A stretch of 64,000 nucleotides of DNA from Buttiauxella massiliensis (GTDB taxonomy: Bacteria > Pseudomonadota > Gammaproteobacteria > Enterobacterales > Enterobacteriaceae), in NCBI RefSeq assembly GCF_902500225.1, contig NZ_LR722652.1, positions 62,001 through 126,000 of the forward strand. Direction: 5' to 3'. How positions within the stretch are numbered: position 1 is the first letter of the stretch; every line of letters starts with the position of its first letter. Both the position numbers and the translations under genes were made by a program. The notes under the pieces were generated by a model. The model saw nothing but the letters and a program-made list of their open reading frames with translations. It ran no database searches and was not told the origin of the DNA. Positions 1-64,000 of this stretch are shown one piece after another.

Positions 1-127
1 AGTCGAAGCCAGCAAGGCCCAGCACTTCGGTGCTGATAGGGTTTGCCAGTGCGGACCAGCAACCGATTTGAGTCTGGTGTGCTGCCAGTGCGGCTTTAAA
101 TTTATTTGGGAAAACGTTGGTATTCAT
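1..127 (-). CDS. garL: 5-keto-4-deoxy-D-glucarate aldolase, N-terminal part (cut by window edge)
   Basis: Only the first 42 codons are present; the gene runs off the left edge. Reading the minus strand from the ATG at 125-127 gives [20 protein letters not shown], followed by [20 protein letters not shown]. This matches the start of E. coli GarL. GarL is a class II metal-dependent aldolase (HpcH/HpaI family) that cleaves 5-keto-4-deoxy-D-glucarate to pyruvate and tartronate semialdehyde in galactarate/glucarate breakdown. It lies 37 bp downstream of garP on the same strand, as in the E. coli garPLRK operon. The catalytic residues are outside the window. Confidence 0.9.
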
Positions 128-164
128 CTGTTGCCCTTATTTATTCAGTTATCCGTTGAGTGAA

Positions 165-1496
165 TTACTTCTTCAATTCCATACGTTTAATGTCACCCAC
201 TACGAACAGATAACAAACCATTGCCATCAGCGCCGAACAGCCTACGAAGATCAGCGCTGCATTAAAGGAGTGAAGTTCAGAAACCAGGTAACCAATCACC
301 AGTGGCGTCACGATAGAAGCAACGTTACCGAACACGTTGAACACAGCACCACACAGGCCAACCATCTCTTTTGGTGCGGTGTCGGCAATAACCGGCCAGC
401 CCAGCGCGCCAAAACCTTTACCGAAGAAAGCGAATGCCATCAGGGTGATAACCAGAGCCGTGCTTTCGGTGTAGTTACAAAGAATGATGGTTGAAGCAAG
501 CAGCATCCCGAGAACAATCGGTATCTTACGAGCAACGGTCAGTGAGTAACCGCGCTTGATTAACGAATCAGAGAATACGCCACCCAATACGCCACCTGCG
601 AAGCCACACAGCGCCGGGATTGAAGCAACCATCCCTACTTTCAGGATCGACATGCCTTTATCTTGCACCAGGTAAATCGGGAACCATGTCAGGAAGAACC
701 AGGTGATGGTATTGATAAAGTACTGACCGAAGAACACGCCCAGCATCATGCGGTTAGTCAGCAACTGCTTGATGTAATGAAGTTTTGGCCCTTCTACCAC
801 GGCACCTGGTTTTTTGTGGTCCATATCAACCACTGCGCCGCCTTGAGTGATGTAATCCAGCTCTTCTTTTGACATACGCGGGTGGTCAGTCGGGTTATGG
901 ATAAACTTCACCCACAGGAAGGTCAGCACAAAACCGATGCCGCCCATCACGGTAAACACATGCTCCCAACCCCATGCGAAGGTCAGCCAGCCGAGTAAAG
1001 GTGAGAACAGCGCGAGCGAGAAATATTGTGCAGAGTTAAAAATGGCTGAAGCGGTGCCGCGTTCTTTTGTCGGGAACCAGGCCGCAACAATACGAGCGTT
1101 AGCAGGGAACGATGGTGCTTCCGAGAATCCGAGCATAAAACGCATGATAAACATGGAGATACCCGCATACGCCAGGGGCACCATATCAACAAAGCCTTGC
1201 ATGAACGTAAACAGAGACCAGAAGAACAGACTGTATGTGTAAACCTTCTTCGAGCCGTAGCGGTCAAGTAACCAGCCGCCTGGGATTTGCATTAACAGGT
1301 ATGCCCAACCAAACGCCGAGAAAATATAACCCATTGAGATTGCACTGAGCTGTAATTCTTTAGCAACTTCAGTACCCGCAATAGAAAGAGTGGCTCGATC
1401 CGCGTAGTTAATCGTCGTTACAATAAAGATAATTAATAATATTAAGTATCGTGTGTTCTTACCTTTTTTCGACTCAACTGCTGTATCCAAAATCAT
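165..1496 (-). CDS. garP: galactarate/glucarate MFS transporter GarP
   Basis: This 443-residue inner-membrane transporter is nearly the same length as E. coli GarP (444) and closely similar along its whole length. It belongs to the anion:cation symporter (phthalate permease-like) branch of the major facilitator superfamily. Family-typical stretches include NYADRATLSIAG in the first helix region and GFSEAPSFPANARIVAAWFP between helices 4 and 5. The predicted role is proton-coupled uptake of galactarate and glucarate. It is the first gene of a minus-strand operon with garL, divergent from garD across a 377-bp regulatory gap. In E. coli this regulon is activated by CdaR; I could not identify a CdaR site with confidence. 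Confidence 0.93.
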   Translation of the reverse strand: MILDTAVESKKGKNTRYLILLIIFIVTTINYADRATLSIAGTEVAKELQLSAISMGYIFSAFGWAYLLMQIPGGWLLDRYGSKKVYTYSLFFWSLFTFMQGFVDMVPLAYAGISMFIMRFMLGFSEAPSFPANARIVAAWFPTKERGTASAIFNSAQYFSLALFSPLLGWLTFAWGWEHVFTVMGGIGFVLTFLWVKFIHNPTDHPRMSKEELDYITQGGAVVDMDHKKPGAVVEGPKLHYIKQLLTNRMMLGVFFGQYFINTITWFFLTWFPIYLVQDKGMSILKVGMVASIPALCGFAGGVLGGVFSDSLIKRGYSLTVARKIPIVLGMLLASTIILCNYTESTALVITLMAFAFFGKGFGALGWPVIADTAPKEMVGLCGAVFNVFGNVASIVTPLVIGYLVSELHSFNAALIFVGCSALMAMVCYLFVVGDIKRMELKK

Positions 1497-1773
1497 TTTC
1501 TACATCCTCTGTTGCGGGTACTTAATTCAAGGATTTTTTATTTATATAAAGCAGTATTTCACGAATATATTTTCGGGATAATACTGCTCTCTGAAATTAA
1601 CCTGGTGTTTGTCATTCGCAACACAGTATAGCCAGCACAGAACAAATGGACATTAGGCATACGCCCAATAGATAACACTTTAAAAGCCAAATAATTAAAC
1701 TTATGCACATGTTTGTGGGGTGTATTGCACAATTTCATAGATAACCCTGCCTGGTGGGCAATGCCTCGCAATA

Positions 1774-1795
1774 TAAAGTGATCTCGCTCACATTT
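1774..1795. promoter_or_regulatory. candidate CRP site in the garP-garD divergent region
   Basis: The garP-garD gap (1497-1873) holds no gene. At 1778-1791 it carries GTGATCTCGCTCAC, flanked by AAA and ATT, a near-symmetric match to the CRP consensus (TGTGA-N6-TCACA). The centre lies about 90 bp upstream of the garD ATG. Catabolite control of sugar-diacid genes is expected. The rest of the gap is AT-rich, and no other operator was assigned. Confidence 0.6.
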
Positions 1796-1873
1796 TTATT
1801 TCTCACGGCCTGACATTCTTTATTTAGCTTGTGAGAAGTCACGATTAGAAAAAAATTCTGGAGAATAGCGGCA

Positions 1874-3445
1874 ATGTCGAATATTGAAATTAAACAACAA
1901 CCCCCTGGTTCTTTTTATATAAAAGTTCATGAGACAGATAATGTCGCTATTATTGTTAATGATAATGGGCTGAAAGCTGGCACCCGTTTTCCGGATGGAT
2001 TAGAGCTTATCGAACATATCCCACAAGGGCATAAAGCTGCACTGGTTGATATTCCGGCGCATGGCGAAATTGTTCGTTATGGCGAAGTGATTGGCTATGC
2101 GGTGCGTGATATTCCACGCGGCAGCTGGATTGACGAATCATTAGTTGAATTGCCAAAAGCCCCGCCGCTCCACACTTTGCCATTAGCCACGAAAGTGCCT
2201 GAGCCACTGCCACCGCTGGAAGGTTATACCTTTGAAGGTTATCGCAATGCTGACGGCAGCGTCGGCACCAAAAACCTACTAGGCATCACCACCAGCGTAC
2301 ATTGCGTGGCAGGTGTCGTGGATTATGTCATCAAAATTATTGAACGCGATTTGCTGCCACGCTACCCGAACGTAGATGGTGTTGTGGGCCTCAATCACCT
2401 CTACGGTTGTGGTGTGGCGATCAACGCCCCCGCGGCGGTCATCCCTATCCGTACCATCCATAATATTTCCCTGAACCCGAACTTTGGCGGCGAGATCATG
2501 GTCATTGGCTTGGGTTGCGAAAAATTGCAGCCAGAGCGTCTGCTGGAAGGCACCGATGACGTGCAGTCGATTAATGTTGGCGATGCCAGCATCGTGCGTC
2601 TGCAAGATGAACACCACGTCGGCTTTAAATCGATGGTCGATGACATTCTTAATGTAGCTGAACGCCATCTGGTCAAACTGAACCAACGCCAACGCGAAAC
2701 CTGCCCGGCATCTGACTTAGTTGTGGGTATGCAGTGTGGCGGCAGCGATGCGTTCTCAGGCGTAACCGCCAACCCAGCGGTAGGTTATGCCTCTGACCTG
2801 CTGGTGCGCTGTGGTGCAACCGTCATGTTCTCTGAAGTGACCGAAGTGCGCGATGCCATTCACCTGCTCACTCCACGTGCCATCAACGAAGAAGTGGGTA
2901 AACGCCTGCTCGAAGAGATGGAATGGTACGACAACTATCTTGATATGGGTAAAACCGACCGTAGCGCTAACCCGTCCCCGGGCAACAAAAAAGGTGGCCT
3001 GGCAAACGTGGTGGAAAAAGCGCTTGGTTCAATTGCTAAATCAGGCAAAAGCGCGATTGTTGAAGTGCTTTCCCCAGGGCAGCGTCCAACCAAACGCGGC
3101 CTGATCTTCGCCGCTACGCCAGCCAGTGACTTCGTTTGCGGCACGCAGCAGGTGGCTTCAGGCATTACGGTGCAAGTGTTTACGACCGGTCGCGGCACAC
3201 CATACGGTTTGCTGGCGGTTCCGGTAATTAAAATGGCTACGCGTACCGCACTGGCAAACCGCTGGTATGACTTAATGGATATCAACGCCGGCACTATCGC
3301 CACCGGTGAAGCGACCATTGAGGATGTGGGTTGGGAGCTGTTTAAATTTATTCTTGATGTGGCGAGTGGCCGTAAGAAAACGTTCTCGGATCAGTGGGGA
3401 TTGCATAATGCGCTCGCCGTTTTCAACCCGGCGCCAGTGACCTGA
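1874..3445 (+). CDS. garD: galactarate dehydratase (L-threo-forming) GarD
   Basis: The 523-residue protein equals the length of E. coli GarD and is very similar throughout. GarD dehydrates galactarate to 5-keto-4-deoxy-D-glucarate, the substrate of GarL, in the cytoplasm. It belongs to the UxaA/GarD family. An N-terminal SAF-like domain (about residues 1-90) is followed by the dehydratase domains, with cysteine motifs such as [11 protein letters not shown] and [12 protein letters not shown]. The ATG is preceded by a GGAG ribosome site (CTGGAGAATAGCGGCAATG). The stop codon TGA ends exactly where an intergenic repeat begins. Confidence 0.95.
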
Positions 3446-3569
3446 TACCCATCATACTTCAAGCTGCAGATGCATTGGCTGCACCCGTGCGCCCCGGTCA
3501 CATAGTTTACTATGCTCCCGGGGTCTTACGGGTTGGCCGCCTTTCTGCAACTCGAATTATTTTGGGTAT
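3445..3569. repeat. 125-bp intergenic repeat with inverted termini, family copy 1
   Basis: The left end reads ATACCCATCATACTTCAAGC. The right end, reverse-complemented, reads ATACCCAAAATAATTCGAGT, so the ends are related inverted termini followed by TGCAG. The interior contains a GC-rich hairpin (CCCCGGTCACATAGTTTACT and its partner). A related copy lies at 50022-50207. The last base of the garD stop codon is the first base of the element. It has the layout of a small non-autonomous element (MITE- or IRU-like) at a gene end. Confidence 0.7.
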
Positions 3570-3591
3570 TCTTATTACGGCAATGATTGCC

Positions 3592-4521
3592 TTACCCCGG
3601 CACTTTCTCGCGACAAACCTTCAACACCAACTGCCGCAGCCAGCGATGCGCCGGGTCTGCTTCCGAGCGCGGATGCCACATTAAAGACACCGTAATCTCA
3701 TTGGTTTTCACCGGCAGCTCAAAAACATAAAGTCTCGCTTCACCTGAATTGCCATTCAACCCCGGCTGGTTCAGCAGGAATGTAGCTGGCACCAACGCCA
3801 CTAAATCCGATGCCTGAGCCACCGCAATCGCCGCGGGAAACCCCGGCACCATTGCCGCAATTTTGCGTTGTAAATTCAGCTCTGCCAGCAGTACATCAAC
3901 CGGGCCAGTTCCTCGTTCATGACGGGAAACTACCACATGCCCCAAATCGGCATACTTCGCGGCGGTAATATCATCCTCTTGCTCAAGCAAATGGCCTTTT
4001 CGTACCACGCCGACAAACTTATCCCGATAAAGCGCTGTTAATCGTATTTCTGGTCCCATCTCCCCAAGTACACCGATCTCAAGATCAATTAAACCTTCAC
4101 GCAGATACTTTGCTGTTTTCTCTGGTTTGGGCATAAAGCGCAGTTGGACCAACGGCGCAACGGCGGCTACCGCAGCAATCAACGCAGCACCAAATATCTC
4201 AATAAATCCGGCGTTAGTACGCAGGATAAAACTGCGCTCAAGTGTTGCAAGATTAAAAGCATCCGATGAAGGGCGCAGTATCGCCCGGGCTTCAAAGACG
4301 GCATTTTGCGTGCGCTCACGAATCTCTTCAGCATAAGGAGTCAGCACCATATTACGTCCAGCCCGCACCAGCAGCGGGTCGCCAGTGGTGTCGCGCAGGC
4401 GGCCTAGTGTTCGGCTCATTGCCGAGGGGCTTAACCCCAGGCGACGCGCAGCCCCTGCCACACTTCCTTCAGCAAGAAGCACATCAAGAGCAATAAGTAA
4501 GTTCAGATCGGGTTCAGTCAT
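3592..4521 (-). CDS. LysR-family transcriptional regulator
   Basis: This is a 309-residue LysR-type regulator. An N-terminal winged helix-turn-helix (residues about 5-62, with GSVAGAARRLGLSPSAMSRT as the helix-turn-helix) precedes a substrate-binding co-inducer domain (about 90-300). It is transcribed divergently from the MFS transporter gene at 4654, with 132 bp between the two starts. This arrangement suggests that it controls that gene and itself. The inducer is unknown. It resembles NodD/SyrM-like members more than metabolic regulators such as CysB, but this assignment is weak. Confidence 0.8.
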   Translation of the reverse strand: MTEPDLNLLIALDVLLAEGSVAGAARRLGLSPSAMSRTLGRLRDTTGDPLLVRAGRNMVLTPYAEEIRERTQNAVFEARAILRPSSDAFNLATLERSFILRTNAGFIEIFGAALIAAVAAVAPLVQLRFMPKPEKTAKYLREGLIDLEIGVLGEMGPEIRLTALYRDKFVGVVRKGHLLEQEDDITAAKYADLGHVVVSRHERGTGPVDVLLAELNLQRKIAAMVPGFPAAIAVAQASDLVALVPATFLLNQPGLNGNSGEARLYVFELPVKTNEITVSLMWHPRSEADPAHRWLRQLVLKVCREKVPG

Positions 4522-4653
4522 AAACTCAATAGTAGCGCGCGCGTTGAAATGAGAGAAGGCGCTTGGTGCAGGTTATTAATGCAAATGCTGCGCCTTCCGC
4601 CTTATCTCCAGTACAGCTATATTTCTGGCACACCCAAGCGAGAGAATTAAAAA

Positions 4654-6048
4654 ATGGCACTATTTTCCGACCAACCAGGCGATGAAGGTTTGCCTGGCCG
4701 TGAGCGCGGCTTAGCGATGGCCGCCGTCATGACCATGACGACCATGGCCGTGTTTGACGGCTCGATGATCAACATTGCCTTGCCGCAAATCGCCCGCTCA
4801 CTCGATGCTTCATTGGGTGCCACCGTCTGGGTTTCCAACGGATATTTATTATCAGCGGCGATGACACTGGCGATATTTGCCGCCCTGTCCAGCCGCATCG
4901 GATTTCGCTCTATTTTCGCCTTCGGTCTTGGCCTTTTCACGTTGGCCTCTGTGGGATGTGCACTCTCATCCTCACTGGATATGTTAGTTATCATGCGGGT
5001 TTTGCAGGGTATTGGTGGTGCGGCAACATTAAGTATTGGTCCGGCAATCCTGCGCTCGGTTTTCCCTAACCGCCTGTTGGGGCGAATACTTGGCCTCAAT
5101 GCTCTGCTGATTGGCACTAGCACTGCCATCGCGCCGATTCTCGGAGGCACGATTCTTTCCACGTTGAGCTGGCAATGGTTGTTCGCGATTAATATTCCGC
5201 TGGGCATTATCGCTTTATTACTCACGCTGCGTGTTATTCCCAATAACCCGGCGTTAAAACGCGAACAATTCGATTATGCCGGAGCCTTACTTTCGGCAGT
5301 TGCGTTAGGCGCATTGATTATGGCCGCAGATGCATTTACCCATCCCGGCAACGGAGACCTGACCACTGCTGTGATTTTCGCGAGCATCGCGATTCTCACC
5401 GGCCTTGCATTTATCTGGGTTCAGCGCCGCGTGACTAAGCCGTTGCTTCCGCTCCATATCTTTGCCTCTTCACGGTTTTCGCTGGCAGCACTCACTTCGC
5501 TGGCCTCCTTTGTCAGCCAGGGCATCACGTTCATTGCCCTGCCTTTCCTGTTTCAGAGCGTTTACGGTTACAGCGCACTAGTTTCAGCACTGCTTTTCAC
5601 ACCGTGGCCCATCGGAATTATTCTGGCAGCACCTCATGCCGGACGCCTTGCAGACCGATATTCAGCCACAATAATCTCAACAGCAGGGCTGTGTATCTTC
5701 GCCATTGGCCTGACATTGCTGGCTATGCTTCCGGAACACGCTCAAGCGTGGGATATCTGTTTGCGCAGTTTGATTTGCGGGATAGGTTTTGGCTGTTTTC
5801 AAAGTCCAAATAACAAAGAAATGTTGTCTAATGCCTCGCGGGAAAACAGCGGATATGCATCTGGTGTTCTGGCAATCATGCGCACCTTCGGGCAGTGCCT
5901 GGGCGCCGCGTTTGTCGGTGTGATGATGTCGATTTATGCGCAGAACAGCGCAGTGCATTTCAGCTTGTGGATGGCAGTTATCGCAACGGTGTTAGCTATT
6001 GCGCTGAGCGTGAGTCGCGTACGGGGATATAAGTTAGCTGCGGGGTAA
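4654..6048 (+). CDS. MFS transporter, DHA2 (14-helix, drug:proton antiporter) type
   Basis: This 464-residue membrane protein has about fourteen hydrophobic segments. The segment ending VFDGSMINIALPQIARSLDA is typical of the first helix and loop in DHA2 family drug:proton antiporters (EmrB/MdtD/SmvA-like). Motif A-like and helix 5 antiporter motif positions are visible (GFRSIFAFGLG; GTSTAIAPILGGTILSTLSW). The likely role is export of a toxic compound or metabolite from the cytoplasm; the substrate cannot be told. It is divergent from the LysR gene and ends at a strong hairpin. Confidence 0.78.
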   Translation: MALFSDQPGDEGLPGRERGLAMAAVMTMTTMAVFDGSMINIALPQIARSLDASLGATVWVSNGYLLSAAMTLAIFAALSSRIGFRSIFAFGLGLFTLASVGCALSSSLDMLVIMRVLQGIGGAATLSIGPAILRSVFPNRLLGRILGLNALLIGTSTAIAPILGGTILSTLSWQWLFAINIPLGIIALLLTLRVIPNNPALKREQFDYAGALLSAVALGALIMAADAFTHPGNGDLTTAVIFASIAILTGLAFIWVQRRVTKPLLPLHIFASSRFSLAALTSLASFVSQGITFIALPFLFQSVYGYSALVSALLFTPWPIGIILAAPHAGRLADRYSATIISTAGLCIFAIGLTLLAMLPEHAQAWDICLRSLICGIGFGCFQSPNNKEMLSNASRENSGYASGVLAIMRTFGQCLGAAFVGVMMSIYAQNSAVHFSLWMAVIATVLAIALSVSRVRGYKLAAG

Positions 6049-6055
6049 CCCGCTG

Positions 6056-6089
6056 TTATTTCTTCCGCCACTAATTGCGGAAGAAATAA
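6056..6089. terminator. strong hairpin between convergent genes
   Basis: A perfect 13-bp stem (TTATTTCTTCCGC / GCGGAAGAAATAA) encloses an 8-nt loop, between the convergent MFS gene and the kinase gene at 6100. The AT-rich outer stem provides the U tract in either direction, so it can serve as a bidirectional terminator. Confidence 0.7.
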
Positions 6090-6099
6090 TAACCGGCCA

Positions 6100-7053
6100 T
6101 CAAACAATCTCCGGGCGCTTCATAAATGCTTCAATTTCAGCAAGCGTTGAAGTCCCTTCCATCGGGCCACGCTGTGAAATCGCCAATGAGCCGCTGGCGT
6201 TAGCATAAGCTAGTCCGTCCGGCACGCTAAAACCCGCCAGAAACAGGCTGACGAACGTTGCACCAAAGCAATCCCCTGCGCCTGTTGGGTCAACCACTTC
6301 AACAGGATAGCCCGGCACGTGATATTGCTCGCTGCTACTGTAATAGCTCGCACCCCGTGGCCCGCGTTTTATCACCACATGTTTGATGCCACGCTTAAAT
6401 AGACTGGCGACGATTTTGCTTTCATCACGGGATTTGCTCAACCCGAAATAGTCCAGTTCGCCATCGCTTGGCAGGAAGAAATCTGTGTAATCCAGGATGT
6501 ATTCAAATGCCTGAGACATCTCAGGAATATTCAGCATCTCTTTGCGAATATTGGGATCGAACGATACTGTGCCGCCATTGGCTTTCACAATGCCGATTGC
6601 CTTACGTACCGCATCAATTAAGCGAAACGAAAACAGCGACGAACCCATGATATGAAAATGATTACACTGCTTGAGAAGGCGTTCATCAAGATGGTCAGCA
6701 CTGAGCAGGCCGCAGGCGCTGTTAGGTAGATTAAAGATAAAATCGCGATGCGTCTGGTTACGGTAACTGACAAATGCGCTTCCGGTTGTCGCTTTTTGCA
6801 ACACAGAAATACCCTGTACATTTACGCCATCACGCGTCAGACGAGCAATATTCATCTCGCCAAATGCATCACTTCCGACGCAACTAAACAGGAGTGAATT
6901 GAAGCCCAACTTCGCCACCTGGTCGGCAAAAATGGCTGGAGCTCCGCTAGGATATGGCCCCCAAAATTCCCCAGGAGCGCTAAAACCCTGATTTTCTTTT
7001 TTCGCCAGAAATTCGACAAGTAATTCACCAAGTGTCGCGATGGTCACGTTCAT
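6100..7053 (-). CDS. PfkB-family sugar kinase
   Basis: This 317-residue member of the ribokinase/PfkB family has the N-terminal glycine-rich substrate region (SGAPAIFADQVAKLGFNSLL). It also has the C-terminal PfkB signature DPTGAGDCFGATF, with the catalytic Asp in GAGD. It resembles ketohexose or 2-keto-3-deoxygluconate kinases. It lies 10 bp downstream of a DeoR regulator gene on the same strand and opposite gatY, so a role in tagatose or fructose entry is likely. It may phosphorylate free tagatose that bypasses the PTS; that is inference. The substrate is not provable from sequence. Confidence 0.75.
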   Translation of the reverse strand: MNVTIATLGELLVEFLAKKENQGFSAPGEFWGPYPSGAPAIFADQVAKLGFNSLLFSCVGSDAFGEMNIARLTRDGVNVQGISVLQKATTGSAFVSYRNQTHRDFIFNLPNSACGLLSADHLDERLLKQCNHFHIMGSSLFSFRLIDAVRKAIGIVKANGGTVSFDPNIRKEMLNIPEMSQAFEYILDYTDFFLPSDGELDYFGLSKSRDESKIVASLFKRGIKHVVIKRGPRGASYYSSSEQYHVPGYPVEVVDPTGAGDCFGATFVSLFLAGFSVPDGLAYANASGSLAISQRGPMEGTSTLAEIEAFMKRPEIV

Positions 7054-7063
7054 ACGGTTTCCT

Positions 7064-7897
7064 TCACCGTGCTGGATGCAGGTCAGGATTAATCCAGGTC
7101 AGGCATTCGTTGTTGGTGTAACTATTTGATAATCCAGAGGCAAGAAATCGCGAATGATATTCTGCCGCCACCATCTGCGGCGTTATCACCGCACTGACAT
7201 TTTCAATCGCCCCAACCGCATGGCGCGCTTCACCGTGCACCGGGCGTTTAGCGATAACCACGACACACTGCGAGCTCGTATTAATCGACTCACGGAGCAA
7301 AGCCGCAGTAGCCTCACTGGCAACATTTAGCGTGCCATCGTCACTAATGCTCTCAACAACAACCATGCAGCGCGAAGGTTGATACTGCCTGAGAGACTGG
7401 ATAGCCAGTTCGCCACCCAGCGTTTGGCCACCAGCTTCCAGAACTCCGCCGAGTAAAACCATTTCACCATCAATGTAATCACGCGCGGGTGCAACATGGG
7501 CCAAATCATTAACAACCAGACACAGCTCCCTATACTCAGCCATGAAGGGAATTGATTTACGCAACACGTCACCAGGACCCAAATAAATAGTTTCGCCGTC
7601 ACGAACTTGGCGGGCAACCTGACGGGCAAGTTCGAGCACGATTGCATTATCTAATGGCTGCGCATGCGATGTTTCACGCCCAGCAGTGACATTCGTTGGT
7701 TGAGCAGTATAAATGGCTCCACCAAAGGAGCGTTTTAGATAGCCCTGCTGCTCCAGATAATTGAGATCGTTACGAATCGTGACACCCGATACCGCAAGCA
7801 TCTCCGCAAGATCGTCCACTTTTATCTCGCCGGTTTTACGGACGATATCTGCGATATCCAGGCGCCTTTTCAACAGACTGGTAGAGGGTTTTGCCAC
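7064..7897 (-). CDS. DeoR/GlpR-family transcriptional repressor of the tagatose genes
   Basis: The 277-residue protein begins with a DeoR-type winged helix (residues about 9-65; KVDDLAEMLAVSGVTIRNDL). A sugar-phosphate-sensing domain follows (about 85-255; IYLGPGDVLRK is the variant of the usual DSGTT loop). The usual D-x-G-T/S-T motif is changed to GPGDV, so the ligand pocket may be atypical. The gene is divergent from gatY over a 332-bp gap carrying repeated CTTTCA motifs, likely its operators. It is co-transcribed with the downstream kinase gene. It may respond to tagatose- or fructose-type phosphates. Confidence 0.8.
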   Translation of the reverse strand: MAKPSTSLLKRRLDIADIVRKTGEIKVDDLAEMLAVSGVTIRNDLNYLEQQGYLKRSFGGAIYTAQPTNVTAGRETSHAQPLDNAIVLELARQVARQVRDGETIYLGPGDVLRKSIPFMAEYRELCLVVNDLAHVAPARDYIDGEMVLLGGVLEAGGQTLGGELAIQSLRQYQPSRCMVVVESISDDGTLNVASEATAALLRESINTSSQCVVVIAKRPVHGEARHAVGAIENVSAVITPQMVAAEYHSRFLASGLSNSYTNNECLTWINPDLHPAR

Positions 7898-7939
7898 AAC
7901 ATGACCTTTTGGGCTGGTGTTCAGGGTGCATTCCCCGAC

Positions 7940-9084
<1,145 letters not shown>

Positions 9085-9094
9085 GGAGTGTACT

Positions 9095-10009
9095 GTGATT
9101 TATACACTGACTCTCAACACAGCTATCGACATGAACATTTTTACCGACCCCATTGCCCCGGAGGTGGTGAACCGGACTCACCACACGGAGTATTGCCCTA
9201 ATGGAAAAGGGGTTAACGTCGCGCTGATATTGAATCACTTTAAAAACCCCGCGCACGTGCTCGGTATCTTCGGTGGTTTTACTGGGCGCTATATCGTTGA
9301 GGAGCTACACAAAAAAAGAATAGGCATCACACCTGCCTGGGTAGAAGAACCTACCAGAATTAATATTTTTATTAATGATGGTACACATGAATATAAATTA
9401 GTTAATCCTGGCTCTTATATTAATGACGACTGCAAACAGCAAATTATCAATACGATTTCACAGTTAAATGATGCCAGGCACCTGGTCATAAGTGGAAGTT
9501 TACCGCAAGGCATAGAAAGTAGTTTTTACGCTGAGATAATGACTTTGTGCCAGAAGAAAAAAATCAATGTCATTCTGGATATTAGCCACCCGGTATTACG
9601 TCAGCTTCTGGAATTCAAACCGCTATTGATTAAGCCAAATGATGAAGAAGTGGCGGAGATATTCGGTTTATCTGTCACCAATCATCAGCAAGCCAAAGCA
9701 GCACTGGCTGAAATGCACGCACTGGGTGCACAGAATATTTTGCTGACGCTTGGCGCACGGGGAATGTATTTCTCTAATGGAAGTCGCTGTTGGTTTTGTA
9801 CCGCCCCAGCCATTGAGCTGGTGAGTTCTGCCTGCGCGGGTGATGCTGCCCTGGCTGCGTTTCTCAGTATTTGGCTAAACCGCAATGATATTGAAAGTGC
9901 TTTAGCACTCGCTAGTGCAACGGGAGCCGATGTAGCAAGCTCCGCGGGATTAGGTAAGCTCAACGCAATCATGACTTTGCTACCTCATATCAAGGTCGAA
10001 CAACTGTAG
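9095..10009 (+). CDS. FruK/LacC-like sugar-phosphate kinase (probable tagatose-1-phosphate kinase)
   Basis: This 304-residue protein is of the 1-phosphofructokinase/tagatose-6-phosphate kinase branch of the PfkB family. The start is taken as the GTG at 9095, because AAGGAG lies 6 nt upstream and IYTLTLNTAIDMN is the typical FruK/LacC N-terminus; an upstream ATG would overlap gatY. CPNGKGVNVALIL is the N-terminal substrate motif. The C-terminal motif reads ACAGDAALAAF, with Cys in place of the first Gly of the usual GAGD. The likely reaction is tagatose-1-phosphate plus ATP to tagatose-1,6-bisphosphate, feeding GatY. This follows from the neighbouring fructose-type PTS, which phosphorylates at C1. 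Names such as TagK have been used for this role. Confidence 0.8.
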   Translation: MIYTLTLNTAIDMNIFTDPIAPEVVNRTHHTEYCPNGKGVNVALILNHFKNPAHVLGIFGGFTGRYIVEELHKKRIGITPAWVEEPTRINIFINDGTHEYKLVNPGSYINDDCKQQIINTISQLNDARHLVISGSLPQGIESSFYAEIMTLCQKKKINVILDISHPVLRQLLEFKPLLIKPNDEEVAEIFGLSVTNHQQAKAALAEMHALGAQNILLTLGARGMYFSNGSRCWFCTAPAIELVSSACAGDAALAAFLSIWLNRNDIESALALASATGADVASSAGLGKLNAIMTLLPHIKVEQL

Positions 10010-10033
10010 ACATAAACTTATATAGGTCTGCTT

Positions 10034-11464
10034 ATGAAAAAAATAATCGCGGTTACCGGCTGCCCTACCGGTATTGCTCATACTTTTATGGCTGAAGAAG
10101 CATTAAAGCATGCAGCAAAGAAACTCTCAGTCGATATTAAAGTAGAAACAAACGGAGCGAGCGGCGTAGAAAATGCAATTCTTCCAGAAGATTTAATCGG
10201 CATAGCGGGTGTCATTATTGCTGCGGATAAAGACGTTAATCCCGATAGATTTAATGGACTGCCCGTAATTGAAGTTCCCGTTAAAGAAGCTATTCACCAT
10301 CCCGTAGATTTAATAAATAAAATTCTTAATGGTGAGGTGACTGTAAGACAAGGAGAAAAAAGCACTTCAGCACAACCGATGGAAAAAGAATCCTTCGGCC
10401 GTCAGACTTATAAACATCTGATGAGTGGTGTATCGAATATGCTACCGTTTGTGGTCGCTGGAGGGATATTAATCGCTATCTCATTTTTATGGGGTATATA
10501 TTCAGCCGATCCGAAATCCGTTGAATATAACGCCATTGCAGCCATGTTGATGAAAATCGGCCAACAGGCCTTTTCGATTATGGTGCCAGTGTTCACTGCT
10601 TATATTGCCTACTCGATTTCTGGCAGACCTGGCATGGTGGCAGGTTTTGTCGGCGGGCTGTTGGCGAACGCCACAGGCGCAGGTTTTCTAGGCGGCATTA
10701 TTGCAGGCTTCGCAGCTGGTTATTTAATGTTATGGGTGAAAAATCTTCTCGCTGGTTTACCACGGCAGTATGAAGGGCTGAAGTCGATTTTTATTATGCC
10801 GCTGATTGGCGTGCTGGTGATTGGCGTATTAATGGTACTGCTCGGTCAACCTATCGCCGCTATTAATAACGGTATGATGAACTGGCTTGCTTCATTACAG
10901 GACTCCAACCCTATCCTGCTGGGTATTGTAGTTGGCGCGATGTGCTCCTTTGACTTTGGCGGCCCAGTGAACAAAGCCGCGTATGTGACCGGCACTTTAC
11001 TGCTTGGACAGGGGAATTACTTCTTTATGGCAGGAGTTTCCGCTGCCTGCATTACCCCACCGTTGGTGATAGCCCTGGCCACAACCTTCTTCCCGAAAGG
11101 CTTTAGTGAAGAAGAGCGCGCCGCAGGGATGGTGAACTACATTCTCGGCTGCACGCATATCACCGAAGGCGCGATTCCTTTTGCGGCAAAAGATCCACTG
11201 CGCGTGATCCCGATGATGATGATTGCCTCAAGTGTTTCCGCAGTACTGAGCTATAGCCTGCATATTCAGGTTCCGGCACCACACGGTGGATTCCTGATCC
11301 TACCGTTAGTGAGCAAACCCCTGGCATGGGTGCTTTGTATTCTGGCTGGTTCAGCCTGTGGCGCGATAATGCTTGGCAGTTGGCGTTTATGGTTGATGCG
11401 CAAACATCCTGCCAATCCAGCTGAAATTCAGGTGCAACAAGGAGGCCAAAATGCAGCTCTGTGA
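10034..11464 (+). CDS. fructose-family PTS permease EIIBC (probable tagatose PTS)
   Basis: The 476-residue protein has an N-terminal EIIB domain (residues about 1-100) with the phosphorylation site Cys10 in AVTGCPTGIAHTFMAEEAL. After a linker comes a membrane EIIC domain of about 8-10 helices (about 130-460). The EIIC domain carries the family motif HITEGAIPFAAKDP and SFDFGGPVNKAAY. It should import a ketose and release the 1-phosphate inside the cell. Only one EIIB domain is present, unlike E. coli FruA with its extra B' domain. The 3' end overlaps the next gene by 14 nt, consistent with translational coupling. Confidence 0.87.
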   Translation: MKKIIAVTGCPTGIAHTFMAEEALKHAAKKLSVDIKVETNGASGVENAILPEDLIGIAGVIIAADKDVNPDRFNGLPVIEVPVKEAIHHPVDLINKILNGEVTVRQGEKSTSAQPMEKESFGRQTYKHLMSGVSNMLPFVVAGGILIAISFLWGIYSADPKSVEYNAIAAMLMKIGQQAFSIMVPVFTAYIAYSISGRPGMVAGFVGGLLANATGAGFLGGIIAGFAAGYLMLWVKNLLAGLPRQYEGLKSIFIMPLIGVLVIGVLMVLLGQPIAAINNGMMNWLASLQDSNPILLGIVVGAMCSFDFGGPVNKAAYVTGTLLLGQGNYFFMAGVSAACITPPLVIALATTFFPKGFSEEERAAGMVNYILGCTHITEGAIPFAAKDPLRVIPMMMIASSVSAVLSYSLHIQVPAPHGGFLILPLVSKPLAWVLCILAGSACGAIMLGSWRLWLMRKHPANPAEIQVQQGGQNAAL

Positions 11465-12260
11465 ACAGGATATTTACATTAGCAACGAGCCAGCAGATAA
11501 GACATTGGCGTTGAAATACGTCGCTCAAAGTTTGGTAGAAGCAGGCCATACCACCAGCGACTATCTGAGCGGGATGCTGGTGCGGGAATCACAAATTTCG
11601 ACTTACCTTGGCAATGGCATTGCCATTCCACATGGCACGCCAGAAACTCGCGATGCCGTACTCAACACTGGTGTGAAAGTGATTGTGTTTCGTCACGGAG
11701 TTGACTGGGAAGACGGGAATGTTGCGCATGTGGTGGTCGGAATTGCCGCGAGGTCTAATGAACACTTGGATATTTTGCGCCAACTTACCCACGCATTAAG
11801 TGACGACAGCGTTCCTGCGGCCATTGCACAATCCAAAACGCCCGCCGATATTCTGGCGATTCTTAATGGTCAGGCGTTAATCGAAGATGAACCCGAAACC
11901 TTGCCAGGAGGCGAGCAAGCAACGTTTCTGATTCATAACCCACACGGCCTGCACGCCAGGCCAAGCGCTGTTCTGGTTAAAACTGTTAAGCAATTTGAAA
12001 GCGATATCACGGTTGAAAGTCTTGATGCCCAATCCAGAACGGTTGATGCTAAAAACTTGATGCGTGTCGTTTCGCTTGGCGTTAAGAGTGGCCAAAGACT
12101 GCGATTCATTGCGCGGGGAATTGATGCCAAACAAGCCCTTAATACCATTGGTGAGGCCATTGCCAGCGGCTTAGGAGAAGTCGCCACGCTACCCGCCACG
12201 CCTGCACCAGAACGAGCCGCTGACTTGAAGCGAAGTTGGCTAACCCGTTTGTTTAACTAA
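11451..12260 (+). CDS. PTS EIIA-HPr fusion protein (fructose/tagatose type)
   Basis: The 269-residue soluble phosphotransfer protein has an N-terminal EIIA domain (about 1-145), with phosphorylation His61 in NGIAIPHGTPE. A C-terminal HPr-like domain (about 155-245) carries active His168 in NPHGLHARPSA. It should take phosphate from Enzyme I and pass it to Cys10 of the adjacent EIIBC, so this PTS does not depend on the general HPr. The EIIA-HPr order resembles FruB but lacks the central M domain. The gene ends before an intrinsic terminator that separates it from gatZ. Confidence 0.85.
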   Translation: MQLCEQDIYISNEPADKTLALKYVAQSLVEAGHTTSDYLSGMLVRESQISTYLGNGIAIPHGTPETRDAVLNTGVKVIVFRHGVDWEDGNVAHVVVGIAARSNEHLDILRQLTHALSDDSVPAAIAQSKTPADILAILNGQALIEDEPETLPGGEQATFLIHNPHGLHARPSAVLVKTVKQFESDITVESLDAQSRTVDAKNLMRVVSLGVKSGQRLRFIARGIDAKQALNTIGEAIASGLGEVATLPATPAPERAADLKRSWLTRLFN

Positions 12261-12279
12261 CAATCACTTTCGATTTAAG

Positions 12280-12314
12280 CGTTCAGTTGCTTCCGGTAAC
12301 TGAACGTTTTCTTA
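12280..12314 (+). terminator. intrinsic terminator between the tagatose PTS genes and gatZ
   Basis: A 9-bp stem (CGTTCAGTT / AACTGAACG) with a 9-nt loop is followed by TTTTCTTA, 19 bp after the EIIA-HPr stop codon. It separates the gatY-led operon from gatZABCD. The 150 bp that follow hold the presumed gatZ promoter; an AT-rich stretch and GATCACGAAAGTGAATAATG lie at about 12391-12410. Confidence 0.75.
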
Positions 12315-12468
12315 CGTCTCAACACGCCCAAAAACCACAAGCACTTGAATAATATAATCAAATTCTTATTAAGGAATATTTATCAGACATTGATCACGAA
12401 AGTGAATAATGATCTTTGCTCTCAATTCAAAACATAACGAAAATAAACAAAAGAAAACGGAGGTTGAG

Positions 12469-13740
12469 ATGAAAGAGATTATTGCACGTCATAAATCGGG
12501 TGAGCATATTGGTATCTGTTCTGTGTGCTCGGCACACCCACTGGTGATTGAAGCTGCTCTGCGCTTCGATCTGGAAAGTGACAGAAAAGTGCTTATCGAG
12601 GCCACATCAAATCAGGTCAATCAATTTGGTGGGTATACCGGTATGCAGCCTGCGGATTTTCGTGATTTTGTCTATCAGATTGCCAATGAAGTTGGCTTTC
12701 CCCATGAACGCATCATCCTCGGCGGCGATCACCTGGGGCCAAACTGCTGGCAGGATCAACCTGCCGAAGAAGCGATGGAAAAATCTATCGCCTTGATCAA
12801 AGCCTATGTCGCCGCAGGATTTAGCAAGATTCACCTGGACGCGTCGATGTCCTGCGCAGACGACGCAGTACCGCTCGATCCGCAAATAGTCGCAAATCGT
12901 GCCGCCCTGCTTTGCCAGGCAGCCGAGCAAACGGCAACGGACGAACAAAAAAAGCATCTGACTTACGTGATTGGCACCGAAGTACCTGTTCCAGGTGGTG
13001 AGTCCAGCGCTATAGAAGGCGTGCATGTTACGCGTGAAAGTGACGCCGCGAATACAGTCGATACACATCGCCTGGCTTTTGCAGCGTTAGGGCTAGAAAA
13101 AGCGCTGGAACGCGTGATCGCGATAGTTGTGCAACCTGGAGTGGAATTTGATCATACCCAGGTTATTCACTATCAACCCCAGGAAGCTGAAGCGTTGTCC
13201 GCATGGATCAAGAAAACACCGCTGGTTTACGAGGCTCACTCTACGGATTACCAGTCACGTAAAGCCTATCGGGAATTAGTACAAGATCACTTTGCGATAC
13301 TGAAAGTAGGCCCTGCGCTAACTTTCGCTTTGCGCGAAGCAATTTTTGCGCTGGCCAAGATTGAAAGTGAACTGGTGGCGCCGGAAAAACGCAGTCAGGT
13401 TTTACAGGTCATTGATGAAGTCATGCTTAATGAACCCAACTATTGGAAGAAGTATTACCACCCAACGTTTAGCCAGGCGATGGTGGATATCCACTTCAGT
13501 CTTTCTGATCGTATGCGTTATTACTGGCCGCACCCGCGCATTCGCCAGAGCGTTGAAAACCTTGTCACCAATTTGAGCGCTATCGCCATTCCTCTGGGGT
13601 TGTTGAGCCAGTATTTACCCGTGCAATTCGAGCGAGTGATGACACAACAGTTGCTCGCCACACCGAATAACCTAATCCTGGACAAAATTCAGGATGTGCT
13701 GCGCGCTTATCGTTATGGCTGCTCACTTTCTGCTGCCTGA
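12469..13740 (+). CDS. gatZ: tagatose-bisphosphate aldolase accessory subunit GatZ
   Basis: The 423-residue protein matches E. coli GatZ (420) closely; for example [20 protein letters not shown] near the N-terminus. GatZ/KbaZ are noncatalytic partners that GatY needs for activity and stability. The start is the ATG at 12469, preceded by GGAGG. An in-frame upstream ATG at 12409 would add 20 unconserved residues and has no ribosome site. It is the first gene of the gatZABCD operon, in the same order as E. coli after gatY. Here gatY has moved to the upstream tagatose operon. Confidence 0.92.
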
Positions 13741-13749
13741 GGAACCACT

Positions 13750-14214
13750 ATGACTCAAATATTTGTACGTACCGGCATTCATTTCGCAGATTGCGAAGCT
13801 GCACTGCAACACATCGGTGTAGAGATGCTGGCAAAAGGTGTCGTGCACGAAAGCTACCCGAAGGCTCTGCTCGAAAGAGAAGCCATTTTCCCAACAGGGA
13901 TCGCACTGGAATGCCATGCCGTTGCTATCCCGCATTGCGAAGCCATACACGCTAAAACTCCGGCGATTTATCTGATTCGTCCTGATGAACCAGTGCGTTT
14001 TCAGCGTGCCGATGATGATGACGATATTCCAGTGACATTGATTATTGCCCTAATTGTCGAAAACCCCGAAGCGCAATTGAAGTTACTCAAGCGCCTATTT
14101 AGTGAGCTGCAAAACCCAGAAGTGATGGATTCGCTATTAGCAGCACCGTCATCACAACTGGGCGAATTATTCCGAAACACTCTACTCGAACCGCAAATGA
14201 GCGCGGCTTCGTAA
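13750..14214 (+). CDS. gatA: galactitol PTS EIIA component GatA
   Basis: The 154-residue cytoplasmic phosphocarrier resembles E. coli GatA (150). The presumed phosphorylation His lies in [20 protein letters not shown], with flanking EIIA fold motifs (FPTGIALE). It accepts phosphate from HPr and passes it to GatB. It lies 9 bp after gatZ and 23 bp before gatB, in one operon. Confidence 0.92.
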
Positions 14215-14237
14215 GCATAATAAGACGGAGATACCCT

Positions 14238-14522
14238 ATGAAACGTAAAGTAATTGTTGCCTGTGGCGGGGCTGTTGCAACTTCCACAATGGCAGCTGAA
14301 GAAATTAAAGAACTCTGTGAAGCCCACAGTATTCAACTCGATTTAGTGCAATGCCGAGTGACCGAAATCGAAACCTATATGGACGGTGCAGATCTCATCT
14401 GCACGACCGCCCGTGTCGACAGAACTTTTGGCGATATTCCGGTGGTACACGGAATGCCATTTATCTCCGGCGTAGGTATCGAAGCATTGCAGCAGAAAAT
14501 TCTCACCATCCTCGCGGAGTAG
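14238..14522 (+). CDS. gatB: galactitol PTS EIIB component GatB
   Basis: The 94-residue protein is the same length as E. coli GatB. Phosphorylation Cys9 is in [16 protein letters not shown], followed by the P-loop-like GGAVATS. It transfers phosphate from GatA to galactitol carried by GatC, giving galactitol-1-phosphate. It ends 4 bp before gatC. Confidence 0.93.
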
Positions 14523-14526
14523 AGCC

Positions 14527-15906
14527 ATGTTTAGCGAAATCATGCGTTACATCCTCGACCTTGGTCCCACCGTTATGCTGCCGGTAGTGATCATCATCTT
14601 CTCGAAACTGCTGGGAATGAAACTTGGGGACTGCTTTAAATCCGGCCTGCATATAGGTATCGGTTTTGTTGGCATCGGGTTGGTGATTGGTCTGATGCTC
14701 GATTCTATTGGGCCTGCGGCAAAGGCTATGGCCGAACAATTTCAAATAAACCTTCACGTTGTCGATGTGGGCTGGCCTGGTTCATCGCCAATGACATGGG
14801 CATCGCAAATCGCGTTGGTCGCTATTCCCATTGCCATTGCGGTTAACGTGTTAATGCTTGTCACCCGTATGACGCGTGTGGTGAACGTTGATATCTGGAA
14901 TATCTGGCATATGACTTTCACCGGTGCGCTGGTGCATCTTGCGACAGGATCTTACTGGCTAGGGATTCTAGGTGTTGTGATTCATGCTGCGTTCGTTTAC
15001 AAGCTCGGTGATTGGTTTGCCAAGGATACGCGAGATTACTTTGAGCTTGATGGTATCGCCATTCCACATGGCTCCTCGGCCTATCTGGGGCCAATTGCGG
15101 TACTGGTCGATACCATCATTGAAAAAATCCCAGGCCTGAACCGTATTCATTTCAGCGCGGACGATATCCAAAAGCGATTCGGTCCATTCGGCGAGCCAGT
15201 TACAGTCGGCTTTATTATGGGGATTGTGATTGGTGTGCTGGCGGGTTATGACGCTAAAGGTGTATTGCAACTGGCAGTGAAAACAGCAGCGGTTATGCTG
15301 CTTATGCCACGCGTGATCAAACCTATTATGGATGGTTTAACCCCCATCGCGAAGCACGCCAGGAAACGCCTGCAAGCCAAATTTGGTAGCCAGGAGTTTT
15401 TGATTGGTTTAGACCCGGCGCTGCTGCTCGGCCATACCTCTGTCGTTTCAGCAAGCCTGATCTTTATCCCGCTGACAATCCTTATTGCAGTGTTGGTTCC
15501 AGGAAATCAGGTCTTGCCATTTGGTGACCTGGCAACCATCGGTTTCTTTGTCGCTATGGCAGTCGCAGTGCATCAGGGAAACCTGTTCCGCACGCTGATT
15601 TCTGGCTCCATCATCATGGCTATCACTCTGTGGATTGCCACGCAAACCATCGGTCTTCATACGCAACTTGCAGCAAATGCTGGCGCGCTGAAAGCGGGAG
15701 GCATGGTGGCCTCAATGGATCAGGGCGGCTCGCCAATTACCTGGCTGCTTATCCAACTGCTGACCTGGCAAAACATAGTCGGATTCTGCGTGATTGGTGC
15801 AATTTACTTCACTGGCGTACTGCTCACCTGGCGCCGTGCACGCAATTTTGTGGCTCAGGAGAAGGCTCTGCTTTCTGAGAACAAACCAGCCAGTTCCGCT
15901 TTGTAA
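14527..15906 (+). CDS. gatC: galactitol PTS permease EIIC component GatC
   Basis: The 459-residue integral membrane permease is highly similar to E. coli GatC (about 451). The family motif DGIAIPHGSSAYLGPIAVLV is present (residues about 176-195), and about ten to twelve helices are evident. It imports galactitol with concomitant phosphorylation by GatB. The frame is intact, unlike the altered gatC reported in some E. coli K-12 strains. A short GC hairpin follows before gatD. Confidence 0.92.
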   Translation: MFSEIMRYILDLGPTVMLPVVIIIFSKLLGMKLGDCFKSGLHIGIGFVGIGLVIGLMLDSIGPAAKAMAEQFQINLHVVDVGWPGSSPMTWASQIALVAIPIAIAVNVLMLVTRMTRVVNVDIWNIWHMTFTGALVHLATGSYWLGILGVVIHAAFVYKLGDWFAKDTRDYFELDGIAIPHGSSAYLGPIAVLVDTIIEKIPGLNRIHFSADDIQKRFGPFGEPVTVGFIMGIVIGVLAGYDAKGVLQLAVKTAAVMLLMPRVIKPIMDGLTPIAKHARKRLQAKFGSQEFLIGLDPALLLGHTSVVSASLIFIPLTILIAVLVPGNQVLPFGDLATIGFFVAMAVAVHQGNLFRTLISGSIIMAITLWIATQTIGLHTQLAANAGALKAGGMVASMDQGGSPITWLLIQLLTWQNIVGFCVIGAIYFTGVLLTWRRARNFVAQEKALLSENKPASSAL

Positions 15907-15912
15907 ACCTTC

Positions 15913-15930
15913 GGGGGGCCGCGGCTCCCC
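15913..15930 (+). terminator. GC-rich intercistronic hairpin between gatC and gatD
   Basis: GGGGGGCCGCGGCTCCCC can fold into an 8-bp stem with a tiny central loop, 6 bp after the gatC stop codon. No U tract follows. A role in mRNA stability or partial attenuation between permease and dehydrogenase is more likely than full termination. Confidence 0.5.
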
Positions 15931-15951
15931 ACTTCCTTTCTGGAGTTCATT

Positions 15952-16995
15952 ATGAAATCAGTGGTTATCCATGCTGAGGGCGAGATACGCGTTGAAGAAC
16001 AGCCAATACCTCACCTTCATGAAGATGACGAAGTGCTAGTACGTATTCATTGGTCAGGATTGTGCGGCTCTGACATTCCACGTGTGTTCCACAATGGCGC
16101 ACATTTTTACCCAATAACGCTCGGTCATGAATTCAGCGGTATCGTGGAGCAATGTGGTAATGGCATAGAAGATTTACAGCCCGGTGATGCGGTAGCCTGC
16201 GTGCCGTTGCTGCCCTGTTTTAAATGCCCTGAATGCCAACGCAGTTATTTCTCGCTTTGTAAAAACTACTCTTTTGTCGGATCGCGCAGCGACGGTGGAA
16301 ATGCCGAGTTTATCGTCATGAAACGCGCAAATATATTCCCACTGCCGAAAGGTATGACGCTTGCGGACGGCGCTTTCCTTGAACCCATTACGGTGGGTCT
16401 ACACGCCTTTCATTTGGTTAACGGCTGTGAAGGCAAAAATGTGGTGGTGATTGGGGCAGGAACTATTGGTCTGCTGGCTTTACAGTGTGCTGCCGCATTG
16501 GGCGCGCGATCGGTAACCGCCATTGATATTAATCAGGAAAAGCTAGATCTCGCTTTACAACTTGGCGCAACTCAAGCATTTAACAGCAAGGAGAAGAGTG
16601 CTGCCGAAATTCGTGAACTGATGCGGGAAATGCGTTTTGATCAATTGGTGCTGGAAACGGCTGGCGCGCCACAAACTGTTGAGCTGGCAATTGATATAGC
16701 CGGGCCACGCGCGCAACTTGCCCTGGTGGGAACGCTGCATAACGATCTCAATCTGCCTTCAGCATTGTTTGGGCAAATCCTGCGTAAAGAAATGAGCATT
16801 ACCGGCAGTTGGATGAACTATTCCGGGCCGTGGCCAGGAGAAGAATGGCGAACAGCCGCACGCTTGCTGGCTGAGAAAAAAATTAAGCTTGAACCACTCA
16901 TCGCGCACGTTGGCGAGCCAGAAAGCTACGCTGCCGCAGTGAAGGCTTTAGGTGGAAAACCCATGAATGGCAAAATCATGCTGAAGCTCGCATGA
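15952..16995 (+). CDS. gatD: galactitol-1-phosphate 5-dehydrogenase GatD
   Basis: The 347-residue zinc-dependent medium-chain dehydrogenase closely resembles E. coli GatD (346). Catalytic zinc ligands lie in GLCGSDIPRVF (Cys) and TLGHEFSG (His/Glu). The structural zinc cysteines lie in PCFKCPECQRSYFSLC. The NAD-binding Rossmann motif is VVIGAGTIGLLALQ. It oxidises galactitol-1-phosphate to tagatose-6-phosphate. The tagatose-6-phosphate then needs a kinase to give the bisphosphate; a general phosphofructokinase or one of the PfkB kinases here could do it. Confidence 0.93.
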   Translation: MKSVVIHAEGEIRVEEQPIPHLHEDDEVLVRIHWSGLCGSDIPRVFHNGAHFYPITLGHEFSGIVEQCGNGIEDLQPGDAVACVPLLPCFKCPECQRSYFSLCKNYSFVGSRSDGGNAEFIVMKRANIFPLPKGMTLADGAFLEPITVGLHAFHLVNGCEGKNVVVIGAGTIGLLALQCAAALGARSVTAIDINQEKLDLALQLGATQAFNSKEKSAAEIRELMREMRFDQLVLETAGAPQTVELAIDIAGPRAQLALVGTLHNDLNLPSALFGQILRKEMSITGSWMNYSGPWPGEEWRTAARLLAEKKIKLEPLIAHVGEPESYAAAVKALGGKPMNGKIMLKLA

Positions 16996-17000
16996 TTTTA

Positions 17001-17029
17001 GGGCGGAGAATGCTCGCGCTAATCCGCCC
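17001..17029 (+). terminator. hairpin after gatD
   Basis: A 7-bp stem (GGGCGGA / TCCGCCC) encloses a 15-nt loop, just after the gatD stop codon. The following sequence is CAATCATTTTCG, with a weak T run. It probably ends or attenuates the gatZABCD transcript before gatR. Confidence 0.5.
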
Positions 17030-17133
17030 AATCATTTTCGAGCCATGACTCACACATTATTTCGAAATTCAGCGTTCCTCTTTCATATCCCTTTCGTTTA
17101 CACTGAGTGGAGTTAATTATCAGGCAAATCAAG

Positions 17134-17907
17134 ATGAACTCCTTTGAAAGACGCAACAAAATAGTCGACATAGTCAATTCTCAAGGCAGTGCGCTGGTAC
17201 TCGATCTTTCGAATTCTTTTGGGATCTCGGAAGTTACGATCCGCGCTGATCTGCGCATGCTGGAAGAAAAAGGGTTAGTCACACGATTCCATGGCGGGGC
17301 TGCCCGCCCAGGTAGTTATCTGATGGATGCTGAAAACCAAGAAGTTATTCTGGAAGACCGCTACCAACTCGCTAAAGATCCCAAAAAGCGTATAGCAGAT
17401 GCCGCCGTTAACATGGTTGATGACGGTATGACGGTCATACTCGACAGCGGCAGCACCACACTACTTATTGCCGAAGCTCTACTGAAAAAATCCAATATCA
17501 CCGTCATCACCAACAGTCTTCCAGCTGCGTTTGCACTTTCGGAAAATCAAGATATTACACTGGTCGTATGCGGCGGCACTGTACGCCATAAAACACACTC
17601 CATGCATGGAACACTTGCAGAGCATTCGTTTCAAGGTATCAGTGCCGACGTAATGTTCGTGGGTGCGGACGGTATGGATATGACTAACGGCATCACAACA
17701 TTTAATGAAGGTTATTCTATCAGCGCCGTCATGGCTGCAGCGGCTCATCGAGTTGTCGCCGTACTGGATGCGACCAAATTCAATCGTCGCGGATTTAACC
17801 AGGTACTGCCTCTTGAGCAGATCAACTGTGTGATTACCGATGAAAGTATTCGCGTAGAAGACAAAAAAGCGCTGGAGAAAAGCCAGGTTGAAGTAGTGAT
17901 TGTTTAG
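17134..17907 (+). CDS. gatR: galactitol operon repressor GatR (DeoR family), intact
   Basis: The 257-residue DeoR-family regulator has an N-terminal winged helix (MNSFERRNKIVDIVNSQGSA; LSNSFGISEVTIRADLRMLE). The C-terminal sugar-phosphate sensor (about 75-235) has the canonical ILDSGSTTLLIAEAL loop. The ATG at 17134 is chosen because MNSFERRNKI matches E. coli GatR; an in-frame GTG-type start at 17107 would add nine residues. It is the last gene of the cluster. In E. coli K-12 gatR is known to be disrupted by an insertion; here it is full length, so the gat genes should be inducible. Confidence 0.9.
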   Translation: MNSFERRNKIVDIVNSQGSALVLDLSNSFGISEVTIRADLRMLEEKGLVTRFHGGAARPGSYLMDAENQEVILEDRYQLAKDPKKRIADAAVNMVDDGMTVILDSGSTTLLIAEALLKKSNITVITNSLPAAFALSENQDITLVVCGGTVRHKTHSMHGTLAEHSFQGISADVMFVGADGMDMTNGITTFNEGYSISAVMAAAAHRVVAVLDATKFNRRGFNQVLPLEQINCVITDESIRVEDKKALEKSQVEVVIV

Positions 17908-17921
17908 CTTTAATTCGATGA

Positions 17922-17949
17922 TTAAAAACCCGCGAATGCGGGTTTTTAA
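17922..17949. terminator. bidirectional terminator after gatR
   Basis: A 12-bp stem (TTAAAAACCCGC / GCGGGTTTTTAA) with loop GAAT has A and T tracts on both sides. It serves gatR and the convergent gene that ends at 17946. Confidence 0.85.
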
Positions 17950-18593
17950 TTTGCAGAGATTAGCGTCTCGATTTTGCGCTTATCTTCAGCAATCCGCACG
18001 ATACCAAAATGCTCAACATCTGGATGAACACTCCAGATTTTTTCTTCTGGGATGCTGATCCCATCATAAATAGCTTTCGTCCCGTCAAAAGGGAAAAAGA
18101 GGCCTGCATCGGAGTCAAGAATGAATACGGACAGAGCATTCGAATTTTTCGCAATCTTCTGCCACAAAGCTTTCCCGCCTTCATACTGCGTATTATCACT
18201 CATTAAAATGACACCGCATTTTAGAACCAAAGCTTCATATAATTGCGTAGCGAAACCCAGTTCCTGATAGCGCCTATCAACACAAACGCCTTCCACTTGA
18301 AGTACGCTTGAATCTTCCCAGAACCGCTCTACTGAAATGACATTATCGCCAATAGCTTTTTGGTTGTTCAATTCCAACATAGCAACGGCAACATGCCGGG
18401 GCTCGCCACTCACATCTTCTAATTCAGCTTTCACAATAGAAGCGCGAGGTGTTTTTTTATCGAAGATAATAAGGTAACGCTTTTCAGCGATGGTTATTTC
18501 TTCAATCACTTCAAACGAACGCGCAATCGCTGAGGCACTATAAGAAAGAGGCATCACTATCATGTTTGAATCCCCACGAATCAACACCGGCAT
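17946..18593 (-). CDS. GNAT-fold-like protein of unknown function
   Basis: I do not recognise this 215-residue protein as a named family member. It has an N-terminal beta-rich region with the segment RYLIIFDKKTPRASIVKAEL. A central segment, VLQVEGVCVDRRYQELGFAT, followed by QLYEALV, resembles the acetyl-CoA-binding strand-loop-helix of GNAT acetyltransferases (R-x-x-E-L-G-F-A in place of R-x-x-G-x-G/A). The C-terminal part (about 130-215) is acidic and unassigned. It has no signal peptide or membrane segment. It stands alone between gatR and rsmI, convergent with gatR. A start at the internal ATG (residue 11) is also possible. Confidence 0.55.
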   Translation of the reverse strand: MPVLIRGDSNMIVMPLSYSASAIARSFEVIEEITIAEKRYLIIFDKKTPRASIVKAELEDVSGEPRHVAVAMLELNNQKAIGDNVISVERFWEDSSVLQVEGVCVDRRYQELGFATQLYEALVLKCGVILMSDNTQYEGGKALWQKIAKNSNALSVFILDSDAGLFFPFDGTKAIYDGISIPEEKIWSVHPDVEHFGIVRIAEDKRKIETLISAN

Positions 18594-18705
18594 AATTTGC
18601 TCATCCTGAACAGACTAAAGTATGAGCAAACTACCATCGCTTATTTAAACCACACTAACAATAGTGATACCTGTAATGAAAGAGTGCGAGCATGCTCGGA
18701 AAACG

Positions 18706-19572
18706 CTATTTCTCGCTGTTTTCTAAGGCATATTTATACAGCGCATTTTTCTTCACGCCGTGAATTTCAGCCGCCAGTGCTGCAGCCTTTTTCAGCGGCA
18801 GTTCCGTTTGCAGGAGTGCCAGCGTGCGCAGCGCATCGGCTGGCAGCGCGTCATCTACAGGGGCTTTGAAGCCTTCGACAATCAACACCATCTCGCCTTT
18901 GCGGCGGTTTTCGTCTTCTTTAACCCAGGCAGCCAACTCACCAATCGGTGCGCCGTGAATCGATTCCCAGGTTTTCGTCAGCTCGCGCGCCAGCACCACA
19001 TAGCGTGATTCACCAAGCACAGCGCATATATCGTCTAAACTATCGAGCAGGCGATGCGTAGACTCATAGAAGATGAGCGTACGGGGTTCTTGCTCAATGG
19101 CTTTTAGTGCATCACGACGGCCTTTGGATTTTGCAGGAAGAAAACCTTCGTAGCAGAAGCGGTCAGAAGGCAAACCCGCTGCACTTAATGCAGCAATCGC
19201 GGCACACGGGCCTGGCAGCGGCACCACGCGAATACCTGCTTCGCGGCACGCACGCACCAGATGGTAACCAGGATCGTTAATTAATGGCGTTCCTGCATCA
19301 GACACGAGCGCGATGCTTTGCCCTTCTTGCAACTTTGCCAGCAGGGTTTCTGCTTTTTGTTGCTCGTTATGATCATGCAATGCGAACATCCGCGCATTAA
19401 TCGCAAAATGTTGCAGCAGCAAACCGGTATGGCGAGTATCTTCGGCGGCAATCAGGTCAACGCTTTGCAACACGGCTAATGCCCGCTGTGTGATATCGCC
19501 GAGGTTACCGATGGGTGTCGGAACGATGTAGAGCGTGCTGGCAGAAATAGCCGCCGTTTCGAGTTGTTTCAT
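18706..19572 (-). CDS. rsmI: 16S rRNA (cytidine-1402-2'-O)-methyltransferase RsmI
   Basis: The 288-residue protein corresponds to E. coli RsmI/YraL (286). It is a tetrapyrrole-methylase-fold enzyme using S-adenosylmethionine, with motifs [19 protein letters not shown] near the N-terminus and [18 protein letters not shown]. It 2'-O-methylates C1402 of 16S rRNA in the 30S subunit. It is divergent from lpoA across a 62-bp promoter gap, the conserved enterobacterial arrangement. Confidence 0.95.
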
Positions 19573-19634
19573 TGTTTCATCCGTATTGCCGATTTAATAT
19601 TGAACACTGAGATAAAAATTACACTGGATACAGA

Positions 19635-21710
19635 ATGGTACCGTCTAAATTTATTCGTTCTAAAGCCGGGCGTTGTCTGCCTGTTATGTTGGCCGCGCTA
19701 ATATTCGCCGGCTGTACAACTAAAGCACCAGACCAGTCTGCTGCCCATATTCAGGGCGAGGCGACTGCTGATTCAGCGTATTACCTGCAACAAATGCAGC
19801 AAAGTAGCGATGATAGCAAGACCACCTGGCAATTACTCGCCATTCATGCGCTGTTAAAAGAAGGCAAAACTCAGCAAGCTGTTGATCTCTACAATCAACT
19901 GCCAAAAGAGATGAATGAAGAACAGGTGCGTGAGCAGAAGTTACTGGCAGTCGAGGTGAAAGTTGCCCAGAAGGATTTTGCTGACGCCAACACGCGCCTG
20001 AGCAAAATCGAGCTTTCTACACTCAATAAAAACCAGCAGACTCGCTACTACCAGGCGGTTATCGACGCAAGCCAGAACCGCCCGTCGCTTGGCCTGCTGC
20101 GCGCGTATATTGCACAAGAGCCAATGCTGACTGGCCCTGCGCATCAGAAGAATATCGATGGTACATGGCAGGCACTGTCTCAGATGATCCCGGAGCAGAT
20201 GAATTCGCTGGTCATTAATGCCGACGAAAACACGCTGCAAGGCTGGCTGGATCTGCAACGCGTCTGGAACGACAACCGTAACGATCCCGAAATGCTGAAA
20301 GCCGGTATTAAAGACTGGCAAACGCGTTACCCGCAAAACCCAGGTGCGAAAACACTGCCAGCTCAGCTCAGTAATATGCAGAATTACAAACCTGCCTCTA
20401 CTGAAAAAATCGCACTGTTGCTGCCATTAAGTGGCCAGGCCGCTGTATTTGGTCGCACTATCCAGCAAGGTTTTGAAGCGGCGAAAAATATGGGCTCCGC
20501 GCCAGTCGCACAAACTACGGCTCCGGCGCAGGTTGCTGATACCAACGGGCAGCCTGTTGACACCACTCAGGCCGCATTGCCGAAACCCGCAGATCCAAAT
20601 ATGGTCGCAAGCCCGGCGGCGGCATCGGTTGATGATTTAACTCAACAGCCTGATGCAACGCCAGCAGCTCCGGCCCCGCAAGCGGCTCCACAAACACAGC
20701 CAGCTGCAGCTGCAGCAGCTCCTGCCAATCCGTCTGCGGAAGTTAAAGTCTACGACACCACCACACAACCGCTGGCTCAGATACTCGCTCAGGCCCAGCA
20801 AGATGGCGCAACGATTGTTGTCGGCCCATTGCTTAAAAACAACGTCGATCAGTTAGCAACAACAACTTCCCCGCTGAATATCCTGGCGCTTAACCAACCT
20901 GAAAACGTGCAGAACCGTGCAAATATCTGCTATTTCGCCCTGTCGCCAGAAGACGAAGCGCGTGATGCAGCCGATCATATCTGGCAGCAAGGCCATCGTG
21001 CCCCGCTGTTGTTGGTTCCGCGTAGCGCCCTTGGCGACCGCGTCACTAAAGCTTTTGCCGATGAATGGTTGAAACTCGGTGGTGGCACGGTACTACAGCA
21101 AAAGTTCGGTTCAACGGCTGAGCTAAAACAAGGGATTAACAGCGGTTCAGGTATCGCGCTGAGCGGCACTCCGGTTAATGCCGCAGCCGCTCAACCGGAA
21201 GCTGTGACCATTGGTGGGCTGACAATTCCTGCTCCACCAACAGAGGCACAAATTACGGGTGGTACATCCGGTGGCGTAGATGCAGCCTACATCGTTGCAA
21301 CGTCTGACGAAGTCGCATTGATCAAACCAATGATCGCCATGCGTACCGGCAGCCGCAGCCCAGCGCAACTATATGCCAGTTCGCGTAGCTCTCAGGGTGT
21401 AAGTGGCCCGGATTTCCGTCTGGAAATGGAAGGTTTGCAGTTCAGTGAAATCCCGATGCTTGCCGGCAACAATCCATCGCTGATGCAGCAAGCACTGGGT
21501 AGCGTGAATAACGATTACTCACTGGCACGTCTTTACGCCATGGGCGTGGACGCGTGGTCACTGGCAAATCACTTCTCTCAAATCCGCCAGGTCCCTGGCT
21601 ATCAGGTGAATGGCAATACCGGCACGCTTTCTGCAACCCAGGATTGCGTCATTAACAGGAAGTTAAATTGGCTGCAATTCAGTCAAGGTCAAATCGTTCC
21701 GGCATCCTGA
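19635..21710 (+). CDS. lpoA: outer-membrane lipoprotein LpoA, activator of PBP1a
   Basis: The 691-residue protein is somewhat longer than E. coli LpoA (678). A signal peptide ends in a lipobox, LIFAGC, with the lipidated Cys at about residue 27. An N-terminal helical TPR-like domain (about 30-250) precedes a periplasmic-binding-protein-like C-terminal domain (about 255-691). The second domain is interrupted by a low-complexity Ala/Pro/Gln/Thr segment (about 290-370), which explains the extra length. LpoA spans the periplasm from the outer membrane to stimulate the transpeptidase PBP1a. Its 3' end overlaps yraN by 43 bp. Confidence 0.95.
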
Positions 21711-22063
21711 CCCGTCAACAAGCTGGCGCGCGCTACGAATTAGAAGCGCGCCGCTTTCTTGAACGCAATGGACTGCGTTTCATCGCCGCAAACGTCCATT
21801 CTCGCGGTGGCGAAATCGACCTCATCATGAAACAAGGCAGCGTTATCGTCTTCGTAGAAGTGCGATACCGCCGCTCAAACCACTTCGGTGATGCAGCCGC
21901 AAGCATCACTCGCCGTAAGCAACAAAAATTATTACACACTGCTTCGTATTGGTTAGCCCGCACATCAGGAAGTTTTGATACTGTGGATTGCCGTTTCGAT
22001 GTGTTAGCCTTCACCGGCAATGAAATAGAGTGGTTAACCAACGCGTTCACCGCAGATGTTTAA
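21668..22063 (+). CDS. yraN: UPF0102 endonuclease-fold protein YraN
   Basis: The 131-residue protein equals E. coli YraN in length. The restriction-endonuclease-like core has GGEIDLIM and VFVEVRYR, with the acidic and basic residues of a PD-(D/E)XK-type fold. Its exact role is unsettled; a nuclease role has been inferred from the fold. The start is a TTG at 21668 inside the end of lpoA, preceded by AGGAAG. This gives the conserved length, and no ATG or GTG lies near. Confidence 0.9.
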
Positions 22064-22082
22064 AGTAACCAGGTAAACTAAC

Positions 22083-22673
22083 GTGCTCGAAAGAATCAAA
22101 GTCTGCTTCACGGAAAGTATTCAAACCCAGATTGCCGCAGCGGAAGCTCTGCCAGATGCTATCTCCCGTGCAGCAATGACACTGGTTCAGTCTCTGCTTA
22201 ACGGCAATAAAATCCTTTGCTGTGGCAACGGCACGTCTGCGGCCAACGCCCAACATTTTGCCGCCAGTATGATCAATCGCTTTGAAACTGAGCGACCGAG
22301 TTTACCTGCCATTGCACTTAATGCTGATAATGTGGTCTTAACCGCGATTGCAAATGATCGTTTACACGAAGAAGTGTATGCCAAACAAGTACGTGCGCTC
22401 GGTCAAACCGGTGATGTTTTACTCGCCATTTCGACCCGCGGAAACAGTCGTGATATCGTCAAAGCGGTAGAAGCCGCCGTAACGCGCGATATGACGATTG
22501 TTGCACTAACTGGTTACGATGGCGGGGAATTGGCCGGGCTATTAGGGCCACAGGATGTGGAAATTCGCATCCCTTCTCACCGCAGCGCGCGCATTCAGGA
22601 AATGCATATGCTGACGGTAAACTGCTTATGCGATCTGATTGATAATACGTTATTCCCTCACCAGGACGATTAA
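22083..22673 (+). CDS. diaA: DnaA initiator-associating protein DiaA
   Basis: The 196-residue SIS-domain protein is almost identical to E. coli DiaA. Signature stretches are [20 protein letters not shown] and [14 protein letters not shown]. DiaA forms tetramers that bind several DnaA molecules and promote orderly initiation at oriC. The start is a GTG at 22083, as in E. coli. It lies 19 bp after yraN and 9 bp before dolP. Confidence 0.96.
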
Positions 22674-22682
22674 GGAGTACAG

Positions 22683-23258
22683 ATGAAGGCATATAAGCCA
22701 CTTGCAGTCCTTATTACTGCGCTACTTCTACAAGGTTGTGTTGCTGCCGCAGTCGTGGGTACCGCAGCAGTCGCCACTAAAACGGCGACAGATCCGCGTT
22801 CAGTCGGTACTCAGGTTGACGATGGTACGCTGGAATTGCGCGTAAATAGCGCGCTTGGCAAAGACGAGCAAATTAAGAAAGAAACGCGTATCAACGTGAG
22901 TGCGTATCAGGGCAAAGTGCTGTTGGTTGGACAGTCGCCTAATTCCGAACTCTCATCGCGTGCCAAACAGATTGCGTTAGGCGTAGATGGCACCACAGAG
23001 GTGTATAACGAAATCCGTAACATGGCGCCAATTGGCCTGGGAACGGCGTCTAACGATACCTGGATAACGACCAAAGTGCGCTCTCAACTGCTGGCAAGCG
23101 ACCAGGTAAAATCGACGAATGTGAAAGTCACTACCGAGAACGGCGAAGTGTTCCTGTTAGGTTTAGTCACTGACAGAGAAGCCAAAGCTGCGGCAGATAT
23201 TGCCAGCCGCGTCAGCGGTGTGAAGCATGTGACGACTGCGTTTACGATGCTGAAGTAA
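22683..23258 (+). CDS. dolP: division- and outer-membrane stress-associated lipoprotein DolP (YraP)
   Basis: The 191-residue protein matches E. coli DolP. Signal peptide and lipobox LLLQGC place the lipidated Cys at residue 19. Two BON domains follow (about 45-110 and 125-190). It sits at the inner face of the outer membrane, binds phospholipid and supports envelope integrity. It ends the rsmI-dolP conserved block; the next 670 bp are a giant palindrome instead of the E. coli neighbours. Confidence 0.95.
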   Translation: MKAYKPLAVLITALLLQGCVAAAVVGTAAVATKTATDPRSVGTQVDDGTLELRVNSALGKDEQIKKETRINVSAYQGKVLLVGQSPNSELSSRAKQIALGVDGTTEVYNEIRNMAPIGLGTASNDTWITTKVRSQLLASDQVKSTNVKVTTENGEVFLLGLVTDREAKAAADIASRVSGVKHVTTAFTMLK

Positions 23259-23271
23259 TCCTCCACGGAAG

Positions 23272-23911
23272 CTGTCTCTTGGTCATCTCTGTGTGAGTCG
23301 CGAGACAGTTCCGTTCACCCGATGTTCCGTGTTTCATATAGCCACTGTACCGGTGAACGTCTTAGGGTGGCCGCCGTCACCACCCTAAGAACCCGGACTC
23401 CCGGCAAATCAATCGCCGCAAGCGGTAAACCTCCATTTTGCCTCCGTGTCAGGGTCGGTTGCGATTCGTTCCCGACGATCGCGCCCTCCAGCCGTTCCCG
23501 ACGGCTGGACCCTGCCACCTGGAGTCAAAATGGAGGCGATTGAAGCCGGAACCAAAGGTCAACGTCAAAGGCTAAAAACCACACTGAGCCGGTTTTGACC
23601 TTGTTCCCGGTATAAATTGCCCCAGTTTTCTCCATAAGTCAGGGTGGCGCCGTCGGGAACGGCGCCAGTGAGCGATCGTCGGGAACGAGTCGCGAACGAC
23701 CGTGATGTTGGGGATAAGCTGGGGTTTACCGCGCAGCGGCAATTTAATCACCGGGCGACGGGGTCGCCAGGGGGATGTCGTTATCCCACTGGCACGTTCA
23801 CCGTTTGCAGGAATGAAAGAGATAACTGAACGCTCGGGTGAACGGAAAATCAACGAGGCTCAAAGATCTCACCCTGACAAAATGCCCGGGTGAGTTGTGA
23901 CTAAGAGACAA
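23272..23911. repeat. giant imperfect palindrome (about 640 bp) with transposon-like ends
   Basis: The gap between dolP and the convergent regulator gene is almost entirely one inverted repeat centred near 23577. Paired arms share this centre: 23309-23322 with 23834-23847 (14 of 14), 23351-23360 with 23794-23803, 23415-23431 with 23723-23740 (imperfect), 23461-23482 with 23672-23693, 23488-23508 with 23646-23666, and 23546-23562 with 23595-23610. Four local hairpins have TCCCG loops, or CGGGA in the mirror copies. The outer ends CTGTCTCTTGGTCA and, reverse-complemented, TTGTCTCTTAGTCA resemble the IS50 inside end (IS4 group). No coding frame is credible. A MITE-like element is the best guess. 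Confidence 0.75.
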
Positions 23912-23931
23912 CCCCTGCGGGAGAGCCCCCC

Positions 23932-25842
23932 CTAAAACCGACTCAAACAATCCATTGCCACCGCTTTAAACTCCTCAAAACTCTTACTATCGCGCAAACG
24001 CGGCATCGCCCTTTCACGCAGAAACGTGACAAACAGATCGTAAATCGCCATCGCTTCTTCGTACTCGCTTTTACTGATAGCAAGCAAGAAGATGACATGC
24101 GCCGTCTCATCTCCCCAGCGAATACCTTGTGGTGCAAGCACTGTGTACACCACGGTTTTGTTCGCCATCAGCCCCAATGAGTGAGGCAGTGCAATCCCCT
24201 CGCCCAATACGGTGCTGACGATAGCTTCACGCTCAACCACTGAAGGGTAAAAATCGGCCGCTACATAGCCTTCTCGTTCAAGCTGCTGGCAAAGCATGCT
24301 GAACAACTCCTGCTGAGTCATCGGCTCATCAACCACCCGGAAATGGCTGGCATCAAAGAATTTTTCCAGCATGTATGGGCGTGTGCGATCCACCAGCACC
24401 AGCTTGCCCAACTGTTCAAGTTGGTACTCTGTCGGGAATGGGGCCACCACCACAGTAGGCTTTTGTTTATCGCTAATGCGCGCCGTGGAAATAACAAAAT
24501 CCTCTTCCACGTCGTCGAGCTGTTCATAATCGCGCAGGGAAATGATCCGCGTGACCTCAATTTGAGGGTATTTACGCAACAGCATCGCCTGAATCATGCG
24601 TACCGTGGAGTTCCCGGTATCGCAAACCAGCAGCACGCGCGGATGGCGCTGATAACCAATGTTGTAGTGCCGCTCAAGTCCCACCCCAATATGTAGCACC
24701 AGGAAACCAATTTCGTTTTCGCTGATGACATATGGCGTGTATTTCCCCCAGCTCGACACCGCCGCAAGCGTCATGTCATAAGCCATCGGGTAGTGCTGTT
24801 TAATATTGCCTAGCAGGGGATTAGGAATATTTATCTGATAGCGCACACGGGTAATCATAGTTTTGATATGCGTGAGCAAATCAGCATGTAGCTGCTTATC
24901 GGTCAGTAGGTTGTAGTTATAGTTGTTGTTGATAAAGCTCAGAATATAATTCACCAGCGCTTCATCGTCGTCAGCACTGATAGCGCTCGCCGCCACCGCT
25001 TGCACCTGGCGCGAGGCAATATGAACTTGCAGCCATTGCTCTTCCGCCTCGGAAAGCGCTTTACCAGCAAGCTCCTGTAACAGTACGGTGATTTGTTTTG
25101 CGGCTTCACGCACCGCTTCGTCTACATTGTCAGCGCTAAATTCCGGCAGCGGGTAACCCTCACTGATACGGCGAACCGCAACGGCGCAATATAAACGGAT
25201 AAACTGTTCACCTTCGTCAGTCAGGCGGATACGGCAGCGCGTAAAACAATTGTGCAGTTCTGCCGCCAGTTGTTCTGGCACTCCTGCATTGAGCACTTCT
25301 TCAGTCAGCAGTGGATTTTCGCAATCTTCCTGCGTGAGTTTCCAAAGCAGATCGGTCAGACAGGCACGCACCGACATTTCACTGCCAAACAGCTTCATGC
25401 CGTGGCGCGGGCGGGTTTCAATCGTCAAGTTGTAGCGTGCCAGCCAATCACGAACCTCAGCCATATCGCTTTGCAATGTCGCACGGCTAACAAACCACTC
25501 TTCGGCCAGATCTTCGAGTTTTAAAGAGAAGGCTGACGTCAGAAAACGCACCACTAAATAGTGCACGCGTTCCGGGGAATTACGGGGAATACGCAGCTGA
25601 CGTGAAGGCTGCTGCTGGAGTTCTTCATACAGCGCTGGGTCTGCAATATTGAGCTGATAACCCGCTCCGCGATTCAGGACAAACTGCGCGCCATGCCCGA
25701 CCATCAGCGCATTTAAAGCGGTAATATCCGCGCGTACAGTGCGGGTAGAAACGGATAATCGCCGTGCCAGTTCATCCTGGAGCAGCGTCTCGTTTTGCAG
25801 CATTTCAAACAGTTGGGCCAGACGTTGGTTTGGGAATCTCAC
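23932..25842 (-). CDS. BglG/MtlR-type regulator with HTH, two PRD, EIIB-like and EIIA-like domains
   Basis: The 636-residue multidomain PTS-controlled transcription factor has an N-terminal helix-turn-helix (about 5-45; LQDELARRLSVSTRTVRADI) and a second winged helix (about 88-145). PRD1 spans about 185-285 and PRD2 about 295-395 (His325 and His384). An EIIB-like domain has Cys407 in VLLVCDTGNST. A C-terminal EIIA domain has His554 in EGIALPHSLG. Such proteins are DNA-binding activators whose activity depends on PTS phosphorylation. It is the last gene of the ten-gene operon, 15 bp after the lactonase gene, so it is likely autoregulated and specific for this operon. Confidence 0.88.
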   Translation of the reverse strand: MRFPNQRLAQLFEMLQNETLLQDELARRLSVSTRTVRADITALNALMVGHGAQFVLNRGAGYQLNIADPALYEELQQQPSRQLRIPRNSPERVHYLVVRFLTSAFSLKLEDLAEEWFVSRATLQSDMAEVRDWLARYNLTIETRPRHGMKLFGSEMSVRACLTDLLWKLTQEDCENPLLTEEVLNAGVPEQLAAELHNCFTRCRIRLTDEGEQFIRLYCAVAVRRISEGYPLPEFSADNVDEAVREAAKQITVLLQELAGKALSEAEEQWLQVHIASRQVQAVAASAISADDDEALVNYILSFINNNYNYNLLTDKQLHADLLTHIKTMITRVRYQINIPNPLLGNIKQHYPMAYDMTLAAVSSWGKYTPYVISENEIGFLVLHIGVGLERHYNIGYQRHPRVLLVCDTGNSTVRMIQAMLLRKYPQIEVTRIISLRDYEQLDDVEEDFVISTARISDKQKPTVVVAPFPTEYQLEQLGKLVLVDRTRPYMLEKFFDASHFRVVDEPMTQQELFSMLCQQLEREGYVAADFYPSVVEREAIVSTVLGEGIALPHSLGLMANKTVVYTVLAPQGIRWGDETAHVIFLLAISKSEYEEAMAIYDLFVTFLRERAMPRLRDSKSFEEFKAVAMDCLSRF

Positions 25843-25857
25843 GGCCGTTTCCTTTCG

Positions 25858-26964
25858 TTAATCGGGTGCAGCACCTGTCAAAACCATCTGTGACGGGCTG
25901 CCAACCGCAATGTAATCCTCAACAAAATTCAGTTTTCCAGTCGGCTGCGCCACGCTAAAACGCGCGATGTTATCGCTGCGCTGATTCATTACGTACAGAT
26001 ACTTTTCATTATGGCCGAGCGTTAGCGTGCGCGGGTAATCACCCCGCGTCCAGACGTGCTCCACAAGTTCCAGCCTGCCATTCGCAGCAACGCTAAAATG
26101 GCCGATGCTGTTGTGCAAACGGTTCGCAACATACAGCTGTTTCCCGTCTTTGCTCAACACCAGGCCTGACGCAAAGCTAGTGCCCTTGAACCCCTTAGGT
26201 AGCGAGGAAATGCTCTCGCCCTCGGTTAGTGTTCCTTTGGCTACATCAAGTTGGTAGTGGGTAAGCGTAGAAGATTCTTCGTTGATCAACCATAAGCCAT
26301 CACCCTTTGGCGTGAATACAAAATGGCGTGGCCCTGCACCTTGCGATGAGGCGTCAATATAGGGAGGATCGTTTGGCGTGAGCTCGCCGTGGGTTTTATC
26401 GAAACGATATTGATAGATCCGATCGAGTCCAAGATCGGTGGTAAAGATGAATTTACCACTCGGATCGGTGGCGATCATATGTGCATGCGGGCCACTGTGG
26501 CCGCTGGCCGCAAAACTGCCTTCCACGGCGGCTTCTGGTTTTTTGGCGCCCGCTGGCCCTGCATCCTGTTGAATATCCGTGGCCTGGCCCAGGCTGCCAT
26601 CGCCCTTGACTGGCAATACGGCAACGGAACCGCTGCCGTAATTCGCCACCAGCAAATGCCGCTCGTCCGGCGTAAGCGTGAGATAGACCGCCCCAGCACC
26701 GCCCGATGAAACCTGATTCAGTTCAGTAAGATTGCCATCATCCCCAACACGCAACGCTGCAATCACGCCGTTTTCAGTTTCGCTTGCCACATACAGCGTT
26801 TTACCCTCTTTCGAGGCGGTGAGCTGCGCGGCATTCGGCAGTTCACTGACCAGCGTTTTGCGGGTCAGTGCACCGGTTTCGGCATCGACATTAAAACGGT
26901 AAATCCCTTCACCATTTGGGTTGTAGGTACCGACCCAGGCGAATTGCGTTTGTGTTGCGGGCAT
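25858..26964 (-). CDS. lactonase-family seven-bladed beta-propeller protein
   Basis: The 368-residue protein of the 6-phosphogluconolactonase-like (lactonase, YbhE/Pgl) family starts with TQFAWVGTYNPNGEGIYRF. Repeated blade motifs follow (LTPDERHLLVANYGSGSVAV; SKDGKQLYVANRLHNSIGHF; YVMNQRSDNIARF). It has no signal peptide, so it is cytoplasmic. In this operon, with a deacylase, an ammonia lyase and an aldolase, it probably opens a sugar-acid lactone or its phosphate to the free acid. It lies 25 bp after the aldolase gene. Confidence 0.8.
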   Translation of the reverse strand: MPATQTQFAWVGTYNPNGEGIYRFNVDAETGALTRKTLVSELPNAAQLTASKEGKTLYVASETENGVIAALRVGDDGNLTELNQVSSGGAGAVYLTLTPDERHLLVANYGSGSVAVLPVKGDGSLGQATDIQQDAGPAGAKKPEAAVEGSFAASGHSGPHAHMIATDPSGKFIFTTDLGLDRIYQYRFDKTHGELTPNDPPYIDASSQGAGPRHFVFTPKGDGLWLINEESSTLTHYQLDVAKGTLTEGESISSLPKGFKGTSFASGLVLSKDGKQLYVANRLHNSIGHFSVAANGRLELVEHVWTRGDYPRTLTLGHNEKYLYVMNQRSDNIARFSVAQPTGKLNFVEDYIAVGSPSQMVLTGAAPD

Positions 26965-26989
26965 TGATGATCCTCATGGTTATCAGGTT

Positions 26990-27730
26990 TTAGCCAACCA
27001 ACTTCTTCGTCATATCCAGCAAAGTGCGCACATCTTCCGGACGTGTATTGCCGCTCGCTTTATCAATAATTGAGCTGTAAATATGCGGAATGATCTTACT
27101 CACTCCCGTATCCAGTGCGATCTTCAGGATTTCTTCGTAGTTCTCAAGATCGATCCCGCCAGTCGGTTCCAGCCAGAAATCGTGTTTTGCACAAGCCAGT
27201 GCCACCGCATGGAACTCATCACGGTATTTCAGGCCACCCATCGGGAAATATTTGATTGAGCTGCCGCCCATATCTTTGAGCAACGCGATAGCGGTATCTA
27301 CCGGCACAATACCGTCAGAAGAAGCTGAACTCAGTGGGCCGGTGGAAATTTTTACCATCCCGACCATTCCCGTTGGAGAAACCAGGCCATTGACCACGCT
27401 TTCATTTTGCCCAAGCAACGCACGACTTGCACCCACGCCGGTAAACACCTGGTTTACGTGCTGCGGTTGCACCTGGCGGGAGATTTCACTCACCATTGCC
27501 GACTGGTTTGGGTCACCTGCGCCAAGGCCAACAGAAAGCGCATTTTCGATCAATGCCGCATATTCACGCATATCCGCTACGGCAGTTGCTACATCAGGGT
27601 AATTTTTAGAAAGCACGCCGACCAGAACATGGCCTTCTGCAGCGTCATAAATCTCTTTCGCGTTATCTTTCGAACCCGCCAGCACATTCAGGCATACACG
27701 GTCACGATAAAAATTCGGGGTCAATTTCAT
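26990..27730 (-). CDS. DgaF-like 2-dehydro-3-deoxy-6-phosphogluconate aldolase (KDGP_aldolase family)
   Basis: The 246-residue protein belongs to the family of Salmonella DgaF, distinct from Eda. Family stretches are NVLAGSKDNAKEIYDAAEGH, GLVSPTGMVGMVKISTGPLS and SSIKYFPMGGLKYRDEF. The Lys in IKYFPMGG is the probable Schiff-base residue by analogy with class I KDPG aldolases. The expected reaction is KDGP to pyruvate and glyceraldehyde-3-phosphate. Its start overlaps the upstream DgaE-like stop by 4 nt (ATGA), so the two are translationally coupled, as the two-step pathway would need. Confidence 0.85.
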   Translation of the reverse strand: MKLTPNFYRDRVCLNVLAGSKDNAKEIYDAAEGHVLVGVLSKNYPDVATAVADMREYAALIENALSVGLGAGDPNQSAMVSEISRQVQPQHVNQVFTGVGASRALLGQNESVVNGLVSPTGMVGMVKISTGPLSSASSDGIVPVDTAIALLKDMGGSSIKYFPMGGLKYRDEFHAVALACAKHDFWLEPTGGIDLENYEEILKIALDTGVSKIIPHIYSSIIDKASGNTRPEDVRTLLDMTKKLVG

Positions 27731-28845
27731 GCCTGTTTCTCCTTGCTGACCAATGCCTTAATGCATTGATAGATAATCTCTAACTGTTGCGAGCTGACGC
27801 TACGCACATCGGCTTCGATAATCCCTTCGTTGGCTTTGTAGCCACGGAAGAAAATCGCATATTCGCCCTGTTTCAGCGCGCTCACCAACTCGACGGTGCT
27901 GACGCCAATCGCCGCTTCATCAAACTTAATTTCAGTACGGGCGATGTCGCGACCGGCTGCATCCCACACCACGCGGGCTGTGATCCCCTCAAGGGTGTTG
28001 AGGCTCTCGATAAACGGCGTCATTTTTTCGACCATCTGTGCGCCGCTTTCTTTGGCTGCCGTTAAATAGTGTTCGATAGCGCTGGTCAGGCCAAGAATAC
28101 CTTCTTTGCCGACTTTCATGGCGCGGCCAATGCCGCCTGTTTGCAGCTTCACCCACTCAACATACTGCGCTTTGCCAATTACCAGGCCGCTGGTTGGCCC
28201 TTCAATGGCTTTTGCGCCGCTGTAAATCACCAGGTCAGCACCTGCGCGGTAGTAGCACTGCAAATCTTCTTCCGCTGCTGCATCAACAATCAGCGGCAGG
28301 TTATGTTTGCGCGCCACGACAGCAGCCTGCTCTACGCTAAGCATGCTTTTCTGAACCGAGTGATGCGATTTGATATACAAAATGGCGGCAGTGCGTGGGG
28401 AGATGGCAGCAGCTAATTGTTCGGCAGAACATTCGTTGGCATAGCCCGCTTCCACCACTTTGCCACCACCGAGATAAACCATCGTGCCCACCGGCGCGCC
28501 GAAGTTCACGTTGTGGCCTTTCGGCAACACAATTTCGTTGTTCTCAAGTGGCGTGCCGTGCAGGTTTTCAATCAGCCAGGCGTTGTCCTTCACAAGCACT
28601 GCCGCCACAGATTGCGCGATACCCGCAGATGCGCAAGACACTACTGTTGCGGCTTCAACATCCAGCAGCCTGGCGATGTACTCCCCGGTTTTGTTCACCA
28701 GGTCTTTCATCTCAAAATAGTGATTCATACCGTTGGTCACGGCTTCAACCACTTCCGGGCGCGGGGTAGAAACACCGAGTGCCGTCATGCGGCCAGAGGC
28801 ATTAATGACTTGTTTTAAATTATATTTCTCATAAATCGAAGACAT
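27727..28845 (-). CDS. DgaE-like PLP-dependent ammonia lyase (SelA-related fold)
   Basis: The 372-residue PLP enzyme starts at the ATG at 28845 (MSSIYEKYNLKQVINASGRM); an upstream frame extension to 28977 runs into the previous gene and is not conserved. Motifs are MTALGVSTPRPEV, SCASAGIAQS and VIYSGAKAIEGPTSGLVIG, which holds the PLP-binding Lys in SGAK. The family includes Salmonella DgaE, D-glucosaminate-6-phosphate ammonia-lyase, which yields KDGP and ammonia. It resembles SelA only in fold. The 17-nt overlap with the amidohydrolase gene shows tight coupling. The substrate is therefore probably a 2-amino-2-deoxy sugar acid phosphate. Confidence 0.85.
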   Translation of the reverse strand: MSSIYEKYNLKQVINASGRMTALGVSTPRPEVVEAVTNGMNHYFEMKDLVNKTGEYIARLLDVEAATVVSCASAGIAQSVAAVLVKDNAWLIENLHGTPLENNEIVLPKGHNVNFGAPVGTMVYLGGGKVVEAGYANECSAEQLAAAISPRTAAILYIKSHHSVQKSMLSVEQAAVVARKHNLPLIVDAAAEEDLQCYYRAGADLVIYSGAKAIEGPTSGLVIGKAQYVEWVKLQTGGIGRAMKVGKEGILGLTSAIEHYLTAAKESGAQMVEKMTPFIESLNTLEGITARVVWDAAGRDIARTEIKFDEAAIGVSTVELVSALKQGEYAIFFRGYKANEGIIEADVRSVSSQQLEIIYQCIKALVSKEKQA

Positions 28846-29962
28846 GTTCTTGTTTCCCTTGTTCGGTCGTAAACCATTTCCCGGAGCGAACGGCGGCAAG
28901 TGCCACCAGCAGTTGTTCGCCCTGGAGCGTCTGATTTTCGGAATCGGTAAATACCGTCGGCTGGCGGCGTTGGGCAAAAATCGTCAGGTCGCCATCAAGC
29001 CCCACAGACAAACGCCCTTTATTCGTCAGGCGTAAACCTTGCGCGGCATGCGTGGTAACGCAATCAATCACTTGTGGCAGCGACATGCCAATGGAGAGGA
29101 ATTTGGACATCACCACGCCGAGGCTATGTACCGGGCCGTTAATGCGGTTGCGGCAGTAAATATCGGAGCTGATGGTGTGTGGCAGAATTCCTTTGCTGAT
29201 GGCGATTTTCGCTACTTCGAAGCTGAAACTGGCAGAACCGTGGCCCACATCAAGGCGCACGCCACGCTGAATGGCGCTTGAAATTGATGCCCGCAATTCA
29301 CCGGCAGATGTCAAAATGCGGTTCGGTTTGCCGTTGTAGCAGTGGGTAATGATGTCACCGCTTGTCAGCAAATCGGCAATTTCATCAAGGTCAGGCGGGT
29401 TATTACCGATGTGTACCATCAGCGGTAATTTACCGTTTTCGCGCTGGATTTCTTTCGCGCGCTCCAGCGGTTTAATGCCGTTGGCACCCACTACGCTGCT
29501 GCTCATGCGCGCTTTGATGCCAACGATAAAACCAGGATGGCGTTTCACCGCATCACGTGCGGCGATTTTGTCGATATTCGTCATATCCGACAGTTCGTTC
29601 TGCGCAATCAGTCCAACGCGAGAGATGTTCAGTAACGCATAAACATCCGTCGTCGCTTTGCGAGTTAGCTCGTAAAACTCGTCGATATCGTCAGCGCCTG
29701 TGCTCCCGGCATCAACAACAGTCGTCACGCCTGTATTAATGCCGATACTGTCCGGGTCATCGTGATAGATGGGGGATTTTTGGTAACAGTGGACGTGGGA
29801 ATCAATCCAGCCTGCGCTGACATAATATTCACCATTGAGCTGGCGTTCTTCTTGCGCCTCACCCGTGATTTCGCCAAGTGCGGCAATTTTTCCATCCTTC
29901 AGCGCGATGTCGATAACGGTGTCATCCACCAGACACGCGTTGCGCAGGATTAAGTCGAACAT
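28829..29962 (-). CDS. amidohydrolase/deacetylase of the EF0837/AHA_3915 type (COG3964)
   Basis: The 377-residue metal-dependent amidohydrolase is often misannotated as dihydroorotase. The binuclear metal site is visible as SAGWIDSHVHCYQKSP (HxH), a Lys in FIVGIKARMSS (bridging), MVHIGNNPPD and THCYNGK (His residues), and DVGHGSASFSF (Asp). Members of COG3964 have been reported to hydrolyse acetylated small acids in vitro, with unclear physiology. Genes of this type often neighbour DgaE/DgaF-like pairs. Here it likely removes an acyl group from an amino-sugar acid before ammonia elimination. It follows a 117-bp gap that contains repeat copy A. Confidence 0.82.
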   Translation of the reverse strand: MFDLILRNACLVDDTVIDIALKDGKIAALGEITGEAQEERQLNGEYYVSAGWIDSHVHCYQKSPIYHDDPDSIGINTGVTTVVDAGSTGADDIDEFYELTRKATTDVYALLNISRVGLIAQNELSDMTNIDKIAARDAVKRHPGFIVGIKARMSSSVVGANGIKPLERAKEIQRENGKLPLMVHIGNNPPDLDEIADLLTSGDIITHCYNGKPNRILTSAGELRASISSAIQRGVRLDVGHGSASFSFEVAKIAISKGILPHTISSDIYCRNRINGPVHSLGVVMSKFLSIGMSLPQVIDCVTTHAAQGLRLTNKGRLSVGLDGDLTIFAQRRQPTVFTDSENQTLQGEQLLVALAAVRSGKWFTTEQGKQEHVFDL

Positions 29963-29995
29963 GGTTTTCTCCTTCAGAAAGATCCCGTAGCCGAT

Positions 29996-30066
29996 TATTA
30001 GGGGAAGTTCAGGGAATTGGTTCCCGGAGGGATGCCAAGCCCTGAAATCGCCCCGGGTATCTCCAG
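29996..30066. repeat. 71-bp structured repeat, copy A (inside the operon)
   Basis: In plus orientation it has TTAGGGGAA, then a stem TTCAGGG / CCCTGAA (30008-30014 with 30040-30046) around GGTTCCCGGAGGGATGCC, ending GGGTATCTCC. Copy B at 32849-32917 is the same element in the opposite orientation, with the stem bases changed on both sides. Copy A sits in the only long gap of the ten-gene operon, between DUF4310 and the amidohydrolase gene. Boundaries are good to a few bases. Confidence 0.75.
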
Positions 30067-30079
30067 CCCCCGCTTCGGC

Positions 30080-30721
30080 CTACAAAGCAATCGGGAAGAA
30101 TGCTCCAAAAAGCATCGCGCCAAGAATCGCGCCACCGGTAATCGGCTTGTTCCACAGATAAAACAGCAGAGAACCAATCAGCGAGCCAATACCAATCGGA
30201 ATAGAAGCGGTCATTGCGCTCAGGATAATCAACGGGCCAAGGAAGCGGCCGGATGCGTTACCCGCGCCCATCATGACGTCTGCCCCGTAGGTTGAGTTGC
30301 TCTGGTTGACGGTGAATTTACGCGCCAGAATAATCACATAACCAATCGCCAGGCCAATCACCAGCCCCGTCACCAGCGATGCCGCAAAGTTCGCAACCGG
30401 GAAGATAATGCCCGCGCCGAGTAACAGCGCTGGAACGCCAAGACCTACGCCGGTTTGAATCGCCCCGCCGATATCCAGAATCCCGACCAGCGAACCTTCA
30501 ATGATGCGGGCAAACAGAAAGCTGGCACCAAACGCGGCGACTGCGCCATACACACCGGTATCAATCCCGGCACGCAGCATGGAAACAAACGCCACTTCGT
30601 TGAATGCCCCAATGCCGTAGAGGTAATACATGTGTGTCCCGGCGAACACGCCGGAAGAAAGCAGGCCAACGAAAATCGGGAATGACCAGTCGGCGTACCA
30701 AAAACCTTTATTCGTTTCCAT
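30080..30721 (-). CDS. DUF4310 family membrane protein (putative transporter subunit)
   Basis: The 213-residue integral membrane protein has about six hydrophobic segments, many Gly/Ala-rich (FVGLLSSGVFAGTHMYYLYG; GIIFPVANFAASLVTGLVIG). It ends in FGAFFPIAL. ATG 30721 is chosen because GGGAG lies 6 nt upstream; a GTG one codon earlier is possible. DUF4310 genes occur next to DUF4311, DUF4312 and SFCGS genes, and the set is not functionally characterised to my knowledge. It probably forms a permease with DUF4311, by analogy with the two membrane subunits (IIC/IID) of mannose-type PTS; that analogy is inference. Confidence 0.8.
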   Translation of the reverse strand: METNKGFWYADWSFPIFVGLLSSGVFAGTHMYYLYGIGAFNEVAFVSMLRAGIDTGVYGAVAAFGASFLFARIIEGSLVGILDIGGAIQTGVGLGVPALLLGAGIIFPVANFAASLVTGLVIGLAIGYVIILARKFTVNQSNSTYGADVMMGAGNASGRFLGPLIILSAMTASIPIGIGSLIGSLLFYLWNKPITGGAILGAMLFGAFFPIAL

Positions 30722-30732
30722 CACAGGCTCCC

Positions 30733-31509
30733 TTATTTTCCGCTCATCGAGTTATGGATCAGACTGAGCCAGTCCGGCACGGTCAGATGGAAGGATTCGA
30801 TCATTTTCATATCGAAGCCACGGAAGAAGCCACTCAGCACAAACAGCGCGATAATCGCCACCATCATCACTTTAGTGACGTGGTTCCAGCCGCTCTCTTC
30901 CACGCCTTTACCAATCAGGATGCCAAGCACCAGACCAGGTACGGCGTTGCCCATAATCAGTTGCGCACAGCCACCGAAAATAGTGGCCCAGAAGCCTGAT
31001 TTTTTACCGGCATCAATCGCCGCCAGCCAGAAAATCACTGGCATGATGATGGTCACCAGCAAGTTCGCCGCAGGGACCAGCACTTTTACTGCGGTAACCT
31101 GTAGTGCAGCGGGAACGGCAGACGCGGTGGTGTTAAGGAAGGCCACTACAATCATGCCGATGATGCCGCACGCGACAGCCATTTTGCGTGGATCGTGCAG
31201 GGTCTCAGCCACGTTGCGATTTTTCATCATCAACGCGGCGGCACCCCAGTGTGGGATAATTCGGTGGTCAACGTCCTGAGTAAAAGCACCCGCAGCAACG
31301 GACGACGCCCAGGCGTTGAAGAAGAAACCTAAACCAAATGAGAAGTGTGAAGCCGGGTCGCCTTCGCAGGAGTTCAGCTCGCCGAGGGTACGAAAAGCGC
31401 CCATACCTTGCGTGGTCGGCGCATGAAACATACGTGCAGCCCCGGCGCCCACTCCAACGCCAACCAGACCGCCGATGATTAGCGATTTTATTAATATAAT
31501 TAAGAACAT
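30733..31509 (-). CDS. DUF4311 family membrane protein (putative transporter subunit)
   Basis: The 258-residue integral membrane protein has about six to seven helices. A conserved-looking loop, GELNSCEGDPASHFSFGLGF, followed by FFNAWASSVAAGAF, contains a Cys, several charged residues and a His. That composition is unusual between membrane segments and suggests a substrate or cofactor site. A second loop reads DVDHRIIPHWGAAALMMKNR. It lies 11 bp before DUF4310 and 23 bp after DUF4312. No known transporter signature is visible; a transport role is inferred from context. Confidence 0.8.
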   Translation of the reverse strand: MFLIILIKSLIIGGLVGVGVGAGAARMFHAPTTQGMGAFRTLGELNSCEGDPASHFSFGLGFFFNAWASSVAAGAFTQDVDHRIIPHWGAAALMMKNRNVAETLHDPRKMAVACGIIGMIVVAFLNTTASAVPAALQVTAVKVLVPAANLLVTIIMPVIFWLAAIDAGKKSGFWATIFGGCAQLIMGNAVPGLVLGILIGKGVEESGWNHVTKVMMVAIIALFVLSGFFRGFDMKMIESFHLTVPDWLSLIHNSMSGK

Positions 31510-31532
31510 CTGTCTGTCCTTTCTGTGTGATT

Positions 31533-31829
31533 TTATTGGGGGATGAAGTCTACTTTGTCCATATTGATGGCCGTCACACTGACCGAAACATCCAGCTCCA
31601 CGCTGAACATCTGTTTTTCACGTTTCAGAAAGAAGAACAAAAAAGCCTCTTTCTTGACCTGCACTCGCGCCTGAACAACCTGCACATCCTGTGGCTCAAT
31701 ACGCAGTAAAATGTGGGGAGATGACTTCATAACCGAGCCCTGAACATGATTCAGGGCATCAGCAAAGGCCTTGGCTTTAGTGTCGCCACGACCTTTCACT
31801 CTCACCGTTTCGGAGAAGTGTTCTTTCAT
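31533..31829 (-). CDS. DUF4312 family small soluble protein
   Basis: The 98-residue protein starts MKEHFSETVRVKGRGDTKAK and contains the segment VMKSSPHILLRIEPQDVQVV. A hydrophobic but short stretch, EAFLFFFLKREKQMFSVEL, is probably a buried strand rather than a membrane helix. It is always seen in this four-gene context in the families I know, and no biochemical role is known to me. It lies 2 bp after the SFCGS gene, so stoichiometric translation with it is likely. Confidence 0.75.
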   Translation of the reverse strand: MKEHFSETVRVKGRGDTKAKAFADALNHVQGSVMKSSPHILLRIEPQDVQVVQARVQVKKEAFLFFFLKREKQMFSVELDVSVSVTAINMDKVDFIPQ

Positions 31830-31831
31830 GC

Positions 31832-32194
31832 TTAGTTACCGTACTTCTTAGCCCAGGCCAGAACTAAGCGCTCGCCCAGTTCTTCTTTATCCATAAAGCC
31901 GAAGCCCAGCACGTTGTTGCCTTCGTTGATGGCGGTGACGCCCTCTTCAACTGAACGCATACCGTATTTGGCTTTATAACCATGTTTGGTTTGCGCGGTG
32001 ATGGCACCTGCGCCGCCACTGCCACAGAAAGAGATGCCGAACGTGGCATTTTCAGCTTTCATCACATCGCCAAGTTTCATATCAGCGGCAACACCAGGAA
32101 TAACCACGGCACGGCCGCCTGCTTTCTCAATCCCTGCTGCCACTTTTTGGCCTTTACCCAGGCGGTCGCCGATCACTACGGTAATTTGTTCCAT
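31832..32194 (-). CDS. glycine-rich SFCGS family protein (possible EIIB-like phosphocarrier)
   Basis: The 120-residue cytoplasmic protein starts at ATG 32194 (MEQITVVIGDRLGKGQKVAA) after a GGAG ribosome site; 21 extra in-frame codons upstream are not conserved. The family motif GISFCGSGGAGAITAQTKHG carries Cys57. A Rossmann-like start with a glycine-rich loop and one invariant-looking Cys recalls PTS EIIB domains, which carry phosphate on Cys. This is only an analogy, and no EIIB homology can be shown by eye. It follows the PRD gene by 17 bp. Confidence 0.78.
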   Translation of the reverse strand: MEQITVVIGDRLGKGQKVAAGIEKAGGRAVVIPGVAADMKLGDVMKAENATFGISFCGSGGAGAITAQTKHGYKAKYGMRSVEEGVTAINEGNNVLGFGFMDKEELGERLVLAWAKKYGN

Positions 32195-32211
32195 CTGAAT
32201 CTCCTGATTAT

Positions 32212-32547
32212 TCAAAGATTGTCTTTCGCGACTTCGAAATGCACTGACAGCAACCACGCCTCTTCAACCGGCAGATTGCCAAACTGTTCGACGACTGCTT
32301 TTGCCATTTCCAGAGAGTCATCAGAAATTTCCTCAAACAGGCTTTCTTCAACTTCTGGTAACGGTTCGCCGGTCAGTGACCGGTGCGCCATGGCGCGAAC
32401 GTGGGATGTCAGCATCTGCTCCTGAACTGCGTTTGGCGTAATGTTTCGGCCTTCCAGCAGCGTCCTGATAAACGCCAACACTTGCTCCGTAAGTTGTGTG
32501 GCGTCGGTACTTCCGGCGTCATTAACCTTTACCGCTCCGTTATTCAC
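32212..32547 (-). CDS. single-PRD-domain small protein (first gene of the operon)
   Basis: The 111-residue protein consists mainly of one PTS regulation domain. Two histidines sit where PRD phosphorylation sites are found: His49 in MLTSHVRAMAHRSL and His103 in EEAWLLSVHFEVAK. The start is taken as GTG 32547, with GAGG 8 nt upstream; an in-frame ATG at 32622 would extend through the predicted operator and is rejected. It has no DNA- or RNA-binding domain, so it may be a phosphorylation-state sensor or a subunit of the transporter. Confidence 0.72.
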   Translation of the reverse strand: MNNGAVKVNDAGSTDATQLTEQVLAFIRTLLEGRNITPNAVQEQMLTSHVRAMAHRSLTGEPLPEVEESLFEEISDDSLEMAKAVVEQFGNLPVEEAWLLSVHFEVAKDNL

Positions 32548-32615
32548 ACTGCATACCTCGTTTACTGATATGGCTCTAAGGTATCGGCGAGGGTTAAAGG
32601 TTTGTAGCGAGTTGT

Positions 32616-32635
32616 TTTCCACTTTGAAGTGGAAA
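32616..32635. promoter_or_regulatory. candidate operator palindrome of the ten-gene operon
   Basis: A perfect palindrome, TTTCCACTT-TG-AAGTGGAAA, has 9-bp arms and lies 69 bp upstream of the GTG start of the PRD gene. Its position and symmetry suit a dimeric activator such as the operon-encoded BglG/MtlR-type regulator. Confidence 0.6.
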
Positions 32636-32697
32636 TCCCAGAGGCAAGAGTGATATGCGCCACAAAAAGCGGCCGATTCATGATAATCCGCTGGCTT

Positions 32698-32717
32698 AAT
32701 GTGATTACAGTCACGGA
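32698..32717. promoter_or_regulatory. candidate CRP site upstream of the ten-gene operon
   Basis: TGTGATTACAGTCACG at 32700-32715 matches the CRP consensus TGTGA-N6-TCACA except for the last base. It lies about 63 bp upstream of the operator palindrome on the promoter side, as expected for a catabolite-controlled carbohydrate operon. Confidence 0.65.
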
Positions 32718-32848
32718 TTAAAGAGGTCGAATCTATTGGTGACAGTGATAGTTTTTGAGCAAAATTGTGATATGAGGGACGTTTTGCGGGAAATATTGGA
32801 AAGACTTATGAGTGGGGATTGGGAGTTGGTTGCGGGTTAGGTTAAGAC

Positions 32849-32917
32849 TGAGATACCCAGGGCGGCCACCAGGTTTGGCGTCCCTCCGGGAACCAAATCC
32901 CGGTGTTTCCCCTAATT
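32849..32917. repeat. structured repeat, copy B (upstream of the operon, inverted relative to copy A)
   Basis: Reverse-complemented it reads TTAGGGGAA, CACCGGGATTTGG, TTCCCGGAGGGACGCC, AAACCTGGTG, then GGGTATCTCA, aligning base by base with copy A. The stem is CACC(G)GG / CC(T)GGTG in place of TTCAGGG / CCCTGAA, so pairing is kept while the bases differ. The 613-bp gap 32548-33160 also holds the operator, the CRP site and an IS30-like remnant; I see no other gene in it. Confidence 0.75.
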
Positions 32918-33029
32918 CATTGGCTTTTGTGAATAATGTTAGCCAGGGAATAGTTGGAGAAGGATTTATAGTTCTTTTGATGGATTTGGTAGTACGGGCA
33001 TAATCAGGGAGTGACAGTCGCTTAAGTCC

Positions 33030-33150
33030 TGTGAGTTCAACGGGTCGATGCAACGCTATCCTTAAACAAGGGGACGTTGCCATGAAACACAGAACGCGTA
33101 TTTACTACACGCTACGTGGCAATGCTAACGTCAAACTGATTCTGCTCTGA
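33030..33150 (+). mobile_element. remnant of an IS30-family left end with 22-codon ORF
   Basis: TGTGAGTTCAACGGGTCGAT followed by GCAAC (33030-33054) closely resembles the IS30 left terminal repeat (TGTAGATTCAATTGGTCAAC, GCAAC). After a ribosome site (AAGGGG) an ATG at 33082 opens MKHRTRIYYT, similar to the start of some IS30-family transposases. The frame then continues LRGNANVKLILL and stops at 33150. The rest of the element is missing, so it is a decayed end. The small ORF could also act as a leader peptide before the peroxidase gene, 10 bp downstream. Confidence 0.5.
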
Positions 33151-33160
33151 GGATTCCGAC

Positions 33161-33655
33161 ATGACCACCTTTCATCAATTTACTGCCACCAGCCTGCGTG
33201 GCCAGCTCATCTCTATGGCCGACTACGCTGGCAAGCTGGTTCTGGTGGTTAATACCGCCAGCCATTGTGGCTTCACGCCACAATACGCAGGCCTTGAAGC
33301 GCTCTACAAGAAGTACGCCGCCCAGGGTCTGGTGGTGCTTGGTTTCCCCTGCAACCAGTTCGGTAAGCAGGAACCCGGCAACGCCGACGAAATCGCGCAG
33401 ACCTGTCACATCAACTACGGCGTGAGCTTCCCGATGTTCGAGAAAGTAGAGGTCAACGGTGCGGCAACGCACCCGGTGTTTCGTTACCTGAAGGATGAAT
33501 TGCCCGGTGTGCTGGGTGGGCGAATCAAGTGGAACTTCACTAAGTTCCTGATCGGACGCGACGGCAAACCGCTCAAGCGTTTTGCACCGATCTCCACCCC
33601 GGAGAAAATGGAAGCCGCAATCCTTGCTGCACTTGAAATCAAAATGTCCCTTTAA
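33161..33655 (+). CDS. glutathione peroxidase-family thiol peroxidase (BtuE-like)
   Basis: The 164-residue protein has the family tetrad: Cys36 in NTASHCGFTPQ, Gln in GFPCNQFGKQEPG, and Trp/Asn in KWNFTKFLI. It has Cys instead of selenocysteine, and a second Cys in PCNQF that may serve as resolving residue, as in thioredoxin-dependent members. It reduces peroxides in the cytoplasm. E. coli BtuE is 183 residues and differs in its N-terminal part, so this may be a paralogue. It stands alone between IS debris and a toxin-antitoxin pair, with ribosome site GAGG. Confidence 0.85.
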   Translation: MTTFHQFTATSLRGQLISMADYAGKLVLVVNTASHCGFTPQYAGLEALYKKYAAQGLVVLGFPCNQFGKQEPGNADEIAQTCHINYGVSFPMFEKVEVNGAATHPVFRYLKDELPGVLGGRIKWNFTKFLIGRDGKPLKRFAPISTPEKMEAAILAALEIKMSL

Positions 33656-33678
33656 TTCGAACCATTCACTTTTAGAGA

Positions 33679-33780
33679 TCTTCCCACTGGAATAAAGCCG
33701 AAATTATTGCCTCGCTGCATGAGAAAGGCTCTTCACTGCTGCTCTCACGCTCGAAGCTAATCGGGCATCTTCAATTTTAG
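33679..33780 (+). pseudogene. decayed Ner/Nlp (SfsB)-like HTH gene fragment
   Basis: In the frame that includes TGG at 33688 the translation reads SHWNKAEIIASLHEKGSSLL, LSRSKLIGHLQF, then a stop at 33778. This matches the N-terminal helix-turn-helix core of Nlp/Ner proteins (DWHxAxIIAxLxKKGTSxAxLSRxxGL). An upstream in-frame stop (33673) and loss of the second half mark it as a pseudogene. The rest of the 337-bp gap (33656-33992) holds only GTAC-rich motifs before the toxin gene. Confidence 0.45.
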
Positions 33781-33992
33781 CGAATGCGCTTTCTCACCAA
33801 TTCCCTCCTGATCATTATCTTCATAACAAACTGTTTTTGAACGATAAACTTACTTGTTGCGAGGTTCTACGCAAAGTTGCGCGATAGCGTTAGAGGAGCT
33901 GTGAGAAATTCGTAGAATGAATTTTCAAGCCCCAAAAAGTGTACAGCGTACCCCTTGCAATGTACTCTATACCCAGACAAGGAAAGTCCCCG

Positions 33993-34325
33993 GTGAGCCA
34001 TGCGCTAGAATTTATCGAAACTTCGATATTCACCCGACAGATAAAGCAAATCGCAACGGATGATGAGCTTAAAGATCTACAAAAACAGCTCATTGAATCT
34101 CCAGCTAAAGGTGAACTGATACAACAAACTGGTGGGTTGCGAAAAATCAGGATGGCAACGGGTTCTCAGGGCAAAAGCGGAAGCGCCAGAGTCATTTATT
34201 TTCTCGCAACCAAAGAGGTCGTCTATCTGGTGATGGCCTACCCGAAAAGTACTAAAGAAAACCTGACTGATGCGGAAAAAGCAGATCTCCAGAAATTGAC
34301 GAAAATAATGAAAAACGAGGTGTGA
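33993..34325 (+). CDS. RelE/ParE-type toxin of a NadS-associated toxin-antitoxin pair
   Basis: The 110-residue protein from a GTG start at 33993 (AAGGA 10 nt upstream) begins with SHALEFIETSIFTRQIKQIA after the initiator. It has the RelE-fold segment GGLRKIRMATGSQGKSGSAR, then VIYFLATKEVVYLVMAYPKS with a typical lysine-rich C-terminus. Such toxins usually cleave mRNA at the ribosome. In-frame ATGs upstream (33939, 33962) lie in the promoter, where GTAC-containing repeats (GTGTACAGCGTACC; AATGTACTC) may be autoregulatory sites. The antitoxin gene follows after 1 bp. Confidence 0.82.
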   Translation: MSHALEFIETSIFTRQIKQIATDDELKDLQKQLIESPAKGELIQQTGGLRKIRMATGSQGKSGSARVIYFLATKEVVYLVMAYPKSTKENLTDAEKADLQKLTKIMKNEV

Positions 34326-34326
34326 T

Positions 34327-34629
34327 ATGAGCTTTTTTGACGACCTGAAAACGTCCCTTGAAGAAGCGGTCGACATTAAAAATGGCATTCAGTCTCCCGC
34401 ACGTGTCACCCGTTATGAGATCGCTGATGTTAAGGCAATCAGGGAAGAGTTGAATGTATCGCAGAGCGAGATGGCCAAGGCACTTGGTACTAGCGTTGAT
34501 ACCATCAAAAGCTGGGAGTCCGGAAGGCGTAACCCAACCAGGCTGGCTGCAAAAGTGCTGGCCGTTATTCAAACTAACCCCACTTTTTTCCAGGAACTTG
34601 CAGCAGTGCAGGATTCAGGCCATCAATGA
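34327..34629 (+). CDS. NadS/HigA-like HTH antitoxin
   Basis: The 100-residue protein has a Cro/CI-type helix-turn-helix (about 38-90; LNVSQSEMAKALGTSVDTIK, then SWESGRRNPTRLAAK). The N-terminal segment MSFFDDLKTSLEEAV probably binds the toxin. The order is toxin first, antitoxin second, as in higBA. Its stop codon overlaps the start of the LysR gene mdcR by 4 nt (ATGA), so mdcR is likely co-translated from the toxin-antitoxin transcript. Confidence 0.85.
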   Translation: MSFFDDLKTSLEEAVDIKNGIQSPARVTRYEIADVKAIREELNVSQSEMAKALGTSVDTIKSWESGRRNPTRLAAKVLAVIQTNPTFFQELAAVQDSGHQ

Positions 34630-35564
34630 AAATAGACGCAGAAATCACTTTCCGAAAACTCGAAATATTCATGTCGTTTATGGAAAAGGGAAATATAGCC
34701 CGTACTGCTGAGGCGCTGGGGATCAGCGGCGTGAGCGTGCATCGTGCGCTTCATACGCTTGAAGAAGGCGTGCGCTGCCCGCTGTTTATCCATAAAGGCC
34801 GTAATCTGGTGCCACTGCCAGCGGCTTTAACCCTGCTTGAACACAGTAAAGAAGCGGTGGAATTGATGGCGCGCGGGATCGTGGAAACACGACAAGCCGC
34901 CGGTGTCGGGCAAGGGCGTTTGCGCATTGGTACGCTGTATTCGTTAACGCTTGAAACGGTGCCACGCCTGATTATGGGCATGAAGTTACGCCGCCCGGAA
35001 CTGGAAATGGATCTCACCATGGGTTCCAATCAGATGTTATTAAACATGCTTGAAGATGGCGTGCTGGATGCGATTTTGATTTCTATTTCAGAAGGCGAGA
35101 TCGACCGTAATCGTCTTGAAGTGCTGCCGTTATTTCAGGATGATATTTTCCTCGCCGCCTCCAGTACTTTCCCACTCGATACCAGCAAACTTGCCGATCT
35201 TCGTGATTATCATAGTGAGAAGTTTGTTTCGTTAGCCGAAGGGTTTGCGACCTATAACGGGTTCCAGGAAGCGTTTCACATTGCAGGTTTTGAGCCTGAG
35301 ATTGTGACGCGTGTGAACGATATTTTCTCGATGATCAGTCTGGTACAGGCAGGTGTGGGACTGGCATTAATGCCGGGGAGAATGAAGAAAGTGTATGAAA
35401 ACTCAGTGCAACTGCTGAAGCTCGCCGAGCCTTATCAAATGCAGCAATCCATTGCGATTGTCTTTGCCCGCAATCGCGAACACGATCCAAACTTGCTGGC
35501 ACTTGCGGCCGAAGGCCGCATGTACGCCCGCTCGTTTATTGATAAGCCTAACGCGCTGCTTTAG
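34626..35564 (+). CDS. mdcR: LysR-family regulator of malonate decarboxylase genes, MdcR
   Basis: The 312-residue LysR-type regulator has a helix-turn-helix at about 12-62 (NIARTAEALGISGVSVHRAL) and a co-inducer domain at about 95-300. It resembles Klebsiella MdcR, and its position at the end of the mdc cluster supports this. It should activate the mdcA promoter with malonate and repress itself. Its own promoter region has been replaced by a toxin-antitoxin pair. Its 3' end overlaps mdcH convergently by 17 bp. Confidence 0.85.
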   Translation: MKIDAEITFRKLEIFMSFMEKGNIARTAEALGISGVSVHRALHTLEEGVRCPLFIHKGRNLVPLPAALTLLEHSKEAVELMARGIVETRQAAGVGQGRLRIGTLYSLTLETVPRLIMGMKLRRPELEMDLTMGSNQMLLNMLEDGVLDAILISISEGEIDRNRLEVLPLFQDDIFLAASSTFPLDTSKLADLRDYHSEKFVSLAEGFATYNGFQEAFHIAGFEPEIVTRVNDIFSMISLVQAGVGLALMPGRMKKVYENSVQLLKLAEPYQMQQSIAIVFARNREHDPNLLALAAEGRMYARSFIDKPNALL

Positions 35565-36456
35565 CCCGTTCGGCGAGACGCTGGAGCACCGTCACGCTGT
35601 TGTTTTCAGCACAAACCATTTCACCCTCGCGGAATGCCTGGCGCGTGAGTCCGGTCAGCACGCTGCCCGGCGGCATTTCAATCGCCAGACGGACATCGCG
35701 TTCGTTGGCGGCAATCATCGCGTCACGCCAGCGCACAGTGCGCGACATATTCAGCGCTAAATCTTGAGCAATTTGCTCAGGTTGCCAGGCCACGCGAGCC
35801 GTGCTGCCGCTGAGATACGTGCAGCGCGGGCGGTTCAACGTTACATCAGCAAATGCCTGTTGCAGTTTTCGTGCAGGTTCAGCCAGTAATTCACAGTGCG
35901 ACGGCACGCTAACCGCCAGTTGTTTGGCTTTCTGCGCGCCAGATGCCAGCGCTTTTTGTGCCACGGCAGCCATATCTTCTTCACGCCCGGCAATCACGAT
36001 TTGCTGCTCGGCGTTGATATTGGCGATGTACGTTCCGCTGCCTTTCACCAGCCGCTCAACCTGATTGAGTTGCAAGCCAGTAATGGCAGTTAAACCATAA
36101 CCTTGCGGATACGCCTGCTCCATTAAGTCGCCACGCAGCGCGACTAAACGCAGCGCATCTTCAAAACTTAATGCCCCGGCCACCACAGCCGCCGGAAACG
36201 CGCCAATGGACAATCCGCAGACCATATCGGGCAGCACGCCGTTGCGCTCGAGTTCTTCGGCGCAAGCCACGCCAGCAATCAACAGGCAAAGCTGAACGGC
36301 GCGGGTATGTTTCAGGGCATCTTCGGTATCGAGCGTATCGGTTTCATCGCCTAATACAGCGCGAACACGCGTCATAATGTCGCCATCTTGCGGTAACTTC
36401 TGCAACATGCCAGCACATTGCGTTCCCTGTCCGGGGAAAGTGAAGAGAATTTTCAT
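35548..36456 (-). CDS. mdcH: malonate decarboxylase holo-ACP malonyltransferase MdcH
   Basis: The 302-residue acyltransferase begins at ATG 36456 (MKILFTFPGQGTQCAGMLQK). It has the FabD-like catalytic Ser in VCGLSIGAFPAAVVAG, a partner Arg, and a His in SVPSHCELLAEPARKL. It loads malonyl (or acetyl) groups from CoA onto the MdcC carrier to start the decarboxylation cycle. It is the last gene of the minus-strand mdc operon, 2 bp after mdcG. Confidence 0.9.
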   Translation of the reverse strand: MKILFTFPGQGTQCAGMLQKLPQDGDIMTRVRAVLGDETDTLDTEDALKHTRAVQLCLLIAGVACAEELERNGVLPDMVCGLSIGAFPAAVVAGALSFEDALRLVALRGDLMEQAYPQGYGLTAITGLQLNQVERLVKGSGTYIANINAEQQIVIAGREEDMAAVAQKALASGAQKAKQLAVSVPSHCELLAEPARKLQQAFADVTLNRPRCTYLSGSTARVAWQPEQIAQDLALNMSRTVRWRDAMIAANERDVRLAIEMPPGSVLTGLTRQAFREGEMVCAENNSVTVLQRLAERAKAAR

Positions 36457-36458
36457 GC

Positions 36459-37073
36459 TTATCCCTTTAGTGCCCACGGGTCACTCACCAGTTGCGGCCC
36501 GTTGTTGGTTTTCAGCAATACACGTCCGTCGCGTAGCCATTCCGCCAGCGCAAAAGCGCCCTGCGGCGTTTCGATTTGCGTATCAGCGCGGCATAACAAA
36601 TGGCCGATAACTTGCTGCCATTCCAACAATGCTTCGCGCGCAACGCGCTCGGGGCAACGGATGATTAAGTCGAGGTCGCTTTGTGCATGAAGCACCGGGA
36701 CTTCCGTCGCCAGCGCGTAGCCAACACTTCCGGTAATGCCCCAAACCCAGGGCCATTCACACAGTGCGAGTTGAATTGCCCCCTGAACAGGCGGCATCGA
36801 AACAAACGGAGATTTGACTAACAGATCGCGGGAAGCCAGAGATTCCGGGAAAACGACACGTTTAACTTTTGTGCCGTTTGCCCATCCGGCTGCCCGCTGG
36901 TCGCGGCGCATTCCACGAACGCCTACCGGAATGCGCCCTTCACGATTCACATCACGCCGCACCACCACCGGAAGCTGAGGCCGCCACTGGCTTGCCACCC
37001 ACTCTTCGCTCACATCTTCGAGCGCATCACGGTCGCTAAGCCAGAGTAAGTCGTGGGGACGTGGTGTGTTCAT
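36459..37073 (-). CDS. mdcG: phosphoribosyl-dephospho-CoA transferase MdcG
   Basis: The 204-residue protein is of the MdcG nucleotidyltransferase family. The GS...DxD motif is visible as GITGSVGYALATE and AQSDLDLIIRC. It attaches the prosthetic group 2'-(5''-phosphoribosyl)-3'-dephospho-CoA to Ser25 of the carrier MdcC. It lies 3 bp after the transporter gene. Confidence 0.92.
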   Translation of the reverse strand: MNTPRPHDLLWLSDRDALEDVSEEWVASQWRPQLPVVVRRDVNREGRIPVGVRGMRRDQRAAGWANGTKVKRVVFPESLASRDLLVKSPFVSMPPVQGAIQLALCEWPWVWGITGSVGYALATEVPVLHAQSDLDLIIRCPERVAREALLEWQQVIGHLLCRADTQIETPQGAFALAEWLRDGRVLLKTNNGPQLVSDPWALKG

Positions 37074-37076
37074 GAT

Positions 37077-38036
37077 TTACATTCCTGAAGTCAAAGAGAT
37101 AAACAGCGGTAACGACAGGATAGAGAGCACGGAGCTAAGCAGCAAGACAGCTTCTGCATCCGGCGATTGCACGCCGAAACGGTTGCCGAATACCACGCCG
37201 AAGAAGCCCGCAGACAGCGCAATCATCAGGATCGCGGTGATGGCAACCGGCCCAGTCAGACCCAACGCCAGCACGATACCCCATGCGATGAACGGTTGAA
37301 TCAGCAGTTTGGTCACGGTTGCAACGCAAACCACGGTGTTGATTTTCAGCTTACGGGCAGAAAGGATCACACCGGTCAGGAACAGTGCCGCAGCGGTCGC
37401 AGACATACCCAACGGTTTGATTGCCGACAGCAGCAAGTCAGGCATACGAATACCAATCGCCGATAAAATCACACCCAGCAGCGGGCCCCAGACGATAGGT
37501 TTTTTCAGCGAACGCCACATCAGAACAGGCAGCATTGCGAGGGTTGAACCCACTGCTTCGCCAGCTGCACGCGCTTTTTCACGCTCCAAAATCATCAGGC
37601 AGAACGGTGTCATCAACACGGAACCACAAGCGATAGAAACCGCAACGGAAAGAGAGGTTGCAGAACCTTCGCCCAGAACGCTGCCCAGAATTGGCAGGCC
37701 AAGCGCCGCATAGTTTGGTAACGCAACAGTCAATGTCAGTACAGCCGCATCCTGCGGAGATTTTTTGAATACTTTGGTCGCCAGGAAATAAATCGCAGCG
37801 TAGGTAATCCACATCGCCAGAACCAGCACCACACTCATCGGTGACTGTTTGACGATACCTGCCCACGGCGTTTGAACCGTTGCGCTAAACAGCGCGGCTG
37901 GCAGGGCGAAATCCATTACAAAGATATTGAGCAGGGAAACATTTTTGTTATCGACCATCTTTGCTTTGCCAGCGAAAAAGCCGAGCAGCATGATGACAAA
38001 AATGGGCGCAAGCGCATGAACAATTACGTAAGTCAT
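37077..38036 (-). CDS. mdcF: malonate transporter of the auxin efflux carrier (AEC) family, MdcF
   Basis: The 319-residue protein has about ten membrane helices in two halves. The AEC-type PNYAALGLPILGSVLGEG motif lies in the first half and FFGVVFGNRFGVQSPDAEAV in the second. Klebsiella MdcF of the same length is the proposed malonate carrier. It follows a hairpin in the 133-bp gap after mdcE, so its expression may be reduced relative to the enzyme subunits. Confidence 0.88.
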   Translation of the reverse strand: MTYVIVHALAPIFVIMLLGFFAGKAKMVDNKNVSLLNIFVMDFALPAALFSATVQTPWAGIVKQSPMSVVLVLAMWITYAAIYFLATKVFKKSPQDAAVLTLTVALPNYAALGLPILGSVLGEGSATSLSVAVSIACGSVLMTPFCLMILEREKARAAGEAVGSTLAMLPVLMWRSLKKPIVWGPLLGVILSAIGIRMPDLLLSAIKPLGMSATAAALFLTGVILSARKLKINTVVCVATVTKLLIQPFIAWGIVLALGLTGPVAITAILMIALSAGFFGVVFGNRFGVQSPDAEAVLLLSSVLSILSLPLFISLTSGM

Positions 38037-38111
38037 AACTTCACCTGTAGTTAAAAAAAGAATTCCAGCACCGGTGCGATGATTATTATTTTCAGGCGGT
38101 TAATTTTTATA

Positions 38112-38130
38112 GGGCACTCTAACGGTGCCC
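38112..38130 (-). terminator. hairpin/attenuator between mdcE and mdcF
   Basis: Read on the minus strand, GGGCAC-7nt-GTGCCC is followed by TATAAAAATTAA. The gap is the only long one inside the mdc operon. Partial termination would set enzyme genes above transporter and maturation genes. Confidence 0.6.
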
Positions 38131-38169
38131 ATTATTACCGTCTGGCAGGTCTGTCTTTTTAAACCATCG

Positions 38170-38970
38170 TTACCAGGCTGCGCGCATACGCTCACGAACC
38201 AACGCCGAGCTATGGCGATTCTTAGCATTCAGTCTGTTTTTCAGTGTGTTATCGGTACGTGCTTCACGAACTGCGGTGACCAGTGCCGCATTTACTTTGT
38301 CCATATCGTCGCTTTGCGGTGCTTCCGGATGAGCAATTTCAAGCAATGCAGATAACAGACCCAAGGTTTCGTAGTTGCTGATGTCATAAGCCATCGGCGG
38401 GATGGTGGCGGCCAGCTTTTCCAGCGCTTCCACGGTACGCAGTGTGATACGCGCTGCGGACTCTTTACCCATCGCATGGATCATCACGCCGGAATCGTTG
38501 AACGCAATCAGGCGGTTTGCCTGGTAACCGTGTGCCAGAAACGCACCGGACATCGCTTTACCAACAATCAGCCCAACAACCGGGTGGCCCGCCAGACGCG
38601 CATTGGCATAAGCCGCTGCCGCACCGGCCAGTGCCTGGTGGATACCGAACGCTTCTTCGCGGCGGCCATAAGCCTGGCTCGGAACGTCGATCACCGCCAC
38701 GATGGCGCGTTTCTCTGATTTTTCAGCATCTTCGGCGATGGTTTCGCTAACTACTTTCGCCAGCGTCCAGCCTTCGAGCAGGCCCACTTCCCCGCCTTTA
38801 GCGCGTGGATAATGGTTATTTTCGTCTGGCACGACCGCGATAAAACGGGCGGCTTTGCCATCAACGCTGCCATCGGCAACCTGAACGGAAGCGCACAGGC
38901 CAGCCATACGTGGTGCGTTAGCAGTGAGTTTGTCCAACCAAATGGCGGCGCGATTCAGTTTCTGGCTCAT
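38170..38970 (-). CDS. mdcE: malonate decarboxylase gamma subunit MdcE
   Basis: The 266-residue carboxyltransferase-fold subunit pairs with MdcD to decarboxylate malonyl-S-ACP to acetyl-S-ACP. It resembles Klebsiella MdcE, with segments RFIAVVPDENNHYPRAKGGE and VVGLIVGKAMSGAFLAHGYQ (oxyanion region). The start overlaps the mdcD stop by 4 nt. Confidence 0.92.
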   Translation of the reverse strand: MSQKLNRAAIWLDKLTANAPRMAGLCASVQVADGSVDGKAARFIAVVPDENNHYPRAKGGEVGLLEGWTLAKVVSETIAEDAEKSEKRAIVAVIDVPSQAYGRREEAFGIHQALAGAAAAYANARLAGHPVVGLIVGKAMSGAFLAHGYQANRLIAFNDSGVMIHAMGKESAARITLRTVEALEKLAATIPPMAYDISNYETLGLLSALLEIAHPEAPQSDDMDKVNAALVTAVREARTDNTLKNRLNAKNRHSSALVRERMRAAW

Positions 38971-39800
38971 GCGCGTTTCTCCCCAAAAAGCTGTTTAATC
39001 TGTTCGGAATCAGCCTGTTTCGTAGTATCGAAATTACTCAGGCGTTCGAGATACCACGCATAGTTATCGGTGCGATGCGCAGCAGGAACACCTTGCGCGA
39101 TTGCCGCGTTAACCGCTTCTTTAACCGCGTTAACGCCATCGCCCACCAGCGTTTCGACCAGGCCGCTCTCAAAGCGAACTTCGCCGCCGGTCATGCTCCA
39201 GATAAACGGACGGTTACGTGAATCGTATTCGTCGATACCCGCTTCCTGTTCGATAACCTGCGGGCCATTCAGGCCCAGACGCGCTTCACGAGTCACGATT
39301 AAGTGACTGCAAAGTGCGGCGGCGATTGACATGCCGCCAAAGCAACCGACTGTTCCCGCGACGACGCCGATAACTGGCGTGTAACGGCGCAAGTCCACGA
39401 TCGCTGCGTGAATATCCGCGATTGCTGCAAGGCCAAGGTTCGCTTCTTGTAAACGCACGCCGCCGGTTTCGAGGCATAAAACGGCCTGAGTCGGAATGCC
39501 GTTGCGGTTATCTTCGGCTGCCAGTTCAAGCGCTGCGGCCATTTTCGCGCCGGAGACTTCGCCCATGCTGCCGCCCTGGAAAGCGCCTTCGATAGCAATC
39601 ACTACCGCCGGGCCGCCATTAATGGTGCCTTTGGCAACGACCATGCCGTCATCGGACTGCACCACGATGCCCTGCGCTTCTAACCACGGAGAAACGATGC
39701 CTTCGAACGGGTCGAGCAATTCGCGGAAACTGCCGTCATCCAGCAGCAAACGCGCACGTTCGCGCGCTTTGAGTTCGATAAAGCTGCTGTCGTTACGCAT
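38967..39800 (-). CDS. mdcD: malonate decarboxylase beta subunit MdcD
   Basis: The 277-residue crotonase/carboxyltransferase-fold protein has motifs ETGGVRLQEANLGLAAIADI and VGVVAGTVGCFGGMSIAAAL after a VIA-rich core strand. With MdcE it forms the decarboxylase. The start overlaps mdcC by 8 bp. Confidence 0.93.
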   Translation of the reverse strand: MRNDSSFIELKARERARLLLDDGSFRELLDPFEGIVSPWLEAQGIVVQSDDGMVVAKGTINGGPAVVIAIEGAFQGGSMGEVSGAKMAAALELAAEDNRNGIPTQAVLCLETGGVRLQEANLGLAAIADIHAAIVDLRRYTPVIGVVAGTVGCFGGMSIAAALCSHLIVTREARLGLNGPQVIEQEAGIDEYDSRNRPFIWSMTGGEVRFESGLVETLVGDGVNAVKEAVNAAIAQGVPAAHRTDNYAWYLERLSNFDTTKQADSEQIKQLFGEKRA

Positions 39801-40092
39801 GGCTCACCCCTTCAAATACTTGTTCGATACGAATGCGTGCCACACCTGGCGTCGCGCCAAAATCGTGGATCTGCATCTGCCCGGCGGGAATGCTGCTCAG
39901 TGCGCCAAGGCGCTCAAACAGGGCTTTCCAGCGCTGCTCGCTGTTATCAACAGACGTGGTAATGGCGATAGTCAGGACGTCGCCCTGAGTCGCGGTAAAC
40001 AGAACTTCCATATCACCGGAGCCAACTACACCCGCCAGCGCTTTGCCGCTAACGGTGCGAGTTGCCGGAAATGACAACGTAATGTGTTCCAT
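39793..40092 (-). CDS. mdcC: malonate decarboxylase acyl carrier protein (delta subunit) MdcC
   Basis: The 99-residue carrier protein has the prosthetic-group attachment residue Ser25 in GVVGSGDMEVLF, the position known in Klebsiella MdcC. The acetyl/malonyl thioester is carried on a phosphoribosyl-dephospho-CoA arm made by MdcB and attached by MdcG. It lies 9 bp after mdcB. Confidence 0.94.
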   Translation of the reverse strand: MEHITLSFPATRTVSGKALAGVVGSGDMEVLFTATQGDVLTIAITTSVDNSEQRWKALFERLGALSSIPAGQMQIHDFGATPGVARIRIEQVFEGVSHA

Positions 40093-40101
40093 AACACCCT
40101 C

Positions 40102-40986
40102 TTAAAAGTGTGAATGTTGCGGTAATGGGGTAATCGTCGCGTTATCGTAGGCGATGCGGTCAATCAGCAGCGTGGCGGCCAGCAAATCTGCGGCCCCACC
40201 CGGTGAGGCATTGAGTGCCAGCATCTCTTTATCGAGCCAGGCGAGCGCCGCGCGGCCTTGAGATGTTGCCGTACCACCAGCAACCAGTACGCTACGCGCG
40301 CCGTTTTGCATCGTTTCCAGCCCTTCAAGGCCTGCACGTGAAAGCACGCAGGTATCGCTAAGCGAGGTCATAATGGCCATCAGTGCATCAAGCCGCGCCT
40401 GCGGTTCCGTTGCTCCGTTCTGGCGACTGCGGCGCAGTTGCGGCAACGCCAGTTGCATGATGTGCGGGAAGCCAAGTTGCGCCTCTTCGCGAGCGCCGGG
40501 AACCTGATAACGCCGTGTTGCGAGTAGCCCCTTACTGAAAACTTTTGGTGCTGAACTGTCTGGCAGGCTGGCAAGTTTTGCGGCACTTGCCGCAATTTCT
40601 TCACTGCTGCCTTCAAGGCCGTGCATCGCGGCGGCAGAGACCAACAAACCGAGCGCCCAGATAGCGCCCCGGTGAGTATTCACTCCGCCTGTAGCCATCA
40701 TCATCTGCGCCTCACCTTCACGACCTAAGCGGCCGACGAGTTGGCGCAGAGCGATATCTGCCGGGCGCTGCCAGCTTTGCAATGCCAGCGCATGAAACGT
40801 CGGGGAAAGGCTGTGCGCAGAGCGCTCCATCAATTCCAACGTCAGGTCGTGATGTGCACCACTTCCCCGACTGTCCACAAGACCAGGTTTCGGGCTTAAG
40901 CGTGCTTCTGTGATCAAGCTTTGGGTGGCAACCCTTGCAAGCCATGCAGCGCTGCCTTCACTCCCAATCTGTGGCTGTAGTTTCAT
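40102..40986 (-). CDS. mdcB: triphosphoribosyl-dephospho-CoA synthase MdcB
   Basis: The 294-residue protein is of the CitG/MdcB family, which makes 2'-(5''-triphosphoribosyl)-3'-dephospho-CoA from ATP and dephospho-CoA. Conserved segments are LSPKPGLVDSRGSGAHHDL and GGVNTHRGAIWALGLLVSAA. Stop and start overlap by one base with mdcA (TAATG). Confidence 0.93.
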   Translation of the reverse strand: MKLQPQIGSEGSAAWLARVATQSLITEARLSPKPGLVDSRGSGAHHDLTLELMERSAHSLSPTFHALALQSWQRPADIALRQLVGRLGREGEAQMMMATGGVNTHRGAIWALGLLVSAAAMHGLEGSSEEIAASAAKLASLPDSSAPKVFSKGLLATRRYQVPGAREEAQLGFPHIMQLALPQLRRSRQNGATEPQARLDALMAIMTSLSDTCVLSRAGLEGLETMQNGARSVLVAGGTATSQGRAALAWLDKEMLALNASPGGAADLLAATLLIDRIAYDNATITPLPQHSHF

Positions 40987-42641
40987 TACCAGCTCCGGAA
41001 TTTCGCAGGTGGGTTATACAGACCGTCAGACCATTCGACTAAATCCGCCACGCTGCTGGCTGCCAGCAGAGAACGGGTTGCGTCGGTGCGACGAATGCCC
41101 ATATCTTCCGGGAAGACCACTTTGCCGCTTTGGCGCAGTGCGGCAACGCGTTTAGCATCCACGCCCAAACCGATATCTGTAATACCTGCAACTGATGCCA
41201 CCATCGCGCGGCGTTCTTCCATGCTTTCAGCACGATACAGATACGCGATGCCTTCTTCAGTCAGCACGTGGGTCACGTCGTCGCCGTAAATCATGACCGG
41301 AGCCAGCGGCATACCGGAGGATTTAGCCACGTCCACCGCATCGAGTTTTTCCACGAATGTTGGCTTAACACCCGCCTGGAAGGTTTCGACCATCTGAACA
41401 ACGAGCTTACGGCCGCGCTGCATCAGGTCTGGTTGAGCCTGCATCGCAAGCCAGGCAGCCGTTGCATGGCGACGACCATGTGGGTCATGGCCCATGTTTG
41501 GCGCACCGCCAAAACCAGAAAGACGACCGCGAGTCACCGTAGAGGAGTTGGCGTAGCCATCAACCTGTAACGTGGAACCGATAAACATATCGACGGCGTA
41601 CTGGCCCGCCAGTTGGCAGAATGCGCGGTTAGAGCGCATGGAACCGTCGGCACCGGTAAAGAACACATCCGGGCGAGCGCGCACGTACTCTTCCATGCCC
41701 AGTTCGCCGCCGAAGCAGTGAACGGTTTCAACCCAGCCGCTTTCGATAGCAGGAATCAGCGTTGGGTGCGGGTTCAGCGTCCAGTGCTTACAGATTTTGC
41801 CTTTCAGGCCGAGCTGTTCGCCGTAGGTCGGCAGCAGCAGTTCAATGGCGGCAGTGTTAAAGCCGATACCGTGGTTGAGCGATTGAACCTGATGTTCTGC
41901 ATAGATGCCTTTAATCGCCATCATCGCCATCAGAATGTGTTCTTGCTTGATAAGACGCGGGTCGCGGGTAAACAGCGGTTCGATAAAGAACGGTTTGTCG
42001 GCCACAACTACGTAGTCAATCCACGAGCCGGGAATATCCACACGCGGAAGATCGCATTCGTCATCAACCAGTTCGTTAACCTGAGCGATAACAATACCGT
42101 CGTGGAATGCAGCAGCTTCGACCAGTGCTGGCGTGTCCTCGGTGCTGGCGCCGGTATACAAGTTACCTTTGCGGTCAGCTTTAAAACCGGCAATCAGTGC
42201 CACGTTTGGTGCGAGATCCACATACAAGCGGGAATAGAGTTCGATATAAGTGTGGATTGCGCCAATCTCTAACTGACCGTCTTCAAGCAGCTGCGAGATG
42301 CGCAGGCTTTGGGTGCCAGAGAAGGAGAAATCGAGCTTGCGGGCGATACCTTTTTCAAAAATATCAAGGTGTTCGCTACGCCCGACACTCGGCATAATCA
42401 TATGCAGGTCGTGAACTTTGGATGGGTTGACTTCGGCCAACATGCGGGAAAGGAAGTCCGCTTGTTTTTGGTTATTGCCTTCAAGCACCACGCGATCGCC
42501 TGGAGCGATCAGTTTTTCCAACATTTCGACAAGGCTATCGGTTGGAAGCACCTTGCCCTGCACGTTGGTGGAAGCCATACGACGCTGTTTCTCGGTGCGG
42601 CGTGTGTTCCACTGGCGTGCTGGCTTTTGGAAAGCCGTCAT
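40986..42641 (-). CDS. mdcA: malonate decarboxylase alpha subunit (acetyl-S-ACP:malonate ACP transferase) MdcA
   Basis: The 551-residue CoA-transferase-like enzyme swaps acetate for malonate on the carrier. Segments include GDRVVLEGNNQKQADFLSRM, SLNHGIGFNTAAIELLLPTY and GRLSGFGGAPNMGHDPHGRR. It is the first gene of mdcABCDEFGH, with a very strong ribosome site (CAGGAGG). The 361-bp gap upstream should hold the MdcR-controlled promoter in its first 120 bp on the minus side; I could not define the MdcR site. Confidence 0.94.
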   Translation of the reverse strand: MTAFQKPARQWNTRRTEKQRRMASTNVQGKVLPTDSLVEMLEKLIAPGDRVVLEGNNQKQADFLSRMLAEVNPSKVHDLHMIMPSVGRSEHLDIFEKGIARKLDFSFSGTQSLRISQLLEDGQLEIGAIHTYIELYSRLYVDLAPNVALIAGFKADRKGNLYTGASTEDTPALVEAAAFHDGIVIAQVNELVDDECDLPRVDIPGSWIDYVVVADKPFFIEPLFTRDPRLIKQEHILMAMMAIKGIYAEHQVQSLNHGIGFNTAAIELLLPTYGEQLGLKGKICKHWTLNPHPTLIPAIESGWVETVHCFGGELGMEEYVRARPDVFFTGADGSMRSNRAFCQLAGQYAVDMFIGSTLQVDGYANSSTVTRGRLSGFGGAPNMGHDPHGRRHATAAWLAMQAQPDLMQRGRKLVVQMVETFQAGVKPTFVEKLDAVDVAKSSGMPLAPVMIYGDDVTHVLTEEGIAYLYRAESMEERRAMVASVAGITDIGLGVDAKRVAALRQSGKVVFPEDMGIRRTDATRSLLAASSVADLVEWSDGLYNPPAKFRSW

Positions 42642-42951
42642 TTTAACCTCCTGATTCAGCCAATCATTCTGATTTGCTTTAGCTTGGTTAAATTGTGCGC
42701 CTCACTGGTTAGACCATCAATTAAGCTCGGGGAACAATCATTAGCCTTAGAGTAATAATGGATTTTTGGTTTTGTGATCGGGGTGGAAGGCGAGCACTGA
42801 ATTGATGGGCTAGCGACTTACCTAAAAATCCAACTTACGAGAAAGGCCGCATCGTGAAGCTGTGAAAATAGGATGCTGGCAGCTAGTTTGTAGAATGCGC
42901 TCGATTCTTCACGAGAAAAGCGCAATTTTCATTTCGCTTTCTTTTAAGTTC

Positions 42952-42992
42952 ATAGCTAAAAGGCTATGATTGAACAATAGCCTTCTGGCTAT
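42952..42992. promoter_or_regulatory. twin operators upstream of the second toxin-antitoxin pair
   Basis: Two palindromes, ATAGCTAAAAGGCTAT (42952-42967) and ATAGCCTTCTGGCTAT (42977-42992), are spaced 25 bp centre to centre, just before the toxin gene. They are typical of sites for HTH antitoxin autorepression. The rest of the gap back to mdcA (42642-42951) holds the mdcA promoter side and no visible gene. Confidence 0.75.
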
Positions 42993-43003
42993 GGGATAAA
43001 GTG

Positions 43004-43354
43004 ATGTGGAACGTTCTGACAACGGAAGTTTTTGATCAATGGTTTTTAGCGCAAAACGAAATGCTCAGAGAAGATGTCCTTGCGATGATGGGGTTCCTTG
43101 AAGAGTTTGGTCCGCATTTGGGTCGGCCGTATGTCGATACCTTAAAAGACAGCGTATTTCCCAACATGAAAGAACTTCGTATTCAGCATGCCGGAAACCC
43201 GATACGTGCCTTTTTCGCTTTTGATCCACAACGCCAGGCCATCATTTTATGTGCTGGTGATAAAACCGGGAAAAACGGGCAGCAATTTTATCGCAGTATG
43301 ATTCTGCGGGCTGAATCAGAGTATCGTAATCACTTGGCTAAACTGGAGAGGTAA
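43004..43354 (+). CDS. HigB/RelE-type toxin
   Basis: The 116-residue toxin starts at ATG 43004 (MWNVLTTEVFDQWFLAQNEM); a GTG one codon upstream is also possible. Family segments are NMKELRIQHAGNPIRAFFAF and IILCAGDKTG, with a C-terminal LAKLER tail. Members of this group (HigB2-like) act as ribosome-dependent mRNA interferases. It is paired with the antitoxin gene 1 bp downstream. Confidence 0.88.
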   Translation: MWNVLTTEVFDQWFLAQNEMLREDVLAMMGFLEEFGPHLGRPYVDTLKDSVFPNMKELRIQHAGNPIRAFFAFDPQRQAIILCAGDKTGKNGQQFYRSMILRAESEYRNHLAKLER

Positions 43355-43355
43355 T

Positions 43356-43655
43356 ATGTCTACTTACAAAGAGTTGCTGTCACAACAAAGCCCTGAAAGC
43401 CAACAGCGTATTGCTAAAAAAATCGAAGTTTTACGCCAGGAATTAATACTCAGCCAGTTGCGTGAAGAGCTCAATATTTCACAGACTGAATTGGCCCGAA
43501 CCATTGGTGTATCACAACCAACGCTCGCAAAAATTGAGAAAACCGGCAATGACCCACGGTTATCAACTCTTAAACGTTATGTGACAGCGCTGGGTGGGGA
43601 ACTGAGTATTGATATCACTCTCCCTAACGGAAAGCGGGTGGCGTTTCACCTTTGA
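43356..43655 (+). CDS. HigA-type XRE antitoxin
   Basis: The 99-residue protein has a helix-turn-helix at about 34-88 (LNISQTELARTIGVSQPTLA, KIEKTGNDPRLSTL) and an N-terminal helical part rich in Gln and Lys. It presumably binds and neutralises the toxin and represses the operon at the twin operators. An intrinsic terminator follows. Confidence 0.88.
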   Translation: MSTYKELLSQQSPESQQRIAKKIEVLRQELILSQLREELNISQTELARTIGVSQPTLAKIEKTGNDPRLSTLKRYVTALGGELSIDITLPNGKRVAFHL

Positions 43656-43660
43656 CTGAA

Positions 43661-43700
43661 AAAACTCTCCTCTTCCCACGATGCAGAAAGAGGAGTTTAA
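43661..43700. terminator. terminator after the second toxin-antitoxin pair
   Basis: The stem AAACTC(T)CCTCTT pairs with AAGAGGAGTTT around a loop of about 12 nt. It lies between the antitoxin and the convergent gene that ends at 43712, and probably works both ways. Confidence 0.7.
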
Positions 43701-43711
43701 AGCATCAGCTA

Positions 43712-44296
43712 TTATGATTTAGCCGGGTGGGCAGTGATTTTGATTGAGTCGGTGTAAGTCACGCGCACGCTTTGGTTTACTTTCAGATCTTTCAATTTTG
43801 CCTGAACTTTAGGGTCTTCAACGGTTACCGTTTTTTCCTGACCTTTTGGCCCTACGAAGGTGATTTCATTCTTTTTCAGATCGATGTGTTTAATTTTCAA
43901 CTGAACGTTAACCTGGCGAAAGGCTTCGTGCTCAGGTGAGCCACTGGTCGCTTTTTCCATCCCTTTGGTGGTTGAAGCCGTAGGTGCGGCTTTATCAACG
44001 TTGGTATCAAAAGCAATGGCTACGGAACGCGTAACGGTAGTATCAACCGTATCGCCCGCTTTGATATTCGCCAGCGTACCGGCTTCTTGCGGAACGTTCA
44101 GAGAGACTTTATTCCCTGCTTCCCCTTCCAGCACCACAACATGATTTTTTTGATCAACAGAAACAACTTTCGCGGAAAAATGATCGGCCTGGAAATCACC
44201 TGCTACAGGCAGGACGGTGGCATTGGCGGACATAATGCTGAATGCCAGTAGGGAAACAGTAGCAGCACCTTTGATGAAGGTTTGAATCGGTTTCAT
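43712..44296 (-). CDS. exported periplasmic protein of unknown function
   Basis: The 194-residue protein has a clear Sec signal peptide (TFIKGAATVSLLAFSIMSAN, cleavage after ANA). The mature part is beta-rich, with two similar halves: AKVVSVDQKNHVVVLEGEAG and IKHIDLKKNEITFVGPKGQE each lead into a KVSLNVP or KTVTVED strand. This suggests a duplicated small beta-barrel. I do not recognise a named family. It lies 68 bp downstream of cybC on the same strand and may be co-transcribed with it. Confidence 0.7.
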   Translation of the reverse strand: MKPIQTFIKGAATVSLLAFSIMSANATVLPVAGDFQADHFSAKVVSVDQKNHVVVLEGEAGNKVSLNVPQEAGTLANIKAGDTVDTTVTRSVAIAFDTNVDKAAPTASTTKGMEKATSGSPEHEAFRQVNVQLKIKHIDLKKNEITFVGPKGQEKTVTVEDPKVQAKLKDLKVNQSVRVTYTDSIKITAHPAKS

Positions 44297-44364
44297 AAAT
44301 CAGATGTCCTTATAAGATAAACAGATATGTTCCGGCCCCTTAGGGGTTAGGGGCCAGTATGAGC

Positions 44365-44751
44365 TTAGCGGTATTTTTTATGGTAGGCATTGCGAGTGGT
44401 TTTAAATTCTTCTGCTGCTGCCTGCGCTTCTTTCACTTTGCCTTCGTTGGCAAGTTTCAGCGCACCGTCAATCTGTCCAACCAGTAAATCCAAACCGTGA
44501 CGATAATCTTTCATCTCGGCACTATCTGCCGCTTTGTTCTCGAGTTTTGGTGGTGTGCCCTTTTGCGCATCCAGCGCTGCGGTTCGCATATTGTTTAGCG
44601 AGGTTTTTAACTCTGCCGCATTTTCGGTCTTCAATACGGTTTTGTAATTTTCAGCGATGGTATCCATGTCATCGCCTACATCTTTCGCCATGCTCGTTGC
44701 GGAAAATAACACGGTCGATACTGCCAACATTGCAATTAATTGCTTACGCAT
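44365..44751 (-). CDS. cybC: periplasmic cytochrome b562
   Basis: The 128-residue precursor has a signal peptide (about 22 residues ending ATSMA). The mature four-helix bundle carries the haem ligands Met7 and His102 of cytochrome b562 (here in DVGDDMDTI and NAYHKKYR). The ATG at 44751 is chosen because [11 protein letters not shown] starts the signal peptide; 33 upstream in-frame codons overlap tldE and are rejected. The gene is full length, unlike the truncated cybC of some E. coli K-12 strains. Its role in electron transfer is unclear. Confidence 0.93.
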
Positions 44752-44804
44752 TAACTCACCTTTTTTATTAGAAAGGCGCGGCAGGACGCGCCTGTTACGG
44801 TTAA

Positions 44805-46157
44805 CTACTGCCCAGCAATTTTCATTTCTGGGAGCAACACTGAACCACATTGAATATTACTGCGCTTCTCAATATCACTACCAATTGTGACCATTTCACG
44901 CCACATATCTTTCAAGTTTCCGGCGATAGTGATTTCGCTCACCGGATATTGAATTTCACCGTTCTCAACCCAGAAACCGGACGCGCCGCGAGAGTAGTCG
45001 CCAGTAATGCCGCTTACGCCCTGACCCATCAGCTCGGTCACCACCAGCCCTGTGCCCATCTCTTTAAGCATACCCGCGAAATCCAGGCCGCGCCCTTCGA
45101 TACGCCAGTTGTGGATACCACCCGCATGACCGGTGCTTTTCAGACCCAGTTTGCGCGCGGAATAGTTGGTCAACAGCCACTGTTGCAGGACACCGTCTTT
45201 GATAATGTCGCGGCGTTCTGTGCGAACCCCTTCGCTATCAAATGGTGTAGAGGCCAGGCCTTTGAGCAAATGTGGGTGCTCTTCAATGGTCAGCCATTCC
45301 GGCAGGATTTGTTTGCCAAGAGAATCCAGCAGGAACGTGGATTTACGGTAAACCGAGCCACCCGCAATCGCGCCAACCAGGTGACCGAACAGGCCCGTTG
45401 CAGCTTCAGCCGCAAAGATGACCGGCGCTTTCATGGTAGACAGTTTGCGAGGAGACAGGCGCGCTAATGTGCGGCGAGCACATTCGATACCCACCGATTC
45501 AGGGCTGTCGAGATCTTCCATCGCACGGCCAATGGTGTAGGCGTAATCACGCTCCATCTCACCATTAACTTCTGCGATAACACAGCTAGAAAGCGAATGG
45601 CGCGTTGAACAGTAGCTTTGCAGCATACCGTTGCTGTTACCGAATACTTTAATGCCGTAGTGGCTGTTAAAACTGCCGCCTTCGGTATTATTGATGCGCT
45701 TATCGACGTTCAATGACGCATTTTCAGCGCGAGCAGCCAGCTCAATCGCGCGGTCAGCGTCCATTTCCGTTGGGTGGAAAAGATCCAGGTCTGGCGCTTC
45801 ATAAGCCAGTAACTCTTTATCTGCCACACCGGCAAACGGGTCTGGAGAGGTGTAACGGGCGATATCCAGCGCCGCCTGCACGGTGCGCGCTACGGCATCC
45901 GGGCTAAGGTCTGTTGTGGATGCGCTACCTTTACGGTTTTGATGATAAACGGTGATGCCTAACGCACCATCGCTGTTAAATTCGACGTTTTCCACCTCAC
46001 CGTATCGGGTACTTACGCTGATACCAGTGGTTTTACTGACGGCAACTTCTGCGCCATCGGACTGAGCGGAAGCCAGTTCCAGCGCCTGAGATACCGCTTG
46101 TTCCAGAACCTGACGTTGTTGTGCTACTTGCGTGTTTACTTTCATCGCTACTGCCAT
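44805..46157 (-). CDS. tldE: metalloprotease subunit TldE (PmbA)
   Basis: The 450-residue protein is the same length as E. coli PmbA and very similar. The start at 46157 gives [10 protein letters not shown]; 14 upstream codons are not conserved. With TldD it forms a heterodimeric protease that matures microcin B17 and degrades the CcdA antitoxin. Signature parts are [20 protein letters not shown] and [20 protein letters not shown]. It is divergent from darP. Confidence 0.95.
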
Positions 46158-46256
46158 AATGTAAGGTGAGTGAATTAAGTCTAACCCAGAACAGAACAAT
46201 TTCGCAGTGAACAGGCTTTACTGGTAGAATTAGCCACTTTTTTTAAGGAGCCTAAT

Positions 46257-46808
46257 ATGACTAAGCAGCCCGATGACTGGCTCGACGACGTACCAGATAA
46301 CGAAAATGAAGACGAAGATGATGAGATTATCTGGGTCAGTAAAAGCGAAATTAAACGTGATGCCGAGGAGTTAAAACGCCTGGGTATGGAACTGATGGAG
46401 TTGGGCAAAAATGCGCTCGACAAAATCCCTCTTGATGAAGATTTGCGTGCCGCTATTGATTTGGCTCAGAAAATCAAAAAAGAAGGCCGTCGCCGTCAGG
46501 TTCAGTTAATTGGCAAAATGATGCGTTCGCGCGACATGGACCCTATCCGCGTAGCACTCGATAAACTGAAAAACCGTCACAACCAACAAGTCGCACTGTT
46601 CCATAAACTGGAAGCACTGCGCGATCGTTTGGTTGAGGAAGGCGATGATGCAATGAGTGAAGTGTTAAGACTTTACCCAGAAGCTGACCGCCAGCAATTA
46701 CGTGTACTGATTCGTAACGCACAAAAAGAAAAGGCCGCAAATAAGCCGCCAAAATCTTATCGCCAGATTTTCTCATATCTGCGCGAACTGGCTGAAACCC
46801 AGGCCTAA
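46257..46808 (+). CDS. darP: ribosome-biogenesis factor DarP (YjgA)
   Basis: The 183-residue acidic-start, helix-rich protein equals E. coli YjgA in length ([40 protein letters not shown]). DarP associates with 50S precursors and aids the late assembly of the peptidyl transferase centre. It ends at an intrinsic terminator. Confidence 0.95.
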
Positions 46809-46810
46809 AA

Positions 46811-46840
46811 AATGCCCGCAAATTTGCGGGCATTTTTATT
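46811..46840 (+). terminator. intrinsic terminator of darP
   Basis: The stem ATGCCCGCAAA / TTTGCGGGCAT is directly abutting, followed by TTTTATT, 3 bp after the darP stop. It may also serve the convergent acetyltransferase gene. Confidence 0.9.
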
Positions 46841-46853
46841 AGTGCCTGGCATA

Positions 46854-47381
46854 TTAATCCCGCCCCATTACCACACTGGATAAATCCGTATTAAATCGCT
46901 GATATTGATCGCTGCTAATCGCATGCGGGTAGCTCAAAACAATCAGCTCATGATCTGATATATCAATGTGGTAAGTCGGATGATAATGATTAAATCCATT
47001 CTCATGGAAGCCGAGCTTTTGATAAAATCGCAGGCGTTTCTGGGCAATATCAGTCGTTAACGGATCGATCTCCAGAATGGTCAGCGGCTGCATTTGCAGA
47101 AACTGGCTCAACATTCTTTTGCCATATCCTTGTGCCCGTAATTCCCCGTTTACCGCCAGATGCTCAATGTAGGTGTAATCACCAAAACTCCATGACGCAA
47201 TCATGCCAATAAACTGCTCACCATCAAACCAGGCTTGCAAAGTGTAGTTTGGACTACTGAGCGCACTCACCTTAGCTTCGGGTTCACGTTTCTCATGCCA
47301 TGGAAAAGCGCTTTCATATAACGCATCCACGGGCGAAAACCACGGAGCATCAGGAGAGGTAATACGTTTAACTGTGAGCAT
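46854..47381 (-). CDS. GNAT family N-acetyltransferase
   Basis: The 175-residue protein starts at ATG 47381 (MLTVKRITSPDAPWFSPVDA). The acetyl-CoA binding motif is EHLAVNGELRAQGYGKRMLS (R/Q-x-x-G-x-G/A form RAQGYG). It is followed by LTILEIDP and an FYQKLGF motif near residue 134, all canonical for GNAT enzymes. The substrate is unknown. It lies downstream of mpl on the same strand. The E. coli mpl-yjgA interval lacks this gene to my knowledge. Confidence 0.85.
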   Translation of the reverse strand: MLTVKRITSPDAPWFSPVDALYESAFPWHEKREPEAKVSALSSPNYTLQAWFDGEQFIGMIASWSFGDYTYIEHLAVNGELRAQGYGKRMLSQFLQMQPLTILEIDPLTTDIAQKRLRFYQKLGFHENGFNHYHPTYHIDISDHELIVLSYPHAISSDQYQRFNTDLSSVVMGRD

Positions 47382-47439
47382 ATTGGTAGGCCAGGAAATG
47401 CCAGCCCGATGGCCGAGCTGGCATGGTAGGGGAGTACGA

Positions 47440-48810
47440 TTACTGGTTATCTGATTTTTTAGCCAGTGCATCCAGCAGCTTCTGGTGAATACCACCGAAA
47501 CCACCGTTGCTCATCACCAGAATATGGTCGCCAGGTTGAGCCGTTTTCACCACCATATCCGCCAAAGTGTCGACATCTGCACTCCAGTGAGCAGGCTGAA
47601 TACAGGCTTCTGCCACTTCAACCACTTGCCATGGAATATGCGGAGGCTGAAGTAAGAAGACTTCGTCTGCACGACCTAAAGAAGGTGCCAGATCATCTTT
47701 GCTCAGGCCCATTTTCATGGTGTTAGAGCGTGGCTCAAGCACCGCGAGAATACGTGCGGTACCGCCAACTTTGCTACGCAATGCCGAAAGTGTTGCCAGA
47801 ATCGCCGTTGGATGGTGAGCAAAGTCGTCATATACCGTAACGCCATGCGCTTCGCCACGTAATTCAAGGCGACGACGGGCATTGATGAAGCTATCAAGTG
47901 CTTTCGCGGCATCTGCCGGGGTAACACCCACATGGCGTGCCGCGGCAATCGCCATCAGCCCGTTATGCATGTTGTGTTCGCCAACTAGCTGCCAGTGAAC
48001 TTCTCCGACACGCTCGCCATCCAGGTACACTTCCCAGTTGGATGCATCAGGATTAAGCTTCTTCGCCTGCCAGTGGCCTTGCTCGCCCACCAGCTCTTGT
48101 TCACTCCAGCAACCCATTGCCAGCGTCTGCTTAATGTTGGTGTCGTTCTCAGGCCAGATGATTTTCCCCTGCCCCGGCACAATACGCACCAGATGGTGGA
48201 ACTGTTTCTGAATCGCTTTCAGATCGTCAAAGATGTCCGCGTGATCAAACTCAAGGTTATTGAGGATCAACGTACGCGGGCAGTAATGCACGAATTTGGA
48301 ACGCTTATCGAAGAACGCACAGTCGTATTCGTCAGCTTCAATCACAAAGAATGGGCTATCGCCCAAGCGTGCAGAAACATCGAAATTACCCGGTACGCCG
48401 CCGATCACAAAGCCAGGCTTGTAGCCACAGGCTTCCAGAATCCACGTTGCCATACCTGCGGTGGTAGTTTTACCGTGAGTCCCCGCCACAGCCAGTACCC
48501 AACGGTCGCGCAGCACAAAATCGTGCAGCCACTGTGGGCCAGACATGTAAGGAATACTTTTCTCAAGCACCGCTTCAACGCACGGATTTCCACGCGTCAT
48601 TGCGTTGCCGATGATCACCAGATCCGGCTGTGGATCGAGTTGGCTTGGGTCGTAACCTTGAATTAATTCAATACCCTGCTCTTCAAGCAGAGTGCTCATT
48701 GGAGGGTACACATTGGCATCCGAGCCCGTAACCTGATGGCCGAGTGAACGAGCCAGCATAGCAAGGCCGCCCATGAACGTGCCGCAAATACCCAAAATAT
48801 GAATACGCAT
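47440..48810 (-). CDS. mpl: UDP-N-acetylmuramate:L-alanyl-gamma-D-glutamyl-meso-diaminopimelate ligase
   Basis: The 456-residue Mur ligase of murein recycling is close to E. coli Mpl (457). It reattaches recycled tripeptide to UDP-MurNAc. Visible parts are MRIHILGICGTFMGGLAMLA, ATP P-loop AGTHGKTTTAGMA, NNLEFDHADIF and DDFAHHPTAI. It is divergent from fbp over 174 bp. Confidence 0.95.
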   Translation of the reverse strand: MRIHILGICGTFMGGLAMLARSLGHQVTGSDANVYPPMSTLLEEQGIELIQGYDPSQLDPQPDLVIIGNAMTRGNPCVEAVLEKSIPYMSGPQWLHDFVLRDRWVLAVAGTHGKTTTAGMATWILEACGYKPGFVIGGVPGNFDVSARLGDSPFFVIEADEYDCAFFDKRSKFVHYCPRTLILNNLEFDHADIFDDLKAIQKQFHHLVRIVPGQGKIIWPENDTNIKQTLAMGCWSEQELVGEQGHWQAKKLNPDASNWEVYLDGERVGEVHWQLVGEHNMHNGLMAIAAARHVGVTPADAAKALDSFINARRRLELRGEAHGVTVYDDFAHHPTAILATLSALRSKVGGTARILAVLEPRSNTMKMGLSKDDLAPSLGRADEVFLLQPPHIPWQVVEVAEACIQPAHWSADVDTLADMVVKTAQPGDHILVMSNGGFGGIHQKLLDALAKKSDNQ

Positions 48811-48984
48811 AAAACTATCCTTTTATTATTTGGCGCACATTCTAACCGTATGTTGGATGCTGGCAAATCGCATTTAAGTTAATTCCGTATTTTGCTGGCG
48901 CGATTCACCTGTACGCTACTATTTGAATCTTTGTTAGGATTGTTGCAGTCGTTTCATTTAATTAACTGAAGCAGGGAAAGTGTT

Positions 48985-49983
48985 ATGAAAACGTTAGGTG
49001 AATTTATTGTCGAAAAGCAGCACGAGTTCTCGCACGCAACCGGTGAACTGACTGCCTTGTTGTCGGCAATAAAGCTCGGCGCAAAAATCATCCACCGTGA
49101 TATCAACAAAGCAGGTCTGGTTGATATTCTGGGTGCCAGCGGAGCTGAAAACGTTCAGGGCGAAGTGCAGCAAAAACTTGACCTGTTCGCAAACGAAAAA
49201 CTGAAAGCAGCACTGAAAGCCCGAGGGATTGTGGCCGGTGTTGCTTCCGAAGAAGAAGATGACATCGTTGTTTTCGAAGGCGCGGAACATGCCAAGTATG
49301 TTGTACTGATGGACCCACTTGATGGTTCATCAAACATCGACGTGAACGTATCAGTTGGTACCATTTTCTCCATCTATCGCCGTATTACGCCGGTAGGCAC
49401 TCCTGTCACCGAAGCCGATTTCCTCCAGCCCGGCAACCGTCAGGTCGCGGCGGGTTATGTGGTTTACGGCTCTTCAACCATGCTGGTTTATACCACCGGT
49501 TGTGGCGTTCATGCCTTCACCTACGATCCTTCCCTTGGCGTGTTCTGCCTGTGCCAAGAGCGTATGCGCTTCCCGGAAATTGGCAGCACCTATTCCATCA
49601 ACGAAGGGAACTACATCCGTTTCCCGCAGGGTGTGAAAAAGTACATTAAGTTCTGCCAGGAAGAAGATTCCAACACCCAGCGCCCGTACACCTCACGTTA
49701 TATCGGTTCTCTGGTTGCCGACTTCCACCGCAATCTGCTGAAAGGTGGGATTTATCTCTACCCAAGCACCGCAAGCCACCCACAAGGGAAGCTGCGTTTG
49801 CTGTATGAAGGCAACCCGATGGCGTTCCTTGCAGAACAGGCTGGCGGTAAAGCGAGTGATGGCAAAGAACGTATTCTGGATATCATCCCGGAAACCTTGC
49901 ACCAGCGCCGTCCGTTCTTCGTTGGGAACGAACATATGGTCGATGATGTAGAACGCTTTATCCGTGAGTATCCGGATGCATAA
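48985..49983 (+). CDS. fbp: class I fructose-1,6-bisphosphatase
   Basis: The 332-residue protein equals E. coli Fbp in length. The metal-binding motif is [20 protein letters not shown], and the substrate-site stretch is [20 protein letters not shown]. It hydrolyses fructose-1,6-bisphosphate in gluconeogenesis. It ends at a hairpin terminator. Confidence 0.96.
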
Positions 49984-49987
49984 ATTT

Positions 49988-50016
49988 TACCCTCACCCTC
50001 CCGGAGGATGAGGGTA
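49988..50016 (+). terminator. terminator of fbp
   Basis: The long stem TACCCTCA-CCTC / GAGG-TGAGGGTA has a CCG loop. It is preceded by TTTT and followed by GATTTATA, directly after the fbp stop. Confidence 0.75.
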
Positions 50017-50021
50017 GATTT

Positions 50022-50207
50022 ATACCCTAAATAATTGAAGTTGCATCAAGGCGGCAAGTGAGCAAATCCCGATGAGCTTACTAGGGTAAGTGATTATTAG
50101 GCCCATTCATGGGCCTACCCCTTCGGGCCGCTGCTAGCAGCGTTCAAATCTGCTTTCAGCAGATTTGAACGCTGCCAACGCAGATGCGGCTTCAAGTATG
50201 ACGGGTA
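50022..50207. repeat. intergenic repeat with inverted termini, family copy 2, ending inside the MCP gene
   Basis: The left end ATACCCTAAATAATTGAAGT and the reverse-complemented right end TACCCGTCATACTTGAAGC match the two ends of the 3445-3569 element. The interior holds hairpins, including GCAGCGTTCAAATCTGC / GCAGATTTGAACGCTGC and GGCCCATTCATGGGCC. Its last 16 bp form the end and stop codon of the chemotaxis receptor gene. Confidence 0.72.
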
Positions 50208-51757
50208 CACCTGAACGTCGCCATCGCAGCCACCAAATGCTGCGACTGCTCTTCAAGTGAGCGCGTAGCTGCTGTTGATTCCTGAACCAATGCCGCATTT
50301 TGCTGCGCTGCCTCATCCATCTGGCTGACCGCGATATTCACCTGTTCGATACCATAACTTTGCTCGTTCGAGGCGTTAGCGATTTCACTCACCAATCTGG
50401 TCATGCGCATCACCTCTTCAGCGATTTCATCCATCGTTTCCCCGGCTTGCTGCGCCAGTTCACGACCTTCGCCAACATGATTTTGCGAGTCCGAAATCAG
50501 CGTGCGGATCTCTTTTGCTGCATCAGCACTGCGGCTTGCCAGAGTACGAACTTCGCCCGCCACTACCGCAAACCCGCGCCCTTGTTCACCAGCACGCGCC
50601 GCTTCTACAGAGGCGTTCAGCGCCAGGATATTGGTCTGGAAGGCGATGCCGTCGATAACGCTCAGGATGTCTGCAATACGGTCAGAACTACTGGAGATAT
50701 CACGCATTTTCTCAATCACATAGCACACCATTTCACTGCCGCGATCGGCTGTATCAGAAACGTCTTTCGCCAGTTTATGCGCCTGCTCGGCGTTGTCGGC
50801 GTTCTGTTTCACCGTCGCGGTAATCTGCTCCATGCTGGCGGCAGTTTGCTCAAGAGAAGTGGCGGTCGATTCAGTGCGCTGGGCAAGGTTCTGGTTGCCT
50901 GCGGCCAGTTCGCGGCTGCCGGTATCAATTTGCGAGCTGGCATCGCGCACGCGGCTTACCGATTCCATCAAGGAATCTCGCATGATGGTAATTGCCGTCG
51001 CCAGGCGGCCAAATTCGTTATTGCCAGCTGGTGGCAACGTCTGGGTTAAATCACCTTTGGCGACAAACTCCAGTTGCTCAATCGACTGATTCAACGGCTT
51101 GAGCAGTAAATAGCGGAGCGCCAGCCATACCAGCACGATTATCCCGGCGGTGAGCAGTGCGGCAATAATAATTAGCGTAAGGACGATTTTCTTATGCAAT
51201 TGCACCGCTTCAACTTCGCTGTTGCCGCGCGCCTCGCCCCACTGTTTGAAAATCTCCACATCGGTATCAAACTTTTGCGACAGCGGAATCAGTGTCTTTT
51301 CCAACAGGTCATAGTAATCGTCAGGGCTTTGTTTGGTGAGCGCTGCAAGCATCGGGTTGATGCCTTTTGCGAGGTAGTCCGCATAACTCTGCGATAAGTT
51401 TTGAATCAGGCGATTGCCCTCTTCGTCGCCGACGCCGCTGTCGATAAACTCTTTTAGCTGCTGTTGAGCCGCCGCCACATCACTGGCAACGTAATCGGTA
51501 GATTTGGTGGCATCTTCCAGCAGGCCAATTTCCATCTGGCGAACCGCCTGCCCTGCACCGTTACGCGCACGTAGCAACGAAACATAGCCATCAGACAAGC
51601 GCACCATCTGCTCGCCCTGTAGGCGATTGATATTCTGGAGTGAGGTTGAGCTTTGTTGCAGAGCAAAAATGCCCATGCCGCTGACAAATAACAACAGGAA
51701 GGTCATCACTGCCAACAGCGTCAGCAGCCCCGTGCGAATAGACAAATTTTTCAACAT
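50192..51757 (-). CDS. methyl-accepting chemotaxis protein, C-terminus encoded by a repeat
   Basis: The 521-residue receptor has TM1 at about 10-32 and a Tar/Tsr-like four-helix ligand domain (about 35-190). TM2 (about 192-214), HAMP (about 214-267) and the signalling domain follow. The signalling tip is [20 protein letters not shown], then [20 protein letters not shown]. It lacks the C-terminal NWETF tether for CheR/CheB. Its last residues, CTRHT, are encoded by the repeat element, which also supplies the stop. The ligand is unknown; the neighbouring ytfQRT-yjfF operon makes a sugar such as galactofuranose a reasonable guess. Confidence 0.88.
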
Positions 51758-51836
51758 GCTCTTTTCCCGGTGACAAAACGATAGAAACGATGGAGATGTT
51801 ATCGACCGTCACCGGGTAAACATTAGACAAAGCGAG

Positions 51837-52838
51837 TCAGCTTTGACCGGGCGTTACGTTAATGCGTTTCACAGGCGAGCTTTGGCGGTTTTCCCACAGC
51901 ACCGTCAGGCCGCGTTGCAGGGCGATGAAAATAAACAGCAAAATGCCGATAGCGATTTTCGTCCACCACGAACTTAGCGTGCCGTCAAAGTTGATATAGG
52001 TCTGAATTAGCCCCTGGATAGCCACACCAAACAGCGTGCCGAGCACCGTTCCCACGCCACCGCTTAACAACGTGCCGCCGATAACCACAGAGGCAATCGC
52101 ATCCAGCTCAACACCCATTCCAGCCAGCGCGTAACCCGCAGAGGTATAGAGTGAAAAGACGATTCCTGCCAAAGTCGCCAGCCCGGTAGAGAGCATATAA
52201 ATGCGAATCGTGGTGCTGCGGGTGGAAATCCCCATCAGGTTTGCCGAAGTTGCGCTTCCGCCAATCGCATAAACCTGGTTACCAAAACGGGTACGGTGCG
52301 CAAGGAAAATGCCAATCACCACCACGGCCAGCATCAGCAGGCCCATGGCACTCAAACGTCCTCCGCCGGGAATACGCCAGGCAAGATTTGAAAGGGTGTC
52401 GTAAATCGGGTGATCAATCGGAATCGACTCTTCCGAAACCAGATAACTGACCCCACGCAGGAAGAACATCCCGGCAAGCGTGATAATAAAGGCTGGGATT
52501 TTCAGCGCGTCGATAAGCAGCCCCATAAACGCACCGAACGCGCAGCCCATCAGCAGCACCAGCGGGAAGGCCACCAGCGGCGACAAACCCCAGAAGCCAA
52601 TCGCTTTGGCGAGGAACACGCCGGTAAAGGCGATCACCGAACCGACAGAAAGATCGATACCGCCCGAGAGGATCACAAAGGTCATGCCGACGGCAATAAT
52701 TCCCAGAAATGCGTTATCGGTAAGAATGTTGCAAATCACACGCGTTGATGCGAAGCCGGGGAATTGCGTCAGGCAATACAGATACCCCAGCACAAACACC
52801 GCCAGGGTAATCATCAACGGCAAGTTACGTTTGATCAT
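51837..52838 (-). CDS. yjfF: galactofuranose ABC transporter permease YjfF
   Basis: The 333-residue RbsC-like permease (E. coli YjfF 331) starts at ATG 52838 (MIKRNLPLMITLAVFVLGYL); 16 upstream in-frame codons lie within ytfT. The family motif is VGMTFVILSGGIDLSVGSVI. It forms the membrane channel with YtfT. It overlaps the end of ytfT by 14 bp and is the last gene of the operon. Confidence 0.94.
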   Translation of the reverse strand: MIKRNLPLMITLAVFVLGYLYCLTQFPGFASTRVICNILTDNAFLGIIAVGMTFVILSGGIDLSVGSVIAFTGVFLAKAIGFWGLSPLVAFPLVLLMGCAFGAFMGLLIDALKIPAFIITLAGMFFLRGVSYLVSEESIPIDHPIYDTLSNLAWRIPGGGRLSAMGLLMLAVVVIGIFLAHRTRFGNQVYAIGGSATSANLMGISTRSTTIRIYMLSTGLATLAGIVFSLYTSAGYALAGMGVELDAIASVVIGGTLLSGGVGTVLGTLFGVAIQGLIQTYINFDGTLSSWWTKIAIGILLFIFIALQRGLTVLWENRQSSPVKRINVTPGQS

Positions 52839-53853
52839 GGCGACGGAGTCCTTTGAGCAAAGCAATAAAACGCGGCGACTGAACAATCAGCACGCACATC
52901 ACCACCACCGCTTTCACCACCTGGTTAAGCTCAGGCGGGAAGCCAGAAAGCAAAATGCCGGTGTTCATGCCCTGAATGATCAGCGCACCAATCACCGAAA
53001 GCGCGATGTTAAAACGCCCGCCCATCAACGAACCGCCACCGATGACTACCGCCAGAATAGCGTCCAGTTCCAGCCACAATCCGGCGTTGTTGGCATCAGC
53101 ACCGCGAATATCGGCGGTAACGATAATCCCGGCGATGGCAGCGCACAGGCCACTCAACACGTAAGTCAGCATCACGACGAGGCGGGTATTTACCCCGGCA
53201 TTTTTCGCCGCGCGAATGTTAATCCCAACCGATTCGATAAACAGGCCCAGCGCCGTTTTGCGGGTAAATAGCCAGAAGACAAGCAGCGTTGCCAGCACAA
53301 TAATCACGGGTGTCGGGAAGAAGAACAGCGAACCGCTGCCCAGAAACGAGAGGTTTGGTGAATCAAAAGTAACGATTTGTCCGGCGGTGATAAGTTGAGC
53401 CACACCGCGCCCGGCCACCATTAAAATCAGCGTGGCAACAAACGGTTGGATTTTCAGGATGGCCACCAGAATGCCGTTCCACAACCCCGCCAGAACACCG
53501 ACGCCGAGGGATGCCAGAATAACCACCGTCAGGCTGTGCCCGTCGACAGTTAACGTCGCAGCCGTCGCACCAGCAATCGCCATCACCGCCCCGACGGAAA
53601 GATCGATACCGCCGGTGGCGATCACCAGCGTCATACCAATGGCAAGTAATGCGACCGGTGCCGCACGGTTAAGAATGTCTATCGGGCTGCCGAACAGCCG
53701 CCCGTTTTGCACCACGATATCAAAGAAATGGTTAGCGACCAGGCTATCAACCAGTAGCACCAGCACCAGAGCAACTAACTGCGGAATACCCGGCGGCCAG
53801 CGAAAACTTCGCTTTGGCTTTTCGGCATCCGTTTGCGGCAATGAACGAGACAT
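52825..53853 (-). CDS. ytfT: galactofuranose ABC transporter permease YtfT
   Basis: The 342-residue permease (E. coli YtfT 341) has about eight to ten helices and the motif IGMTLVIATGGIDLSVGAVM. The start is ATG 53853, though a GTG one codon upstream is possible. It lies 13 bp after ytfR. Confidence 0.94.
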   Translation of the reverse strand: MSRSLPQTDAEKPKRSFRWPPGIPQLVALVLVLLVDSLVANHFFDIVVQNGRLFGSPIDILNRAAPVALLAIGMTLVIATGGIDLSVGAVMAIAGATAATLTVDGHSLTVVILASLGVGVLAGLWNGILVAILKIQPFVATLILMVAGRGVAQLITAGQIVTFDSPNLSFLGSGSLFFFPTPVIIVLATLLVFWLFTRKTALGLFIESVGINIRAAKNAGVNTRLVVMLTYVLSGLCAAIAGIIVTADIRGADANNAGLWLELDAILAVVIGGGSLMGGRFNIALSVIGALIIQGMNTGILLSGFPPELNQVVKAVVVMCVLIVQSPRFIALLKGLRRHDQT

Positions 53854-53866
53854 CACGTTTTACTCC

Positions 53867-55369
53867 TTATGCCGCAATGGCATTCATAATTGCCGATACG
53901 GAAAGTTCGTCGAGCGGGATCTGGGCCACTTGCTGCCTGTCACGCATGATGATCACGCGATCCGCATAGCCCACCAGTTCTTCGAGTTCAGAGGAGATAA
54001 CCAATAGCGCCAGGCCATCGGCACACAGAGTTTCGATCAAACGGATAATTTCGGCGTGTGCGCCAACGTCGATCCCGCGCGTCGGTTCGTCAAGGATCAG
54101 GAACTGCGGTTTGGTCAACAGCCAGCGCGAGAGCAACACTTTTTGCTGGTTACCACCGGAGAGAAATTCGATCGGTTGATCCGGGCCAGGCGTACGAATG
54201 CCCAACTGGCGAATAAACCGTTCAGCTATTTGATACTGTTCACGCTTAGGGATGGGGCGCAACCAGCCGCGTTGGGCCTGTAACGCCAGAATGATATTTT
54301 CACGCACCGAAGCGGCGGCAATAATGCCGTCAGTTTTGCGATCTTCCGGGCAAAAACCAATCCCGAGAGACGAAGCTTTATGCGGCGATCGCAGCGATTG
54401 CGGCTTACCTTTGATCCACGCGTTGCCCTGGTCTGCGGGTTTGATCCCAAAAATGACTTCGGCGGTTTCGGTGCGCCCGGATCCTAATAAACCCGCCAGA
54501 CCGACGATCTCACCCGGACGGACCTCCAGATTGAACGGGTTGATCACCCCTTTCTTGCCGAAATCTTTAAATGCGGCGATCGGTTTGTCGCTCAGTAACG
54601 TGCGACCTGCGCGGTTCAGGGCATTGGTTTCCAGCTCGCGCCCCAGCATCATTTTCACCAGATCTATCTGCGGCAGATCTTTTGTATTTCGCGTACCCAC
54701 AAACGATCCATTGCGCAGAACGGTAATACGATCGGTGACTTCGTAAACCTGATCGAGGAAGTGAGTGACGAAGATCAAGCTGACGCCCTGGTCACGCAGC
54801 TGGCGCATCAGGGTGAACAGCATTTCAACTTCTTTGGTGTCGAGGCTGGCGGTCGGTTCATCGAGGATCAGCACTTTGGCCGACAGATCGATGGCCCGGC
54901 AAATGGCAACGATTTGCTGCATCGCGACGGAGTAGCGGTTAAGCGGCTCGGCGACATCCAGCGAGAATCCATAGGACTCCATCAGGAGGGTGGCGCGTTT
55001 TTCCATCTCTTTGCGTTGTATAAACCCAAAGCGACGCGGCTCGCGGCCGATAAACAAGTTATCCGCCACCGACATATTGGGCAGCAGATTGACTTCCTGA
55101 TACACCGTACCGATGCCGAGCTGTTGGGCATGGGCGGTATTCTTCGGGGAAATCTGCTCCCCTTCGAGATAAATATTGCCGCTATCGCGCTGATAAACAC
55201 CGGTTAAGGCTTTAATTAGCGTTGATTTTCCTGCTCCGTTTTCACCCAGTAACGCCATGATTTCGCCGCGATTGAGGCTGAAATCCACTTTGTCGAGCGC
55301 CTTAACCCCTGGGAAATGTTTCGATAAGCCTTCCGTGCGCAGAATTTCCTGATTGTTGTTTGTGTTCAT
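53867..55369 (-). CDS. ytfR: galactofuranose ABC transporter ATP-binding protein YtfR
   Basis: The 500-residue protein is the length of E. coli YtfR. Two ATPase halves are present. The first Walker A is LLGENGAGKSTLIKALTG, and the second half has the degenerate GLAGLLGSGRTETAEVIFG usual in sugar ABC ATPases. Signature LSGGNQQKVLLSRWL and Walker B FLILDEPTRGIDVGAHAEII follow. The start is ATG 55369 (MNTNNNQEIL). It is separated from ytfQ by 141 bp of hairpins. Confidence 0.95.
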   Translation of the reverse strand: MNTNNNQEILRTEGLSKHFPGVKALDKVDFSLNRGEIMALLGENGAGKSTLIKALTGVYQRDSGNIYLEGEQISPKNTAHAQQLGIGTVYQEVNLLPNMSVADNLFIGREPRRFGFIQRKEMEKRATLLMESYGFSLDVAEPLNRYSVAMQQIVAICRAIDLSAKVLILDEPTASLDTKEVEMLFTLMRQLRDQGVSLIFVTHFLDQVYEVTDRITVLRNGSFVGTRNTKDLPQIDLVKMMLGRELETNALNRAGRTLLSDKPIAAFKDFGKKGVINPFNLEVRPGEIVGLAGLLGSGRTETAEVIFGIKPADQGNAWIKGKPQSLRSPHKASSLGIGFCPEDRKTDGIIAAASVRENIILALQAQRGWLRPIPKREQYQIAERFIRQLGIRTPGPDQPIEFLSGGNQQKVLLSRWLLTKPQFLILDEPTRGIDVGAHAEIIRLIETLCADGLALLVISSELEELVGYADRVIIMRDRQQVAQIPLDELSVSAIMNAIAA

Positions 55370-55394
55370 GAACGCACTCCTGCCAACGCACAAC

Positions 55395-55502
55395 TGTAGG
55401 GTGAGATAAGCGCAGCGCCCTCGATCTGGCCCGTGCCTTAATGGCGGATGACGCTACGCTTATCCGCCCTACATAAAACAGCCCCTCCGTTTCAGGAGGG
55501 GC
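55395..55502. repeat. REP-like inverted repeat and hairpin between ytfQ and ytfR
   Basis: TGTAGGGTGAGATAAGCG (55395-55412) pairs imperfectly with CGCTTATCCGCCCTACA (55457-55473), like an enterobacterial REP/BIME unit. Next to the ytfQ stop is a perfect 8-bp stem, GCCCCTCC / GGAGGGGC (55481-55488 with 55495-55502). On the minus strand it is followed by TGTTTTATG. Such structures after a binding-protein gene usually stabilise its mRNA and lower expression of downstream ABC genes. Confidence 0.75.
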
Positions 55503-55510
55503 ATAACTCA

Positions 55511-56467
55511 TCAGTAGCCCATCGATTTCTTCTTCTCAAGCTCTTCTTTCGCGGTATCCGGGAGGTACAGCGTTGATTTGGTGATGGTCACTTTTTCTGG
55601 CATGGTGCCATCTTTCTTGAACTTCTCGAGTGCATCGAACGCCGGGCCTGCCATGTTTGGCGTCAGCTCAACGCTTGCATTCGCTTCGCCGTCGATCATC
55701 GCTTTGTAGATATCCGGCACGCCATCAATTGAACCGGTCAGAATGTCTTTGCCCGGTTTCAGACCCGCTTCTTTGATTGCCTGAATCGCACCGATCACCA
55801 TGTCATCGTTATGCGCGTAAACCATGCAGATATTTTTGCCGTTGTTCTCGGCTTTGATGAAGCTCTCCATAACCTCTTTACCTTTACTGCGGGTAAAGTC
55901 GCCAGATTGAGAACGAATGATTTTCACGTTAGACGCTTTAGAAATGGCGTCCGCAAAACCTTTCTTACGATCGATTGCCACACTCGCGCCTACGGTGCCT
56001 TGTAGCTCAACCACGTTACATTGCTTACCATTCAACTCTTTAAGCAGCCATTCACCAATCAACTGGCCTTCCAGCACGTTGTTGGCGGTGACAACGGTCA
56101 TATACAGCGATTTATCTTTCACATCGATATTACGGTCGAGCAGGAATACTGGGATTTTGGCCTCTTTTGCTTCTTGTAATACTGGCTCCCAACCCGTGGC
56201 GACGATTGGCGCAATGAAGATTGCGTCAACGCCCTGGGCGATGAATGAACGTACGGCTTTAATCTGGTTTTCTTGTTTTTGTTGGCCGTCTGCGATTTTC
56301 AGCGTGATGCCGCGTTTCTCAGCTTCACTCTTCGCAACCGATGTTTCTGCTGCTCGCCAGCCGGATTCAGAACCTACCTGCGAAAATCCGACCGTTAACG
56401 GAGCAGCTATTGCCATAGACGACATGGCTGCGGAGACTGCAGAGACCAAAAGTAAGCGCTTCCACAT
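55511..56467 (-). CDS. ytfQ: galactofuranose-binding periplasmic protein YtfQ
   Basis: The 318-residue substrate-binding protein of the ABC transporter has a signal peptide (LLLVSAVSAAMSSMAIA, about 21 residues) and an RbsB-like fold. Typical motifs are IFIAPIVATGWEPVLQEAKE and MVYAHNDDMVIGAIQAIKEA. E. coli YtfQ (318 residues) binds galactofuranose. It is the first gene of ytfQRT-yjfF, with a LacI/GalR-type operator upstream. Confidence 0.95.
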   Translation of the reverse strand: MWKRLLLVSAVSAAMSSMAIAAPLTVGFSQVGSESGWRAAETSVAKSEAEKRGITLKIADGQQKQENQIKAVRSFIAQGVDAIFIAPIVATGWEPVLQEAKEAKIPVFLLDRNIDVKDKSLYMTVVTANNVLEGQLIGEWLLKELNGKQCNVVELQGTVGASVAIDRKKGFADAISKASNVKIIRSQSGDFTRSKGKEVMESFIKAENNGKNICMVYAHNDDMVIGAIQAIKEAGLKPGKDILTGSIDGVPDIYKAMIDGEANASVELTPNMAGPAFDALEKFKKDGTMPEKVTITKSTLYLPDTAKEELEKKKSMGY

Positions 56468-56582
56468 AGGGACATCCTCGTAGGGTTATTGTTGGTTAAA
56501 ATCTGGGCGTCGAAAAAACTATAGACGACGTGTGGTGTAACAGAATGAGTTACATCACAATTCCAACAAGTCGCGCATATCC

Positions 56583-56598
56583 TTGTAACCGCTTACAA
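56583..56598. promoter_or_regulatory. LacI/GalR-type operator upstream of ytfQ
   Basis: TTGTAACCGCTTACAA is a perfect hyphenated palindrome around CG and fits the GalR/GalS pattern GTGNAANCGNTTNCAC. It lies 115 bp before the ytfQ start and 162 bp before ppa. It probably controls galactofuranose uptake by galactose-responsive repressors. Confidence 0.6.
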
Positions 56599-56760
56599 AA
56601 ATTTATAAAGAATACGGCTATGTTTATGGATTTTCCCGTTGTCGGAAGGTTCTGGAAACGGCAGCAGGTGAGAAATGAAGGCAAAAAGAGGCGAAGACAT
56701 TTAAATCGAGTTAGCTATAATACGCGGCACTTGAATGACACCAGTTTAAAGGAAAAAGAC

Positions 56761-57288
56761 ATGAGCTTACTCAACGTCCCTGCGGGTATTGATCTGCCAG
56801 AAGACATCTACGTTGTTATCGAAATCCCAGCAAACGCTGATCCTATCAAATATGAAGTTGATAAAGACACCGGCGCGCTGTTCGTTGACCGTTTCATGTC
56901 TACCGCAATGTTCTACCCGTGCAACTACGGTTACATCAACCACACCCTGTCTTTAGACGGTGACCCGGTTGACGTTCTGGTCCCAACTCCATACCCACTG
57001 CAACCAGGTTCTGTTATTCGTTGCCGTCCAGTTGGCGTGTTGAAAATGACTGACGAAGCTGGCGAAGATGCCAAGCTGGTTGCGGTTCCGCACACCAAAC
57101 TGAGCAAAGAATACGATCACATTAAAGATGTGAACGACCTGCCAGAACTGCTGAAAGCGCAGATCTCCCACTTCTTCGAGCAGTACAAAGCTCTCGAGAA
57201 AGGCAAATGGGTTAAAGTTGAAGGCTGGGACAATGCAGCAGCAGCTAAAGCTGAAATCGTTGCTTCCTTCGAGCGCGCTAAGAAGTAA
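56761..57288 (+). CDS. ppa: inorganic pyrophosphatase
   Basis: The 175-residue protein is nearly identical to E. coli Ppa (176). The start at 56761 ([20 protein letters not shown]) follows AAAGGAAAAAGAC. The family signature DGDPVDVLV holds metal-binding Asp residues. It hydrolyses pyrophosphate and drives biosynthetic reactions. It ends at a strong terminator. Confidence 0.97.
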
Positions 57289-57314
57289 TTCTTACCCTCG
57301 CTTAATGCTTGTGA

Positions 57315-57342
57315 AAACACCGCCAGATGGCGGTGTTTTTTT
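57315..57342 (+). terminator. intrinsic terminator of ppa
   Basis: The stem AAACACCGCC / GGCGGTGTTT with loop AGAT is followed by TTTTA. Confidence 0.92.
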
Positions 57343-57359
57343 ATGCGTCTGCAAAAGTG

Positions 57360-57387
57360 AAACGGCCACTCAGATGAGTGGCCGTTT
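57360..57387. terminator. second hairpin between ppa and ytfP
   Basis: The perfect stem AAACGGCCACTCA / TGAGTGGCCGTTT with a GA loop lies between convergent genes. It probably ends the tamA-tamB-ytfP transcript. Confidence 0.75.
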
Positions 57388-57396
57388 GGGAATGAA

Positions 57397-57741
57397 CTAC
57401 TCGCTATCTTTATCCAGCCAATCTCCGCTTTCGATGCGGGTTAACCCCTCCACCGAACGCTGGTACACATACATCCATGCGCTGCCGTAAGGAGTCTGAA
57501 TTAGCTGACGTTTATACTCGCCACCTTTAGTGCGCAAAGCGTCAAGCTCAGAGAGTGTAGAAGCATCAATGCGATACACTTCACCCACCACAGACCCCTC
57601 ACCCGGCACTACCCCCGGATAATGGCCAAGGCTGTATAAAGCGTAATTTTCAACATGATGATCCCCAAGCCACTGGGCGTTGGTCATCCAGTGGCTGTTA
57701 CCTTGCTTGCGTCGTAAACTGCCGTAAACAAAAATTCGCAT
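57397..57741 (-). CDS. ytfP: gamma-glutamylcyclotransferase-fold protein YtfP
   Basis: The 114-residue protein (E. coli YtfP 113) has the family N-terminal motif MRIFVYGSLRRKQGNSHWMT and GEVYRID. It has an AIG2/BtrG-like fold with unsettled function in E. coli. It lies 2 bp after tamB, in the tamA-tamB-ytfP operon. Confidence 0.93.
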   Translation of the reverse strand: MRIFVYGSLRRKQGNSHWMTNAQWLGDHHVENYALYSLGHYPGVVPGEGSVVGEVYRIDASTLSELDALRTKGGEYKRQLIQTPYGSAWMYVYQRSVEGLTRIESGDWLDKDSE

Positions 57742-57743
57742 AG

Positions 57744-60700
57744 CTAAAACTCAAACTGATAAAGCAGATCAAGTGCCTGATCGATACCAGACACCGCTTC
57801 CAGATACAGCTTAGGCATCAGGCGATAACGCAGTGTTAGTGTCGCCAATGAGTCAAAAATACCCACTCCATATTTTACCTGGAGACCTGGCAGTACATAG
57901 CCACTGACCACCACTTGTGAGGAATCCCCCACCCCTGCGGTATCAAGCGCCAGATTGCTTACGCCAAACGTCTCGCCGATTTTACCCACAACCTGACCAC
58001 TTTGTGCAACCCCCAAGCCAACAAGCATTGACGTCATGGCGTTACCATCGTCGCCAGAATTGTCTAAACCCTGCCCGCGAAGCAGGTAGGACAAGGCTTC
58101 TTGCTGTGACATGGCCGGATCAGAAAATATCTCAGCTTTCGGCTCATCTGCTGTTCCCGTGACACGAACACCGGCTATTACGTCGTTTTCCGTCGCTTCT
58201 GGGTTACGAATCGCTTCGATATTTAATAATGGCTGGTCTGGCGGGCCTGAGAATAACAGCTCGCCTTTACGCACGATCAAATCCTGTCCGTACGCATGGA
58301 AACGCCCTTCAGGAATATTGATCTGCCCGTTCAGGCCGAGACCCTGACGGTCTTGCACCATTTTTAAATCGCCATTCAGACGCGCTTTCAAACCAAACGC
58401 ATCCAGGCGCACATTGTTACCAACATGAATCACCAGATTACTGTTGATAGGAATGCTTGCCGTTTGCGGTTTAATCGGCTTCAGGTCTTTATCGAGCATC
58501 ACTTCATCACTGGACACACCCACTGAGCTTTCCGGGACTTCATGCACCACAATTCGTGCCCACGGGATGTCTACACTCCCATCAAGCGTGAACAAGCTAG
58601 GAGTCGCGACAAACTCAACATCCGGTGAAACGTCAAGGCGCACCATCGGCGGCACCGTAATACGCACCTTGTTGCCTTTCGCTGCCACCCGCGCGCGCCA
58701 GTTGTCTATTTGCGTCCAGTCCGCATCGCCACTCAGAGCAATATCACCCTGCTTCGTACGCACCGTTCCGGCAAGTGTCGAGTTCATGCCGTTAAAGTTC
58801 ATCGCCAACTGACTTGGCTGCATATCAAACGGCATAAAGTTGCCGTCGATATCCACGCCGTTAACTTGCAACTGGCCGAAAACTTGCGGGCGCTCTAAAT
58901 TCCCCGCCAGACGTAAGTTAGCGTTAATCTTTCCGGCGGCTTTTTCTCCACGTGAGAATATGGAGTTAGCGATCGCCAAATCAAAGTTGCGCATATTCAC
59001 ATTCCCCGCCAGGTTGCGGCGGTTTTGTGGATCGCTAATTCGAACCTGGCCATCGAACTGGCCGTTTTGAGCAACGCGAATCAACCAGCCTAGTTTGGCC
59101 TGGTTGTTTTTAAGCTCGGCATTGAGATTAAGCGTGTCGAACGCCACCAGCAACGGGCTGTCGTTCACCATTTGCGTGACTTTCACGCCGTTACCCGTGA
59201 GCGTAACTGAACCTTGTGGCAAGCCTTCAGATTCCGCATCCCAGCTAACATCCGCACGGCCACTAAATGCTCCCACCGCTTGTGTATCAGCCGGCATAAA
59301 CGGTTTGAGCATCGCTAAATCAAAGCGGTTCAGATTGACCAACGCACGGCCTTTTGCACCGGCATCAATCGGCTGCGGCACGCAAAGTTCAGCATTCGGG
59401 TTCGTCCAGCAATGCGCGCCAATATTAATTTTCTGCTCTTTGTTGCGGTAATCGAGTGCCAGAGCGCGGTTCAGCGACCAAGGACCAACCGGCGTTTCAA
59501 AGCGCGTATTGCTGAGATTGCCACGCCAGCGTTCTTCCGCACGGTCAAAGCTGCCGCTTAAATCAAGCTGCCCGGAAACCGGCTCGCCCTGAATGCGCAG
59601 TTTTAACTGGTGCTGTTTTTCGGAGCCTTTTGCGTCAAGTGTTACCAGGCTGAGATCGACCCCTGGCTGGGAAATACGCTCAACGCGCAGATCCAGATTC
59701 CCGGCGATTTGATCGGTGGATTTCACATCCCCTTTCAGCAAGACTCTTGCAATCGACAGCTCCTGCCAGCGGAGGTTATTCGCGGTAAGGTCTGCCAGCA
59801 GCTGCGGTGCTTTCACATCGCCACGCACTTTAATTGTGCCTTTCGCTGTGCCGCCAAGTCCCGGTAAAGCATTGTCGAGATTCGGTGCATCGATGGTGGC
59901 ATCAAGCTCCAGATCTTTCGGCCCTAACTCCCCTTTAACATCAGCACTGTTGCGCCCCAGCTCGATATGCAGCCCAGGAGTTTTCCACTGCATGTAACTG
60001 TTGCCGTTGAGCTTTCCGGTAACGTTTAGTTTGTTATTTTTGACATTCCCGGCAAGTTTTAGCTCGGAGACATCCACCTGCCAACTGCCGCCATACAAAC
60101 TGCCGCTGGTTTTCACCAGGCCGTCGAGTTTCGCAGGCCAGTCCGGGAATTGCTTCGCCGTATTGATATCGTCGAGTTTCAGCTCGCCGCGCCAGCTAAT
60201 GGCTTTGCTCCAGTCGAGCACCGCTTTCAAGTCAGTGTTGCCCTGCAACGCAGCAACTCGCAGCTTGTCGAGATTAAGCTGTTGCTCGTTGCCTGCCGCA
60301 TCCAGAGTGATGGTGGCTGGCGGAATTTGCTCGCCTTTCACATCGCTACGGAACGACAACTTATAGTCGGTCATTTTGCCGCTGAATTTCAGTTTCAGGT
60401 TGTCGGCCTGGTACTCTTTCTTCCCGGTAAATGGCCAGTAAAGTTGCTTACTGACCACTTCAAGGTTGAGCGGCAAGCCTGCTTCAGCAAGCTGAGTTTG
60501 CGCAGTGAGTTCAAGATCAACCGGGCCTGAGAGATTCATGCCCACTTTCAGCACATCCCGCAGCTCCCCGCCAATCTTCATCTTCACCTTTTCGCCTTTG
60601 ATTGGGTCGATATTCAGCGTGGTGTTTAAGGTTAAGTCGACCGGCCATTTATCGCGTAATTCCGCGCTACCAGTGGCGTTGACAAGCCCTTGCGAGGAAT

Positions 60701-61520
60701 CAACATCCAGCGCATCAAGCTTAAGAGAGCCGTCGATGCTGCTGACTTTTAGCAACAGGCTGCTGACCAGTAAATCGGTGTCGCCAGTCAGGCGTAAGTT
60801 CGCCCCACGGAACTCCTGAATATTCAGGTTCAGCGGCAAATGCACATCGGTCATTTCTGGCAAAACTGGCTTTTCAAACAACTGTTTGAGCGTTTCGCCC
60901 AGCGGCAACTCTTCTGGCTGCGGGTTCTGGATCTTCGGCTCAACCACCTGTTCCTGAGCGACTTTGGCAACCTTCGGCAACGCAATCAGCAAGCCTTCGA
61001 GGTTTGTGGGCGTGACGGTCACGTTACGTTCTTGCCAGTTAAGACCAGAGGTAAACTCCATCACCGAAACCGTGGTGTTATCAATCTTGATATTGATGTT
61101 ATTAAGCGCCACGCGACTTAGGGTAATCGGATACGGCGTGGTGAGATTAAGCGGGCCGGTGTCCTCTTCCTGAACCGGTGCTGCCGGCGGCATTTTTTTG
61201 CTGTCAATAACGACATCAATGTCTTTAAGCGAGAGATTATTCACGCACAGGCTGCTATCACGCAGGCAACCCAGTTTCACCGCGAGATTAATTTCACCAG
61301 CATTCACATCAACGCCAGGTTGTTGGTAGCGCAAACCTTTGATGGTCAGATTGCGCCAGCCGCCCGTGACGCTTGCGATATCCAGCCCCGGCACCCAGCG
61401 GTTAGCGGCGTTAAATAAGACGTGCAAACCGGTAGTGGTTCCCACCAGGAAACCCACCGCGCCAATCAGCAGCGCTACAAAAACCAACACCGCGAGGCTT
61501 ATTTTCTTCCAACGACTCAT
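57744..61520 (-). CDS. tamB: translocation and assembly module inner-membrane subunit TamB
   Basis: The 1258-residue AsmA-like protein is the length of E. coli TamB (1259). An N-terminal membrane anchor ([20 protein letters not shown]) is followed by a long periplasmic beta-groove. The C-terminal DUF490/TamB domain ends [16 protein letters not shown]-like. With TamA it helps place outer-membrane proteins and carries phospholipids between membranes. The start overlaps the tamA stop (ATGA). Confidence 0.96.
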
Positions 61521-63250
61521 AGTTCAGGCCCCAAACCGATGTAAAACTGTAAACCATGCTCATCTTTATCAGCCACCGGGACCGCTAAATCGAGTTTGAT
61601 TGGCCCAACCGGCGACTGCCAGCGCACGCCAAAGCCTGCACCCGTTTTATAGTTACTCTGTTTGATATCGTTGACCGCTTCGCCAGAATCGACGAACACC
61701 GCCCCCCACCATTTCCCGGTAACGTTGTATTGATACTCAAGCGATCCGGTAATCATTTTTGACGCACCGGTCAGTTCACCTTTGTCGTTTTCAGGCGAGA
61801 TGGATTTGTAGGAATAGCCGCGAATACTGCGGTCACCACCGGCAAAGAAGCGCAAGTCTGGCGGCACTTTGTCGAAGTTATTGGTTTCAATCCAACCCAC
61901 ATTGCCGCGCACCACAAAACGGTGCTTTTCCTGCAACGTTCGAATCCAGACTTGCTGCGCCTGGAATACCCCGAAATCGACGTCCGAGCCCCATGAGGTA
62001 TCGGAAATATCAATCGAATAGCGTTGGGAATCGCCCCAGGTTGGCATCAAACCGCCACGCGAACGGGTACGGTTAAGGCTCAAACCAGGATAAAGCAGCA
62101 TCGTGGTGTTGGTGACGTCTGCCTGGGTAAAGTGATCGAGGCTCCAGCGCAGGTTAATGGCGTGCTGCCAACCGCTGGATAAATCCCAGTATCGTGAGAC
62201 CGCGAGGGTGCTGGAGTCGGACTTAGTATCGTTCAAGTCGGTCGCTTTAAAGCCGCCCTGCACCAGATAATATTGTTCCAGCGGGTTTTTAAGCAGCGGC
62301 ATTTTGTAGCTGAAATCAACGATCTGTTCTGGAGCGGAAAGGCTGATGCTGCTGGTCAGGCTGTGGCCGTAAGAGTTCATCCACGGTTTTTTCCACGTCG
62401 CTTTTACGCGCGGCCCAACATCGGTGGAATAACCCACACCGGTTTCGATGGTGTTCTCAGTACGTGGTGAAACAACACCATGCAACGGTAATACTTTGGT
62501 TTCGCGAGACTTGTCGAATTCCGGCGCAACCACAACCGAATTAAACCAACCTGTCGCGGATAAACGGCGGTTTAGCTCCGCCAGGTCTTTCGATTGGTAG
62601 TAATCGCCCTGTTTAAAAGGCACAAGGTTTTGCAGGTACTCTTCGCGTATTTGTGAGCCTTCAAAAGTCACGGCACCAAAACGATAACGCTCGCCGCTGT
62701 TGTAATCGATGTCCCAGAACGCCTGGCGGCGCTCAAGCGAAACACCTAGCTGGCTTTTAAGGAATTCACTGTCGAAATAACCCTTTCGCACCGCAATGTT
62801 GGAAAGATCTTTTTTGAAGCTGTCGTAATCGTGATGATTGAGGATAGTGCCAATCTTTGGGCGCTCACCGAGCAGCGCGATGTAGTCTTTATCGTCACGC
62901 GCTCCGCCGCGCAGAATCACATCGGTGCCGCCAATCAGCACTGGCGGGCCGGGATCAACTTTGGCAATCAAAACCTGGCGTCCTTTGGCTGGTGGTGGCC
63001 GCAGGTCGAAATCAATGGTTGGCTCATAATAGCCGAGCGCTTTCAATCCATTACGGATAGCGTCATCCACACGCGCACGGAAACGCCTGTCTGGCGTAAC
63101 TTCATCACTCTGGATAGTTGAAAGCTGAGCGCGAACGTTTTTTTGCAGTTCACCGCTTAGCCCTTCTACCTGTAAACGCACGTTGGCAGCGCTGGCCCAC
63201 GTGCTTACCAGGCATAGGCAAGCCGAGCAAATAGTACGGAATCGTGGCAC
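61517..63250 (-). CDS. tamA: translocation and assembly module outer-membrane subunit TamA
   Basis: The 577-residue Omp85-family protein equals E. coli TamA. The start is GTG 63250 with AGGAG 6 nt upstream; this gives a signal peptide ([17 protein letters not shown]) and the right length. Three POTRA domains (about 25-265) precede a 16-strand barrel with the conserved [20 protein letters not shown] (RGF-like) loop and terminal YIGLGPEL. It is divergent from msrA over 213 bp. Confidence 0.96.
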
Positions 63251-63463
63251 GTTTTCTCCTGAATATCCTTGTTCCCACCCCTGGAAGGAAACGTCTTCGT
63301 TACAAAACCCCAACAATCGGGGTTGAAAACTGCACAATAACCCAAATAATTCTTATATGTACTGTAGTCTCATACAGAGGAGTTATTGTCTGCAATAACA
63401 CGCCTCGTTACAACCGCATGGCGGTTGTTGTTAAATTTAGCCAACATCGGGAGAGCATGACTG

Positions 63464-64000
63464 ATGAAATTATTTGAGAAAACCCATCCTGTGACACAGT
63501 CAGAAGCGTTGCCTGGTCGCAATACCCCGATGCCAATCGCCACTTTACATGCGGTAAACGAGCATTCCATGACAAATGTACCAGATGGGATGGAGATCGC
63601 TTATTTCGCAATGGGTTGTTTCTGGGGTGTTGAGAGAATGTTCTGGAGAATTCCAGGGGTTTACAGCACCGCCGCAGGTTATGCTGGGGGCTTTACGCCT
63701 AACCCAACCTATCGCGAAGTGTGTAGCGGAATGACCGGACACACAGAAGCGGTGCGCGTGGTTTACGACCCGCAAGAGGTAAGTTACGAACAATTATTGC
63801 AAGTGTTCTGGGAAAACCACGATCCAGCCCAGGGAATGCGCCAGGGTGGTGACGTTGGCACACAATATCGCTCCGCAATTTACCCATTAACGCCAGAACA
63901 GGATGCCGCCGCCCGCGCAAGTTTTGCACGCTTCCAGCAAGCGATGAATCTTTCCGGCGACGATCGCAAAATCACCACCGAAATTGCCAACGCCGGGCCG
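63464..64000 (+). CDS. msrA: peptide methionine-(S)-S-oxide reductase MsrA (3' end cut by window edge)
   Basis: The first 179 codons are present. The catalytic Cys52 lies in [14 protein letters not shown], as in E. coli MsrA ([10 protein letters not shown] start; [20 protein letters not shown]). It reduces methionine S-sulfoxide in proteins. About 33 C-terminal residues with the recycling cysteines lie beyond the edge. Confidence 0.95.

Follow-up and report, generated by a model that had tools for sequence, protein, structure and literature searches.

Gene content of the operon

The window, a 64,000-nucleotide stretch of Buttiauxella massiliensis contig NZ_LR722652.1, contains the compact ten-gene minus-strand operon that the preliminary description had outlined, and all ten genes were confirmed by their open reading frames and NCBIfam/Pfam matches (Table 1). 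The description of its gaps as mostly overlaps or shorter than 26 bp also holds: with the likely start codons, 8 of the 9 junctions overlap or measure at most 25 bp, and a gap of 117 bp separates the DUF4310 and amidohydrolase genes. Comparison with Klebsiella pneumoniae makes GTG 32547 a likelier start of the PRD gene than 32622, and the open reading frame of the DgaE-like lyase opens at a TTG at 28977, with the true start near 28845, likely at an ATG.

Table 1. Features of the operon, with positions in the window
Feature	Position	Strand	Family or basis
Whole operon, ten genes	32622 (more likely start GTG 32547) down to 23932	-	ORFs and NCBIfam/Pfam
PRD protein, stand-alone, ~111 aa	32212..32622 (likely GTG 32547)	-	TIGR03582
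SFCGS protein, 120 aa	31832..32194	-	TIGR03577
DUF4312, soluble, 98 aa	31533..31829	-	TIGR03578/PF14189
DUF4311, polytopic membrane protein, 258 aa	30733..31509	-	TIGR03580/PF14188
DUF4310, polytopic membrane protein, 214 aa	30080..30724	-	TIGR03579/PF14187
Amidohydrolase/deacetylase, EF_0837 family	28829..29962	-	TIGR03583
DgaE-like PLP ammonia-lyase	27727..28845	-	TIGR01437
DgaF-type 2-dehydro-3-deoxy-phosphogluconate (KDGP) aldolase	26990..27730	-	NF047796/TIGR03581
7-bladed beta-propeller lactonase, optional	25858..26964	-	PF10282
Regulator, HTH_11-Mga-PRD-EIIB-like Cys-EIIA_2	23932..25842	-	Pfam
CRP-like operator, upstream side of the operon	32700..32715	.	TGTGA-N6-TCACG, 1 mismatch

The EF_0829-EF_0839 / AHA_3910-3917 neighborhood is made up of these families too; each scores above its curated cut-off, and the TIGR03577-03583 members lie adjacent and in order here as well. 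They are already catalogued in NCBIfam and Pfam without a function, as 'hypothetical equivalogs' whose names assign neither function nor mechanism. In the titles, abstract openings and passages of the open-licence literature, no paper among those listed gives the DUF4310/4311/4312/SFCGS module a function, and the same holds for papers retrieved by locus tags, by cog3964/8WZY/2ICS, by DUF2620/YhfT/U/Y and by KDGP/DgaE names.

Conservation and distribution

Among the 85 loci compared, which are mostly close relatives and whose genome members are the nearest 80 of at least 498 confirmed, so that order conservation is biased to Enterobacterales, the core order PRD–SFCGS–DUF4312–DUF4311–DUF4310–amidohydrolase–DgaE–DgaF–regulator recurs in 81, the amidohydrolase is present in 84 and the lactonase is optional (48 loci). 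Such recurrence shows that the arrangement is not a chance one and that the ten-gene operon is real. The 81 include one locus with the regulator split across two open reading frames (L084) and one in which it runs past the contig end (L091); in the four off-order loci, the sequence ends 29 bp past DgaF (L024), the regulator is missing from the remaining 1.4 kb of contig (L050), the regulator comes first (Enterococcus) or there is an internal deletion (L019, an Aeromonas record). DUF4310 and DUF4311 stand with the amidohydrolase, DgaE and DgaF in 84 of these mostly closely related loci, and with the PRD regulator as well in 82, which is the association expected by the preliminary description and the opposite of a pair found mostly apart from sugar-catabolic or PTS genes.

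Within the family, 69 of 149 genomes hold all four of DUF4310, DUF4311, DUF4312 and SFCGS, the set of genomes being the same for each gene. An apparent SFCGS–DUF4312 pair without DUF4310/4311 (G433) proved to be a decayed remnant, additional to the 69. The DUF4311 count leaves out G496, a partial match of 26.9-28 bits of the same kind as sub-threshold matches (e.g., G000:C16) that, read from the sequence, sit in a DjlA-like open reading frame. Of 72,556 plasmid records, 6 contain SFCGS, and DUF4311 and DUF4310 are found in exactly these 6; the module also occurs in Enterococcus, Chromobacterium, Aeromonas and Bartonella. A near-identical operon match was absent from 20,395 E. coli records (megablast), and no relative of the module was found in viral contigs.

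Catabolic enzymes and the probable substrate

The amidohydrolase scores 559.7 bits against TIGR03583 and has 8wzy ('dihydroorotase') and 2ics ('adenine deaminase') as close solved relatives. The DgaE-like lyase, related to a 6-phosphate lyase, reaches 599.8 bits against TIGR01437 and 374.9 bits against the DgaE equivalog NF047797 (cut-off 600), whereas the aldolase, with solved relatives 3m0z, 3nzr and 3lm7, exceeds the cut-off of the DgaF equivalog NF047796 (394.4 versus 300 bits); the lactonase matches PF10282 with 333 bits. Alongside these enzymes, the operon encodes five DUF/PRD proteins and a regulator that we take to be MtlR-like. The D-glucosaminate PTS operon DgaABCDEF of Salmonella (STM3772-66) likewise has a DgaE-like ammonia-lyase, a DgaF aldolase and a PTS-controlled regulator, but, according to the available text, its permease belongs to the mannose family and its regulator is sigma-54 LevR-like (PMC4987338). 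It also differs from the present operon in the amidohydrolase, found here in 84 of 85 loci, and in the DgaE-like protein, here below the equivalog cut-off; the words 'deacetylase' and 'lactonase' are absent from the available text on Dga (PMC4987338).

Because the amidohydrolase occurs in 84 of 85 loci, the substrate is probably, judging from gene content, an N-acylated relative of D-glucosaminate. The amidohydrolase would be an N-deacylase of the (phospho)aminoaldonate, and the optional lactonase a (6-phospho)aldonolactonase. The oxidative chitin pathway OngB/OngC/KdgK follows the same logic: in the accessible passages, N-acetyl-glucosaminate is deacetylated and deaminated to KDG, and KDG-6-P cleavage is hypothesised to follow, but uptake is by a sodium symporter, the enzymes are of the D-aminoacylase and D-amino acid deaminase families, and phosphorylation takes place at KDG (PMC9537276). 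GlcNAc1A released through chitin oxidation by the bacterium's own LPMOs found no support as the substrate: LPMO_10 genes occur in 14 of 69 operon-bearing versus 13 of 80 operon-free genomes and are absent from the genome to which the window belongs. A GlcNAc1A route in Aeromonas chitin use could not be confirmed from the accessible part of PMC11653859. For Enterococcus, the available passages mention a possible connection of EF0839 with amino-sugar metabolism and with fitness in nutrient medium (PMC7701990) and list the EF0839/EF2975 promoter as urine-induced (PMC2912369).

The core order shared by 81 of 85 loci is without a kinase gene, and the intergenic gaps, none longer than 314 bp in 83 loci, could not accommodate one; given the KDGP-type enzymes, the simplest account is that the sugar acid receives its phosphate on entry. 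The E. faecalis operon carries an extra PTS IIC and a PfkB kinase.

Two membrane proteins without detectable similarity to the PTS permeases compared

Hydropathy analysis reveals five strong hydrophobic segments in all 85 DUF4311 members and four to six in 84 DUF4310 members. Counting distinct sequences that cover at least 70% of the query, H29, H55, H82, H105 and H252 of DUF4311 are invariant (72/72), as is H31 of DUF4310 (69/69). The two proteins would form the permease subunits. DUF4312 has no invariant histidine or cysteine and hence no candidate phosphosite; it may be an accessory or coupling subunit.

Profile comparison detected no similarity of DUF4310/4311 to mannose-type or glucitol-type permeases. 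Against GutA/GutE/GutB, SFCGS, DUF4312, DUF4310 and DUF4311 reached hhalign probabilities of 0.1-0.3% (16-18 sequences per profile), and the best mannose-type match, DUF4310–ManZ, was equaled by 1 of 60 shuffles, the ManX/Y/Z profiles being shallow (14-19 sequences). Pfam, through which alone the other PTS classes were compared, yielded no IIC/IID match in the module and no PTS domain above cut-off in the five proteins, with one PRD below it. Searches of the PDB with the DUF4311 and DUF4310 profiles returned chance rows only, and the AlphaFold2 model of DUF4311, built from a shallow 30-row alignment, has a pLDDT of 44.5. An apparent kinship of DUF4310 with YhfT (raw BLAST E 4e-4 without composition correction) vanished in profiles, where 41 of 60 shuffles were as good. 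Support for the preliminary view of a new sugar-acid transporter, possibly PTS-linked, is partial: the sugar-catabolic and PRD neighbors and the HPr-EI fusion of Bartonella (see below) speak for it, whereas similarity to mannose- or glucitol-type permeases did not materialize, and transport itself is something we infer.

This result bears on a rather unlikely alternative, that DUF4310/4311 form a secondary (ion-coupled) or binding-dependent transporter admitting the free sugar acid, with the PTS controlling expression only, a kinase encoded elsewhere in the genome and the Bartonella HPr-EI fusion there to work the regulator. The missing PTS-permease homology would suit it, as would the PfkB kinase of the E. 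faecalis operon and the marine GlcNAc1A pathway, in which uptake is by a sodium symporter and KDG is the only point of phosphorylation (PMC9537276); it has to contend with the kinase-free core order (81/85 loci) and its narrow gaps, and with the recurrence of the PRD–small protein–membrane protein set alongside a different regulator, YhfZ. Far less probable is that the DUF module works as a membrane-bound enzyme complex on what another permease delivers: the core operon includes no other permease gene and two polytopic membrane proteins are always present, although the soluble proteins DUF4312 and SFCGS are both uncharacterised and the E. faecalis operon has a separate PTS IIC.

SFCGS protein

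SFCGS is predicted to adopt the RpiB/LacAB fold, that is, to be sugar-phosphate isomerase-like. RpiB/LacAB proteins occupy rows 1-21 of the fold search at 10-23% identity and share with SFCGS the C-G-S/T-G loop and its cysteine; this residue, Cys57, is the sole invariant histidine or cysteine of SFCGS (81/81 distinct sequences). In RpiB, the aligned cysteine is the catalytic base, and phosphate-binding arginines reside in the C-terminal tail, which is absent from SFCGS, ending at residue 120 (RpiB has 146 aa in L138). The score against the isomerase family PF02502 is 13.3 bits (cut-off 24.7), and a PDB sequence search gave a chance row only (E 0.98). No EIIB was seen among the 50 fold-search rows listed, which does not exclude one, and we know of no EIIB with such an isomerase fold. 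In mannose-type EIIB, the phospho-histidine lies within DRLIHGQ. SFCGS was rejected as a member of this type, since its DRLGKGQ has lysine where ManX has this histidine, 1 of 60 shuffles was as good as the SFCGS–ManX match, and the fold search favors RpiB.

SFCGS may instead be an EIIB-like phosphocysteine carrier acting through Cys57. A competing possibility, less likely but to be taken seriously, is that SFCGS is an RpiB-like proton-shuttling catalyst on Cys57, for instance a C2 epimerase or isomerase, with DUF4311/4310 as the transporter; it agrees with the reading we prefer on transport and departs from it on SFCGS. The fold and the aligned cysteine favor such a catalyst, but the RpiB tail is missing, and in the orders observed the SFCGS gene adjoins membrane genes rather than enzyme genes, as YhfU stands beside YhfT.

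PRD protein and the yhf operon

The stand-alone PRD protein matches TIGR03582 (130.5 bits) and falls below the cut-off of PF00874 (E 0.026); its H74 and H128 (numbered from 32622) are invariant in 80 of 80 distinct sequences. Compared with YhfY by hhalign, it reached 17% probability with one YhfY sequence and 80-87% with eight, with none of 60 column shuffles as good. The E. coli yhfZYXW-php-yhfUTS operon likewise combines a stand-alone PRD (YhfY), a small conserved-cysteine protein (YhfU/DUF2620) and a membrane protein (YhfT). It differs in that the membrane protein is a single one of 434 aa without profile similarity to DUF4310/4311, the second PRD histidine is not conserved, and the other enzymes and the regulator, YhfZ, are different. 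As the set recurs with YhfZ, a PRD regulator seems not to be an obligatory partner of the PRD protein. To our knowledge, free-standing PRD domains have so far been regulatory modules; here, the protein may serve the module as a phospho-histidine component or as a sensor.

Regulation and the Bartonella HPr-EI fusion

The phosphosites of the regulator are well conserved among 83 distinct sequences: H325 and H384 in all, the EIIB-like C407 and the EIIA_2 H554 in 82 each, and a first-PRD histidine, H274, in only 68. A CRP-like site with at most one mismatch lies upstream of the PRD gene (distances assume a PRD length of 112 aa) in 34 of 80 loci versus 0.4 expected from shuffles, a test that is not independent per locus because the loci share ancestry. 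Across the whole window, CRP-like sites (up to two mismatches) are not enriched (24 versus 27.4 by chance).

On a Bartonella plasmid (L018), an HPr-EI fusion with intact GLHARP and GGATSH motifs directly follows the regulator, and a second plasmid (L021) has, by annotation, the same layout; since the two are near-identical, this capture counts as one event. The fusion hints, at the genomic level, at a need for EI and HPr phosphate in uptake, and would be useful only if something there accepts HPr phosphate. By annotation, a ptsP gene follows a glucitol PTS on a Rhizobium plasmid.

Discussion

Collectively, gene content and order, co-occurrence, the regulator phosphosites, the CRP-like site, the predicted SFCGS fold and the Bartonella fusion make it reasonably probable, in our judgment, that the products of the five genes form a PTS-driven permease by which an N-acylated 2-amino-aldonate, derived from D-glucosaminate or one of its epimers, is phosphorylated on entry and then degraded; the phosphorelay and the substrate are what we infer. 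DUF4311 and DUF4310 would form the membrane channel. EI and HPr would supply the phosphate, an EIIA-like histidine, belonging either to the small PRD protein or to the EIIA domain of the regulator, would relay it to Cys57 of SFCGS, and C6 of the entering sugar acid would receive it from there. The amidohydrolase would remove the acyl group, the DgaE-like lyase would release ammonia to give KDGP, and the DgaF aldolase would split KDGP into pyruvate and glyceraldehyde-3-phosphate, with any lactone opened by the optional lactonase. The PRD/EIIB/EIIA regulator and CRP would switch the operon on. Against this scheme stand the lack of detectable glucitol- or mannose-type IIC/IID similarity in DUF4310/4311, the isomerase fold of SFCGS, which could be an enzyme, the absence of a candidate phosphosite from DUF4312, the extra PTS IIC and PfkB kinase of the E. 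faecalis operon, and the Bartonella fusion, whose sole role might be to work the regulator.

The PTS permeases known to date belong to a small number of superfamilies. We propose, as a speculative extension that we consider doubtful, that the module represents an additional class, with an RpiB/LacAB-fold EIIB phosphorylated on the former catalytic cysteine, a free-standing PRD domain as phospho-histidine carrier and E. coli YhfY-YhfU-YhfT as a second branch. If true, the operon would add a further PTS permease superfamily and a new route for sugar-acid uptake, present in 69 of the 149 family genomes sampled. It would also give testable functions to PRD, DUF4310, DUF4311, DUF4312 and SFCGS, provide a starting point for work on the E. 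coli orphan genes yhfTUY, and show an isomerase fold reused beside or inside a phosphorelay.

Conservation and spread of the operon

All ten operon genes were confirmed singly against NCBIfam and Pfam. Their conserved neighbourhood is already on record in NCBIfam, where TIGR03577-03583 are entered as hypothetical equivalogs that take their names from EF_08xx/AHA_39xx. The module comprises the PRD protein (TIGR03582), SFCGS (TIGR03577), DUF4312 (TIGR03578), DUF4311 (TIGR03580) and DUF4310 (TIGR03579), and the amidohydrolase belongs to TIGR03583; among the papers listed by text searches of open-licence literature, none is a functional study of the module. The DgaF-like protein scores above the KDPG-aldolase equivalog cut-off (394 vs. 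300), and the DgaE-like protein below that for D-glucosaminate-6-phosphate lyase (375 vs. 600). Among the relatives listed, DUF4311 is 100% identical to the copies of B. brennerae and B. gaviniae; judged by sequence, the genome is Buttiauxella-like.

Across 85 loci, namely the best 80 of 498 confirmed genome relatives plus 5 from plasmid records, the order of the core genes (the ten less the optional lactonase) is identical in 81. The eight genes from PRD to DgaF are all present in 84 of these loci, and together with the regulator in 82; the lactonase occurs in 48. As for the exceptions in order, one contig (L024) stops 29 bp past DgaF, another (L050) yielded no regulator in its remaining 1.4 kb, the regulator is the first gene in Enterococcus faecalis, and the Aeromonas caviae locus carries an internal deletion.

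One sample of 149 family genomes contains 69 with DUF4311, and these are exactly the ones that have DUF4310; a weak partial DUF4311 match (genome G496) was left out of this count, and a 49% complete genome (G420) holds the two as fragments. SFCGS and DUF4312 occur in those 69 and in G433, a genome with an operon remnant. DUF4311 was found in 12 of 398 genomes of the phylum, all from the family of the window itself. SFCGS, DUF4311 and DUF4310 share the same six of 72,556 plasmid records, the Aeromonas DUF4310 match covering only 36 residues.

Regulation and probable link to the PTS

The phosphorylatable residues of the regulator are strongly conserved: H325 and H384 in 83/83 sequences, and the EIIB-like cysteine C407 and the EIIA histidine H554 in 82/83 each. 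Of 80 loci, 34 carry a CRP-like site of at most 1 mismatch in the region upstream of the operon, compared with 0.4 expected by shuffling; many of these sites stand 150-170 bp away and have diverged spacers. In the three Chromobacterium/Xenophilus and the two Budvicia loci no such site turned up, the best match there having 3-4 mismatches.

On two near-identical Bartonella plasmids (L018 and L021), the regulator is directly followed by a gene annotated ptsP, known in L021 by annotation. The Pfam scan, which covered L018, identified its product as a 671-aa HPr-EI fusion, with GLHARP and GGATSH intact. Hyphomicrobiales usually possess the nitrogen PTS only, so a sugar PTS arriving on a plasmid would have to bring EI and HPr with it. 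By annotation only, a ptsP gene also lies behind the glucitol PTS operon of a Rhizobium plasmid.

Locations of individual features
Locus	Position	Feature
Window	8230-17907	Second PTS-rich stretch: class II aldolase, PfkB kinase, fused IIB-IIC, EIIA-HPr fusion, GatZ/KbaZ, EIIC-GAT, dehydrogenase, DeoR regulator; resembles a galactitol/tagatose cluster, with IIBC and EIIA-HPr of fructose-like type in addition
Window	23422-23732	103-nt inverted repeat pair (74% complementary) and smaller ones, between yraP-like gene and operon end; perhaps repetitive extragenic elements
Window	37077-38036	Mem_trans transporter, between operon and pmbA-like gene
Window	40986-42641	Malonate decarboxylase alpha subunit, likewise between them
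Window	44805-46199	pmbA-like gene
L017, E. faecalis IDRL-9065	18501-19243	DgaF as two overlapping ORFs absent from the annotation shown; frameshift or sequencing error
L018, Bartonella	10781-14201	Type VI secretion genes tssA, tssM adjoining the PTS operon (annotation)
L021, Bartonella	18137-23559	As in L018
L019, A. caviae KAM479	8876-13282	Internal deletion: amidohydrolase, DgaE and most of DUF4310 gone; host record of 4.9 Mb is labelled 'plasmid' but may be a chromosome
L104, genome of same phylum	3034-3543	ORF with HPr-like GLHARP motif behind glucitol PTS IIA gene; by this motif, again a PTS operon carrying its own HPr
L137, G433	9529-10554	Remnant: PRD-SFCGS-DUF4312, then deletion; insertion in SFCGS glycine loop

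Proposed substrate and uptake

The amidohydrolase, present in 84 of the 85 loci (best 80 of 498 plus 5 from plasmid records), suggests an N-acylated substrate, a reading that fixes neither the acyl group nor the epimer. In a marine pathway outlined in PMC9537276 and PMC12017989, OngB, which among characterised enzymes is most closely related to D-aminoacylases from the amidohydrolase superfamily, deacetylates N-acetyl-glucosaminate, which is then deaminated to KDG; by analogy, this route shows that such chemistry can work. The data do not support a tie to chitin oxidation by the cell itself, since LPMO genes are not enriched with the operon (14/69 genomes with it vs. 13/80 without).

DUF4311 and DUF4310 each contain about five hydrophobic segments, and their profiles matched neither the glucitol-type and mannose-type PTS permeases compared nor YhfT. 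We claim no membership in any known PTS superfamily; on balance, the genomic evidence favours a module that would work like a PTS permease. Relatives of DgaE and DgaF (Dga biology following PMC4987338) act on 6-phosphates, the core genes include no kinase, and the intergenic gaps, none longer than 314 bp across 83 loci, are too short for a kinase gene. Phosphorylation during uptake would thus be the simplest route by which the DgaE/DgaF-like enzymes are supplied.

What the first reader, a model, noticed from the sequence alone, without database searches (positions are those of the whole stretch)
23932..32635. Ten-gene operon pairing an uncharacterised DUF4310/4311/4312/SFCGS/PRD module with a Dga-like catabolic set
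One compact minus-strand unit runs PRD protein, SFCGS, DUF4312, DUF4311, DUF4310, amidohydrolase, DgaE-like, DgaF-like, lactonase and PTS-controlled regulator. Most gaps are under 26 bp or overlaps. Known Salmonella dga operons pair DgaE/DgaF with a mannose-type EIIABCD; here that slot is filled by proteins with no assigned function. The simplest reading is a new type of sugar-acid transporter, possibly PTS-linked.
Basis: partly seen in the sequence, partly recalled or inferred. Interest (0 to 1): 0.85.

Follow-up and report, generated by a model that had tools for sequence, protein, structure and literature searches.

The report
Amino-sugar-acid operon with unknown membrane module
A ten-gene bacterial operon that probably imports and breaks down an amino-sugar acid carries, where its known relatives carry a standard sugar-uptake system, four proteins of unknown function that may be a different kind of uptake system.

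Summary
In detail: ten co-directional genes at 23932-32622, eight belonging to one catalogued but functionally blank cluster (TIGRFAM EF_0829-0839/AHA_3910-3917). The window is Buttiauxella. New evidence concerns the slot. In 149 genomes of the window's family, all 69 DUF4311 copies have DgaE 1.9-2.1 kb downstream, and the 11 other DgaE genes above the model cut-off each have a mannose-type EIIC 0.9 kb away. DgaE keeps three arginines proposed to bind the substrate phosphate; no relative of the E. faecalis cluster kinase lies in 80 loci; two related Bartonella plasmids add an HPr-EI gene. This fits PTS-linked uptake. Against a canonical permease: no detected EIIC/EIID homology, no invariant histidine in the two soluble proteins, and an E. 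faecalis cluster with its own EIIC besides. SFCGS may be a remote relative of RpiB/LacAB; E. coli YhfY is a relative of the PRD protein, so the unsolved yhf operon may be a distant cousin. A DUF4311 model matched no solved fold clearly. Best reading: an unrecognised uptake module for an N-acylated 2-amino-sugar acid. Linkage is shown; transport, substrate and PTS coupling are inferred.

The parts
32212..32547 (-). small PRD-domain protein (TIGR03582); ORF open to 32622, likely start GTG 32547
   Evidence: H74 and H128 (numbered on the 136-aa ORF) invariant in 86 of 86 sequences
31832..32194 (-). SFCGS glycine-rich protein (PF14272/TIGR03577), possibly a remote RpiB/LacAB relative; invariant Cys57
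31533..31829 (-). DUF4312 (PF14189/TIGR03578), small soluble protein without invariant His or Cys
30733..31509 (-). DUF4311 (PF14188/TIGR03580), polytopic membrane protein
30080..30724 (-). DUF4310 (PF14187/TIGR03579), polytopic membrane protein
28829..29962 (-). amidohydrolase/deacetylase-type metallohydrolase (TIGR03583)
   Evidence: matches PDB 8wzy with 616 bits over 376 of 377 residues and 2ics with 364 bits; candidate metal-ligand residues conserved
27727..28845 (-). DgaE-family PLP ammonia-lyase (TIGR01437); R303, R334, R348 match the arginines proposed to bind phosphate in DGL
26990..27730 (-). DgaF-family 2-dehydro-3-deoxy-phosphogluconate aldolase
25858..26964 (-). seven-bladed lactonase (PF10282), optional member
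   Evidence: found in 47 of 80 loci
23932..25842 (-). HTH-PRD-EIIA regulator
32700..32715 (.). CRP-like site upstream of the operon
   Evidence: not above chance in the window alone; 32 of 80 loci against 0.88 expected
29963..30079 (-). gap between module and catabolic genes that holds a 67-nt repeat

Best explanation
The operon encodes uptake and catabolism of an N-acylated (or lactam/lactone) 2-amino-sugar acid. DUF4311 and DUF4310 form the membrane part, SFCGS and DUF4312 the cytoplasmic part, of an uptake system that does for this operon what the mannose-type EIIABCD does for the Salmonella dga operon. The substrate becomes a 6-phosphate on or soon after entry, directly or indirectly at the cost of the PTS phosphorelay. 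The amidohydrolase then removes the acyl group (or opens a cyclic amide), the lactonase where present opens a lactone, DgaE removes ammonia to give a 2-keto-3-deoxy-6-phospho acid, and DgaF splits it to pyruvate and glyceraldehyde-3-phosphate. The PRD protein and the HTH-PRD-EIIA regulator switch the operon by PTS phosphorylation, with probable CRP control. Shown: gene content, strict linkage, residue conservation. Inferred: transport, substrate, phosphorylation, order of steps.
For: Slot partition: 69 of 69 DUF4311 copies have DgaE 1870-2118 bp downstream on the same strand. 11 of 11 other above-cut-off DgaE genes have a mannose-type EIIC on the same strand 908-928 bp away, and in those 11 genomes none of the 44 EIIC places lies within 10 kb of DUF4311 (distances read from the tables). 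Two polytopic membrane proteins plus two small soluble ones parallel the IIA/IIB/IIC/IID count. Phosphate: DGL arginines 301, 332 and 346, placed near the phosphate by manual docking (PMC9529869, passages read), are conserved in 86 of 86 DgaE sequences here, E. faecalis and Bartonella among them. No relative of the E. faecalis sugar kinase lies in any of the 80 loci (BLASTP). PTS link: an HPr-EI gene follows the regulator on two related Bartonella plasmids, two PRD histidines are invariant, an EIIA domain sits in the regulator. CRP-like sites upstream in 32 of 80 loci.
Against: The E. faecalis cluster has a PF02378 EIIC, a MupG-type protein and a PfkB kinase beside the module, so the module need not be the only uptake route and a kinase may do the phosphorylation there. 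DUF4312 has no invariant His or Cys and SFCGS only Cys57. No homology to EIIC/EIID and no clear fold match. The arginine cluster is a docking proposal and, by eye, is also kept in the more distant 8t7j homologue, so it may be a general family trait. Other DGL residues fit less well: Arg226 (carboxylate) is Lys in the window and in 70 of 86; the paper's Lys-217 does not fall on a lysine in the chain numbering I used; His162 is Ala in 2 of 86. DgaE lies below the curated D-glucosaminate-6-phosphate lyase cut-off (375.5 against 600 bits). The HPr-EI gene may serve only the PRD regulators.
Confidence: 0.45

Rival explanations
1. The four proteins form an ordinary secondary transporter, unrelated to PTS chemistry. 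The substrate is phosphorylated by a kinase encoded elsewhere, or arrives already phosphorylated. PTS involvement is limited to the PRD regulators.
For: No invariant histidine in the soluble subunits; no IIC/IID homology; a PfkB-type kinase is part of the E. faecalis cluster; PRD regulators alone could explain the HPr-EI gene in Bartonella.
Against: No kinase relative in 80 of 80 loci (one kinase query only; kinases elsewhere in the genomes were not searched); two additional conserved soluble proteins are unusual for a secondary transporter (general knowledge).
Confidence: 0.27
2. The module is an intracellular or membrane enzyme complex. SFCGS acts as an RpiB/LacAB-like isomerase or phosphosugar-binding protein, and DUF4311/4310 handle a membrane-bound intermediate. 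Uptake is by a transporter elsewhere, as the separate EIIC in E. faecalis suggests.
For: SFCGS profile matches RpiB (hhalign E 3.8e-5, 0 of 200 column shuffles reach the score) with its invariant Cys57 on the RpiB CGxG cysteine; E. faecalis has its own EIIC and a MupG-like protein.
Against: No other transporter gene lies within the unit in the window or in the annotated Klebsiella and Bartonella records; DgaE elsewhere is paired with a permease gene; the RpiB similarity falls to background when residues 53-64 are masked (E 0.023), and sequence searches of solved structures found no RpiB chain.
Confidence: 0.16
3. The module is a membrane sensor that feeds the substrate signal to the PRD regulators, not an uptake system.
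For: The PRD gene heads the module in the Gammaproteobacteria and Bartonella loci and follows a second regulator gene in E. faecalis.
Against: Four components with ten hydrophobic segments are more than PTS sensing is known to need; DgaR of Salmonella is controlled through phosphorylation by its own EII (PMC4987338, passages read).
Confidence: 0.12

Closest known systems
Salmonella dgaABCDEF (D-glucosaminate operon, mannose-family PTS)
   Same: DgaE and DgaF families; PTS-phosphorylated regulator; a permease beside DgaE (passages)
   Different: Permease proteins not detectably related; an amidohydrolase and often a lactonase are added; the regulator is an HTH-PRD-EIIA protein, not the LevR-like sigma-54 activator DgaR
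TIGRFAM cluster EF_0829-EF_0839 / AHA_3910-3917
   Same: All eight core families, each above its curated cut-off
   Different: The models assign no function to the four module proteins; an E. faecalis record adds EIIC, MupG-like protein and PfkB kinase
E. coli K-12 yhfSTUWXYZ-php operon
   Same: PRD protein YhfY hits TIGR03582 (E 1.6e-6, below its cut-off); E. faecalis SFCGS hits the YhfU family DUF2620 at E 0.034, and both hit LacAB_rpiB weakly; also has a large uncharacterised protein YhfT, a PLP enzyme and a metallohydrolase
   Different: Direct profile comparison of SFCGS with YhfU is not significant (E 0.013-0.022) and YhfT shows no detectable similarity to DUF4310 or DUF4311 (four sequences each on the yhf side); the enzymes are of other families
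RpiB/LacAB sugar-phosphate isomerases (PF02502)
   Same: CGxG-type loop with an invariant cysteine and a collinear C-terminal stretch
   Different: Below the Pfam cut-off (E 0.088 and 0.23); the second residue of the N-terminal Asp-His pair reads Arg by eye; solved RpiB chains not found by sequence

Membership tests
EF_0829/AHA_3910 conserved cluster | eight TIGRFAM families over their cut-offs, adjacent | tested here: met
Mannose-family PTS permease (EIIABCD) | IIC (PF03609) and IID (PF03613) sequence families | tested here: not met
   no such match up to E 10 for four DUF4310 and two DUF4311 proteins
Mannose-family PTS permease (EIIABCD) | remote homology or shared fold with IIC/IID | tested here: inconclusive
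   hhalign E 0.03-0.18, but IIC against IID itself gives only 0.058, so the test is insensitive; fold searches without a clear match
Mannose-family PTS permease (EIIABCD) | conserved phosphorylatable histidines in soluble IIA and IIB | tested here: not met
   SFCGS H71 is H in 31 and Y in 35 of 66; DUF4312 has no invariant H or C; SFCGS Cys57 is invariant
DgaE (TIGR01437 family) | model over cut-off | tested here: met
   600.4 against 385.3 bits
[quoted passage not shown]
   375.5 bits
[quoted passage not shown]
   86 of 86 sequences for each; residue roles from PMC9529869 passages
[quoted passage not shown]
   Lys in the window; K 70, R 16 of 86
DgaF aldolase (NF047796) | model over cut-off | tested here: met
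   394.4 against 300 bits
RpiB/LacAB (PF02502) | Pfam gathering score | tested here: not met
   11.8 and 13.2 bits against 24.7
RpiB/LacAB (PF02502) | remote profile homology | tested here: inconclusive
   E 3.8e-5, probability 71%, 90 columns; 0 of 200 shuffles reach the score, but it rests largely on residues 53-64 and solved RpiB chains were not found
RpiB/LacAB (PF02502) | isomerase activity | not testable with these tools
   -

The most novel reading that the evidence does not exclude
The module is a new, independently evolved group-translocation system: PEP-derived phosphate reaches the substrate via an RpiB-like cysteine protein (SFCGS Cys57, perhaps charged by the EIIA domain of the adjacent regulator, a domain that was not detected in the E. 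faecalis regulator), with DUF4311/4310 as a membrane pair unrelated to known EIIC/EIID. The E. coli yhfT/yhfU pair would be a second branch of the same kind.
Probability: 0.13. Interest if true: 0.88.

Novelty: new variant of a known kind. Interest (0 to 1): 0.62.

Why it matters
It gives four families of unknown function a testable joint role: in this sample every DgaE gene above the model cut-off sits beside either a known permease or this module. If the module phosphorylates its substrate it would be a PTS-coupled system unlike the permease classes known to me. The link from the PRD protein, and more weakly from SFCGS, to YhfY and YhfU gives a handle on the still unexplained yhf operon of E. 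coli K-12.

Tried and rejected
YhfT as a fusion of DUF4311 and DUF4310: nothing detectable (hhalign E 0.23-0.31; only four YhfT sequences). DUF4311 against DUF4310: no similarity. DUF4310 against ManY: a 106-column alignment with 31% identity looks suggestive but E is 0.12; not claimed. In one search one EIID row (L148) was wrongly an EIIC reading frame, which gave a false IIC-IID match; removed and rerun. The weak PF14188 hit on contig C16 of the own genome is not YhfT: it overlaps a J-domain-like protein (the J-domain reading is by eye). The similar weak hit in the E. coli control genome was not examined. G755 (26.9 bits) was dropped as of the same kind; G679, a fragmented copy in a 49%-complete genome, was kept. 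Two weaker full-length or interrupted TIGR01437 relatives below the cut-off (G659 310 bits, G701 243 bits with one stop) and the SelA-like hits were not examined for neighbours; the list was cut at its weak end.

Papers: ten searches in a library that holds only open-licence PMC papers. DUF4310-4312, SFCGS, EF0837 and the TIGR numbers returned no relevant paper; (PF14187, PF14188, PF14272, DUF2620, YhfX, YhfW) listed 20 of 31 papers, none of those 20 with the three PF numbers. [quoted passage not shown] PMC12502629 lists ef0834 among NagY targets, annotated as a cellobiose-family PTS gene; PMC7396535 notes dgaEF duplication in E. faecalis; PMC2912369 found the putative promoter of ef_0839 or ef_2975 in a urine-induced screen; PMC9120511 used ef0836 as a qRT-PCR control; PMC10746210 and PMC12524618 gave only references of use. 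Rfam: no credible RNA in the operon.

Limits: the 80 loci are the best 80 of 500 and nearly all Gammaproteobacteria; one Firmicutes neighbourhood (L129) and one alphaproteobacterial lineage (two near-identical Bartonella plasmids) were seen. An Aeromonas record (L133) showed only six of the ten genes by BLASTP, three core genes (DUF4310, amidohydrolase, DgaE) missing as open frames; the cause was not examined.

Full report
WHAT IS THERE. The ten reading frames lie at 23932-32622 on the minus strand. NCBIfam puts eight of them above curated cut-offs in one set of models named after E. faecalis EF_0829-EF_0839 and A. hydrophila AHA_3910-3917, so the cluster has been catalogued before, without a function for the four module proteins. 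The remaining two are a PF10282 lactonase and an HTH_11-Mga-PRD-PRD-EIIA regulator. The window is Buttiauxella: DUF4311 is 100% identical in the B. brennerae and B. gaviniae records, and the 117-bp gap between DUF4310 and the amidohydrolase is shared with the B. gaviniae locus but not with B. brennerae.

LINKAGE. I retrieved 80 loci with a DUF4311 alignment from genome contigs (the best 80 of 500 confirmed). All 8 core genes are in 80 of 80; the regulator in 77 of 80 (the three others, L018, L044 and L088, are cut short by contig ends); the lactonase in 47 of 80; a relative of the E. faecalis kinase, MupG protein or of the Bartonella HPr-EI in 0 of 80. One locus (L071) has a PF02378-like EIIC (33% identical to that of E. 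faecalis) about 2.8 kb upstream. Detection was BLASTP at E<=1e-5 over half the query, so distant genes could be missed. An Aeromonas record (L133) showed only six of the ten genes.

THE SLOT. In 149 genomes of the window's own family DUF4311 matched in 70; one weak hit (G755, 26.9 bits) was dropped as spurious, leaving 69 (68 intact, one fragmented). TIGR01437 (DgaE) was over its cut-off in 69 of 149 genomes, at 80 places. All 69 DUF4311 copies have DgaE on the same strand 1870-2118 bp downstream; 11 DgaE genes are elsewhere in the same genomes. In those 11 genomes each of the 11 extra DgaE genes has a mannose-type EIIC (PF03609) on the same strand 908-928 bp away, and none of the 44 EIIC places lies within 10 kb of DUF4311 (distances read from the tables). 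So each of the 80 above-cut-off DgaE places has one of the two modules beside it. Two weaker relatives below the cut-off (G659, G701) were not examined. More widely the family is patchy: DUF4310 in 12 of 398 Pseudomonadota genomes, all in the window's family, and DUF4311 in 1 of 274 of a class-wide sample, the one being the window's own genome.

OUTSIDE THE FAMILY. Two closely related Bartonella plasmids carry the core cluster, the regulator and then an HPr-EI gene (domains). In an E. faecalis record (a 747-kb 'plasmid' that also carries murF and a D-alanine-D-alanine ligase gene and may be chromosomal) the order is regulator, PRD, SFCGS, DUF4312, DUF4311, DUF4310, EIIC (PF02378), a 99-aa protein, MupG-like protein, amidohydrolase, DgaE, DgaF (found by BLASTP) and a PfkB kinase; no EIIA domain was detected in its regulator. 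This is the main fact against a simple 'replaces the PTS' reading.

THE PATHWAY. [quoted passage not shown] The proton donor His163 is conserved in 86 of 86 sequences, His162 in 84 of 86, and the arginines 301, 332 and 346 that were placed around the phosphate by manual docking (PMC9529869, passages) in 86 of 86. Less well matched: Arg226, placed near the carboxylate, is Lys in 70 of 86, and the paper's Lys-217 does not fall on a lysine in the chain numbering I used. The arginines suggest a 6-phosphorylated substrate, with the caution that they look conserved in the distant 8t7j protein too (by eye). The amidohydrolase keeps residues that fit the metal ligands of the superfamily in 96 of 96 sequences, one gap aside (the assignment as ligands is from recall). 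It matches PDB 8wzy, deposited as a dihydroorotase, with 616 bits and 2ics, deposited as an adenine deaminase, with 364 bits (that 2ics is EF0837 is recalled). The lactonase matches 6-phosphogluconolactonase models below their cut-offs. From this I infer an N-acylated or cyclised 2-amino-sugar acid as substrate. Salmonella uses DgaABCD to take up and phosphorylate D-glucosaminate (PMC9529869, passages).

THE FOUR PROTEINS. DUF4311 and DUF4310 each show five strongly hydrophobic segments; SFCGS and DUF4312 none. Conservation is extreme: the 140 other DUF4311 rows are 64-91% identical to the window's. Invariant charged residues and histidines in the membrane proteins include DUF4311 R26, R40, E44, H55, D79, H82, R83 and D233 (124 of 124) and DUF4310 H31, E43, E76, D84, D149, R160 and K193 (184 of 184). 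SFCGS has one invariant cysteine (66 of 66) and no invariant histidine; DUF4312 has neither. A profile of SFCGS matches RpiB/LacAB with E 3.8e-5 over 90 columns, while nine other families, YhfU among them, gave E 0.022 or worse; none of 200 column shuffles reaches the score (best shuffle E 8.6e-4), but masking residues 53-64 brings it to E 0.023, and sequence searches of solved structures with SFCGS found no RpiB chain. E. faecalis SFCGS hits DUF2620 (E 0.034, residues 5-103) and LacAB_rpiB (0.23), Bartonella SFCGS hits LacAB_rpiB (0.088), YhfU hits LacAB_rpiB (0.065) and its profile matches RpiB at E 1.6e-3. I take remote homology as likely, not proven. The DUF4311 model (pLDDT 82) has no clear match among solved structures.

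REGULATION. H74 and H128 of the small PRD protein are invariant in 86 of 86, as expected for phosphorylatable PRD histidines (general knowledge). A CRP-like site lies at 32700-32715; by itself it is not above chance in the window (2 found, 1.92 expected), but 32 of 80 loci have one in about 410 bp upstream of the PRD gene, against 0.88 expected from mononucleotide shuffles (the loci are related and not independent). The gap between DUF4310 and the amidohydrolase holds sequences that look by eye like hairpins or REP-type repeats in many of the 30 gaps printed; none was folded.

VERDICT. A real, conserved operon of a known but unexplained cluster, best read as a Dga-type pathway whose usual PTS permease is exchanged for an unrecognised four-protein uptake module. 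The linkage is shown; the transport function, PTS coupling and substrate are inferred.

Noticed in passing
window 29997-30063 and 32850-32916: A 67-nt element in inverted copies (79% complementary) lies at both ends of the PRD-SFCGS-DUF4312-4311-4310 module; 5 places in the genome in all. The first copy is absent from the B. brennerae gap, so it may be a small mobile repeat.
   Followed up: partly
window 23422-23732: Inverted repeat with 103-nt arms, 74% complementary, 105 nt apart, downstream of the operon between it and the ORF at 22683-23258.
   Followed up: no
L003 6936-14345 (E. coli K-12 yhf operon): YhfY matches the PRD family of this cluster (E 1.6e-6) and YhfU is weakly linked to RpiB and to E. 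faecalis SFCGS; the yhf operon may be a distant cousin.
   Followed up: partly
L130 8047-10062, L131 15405-17420: Bartonella plasmids carry an HPr-EI fusion gene after the regulator of the cluster, near type VI secretion genes.
   Followed up: partly
L129, L132, P0169, L033: Labels look doubtful: a 747-kb 'plasmid' with murF, a 5.4-Mb 'plasmid', a DUF4311-DUF4310 protein listed under a fungus, and a Chryseobacterium-labelled contig carrying the enterobacterial cluster.
   Followed up: no
P0140, P0169, P0191, P0205: Four database proteins join DUF4311 and DUF4310 in one chain, with residues missing at the junction or the N-terminus; perhaps assembly or frameshift products, but they keep the gene order.
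   Followed up: partly
L133 (Aeromonas caviae record): The cluster shows PRD, SFCGS, DUF4312, DUF4311, DgaF and regulator, but no open frames for DUF4310, amidohydrolase and DgaE over half length; decay or sequencing error was not examined.
   Followed up: no
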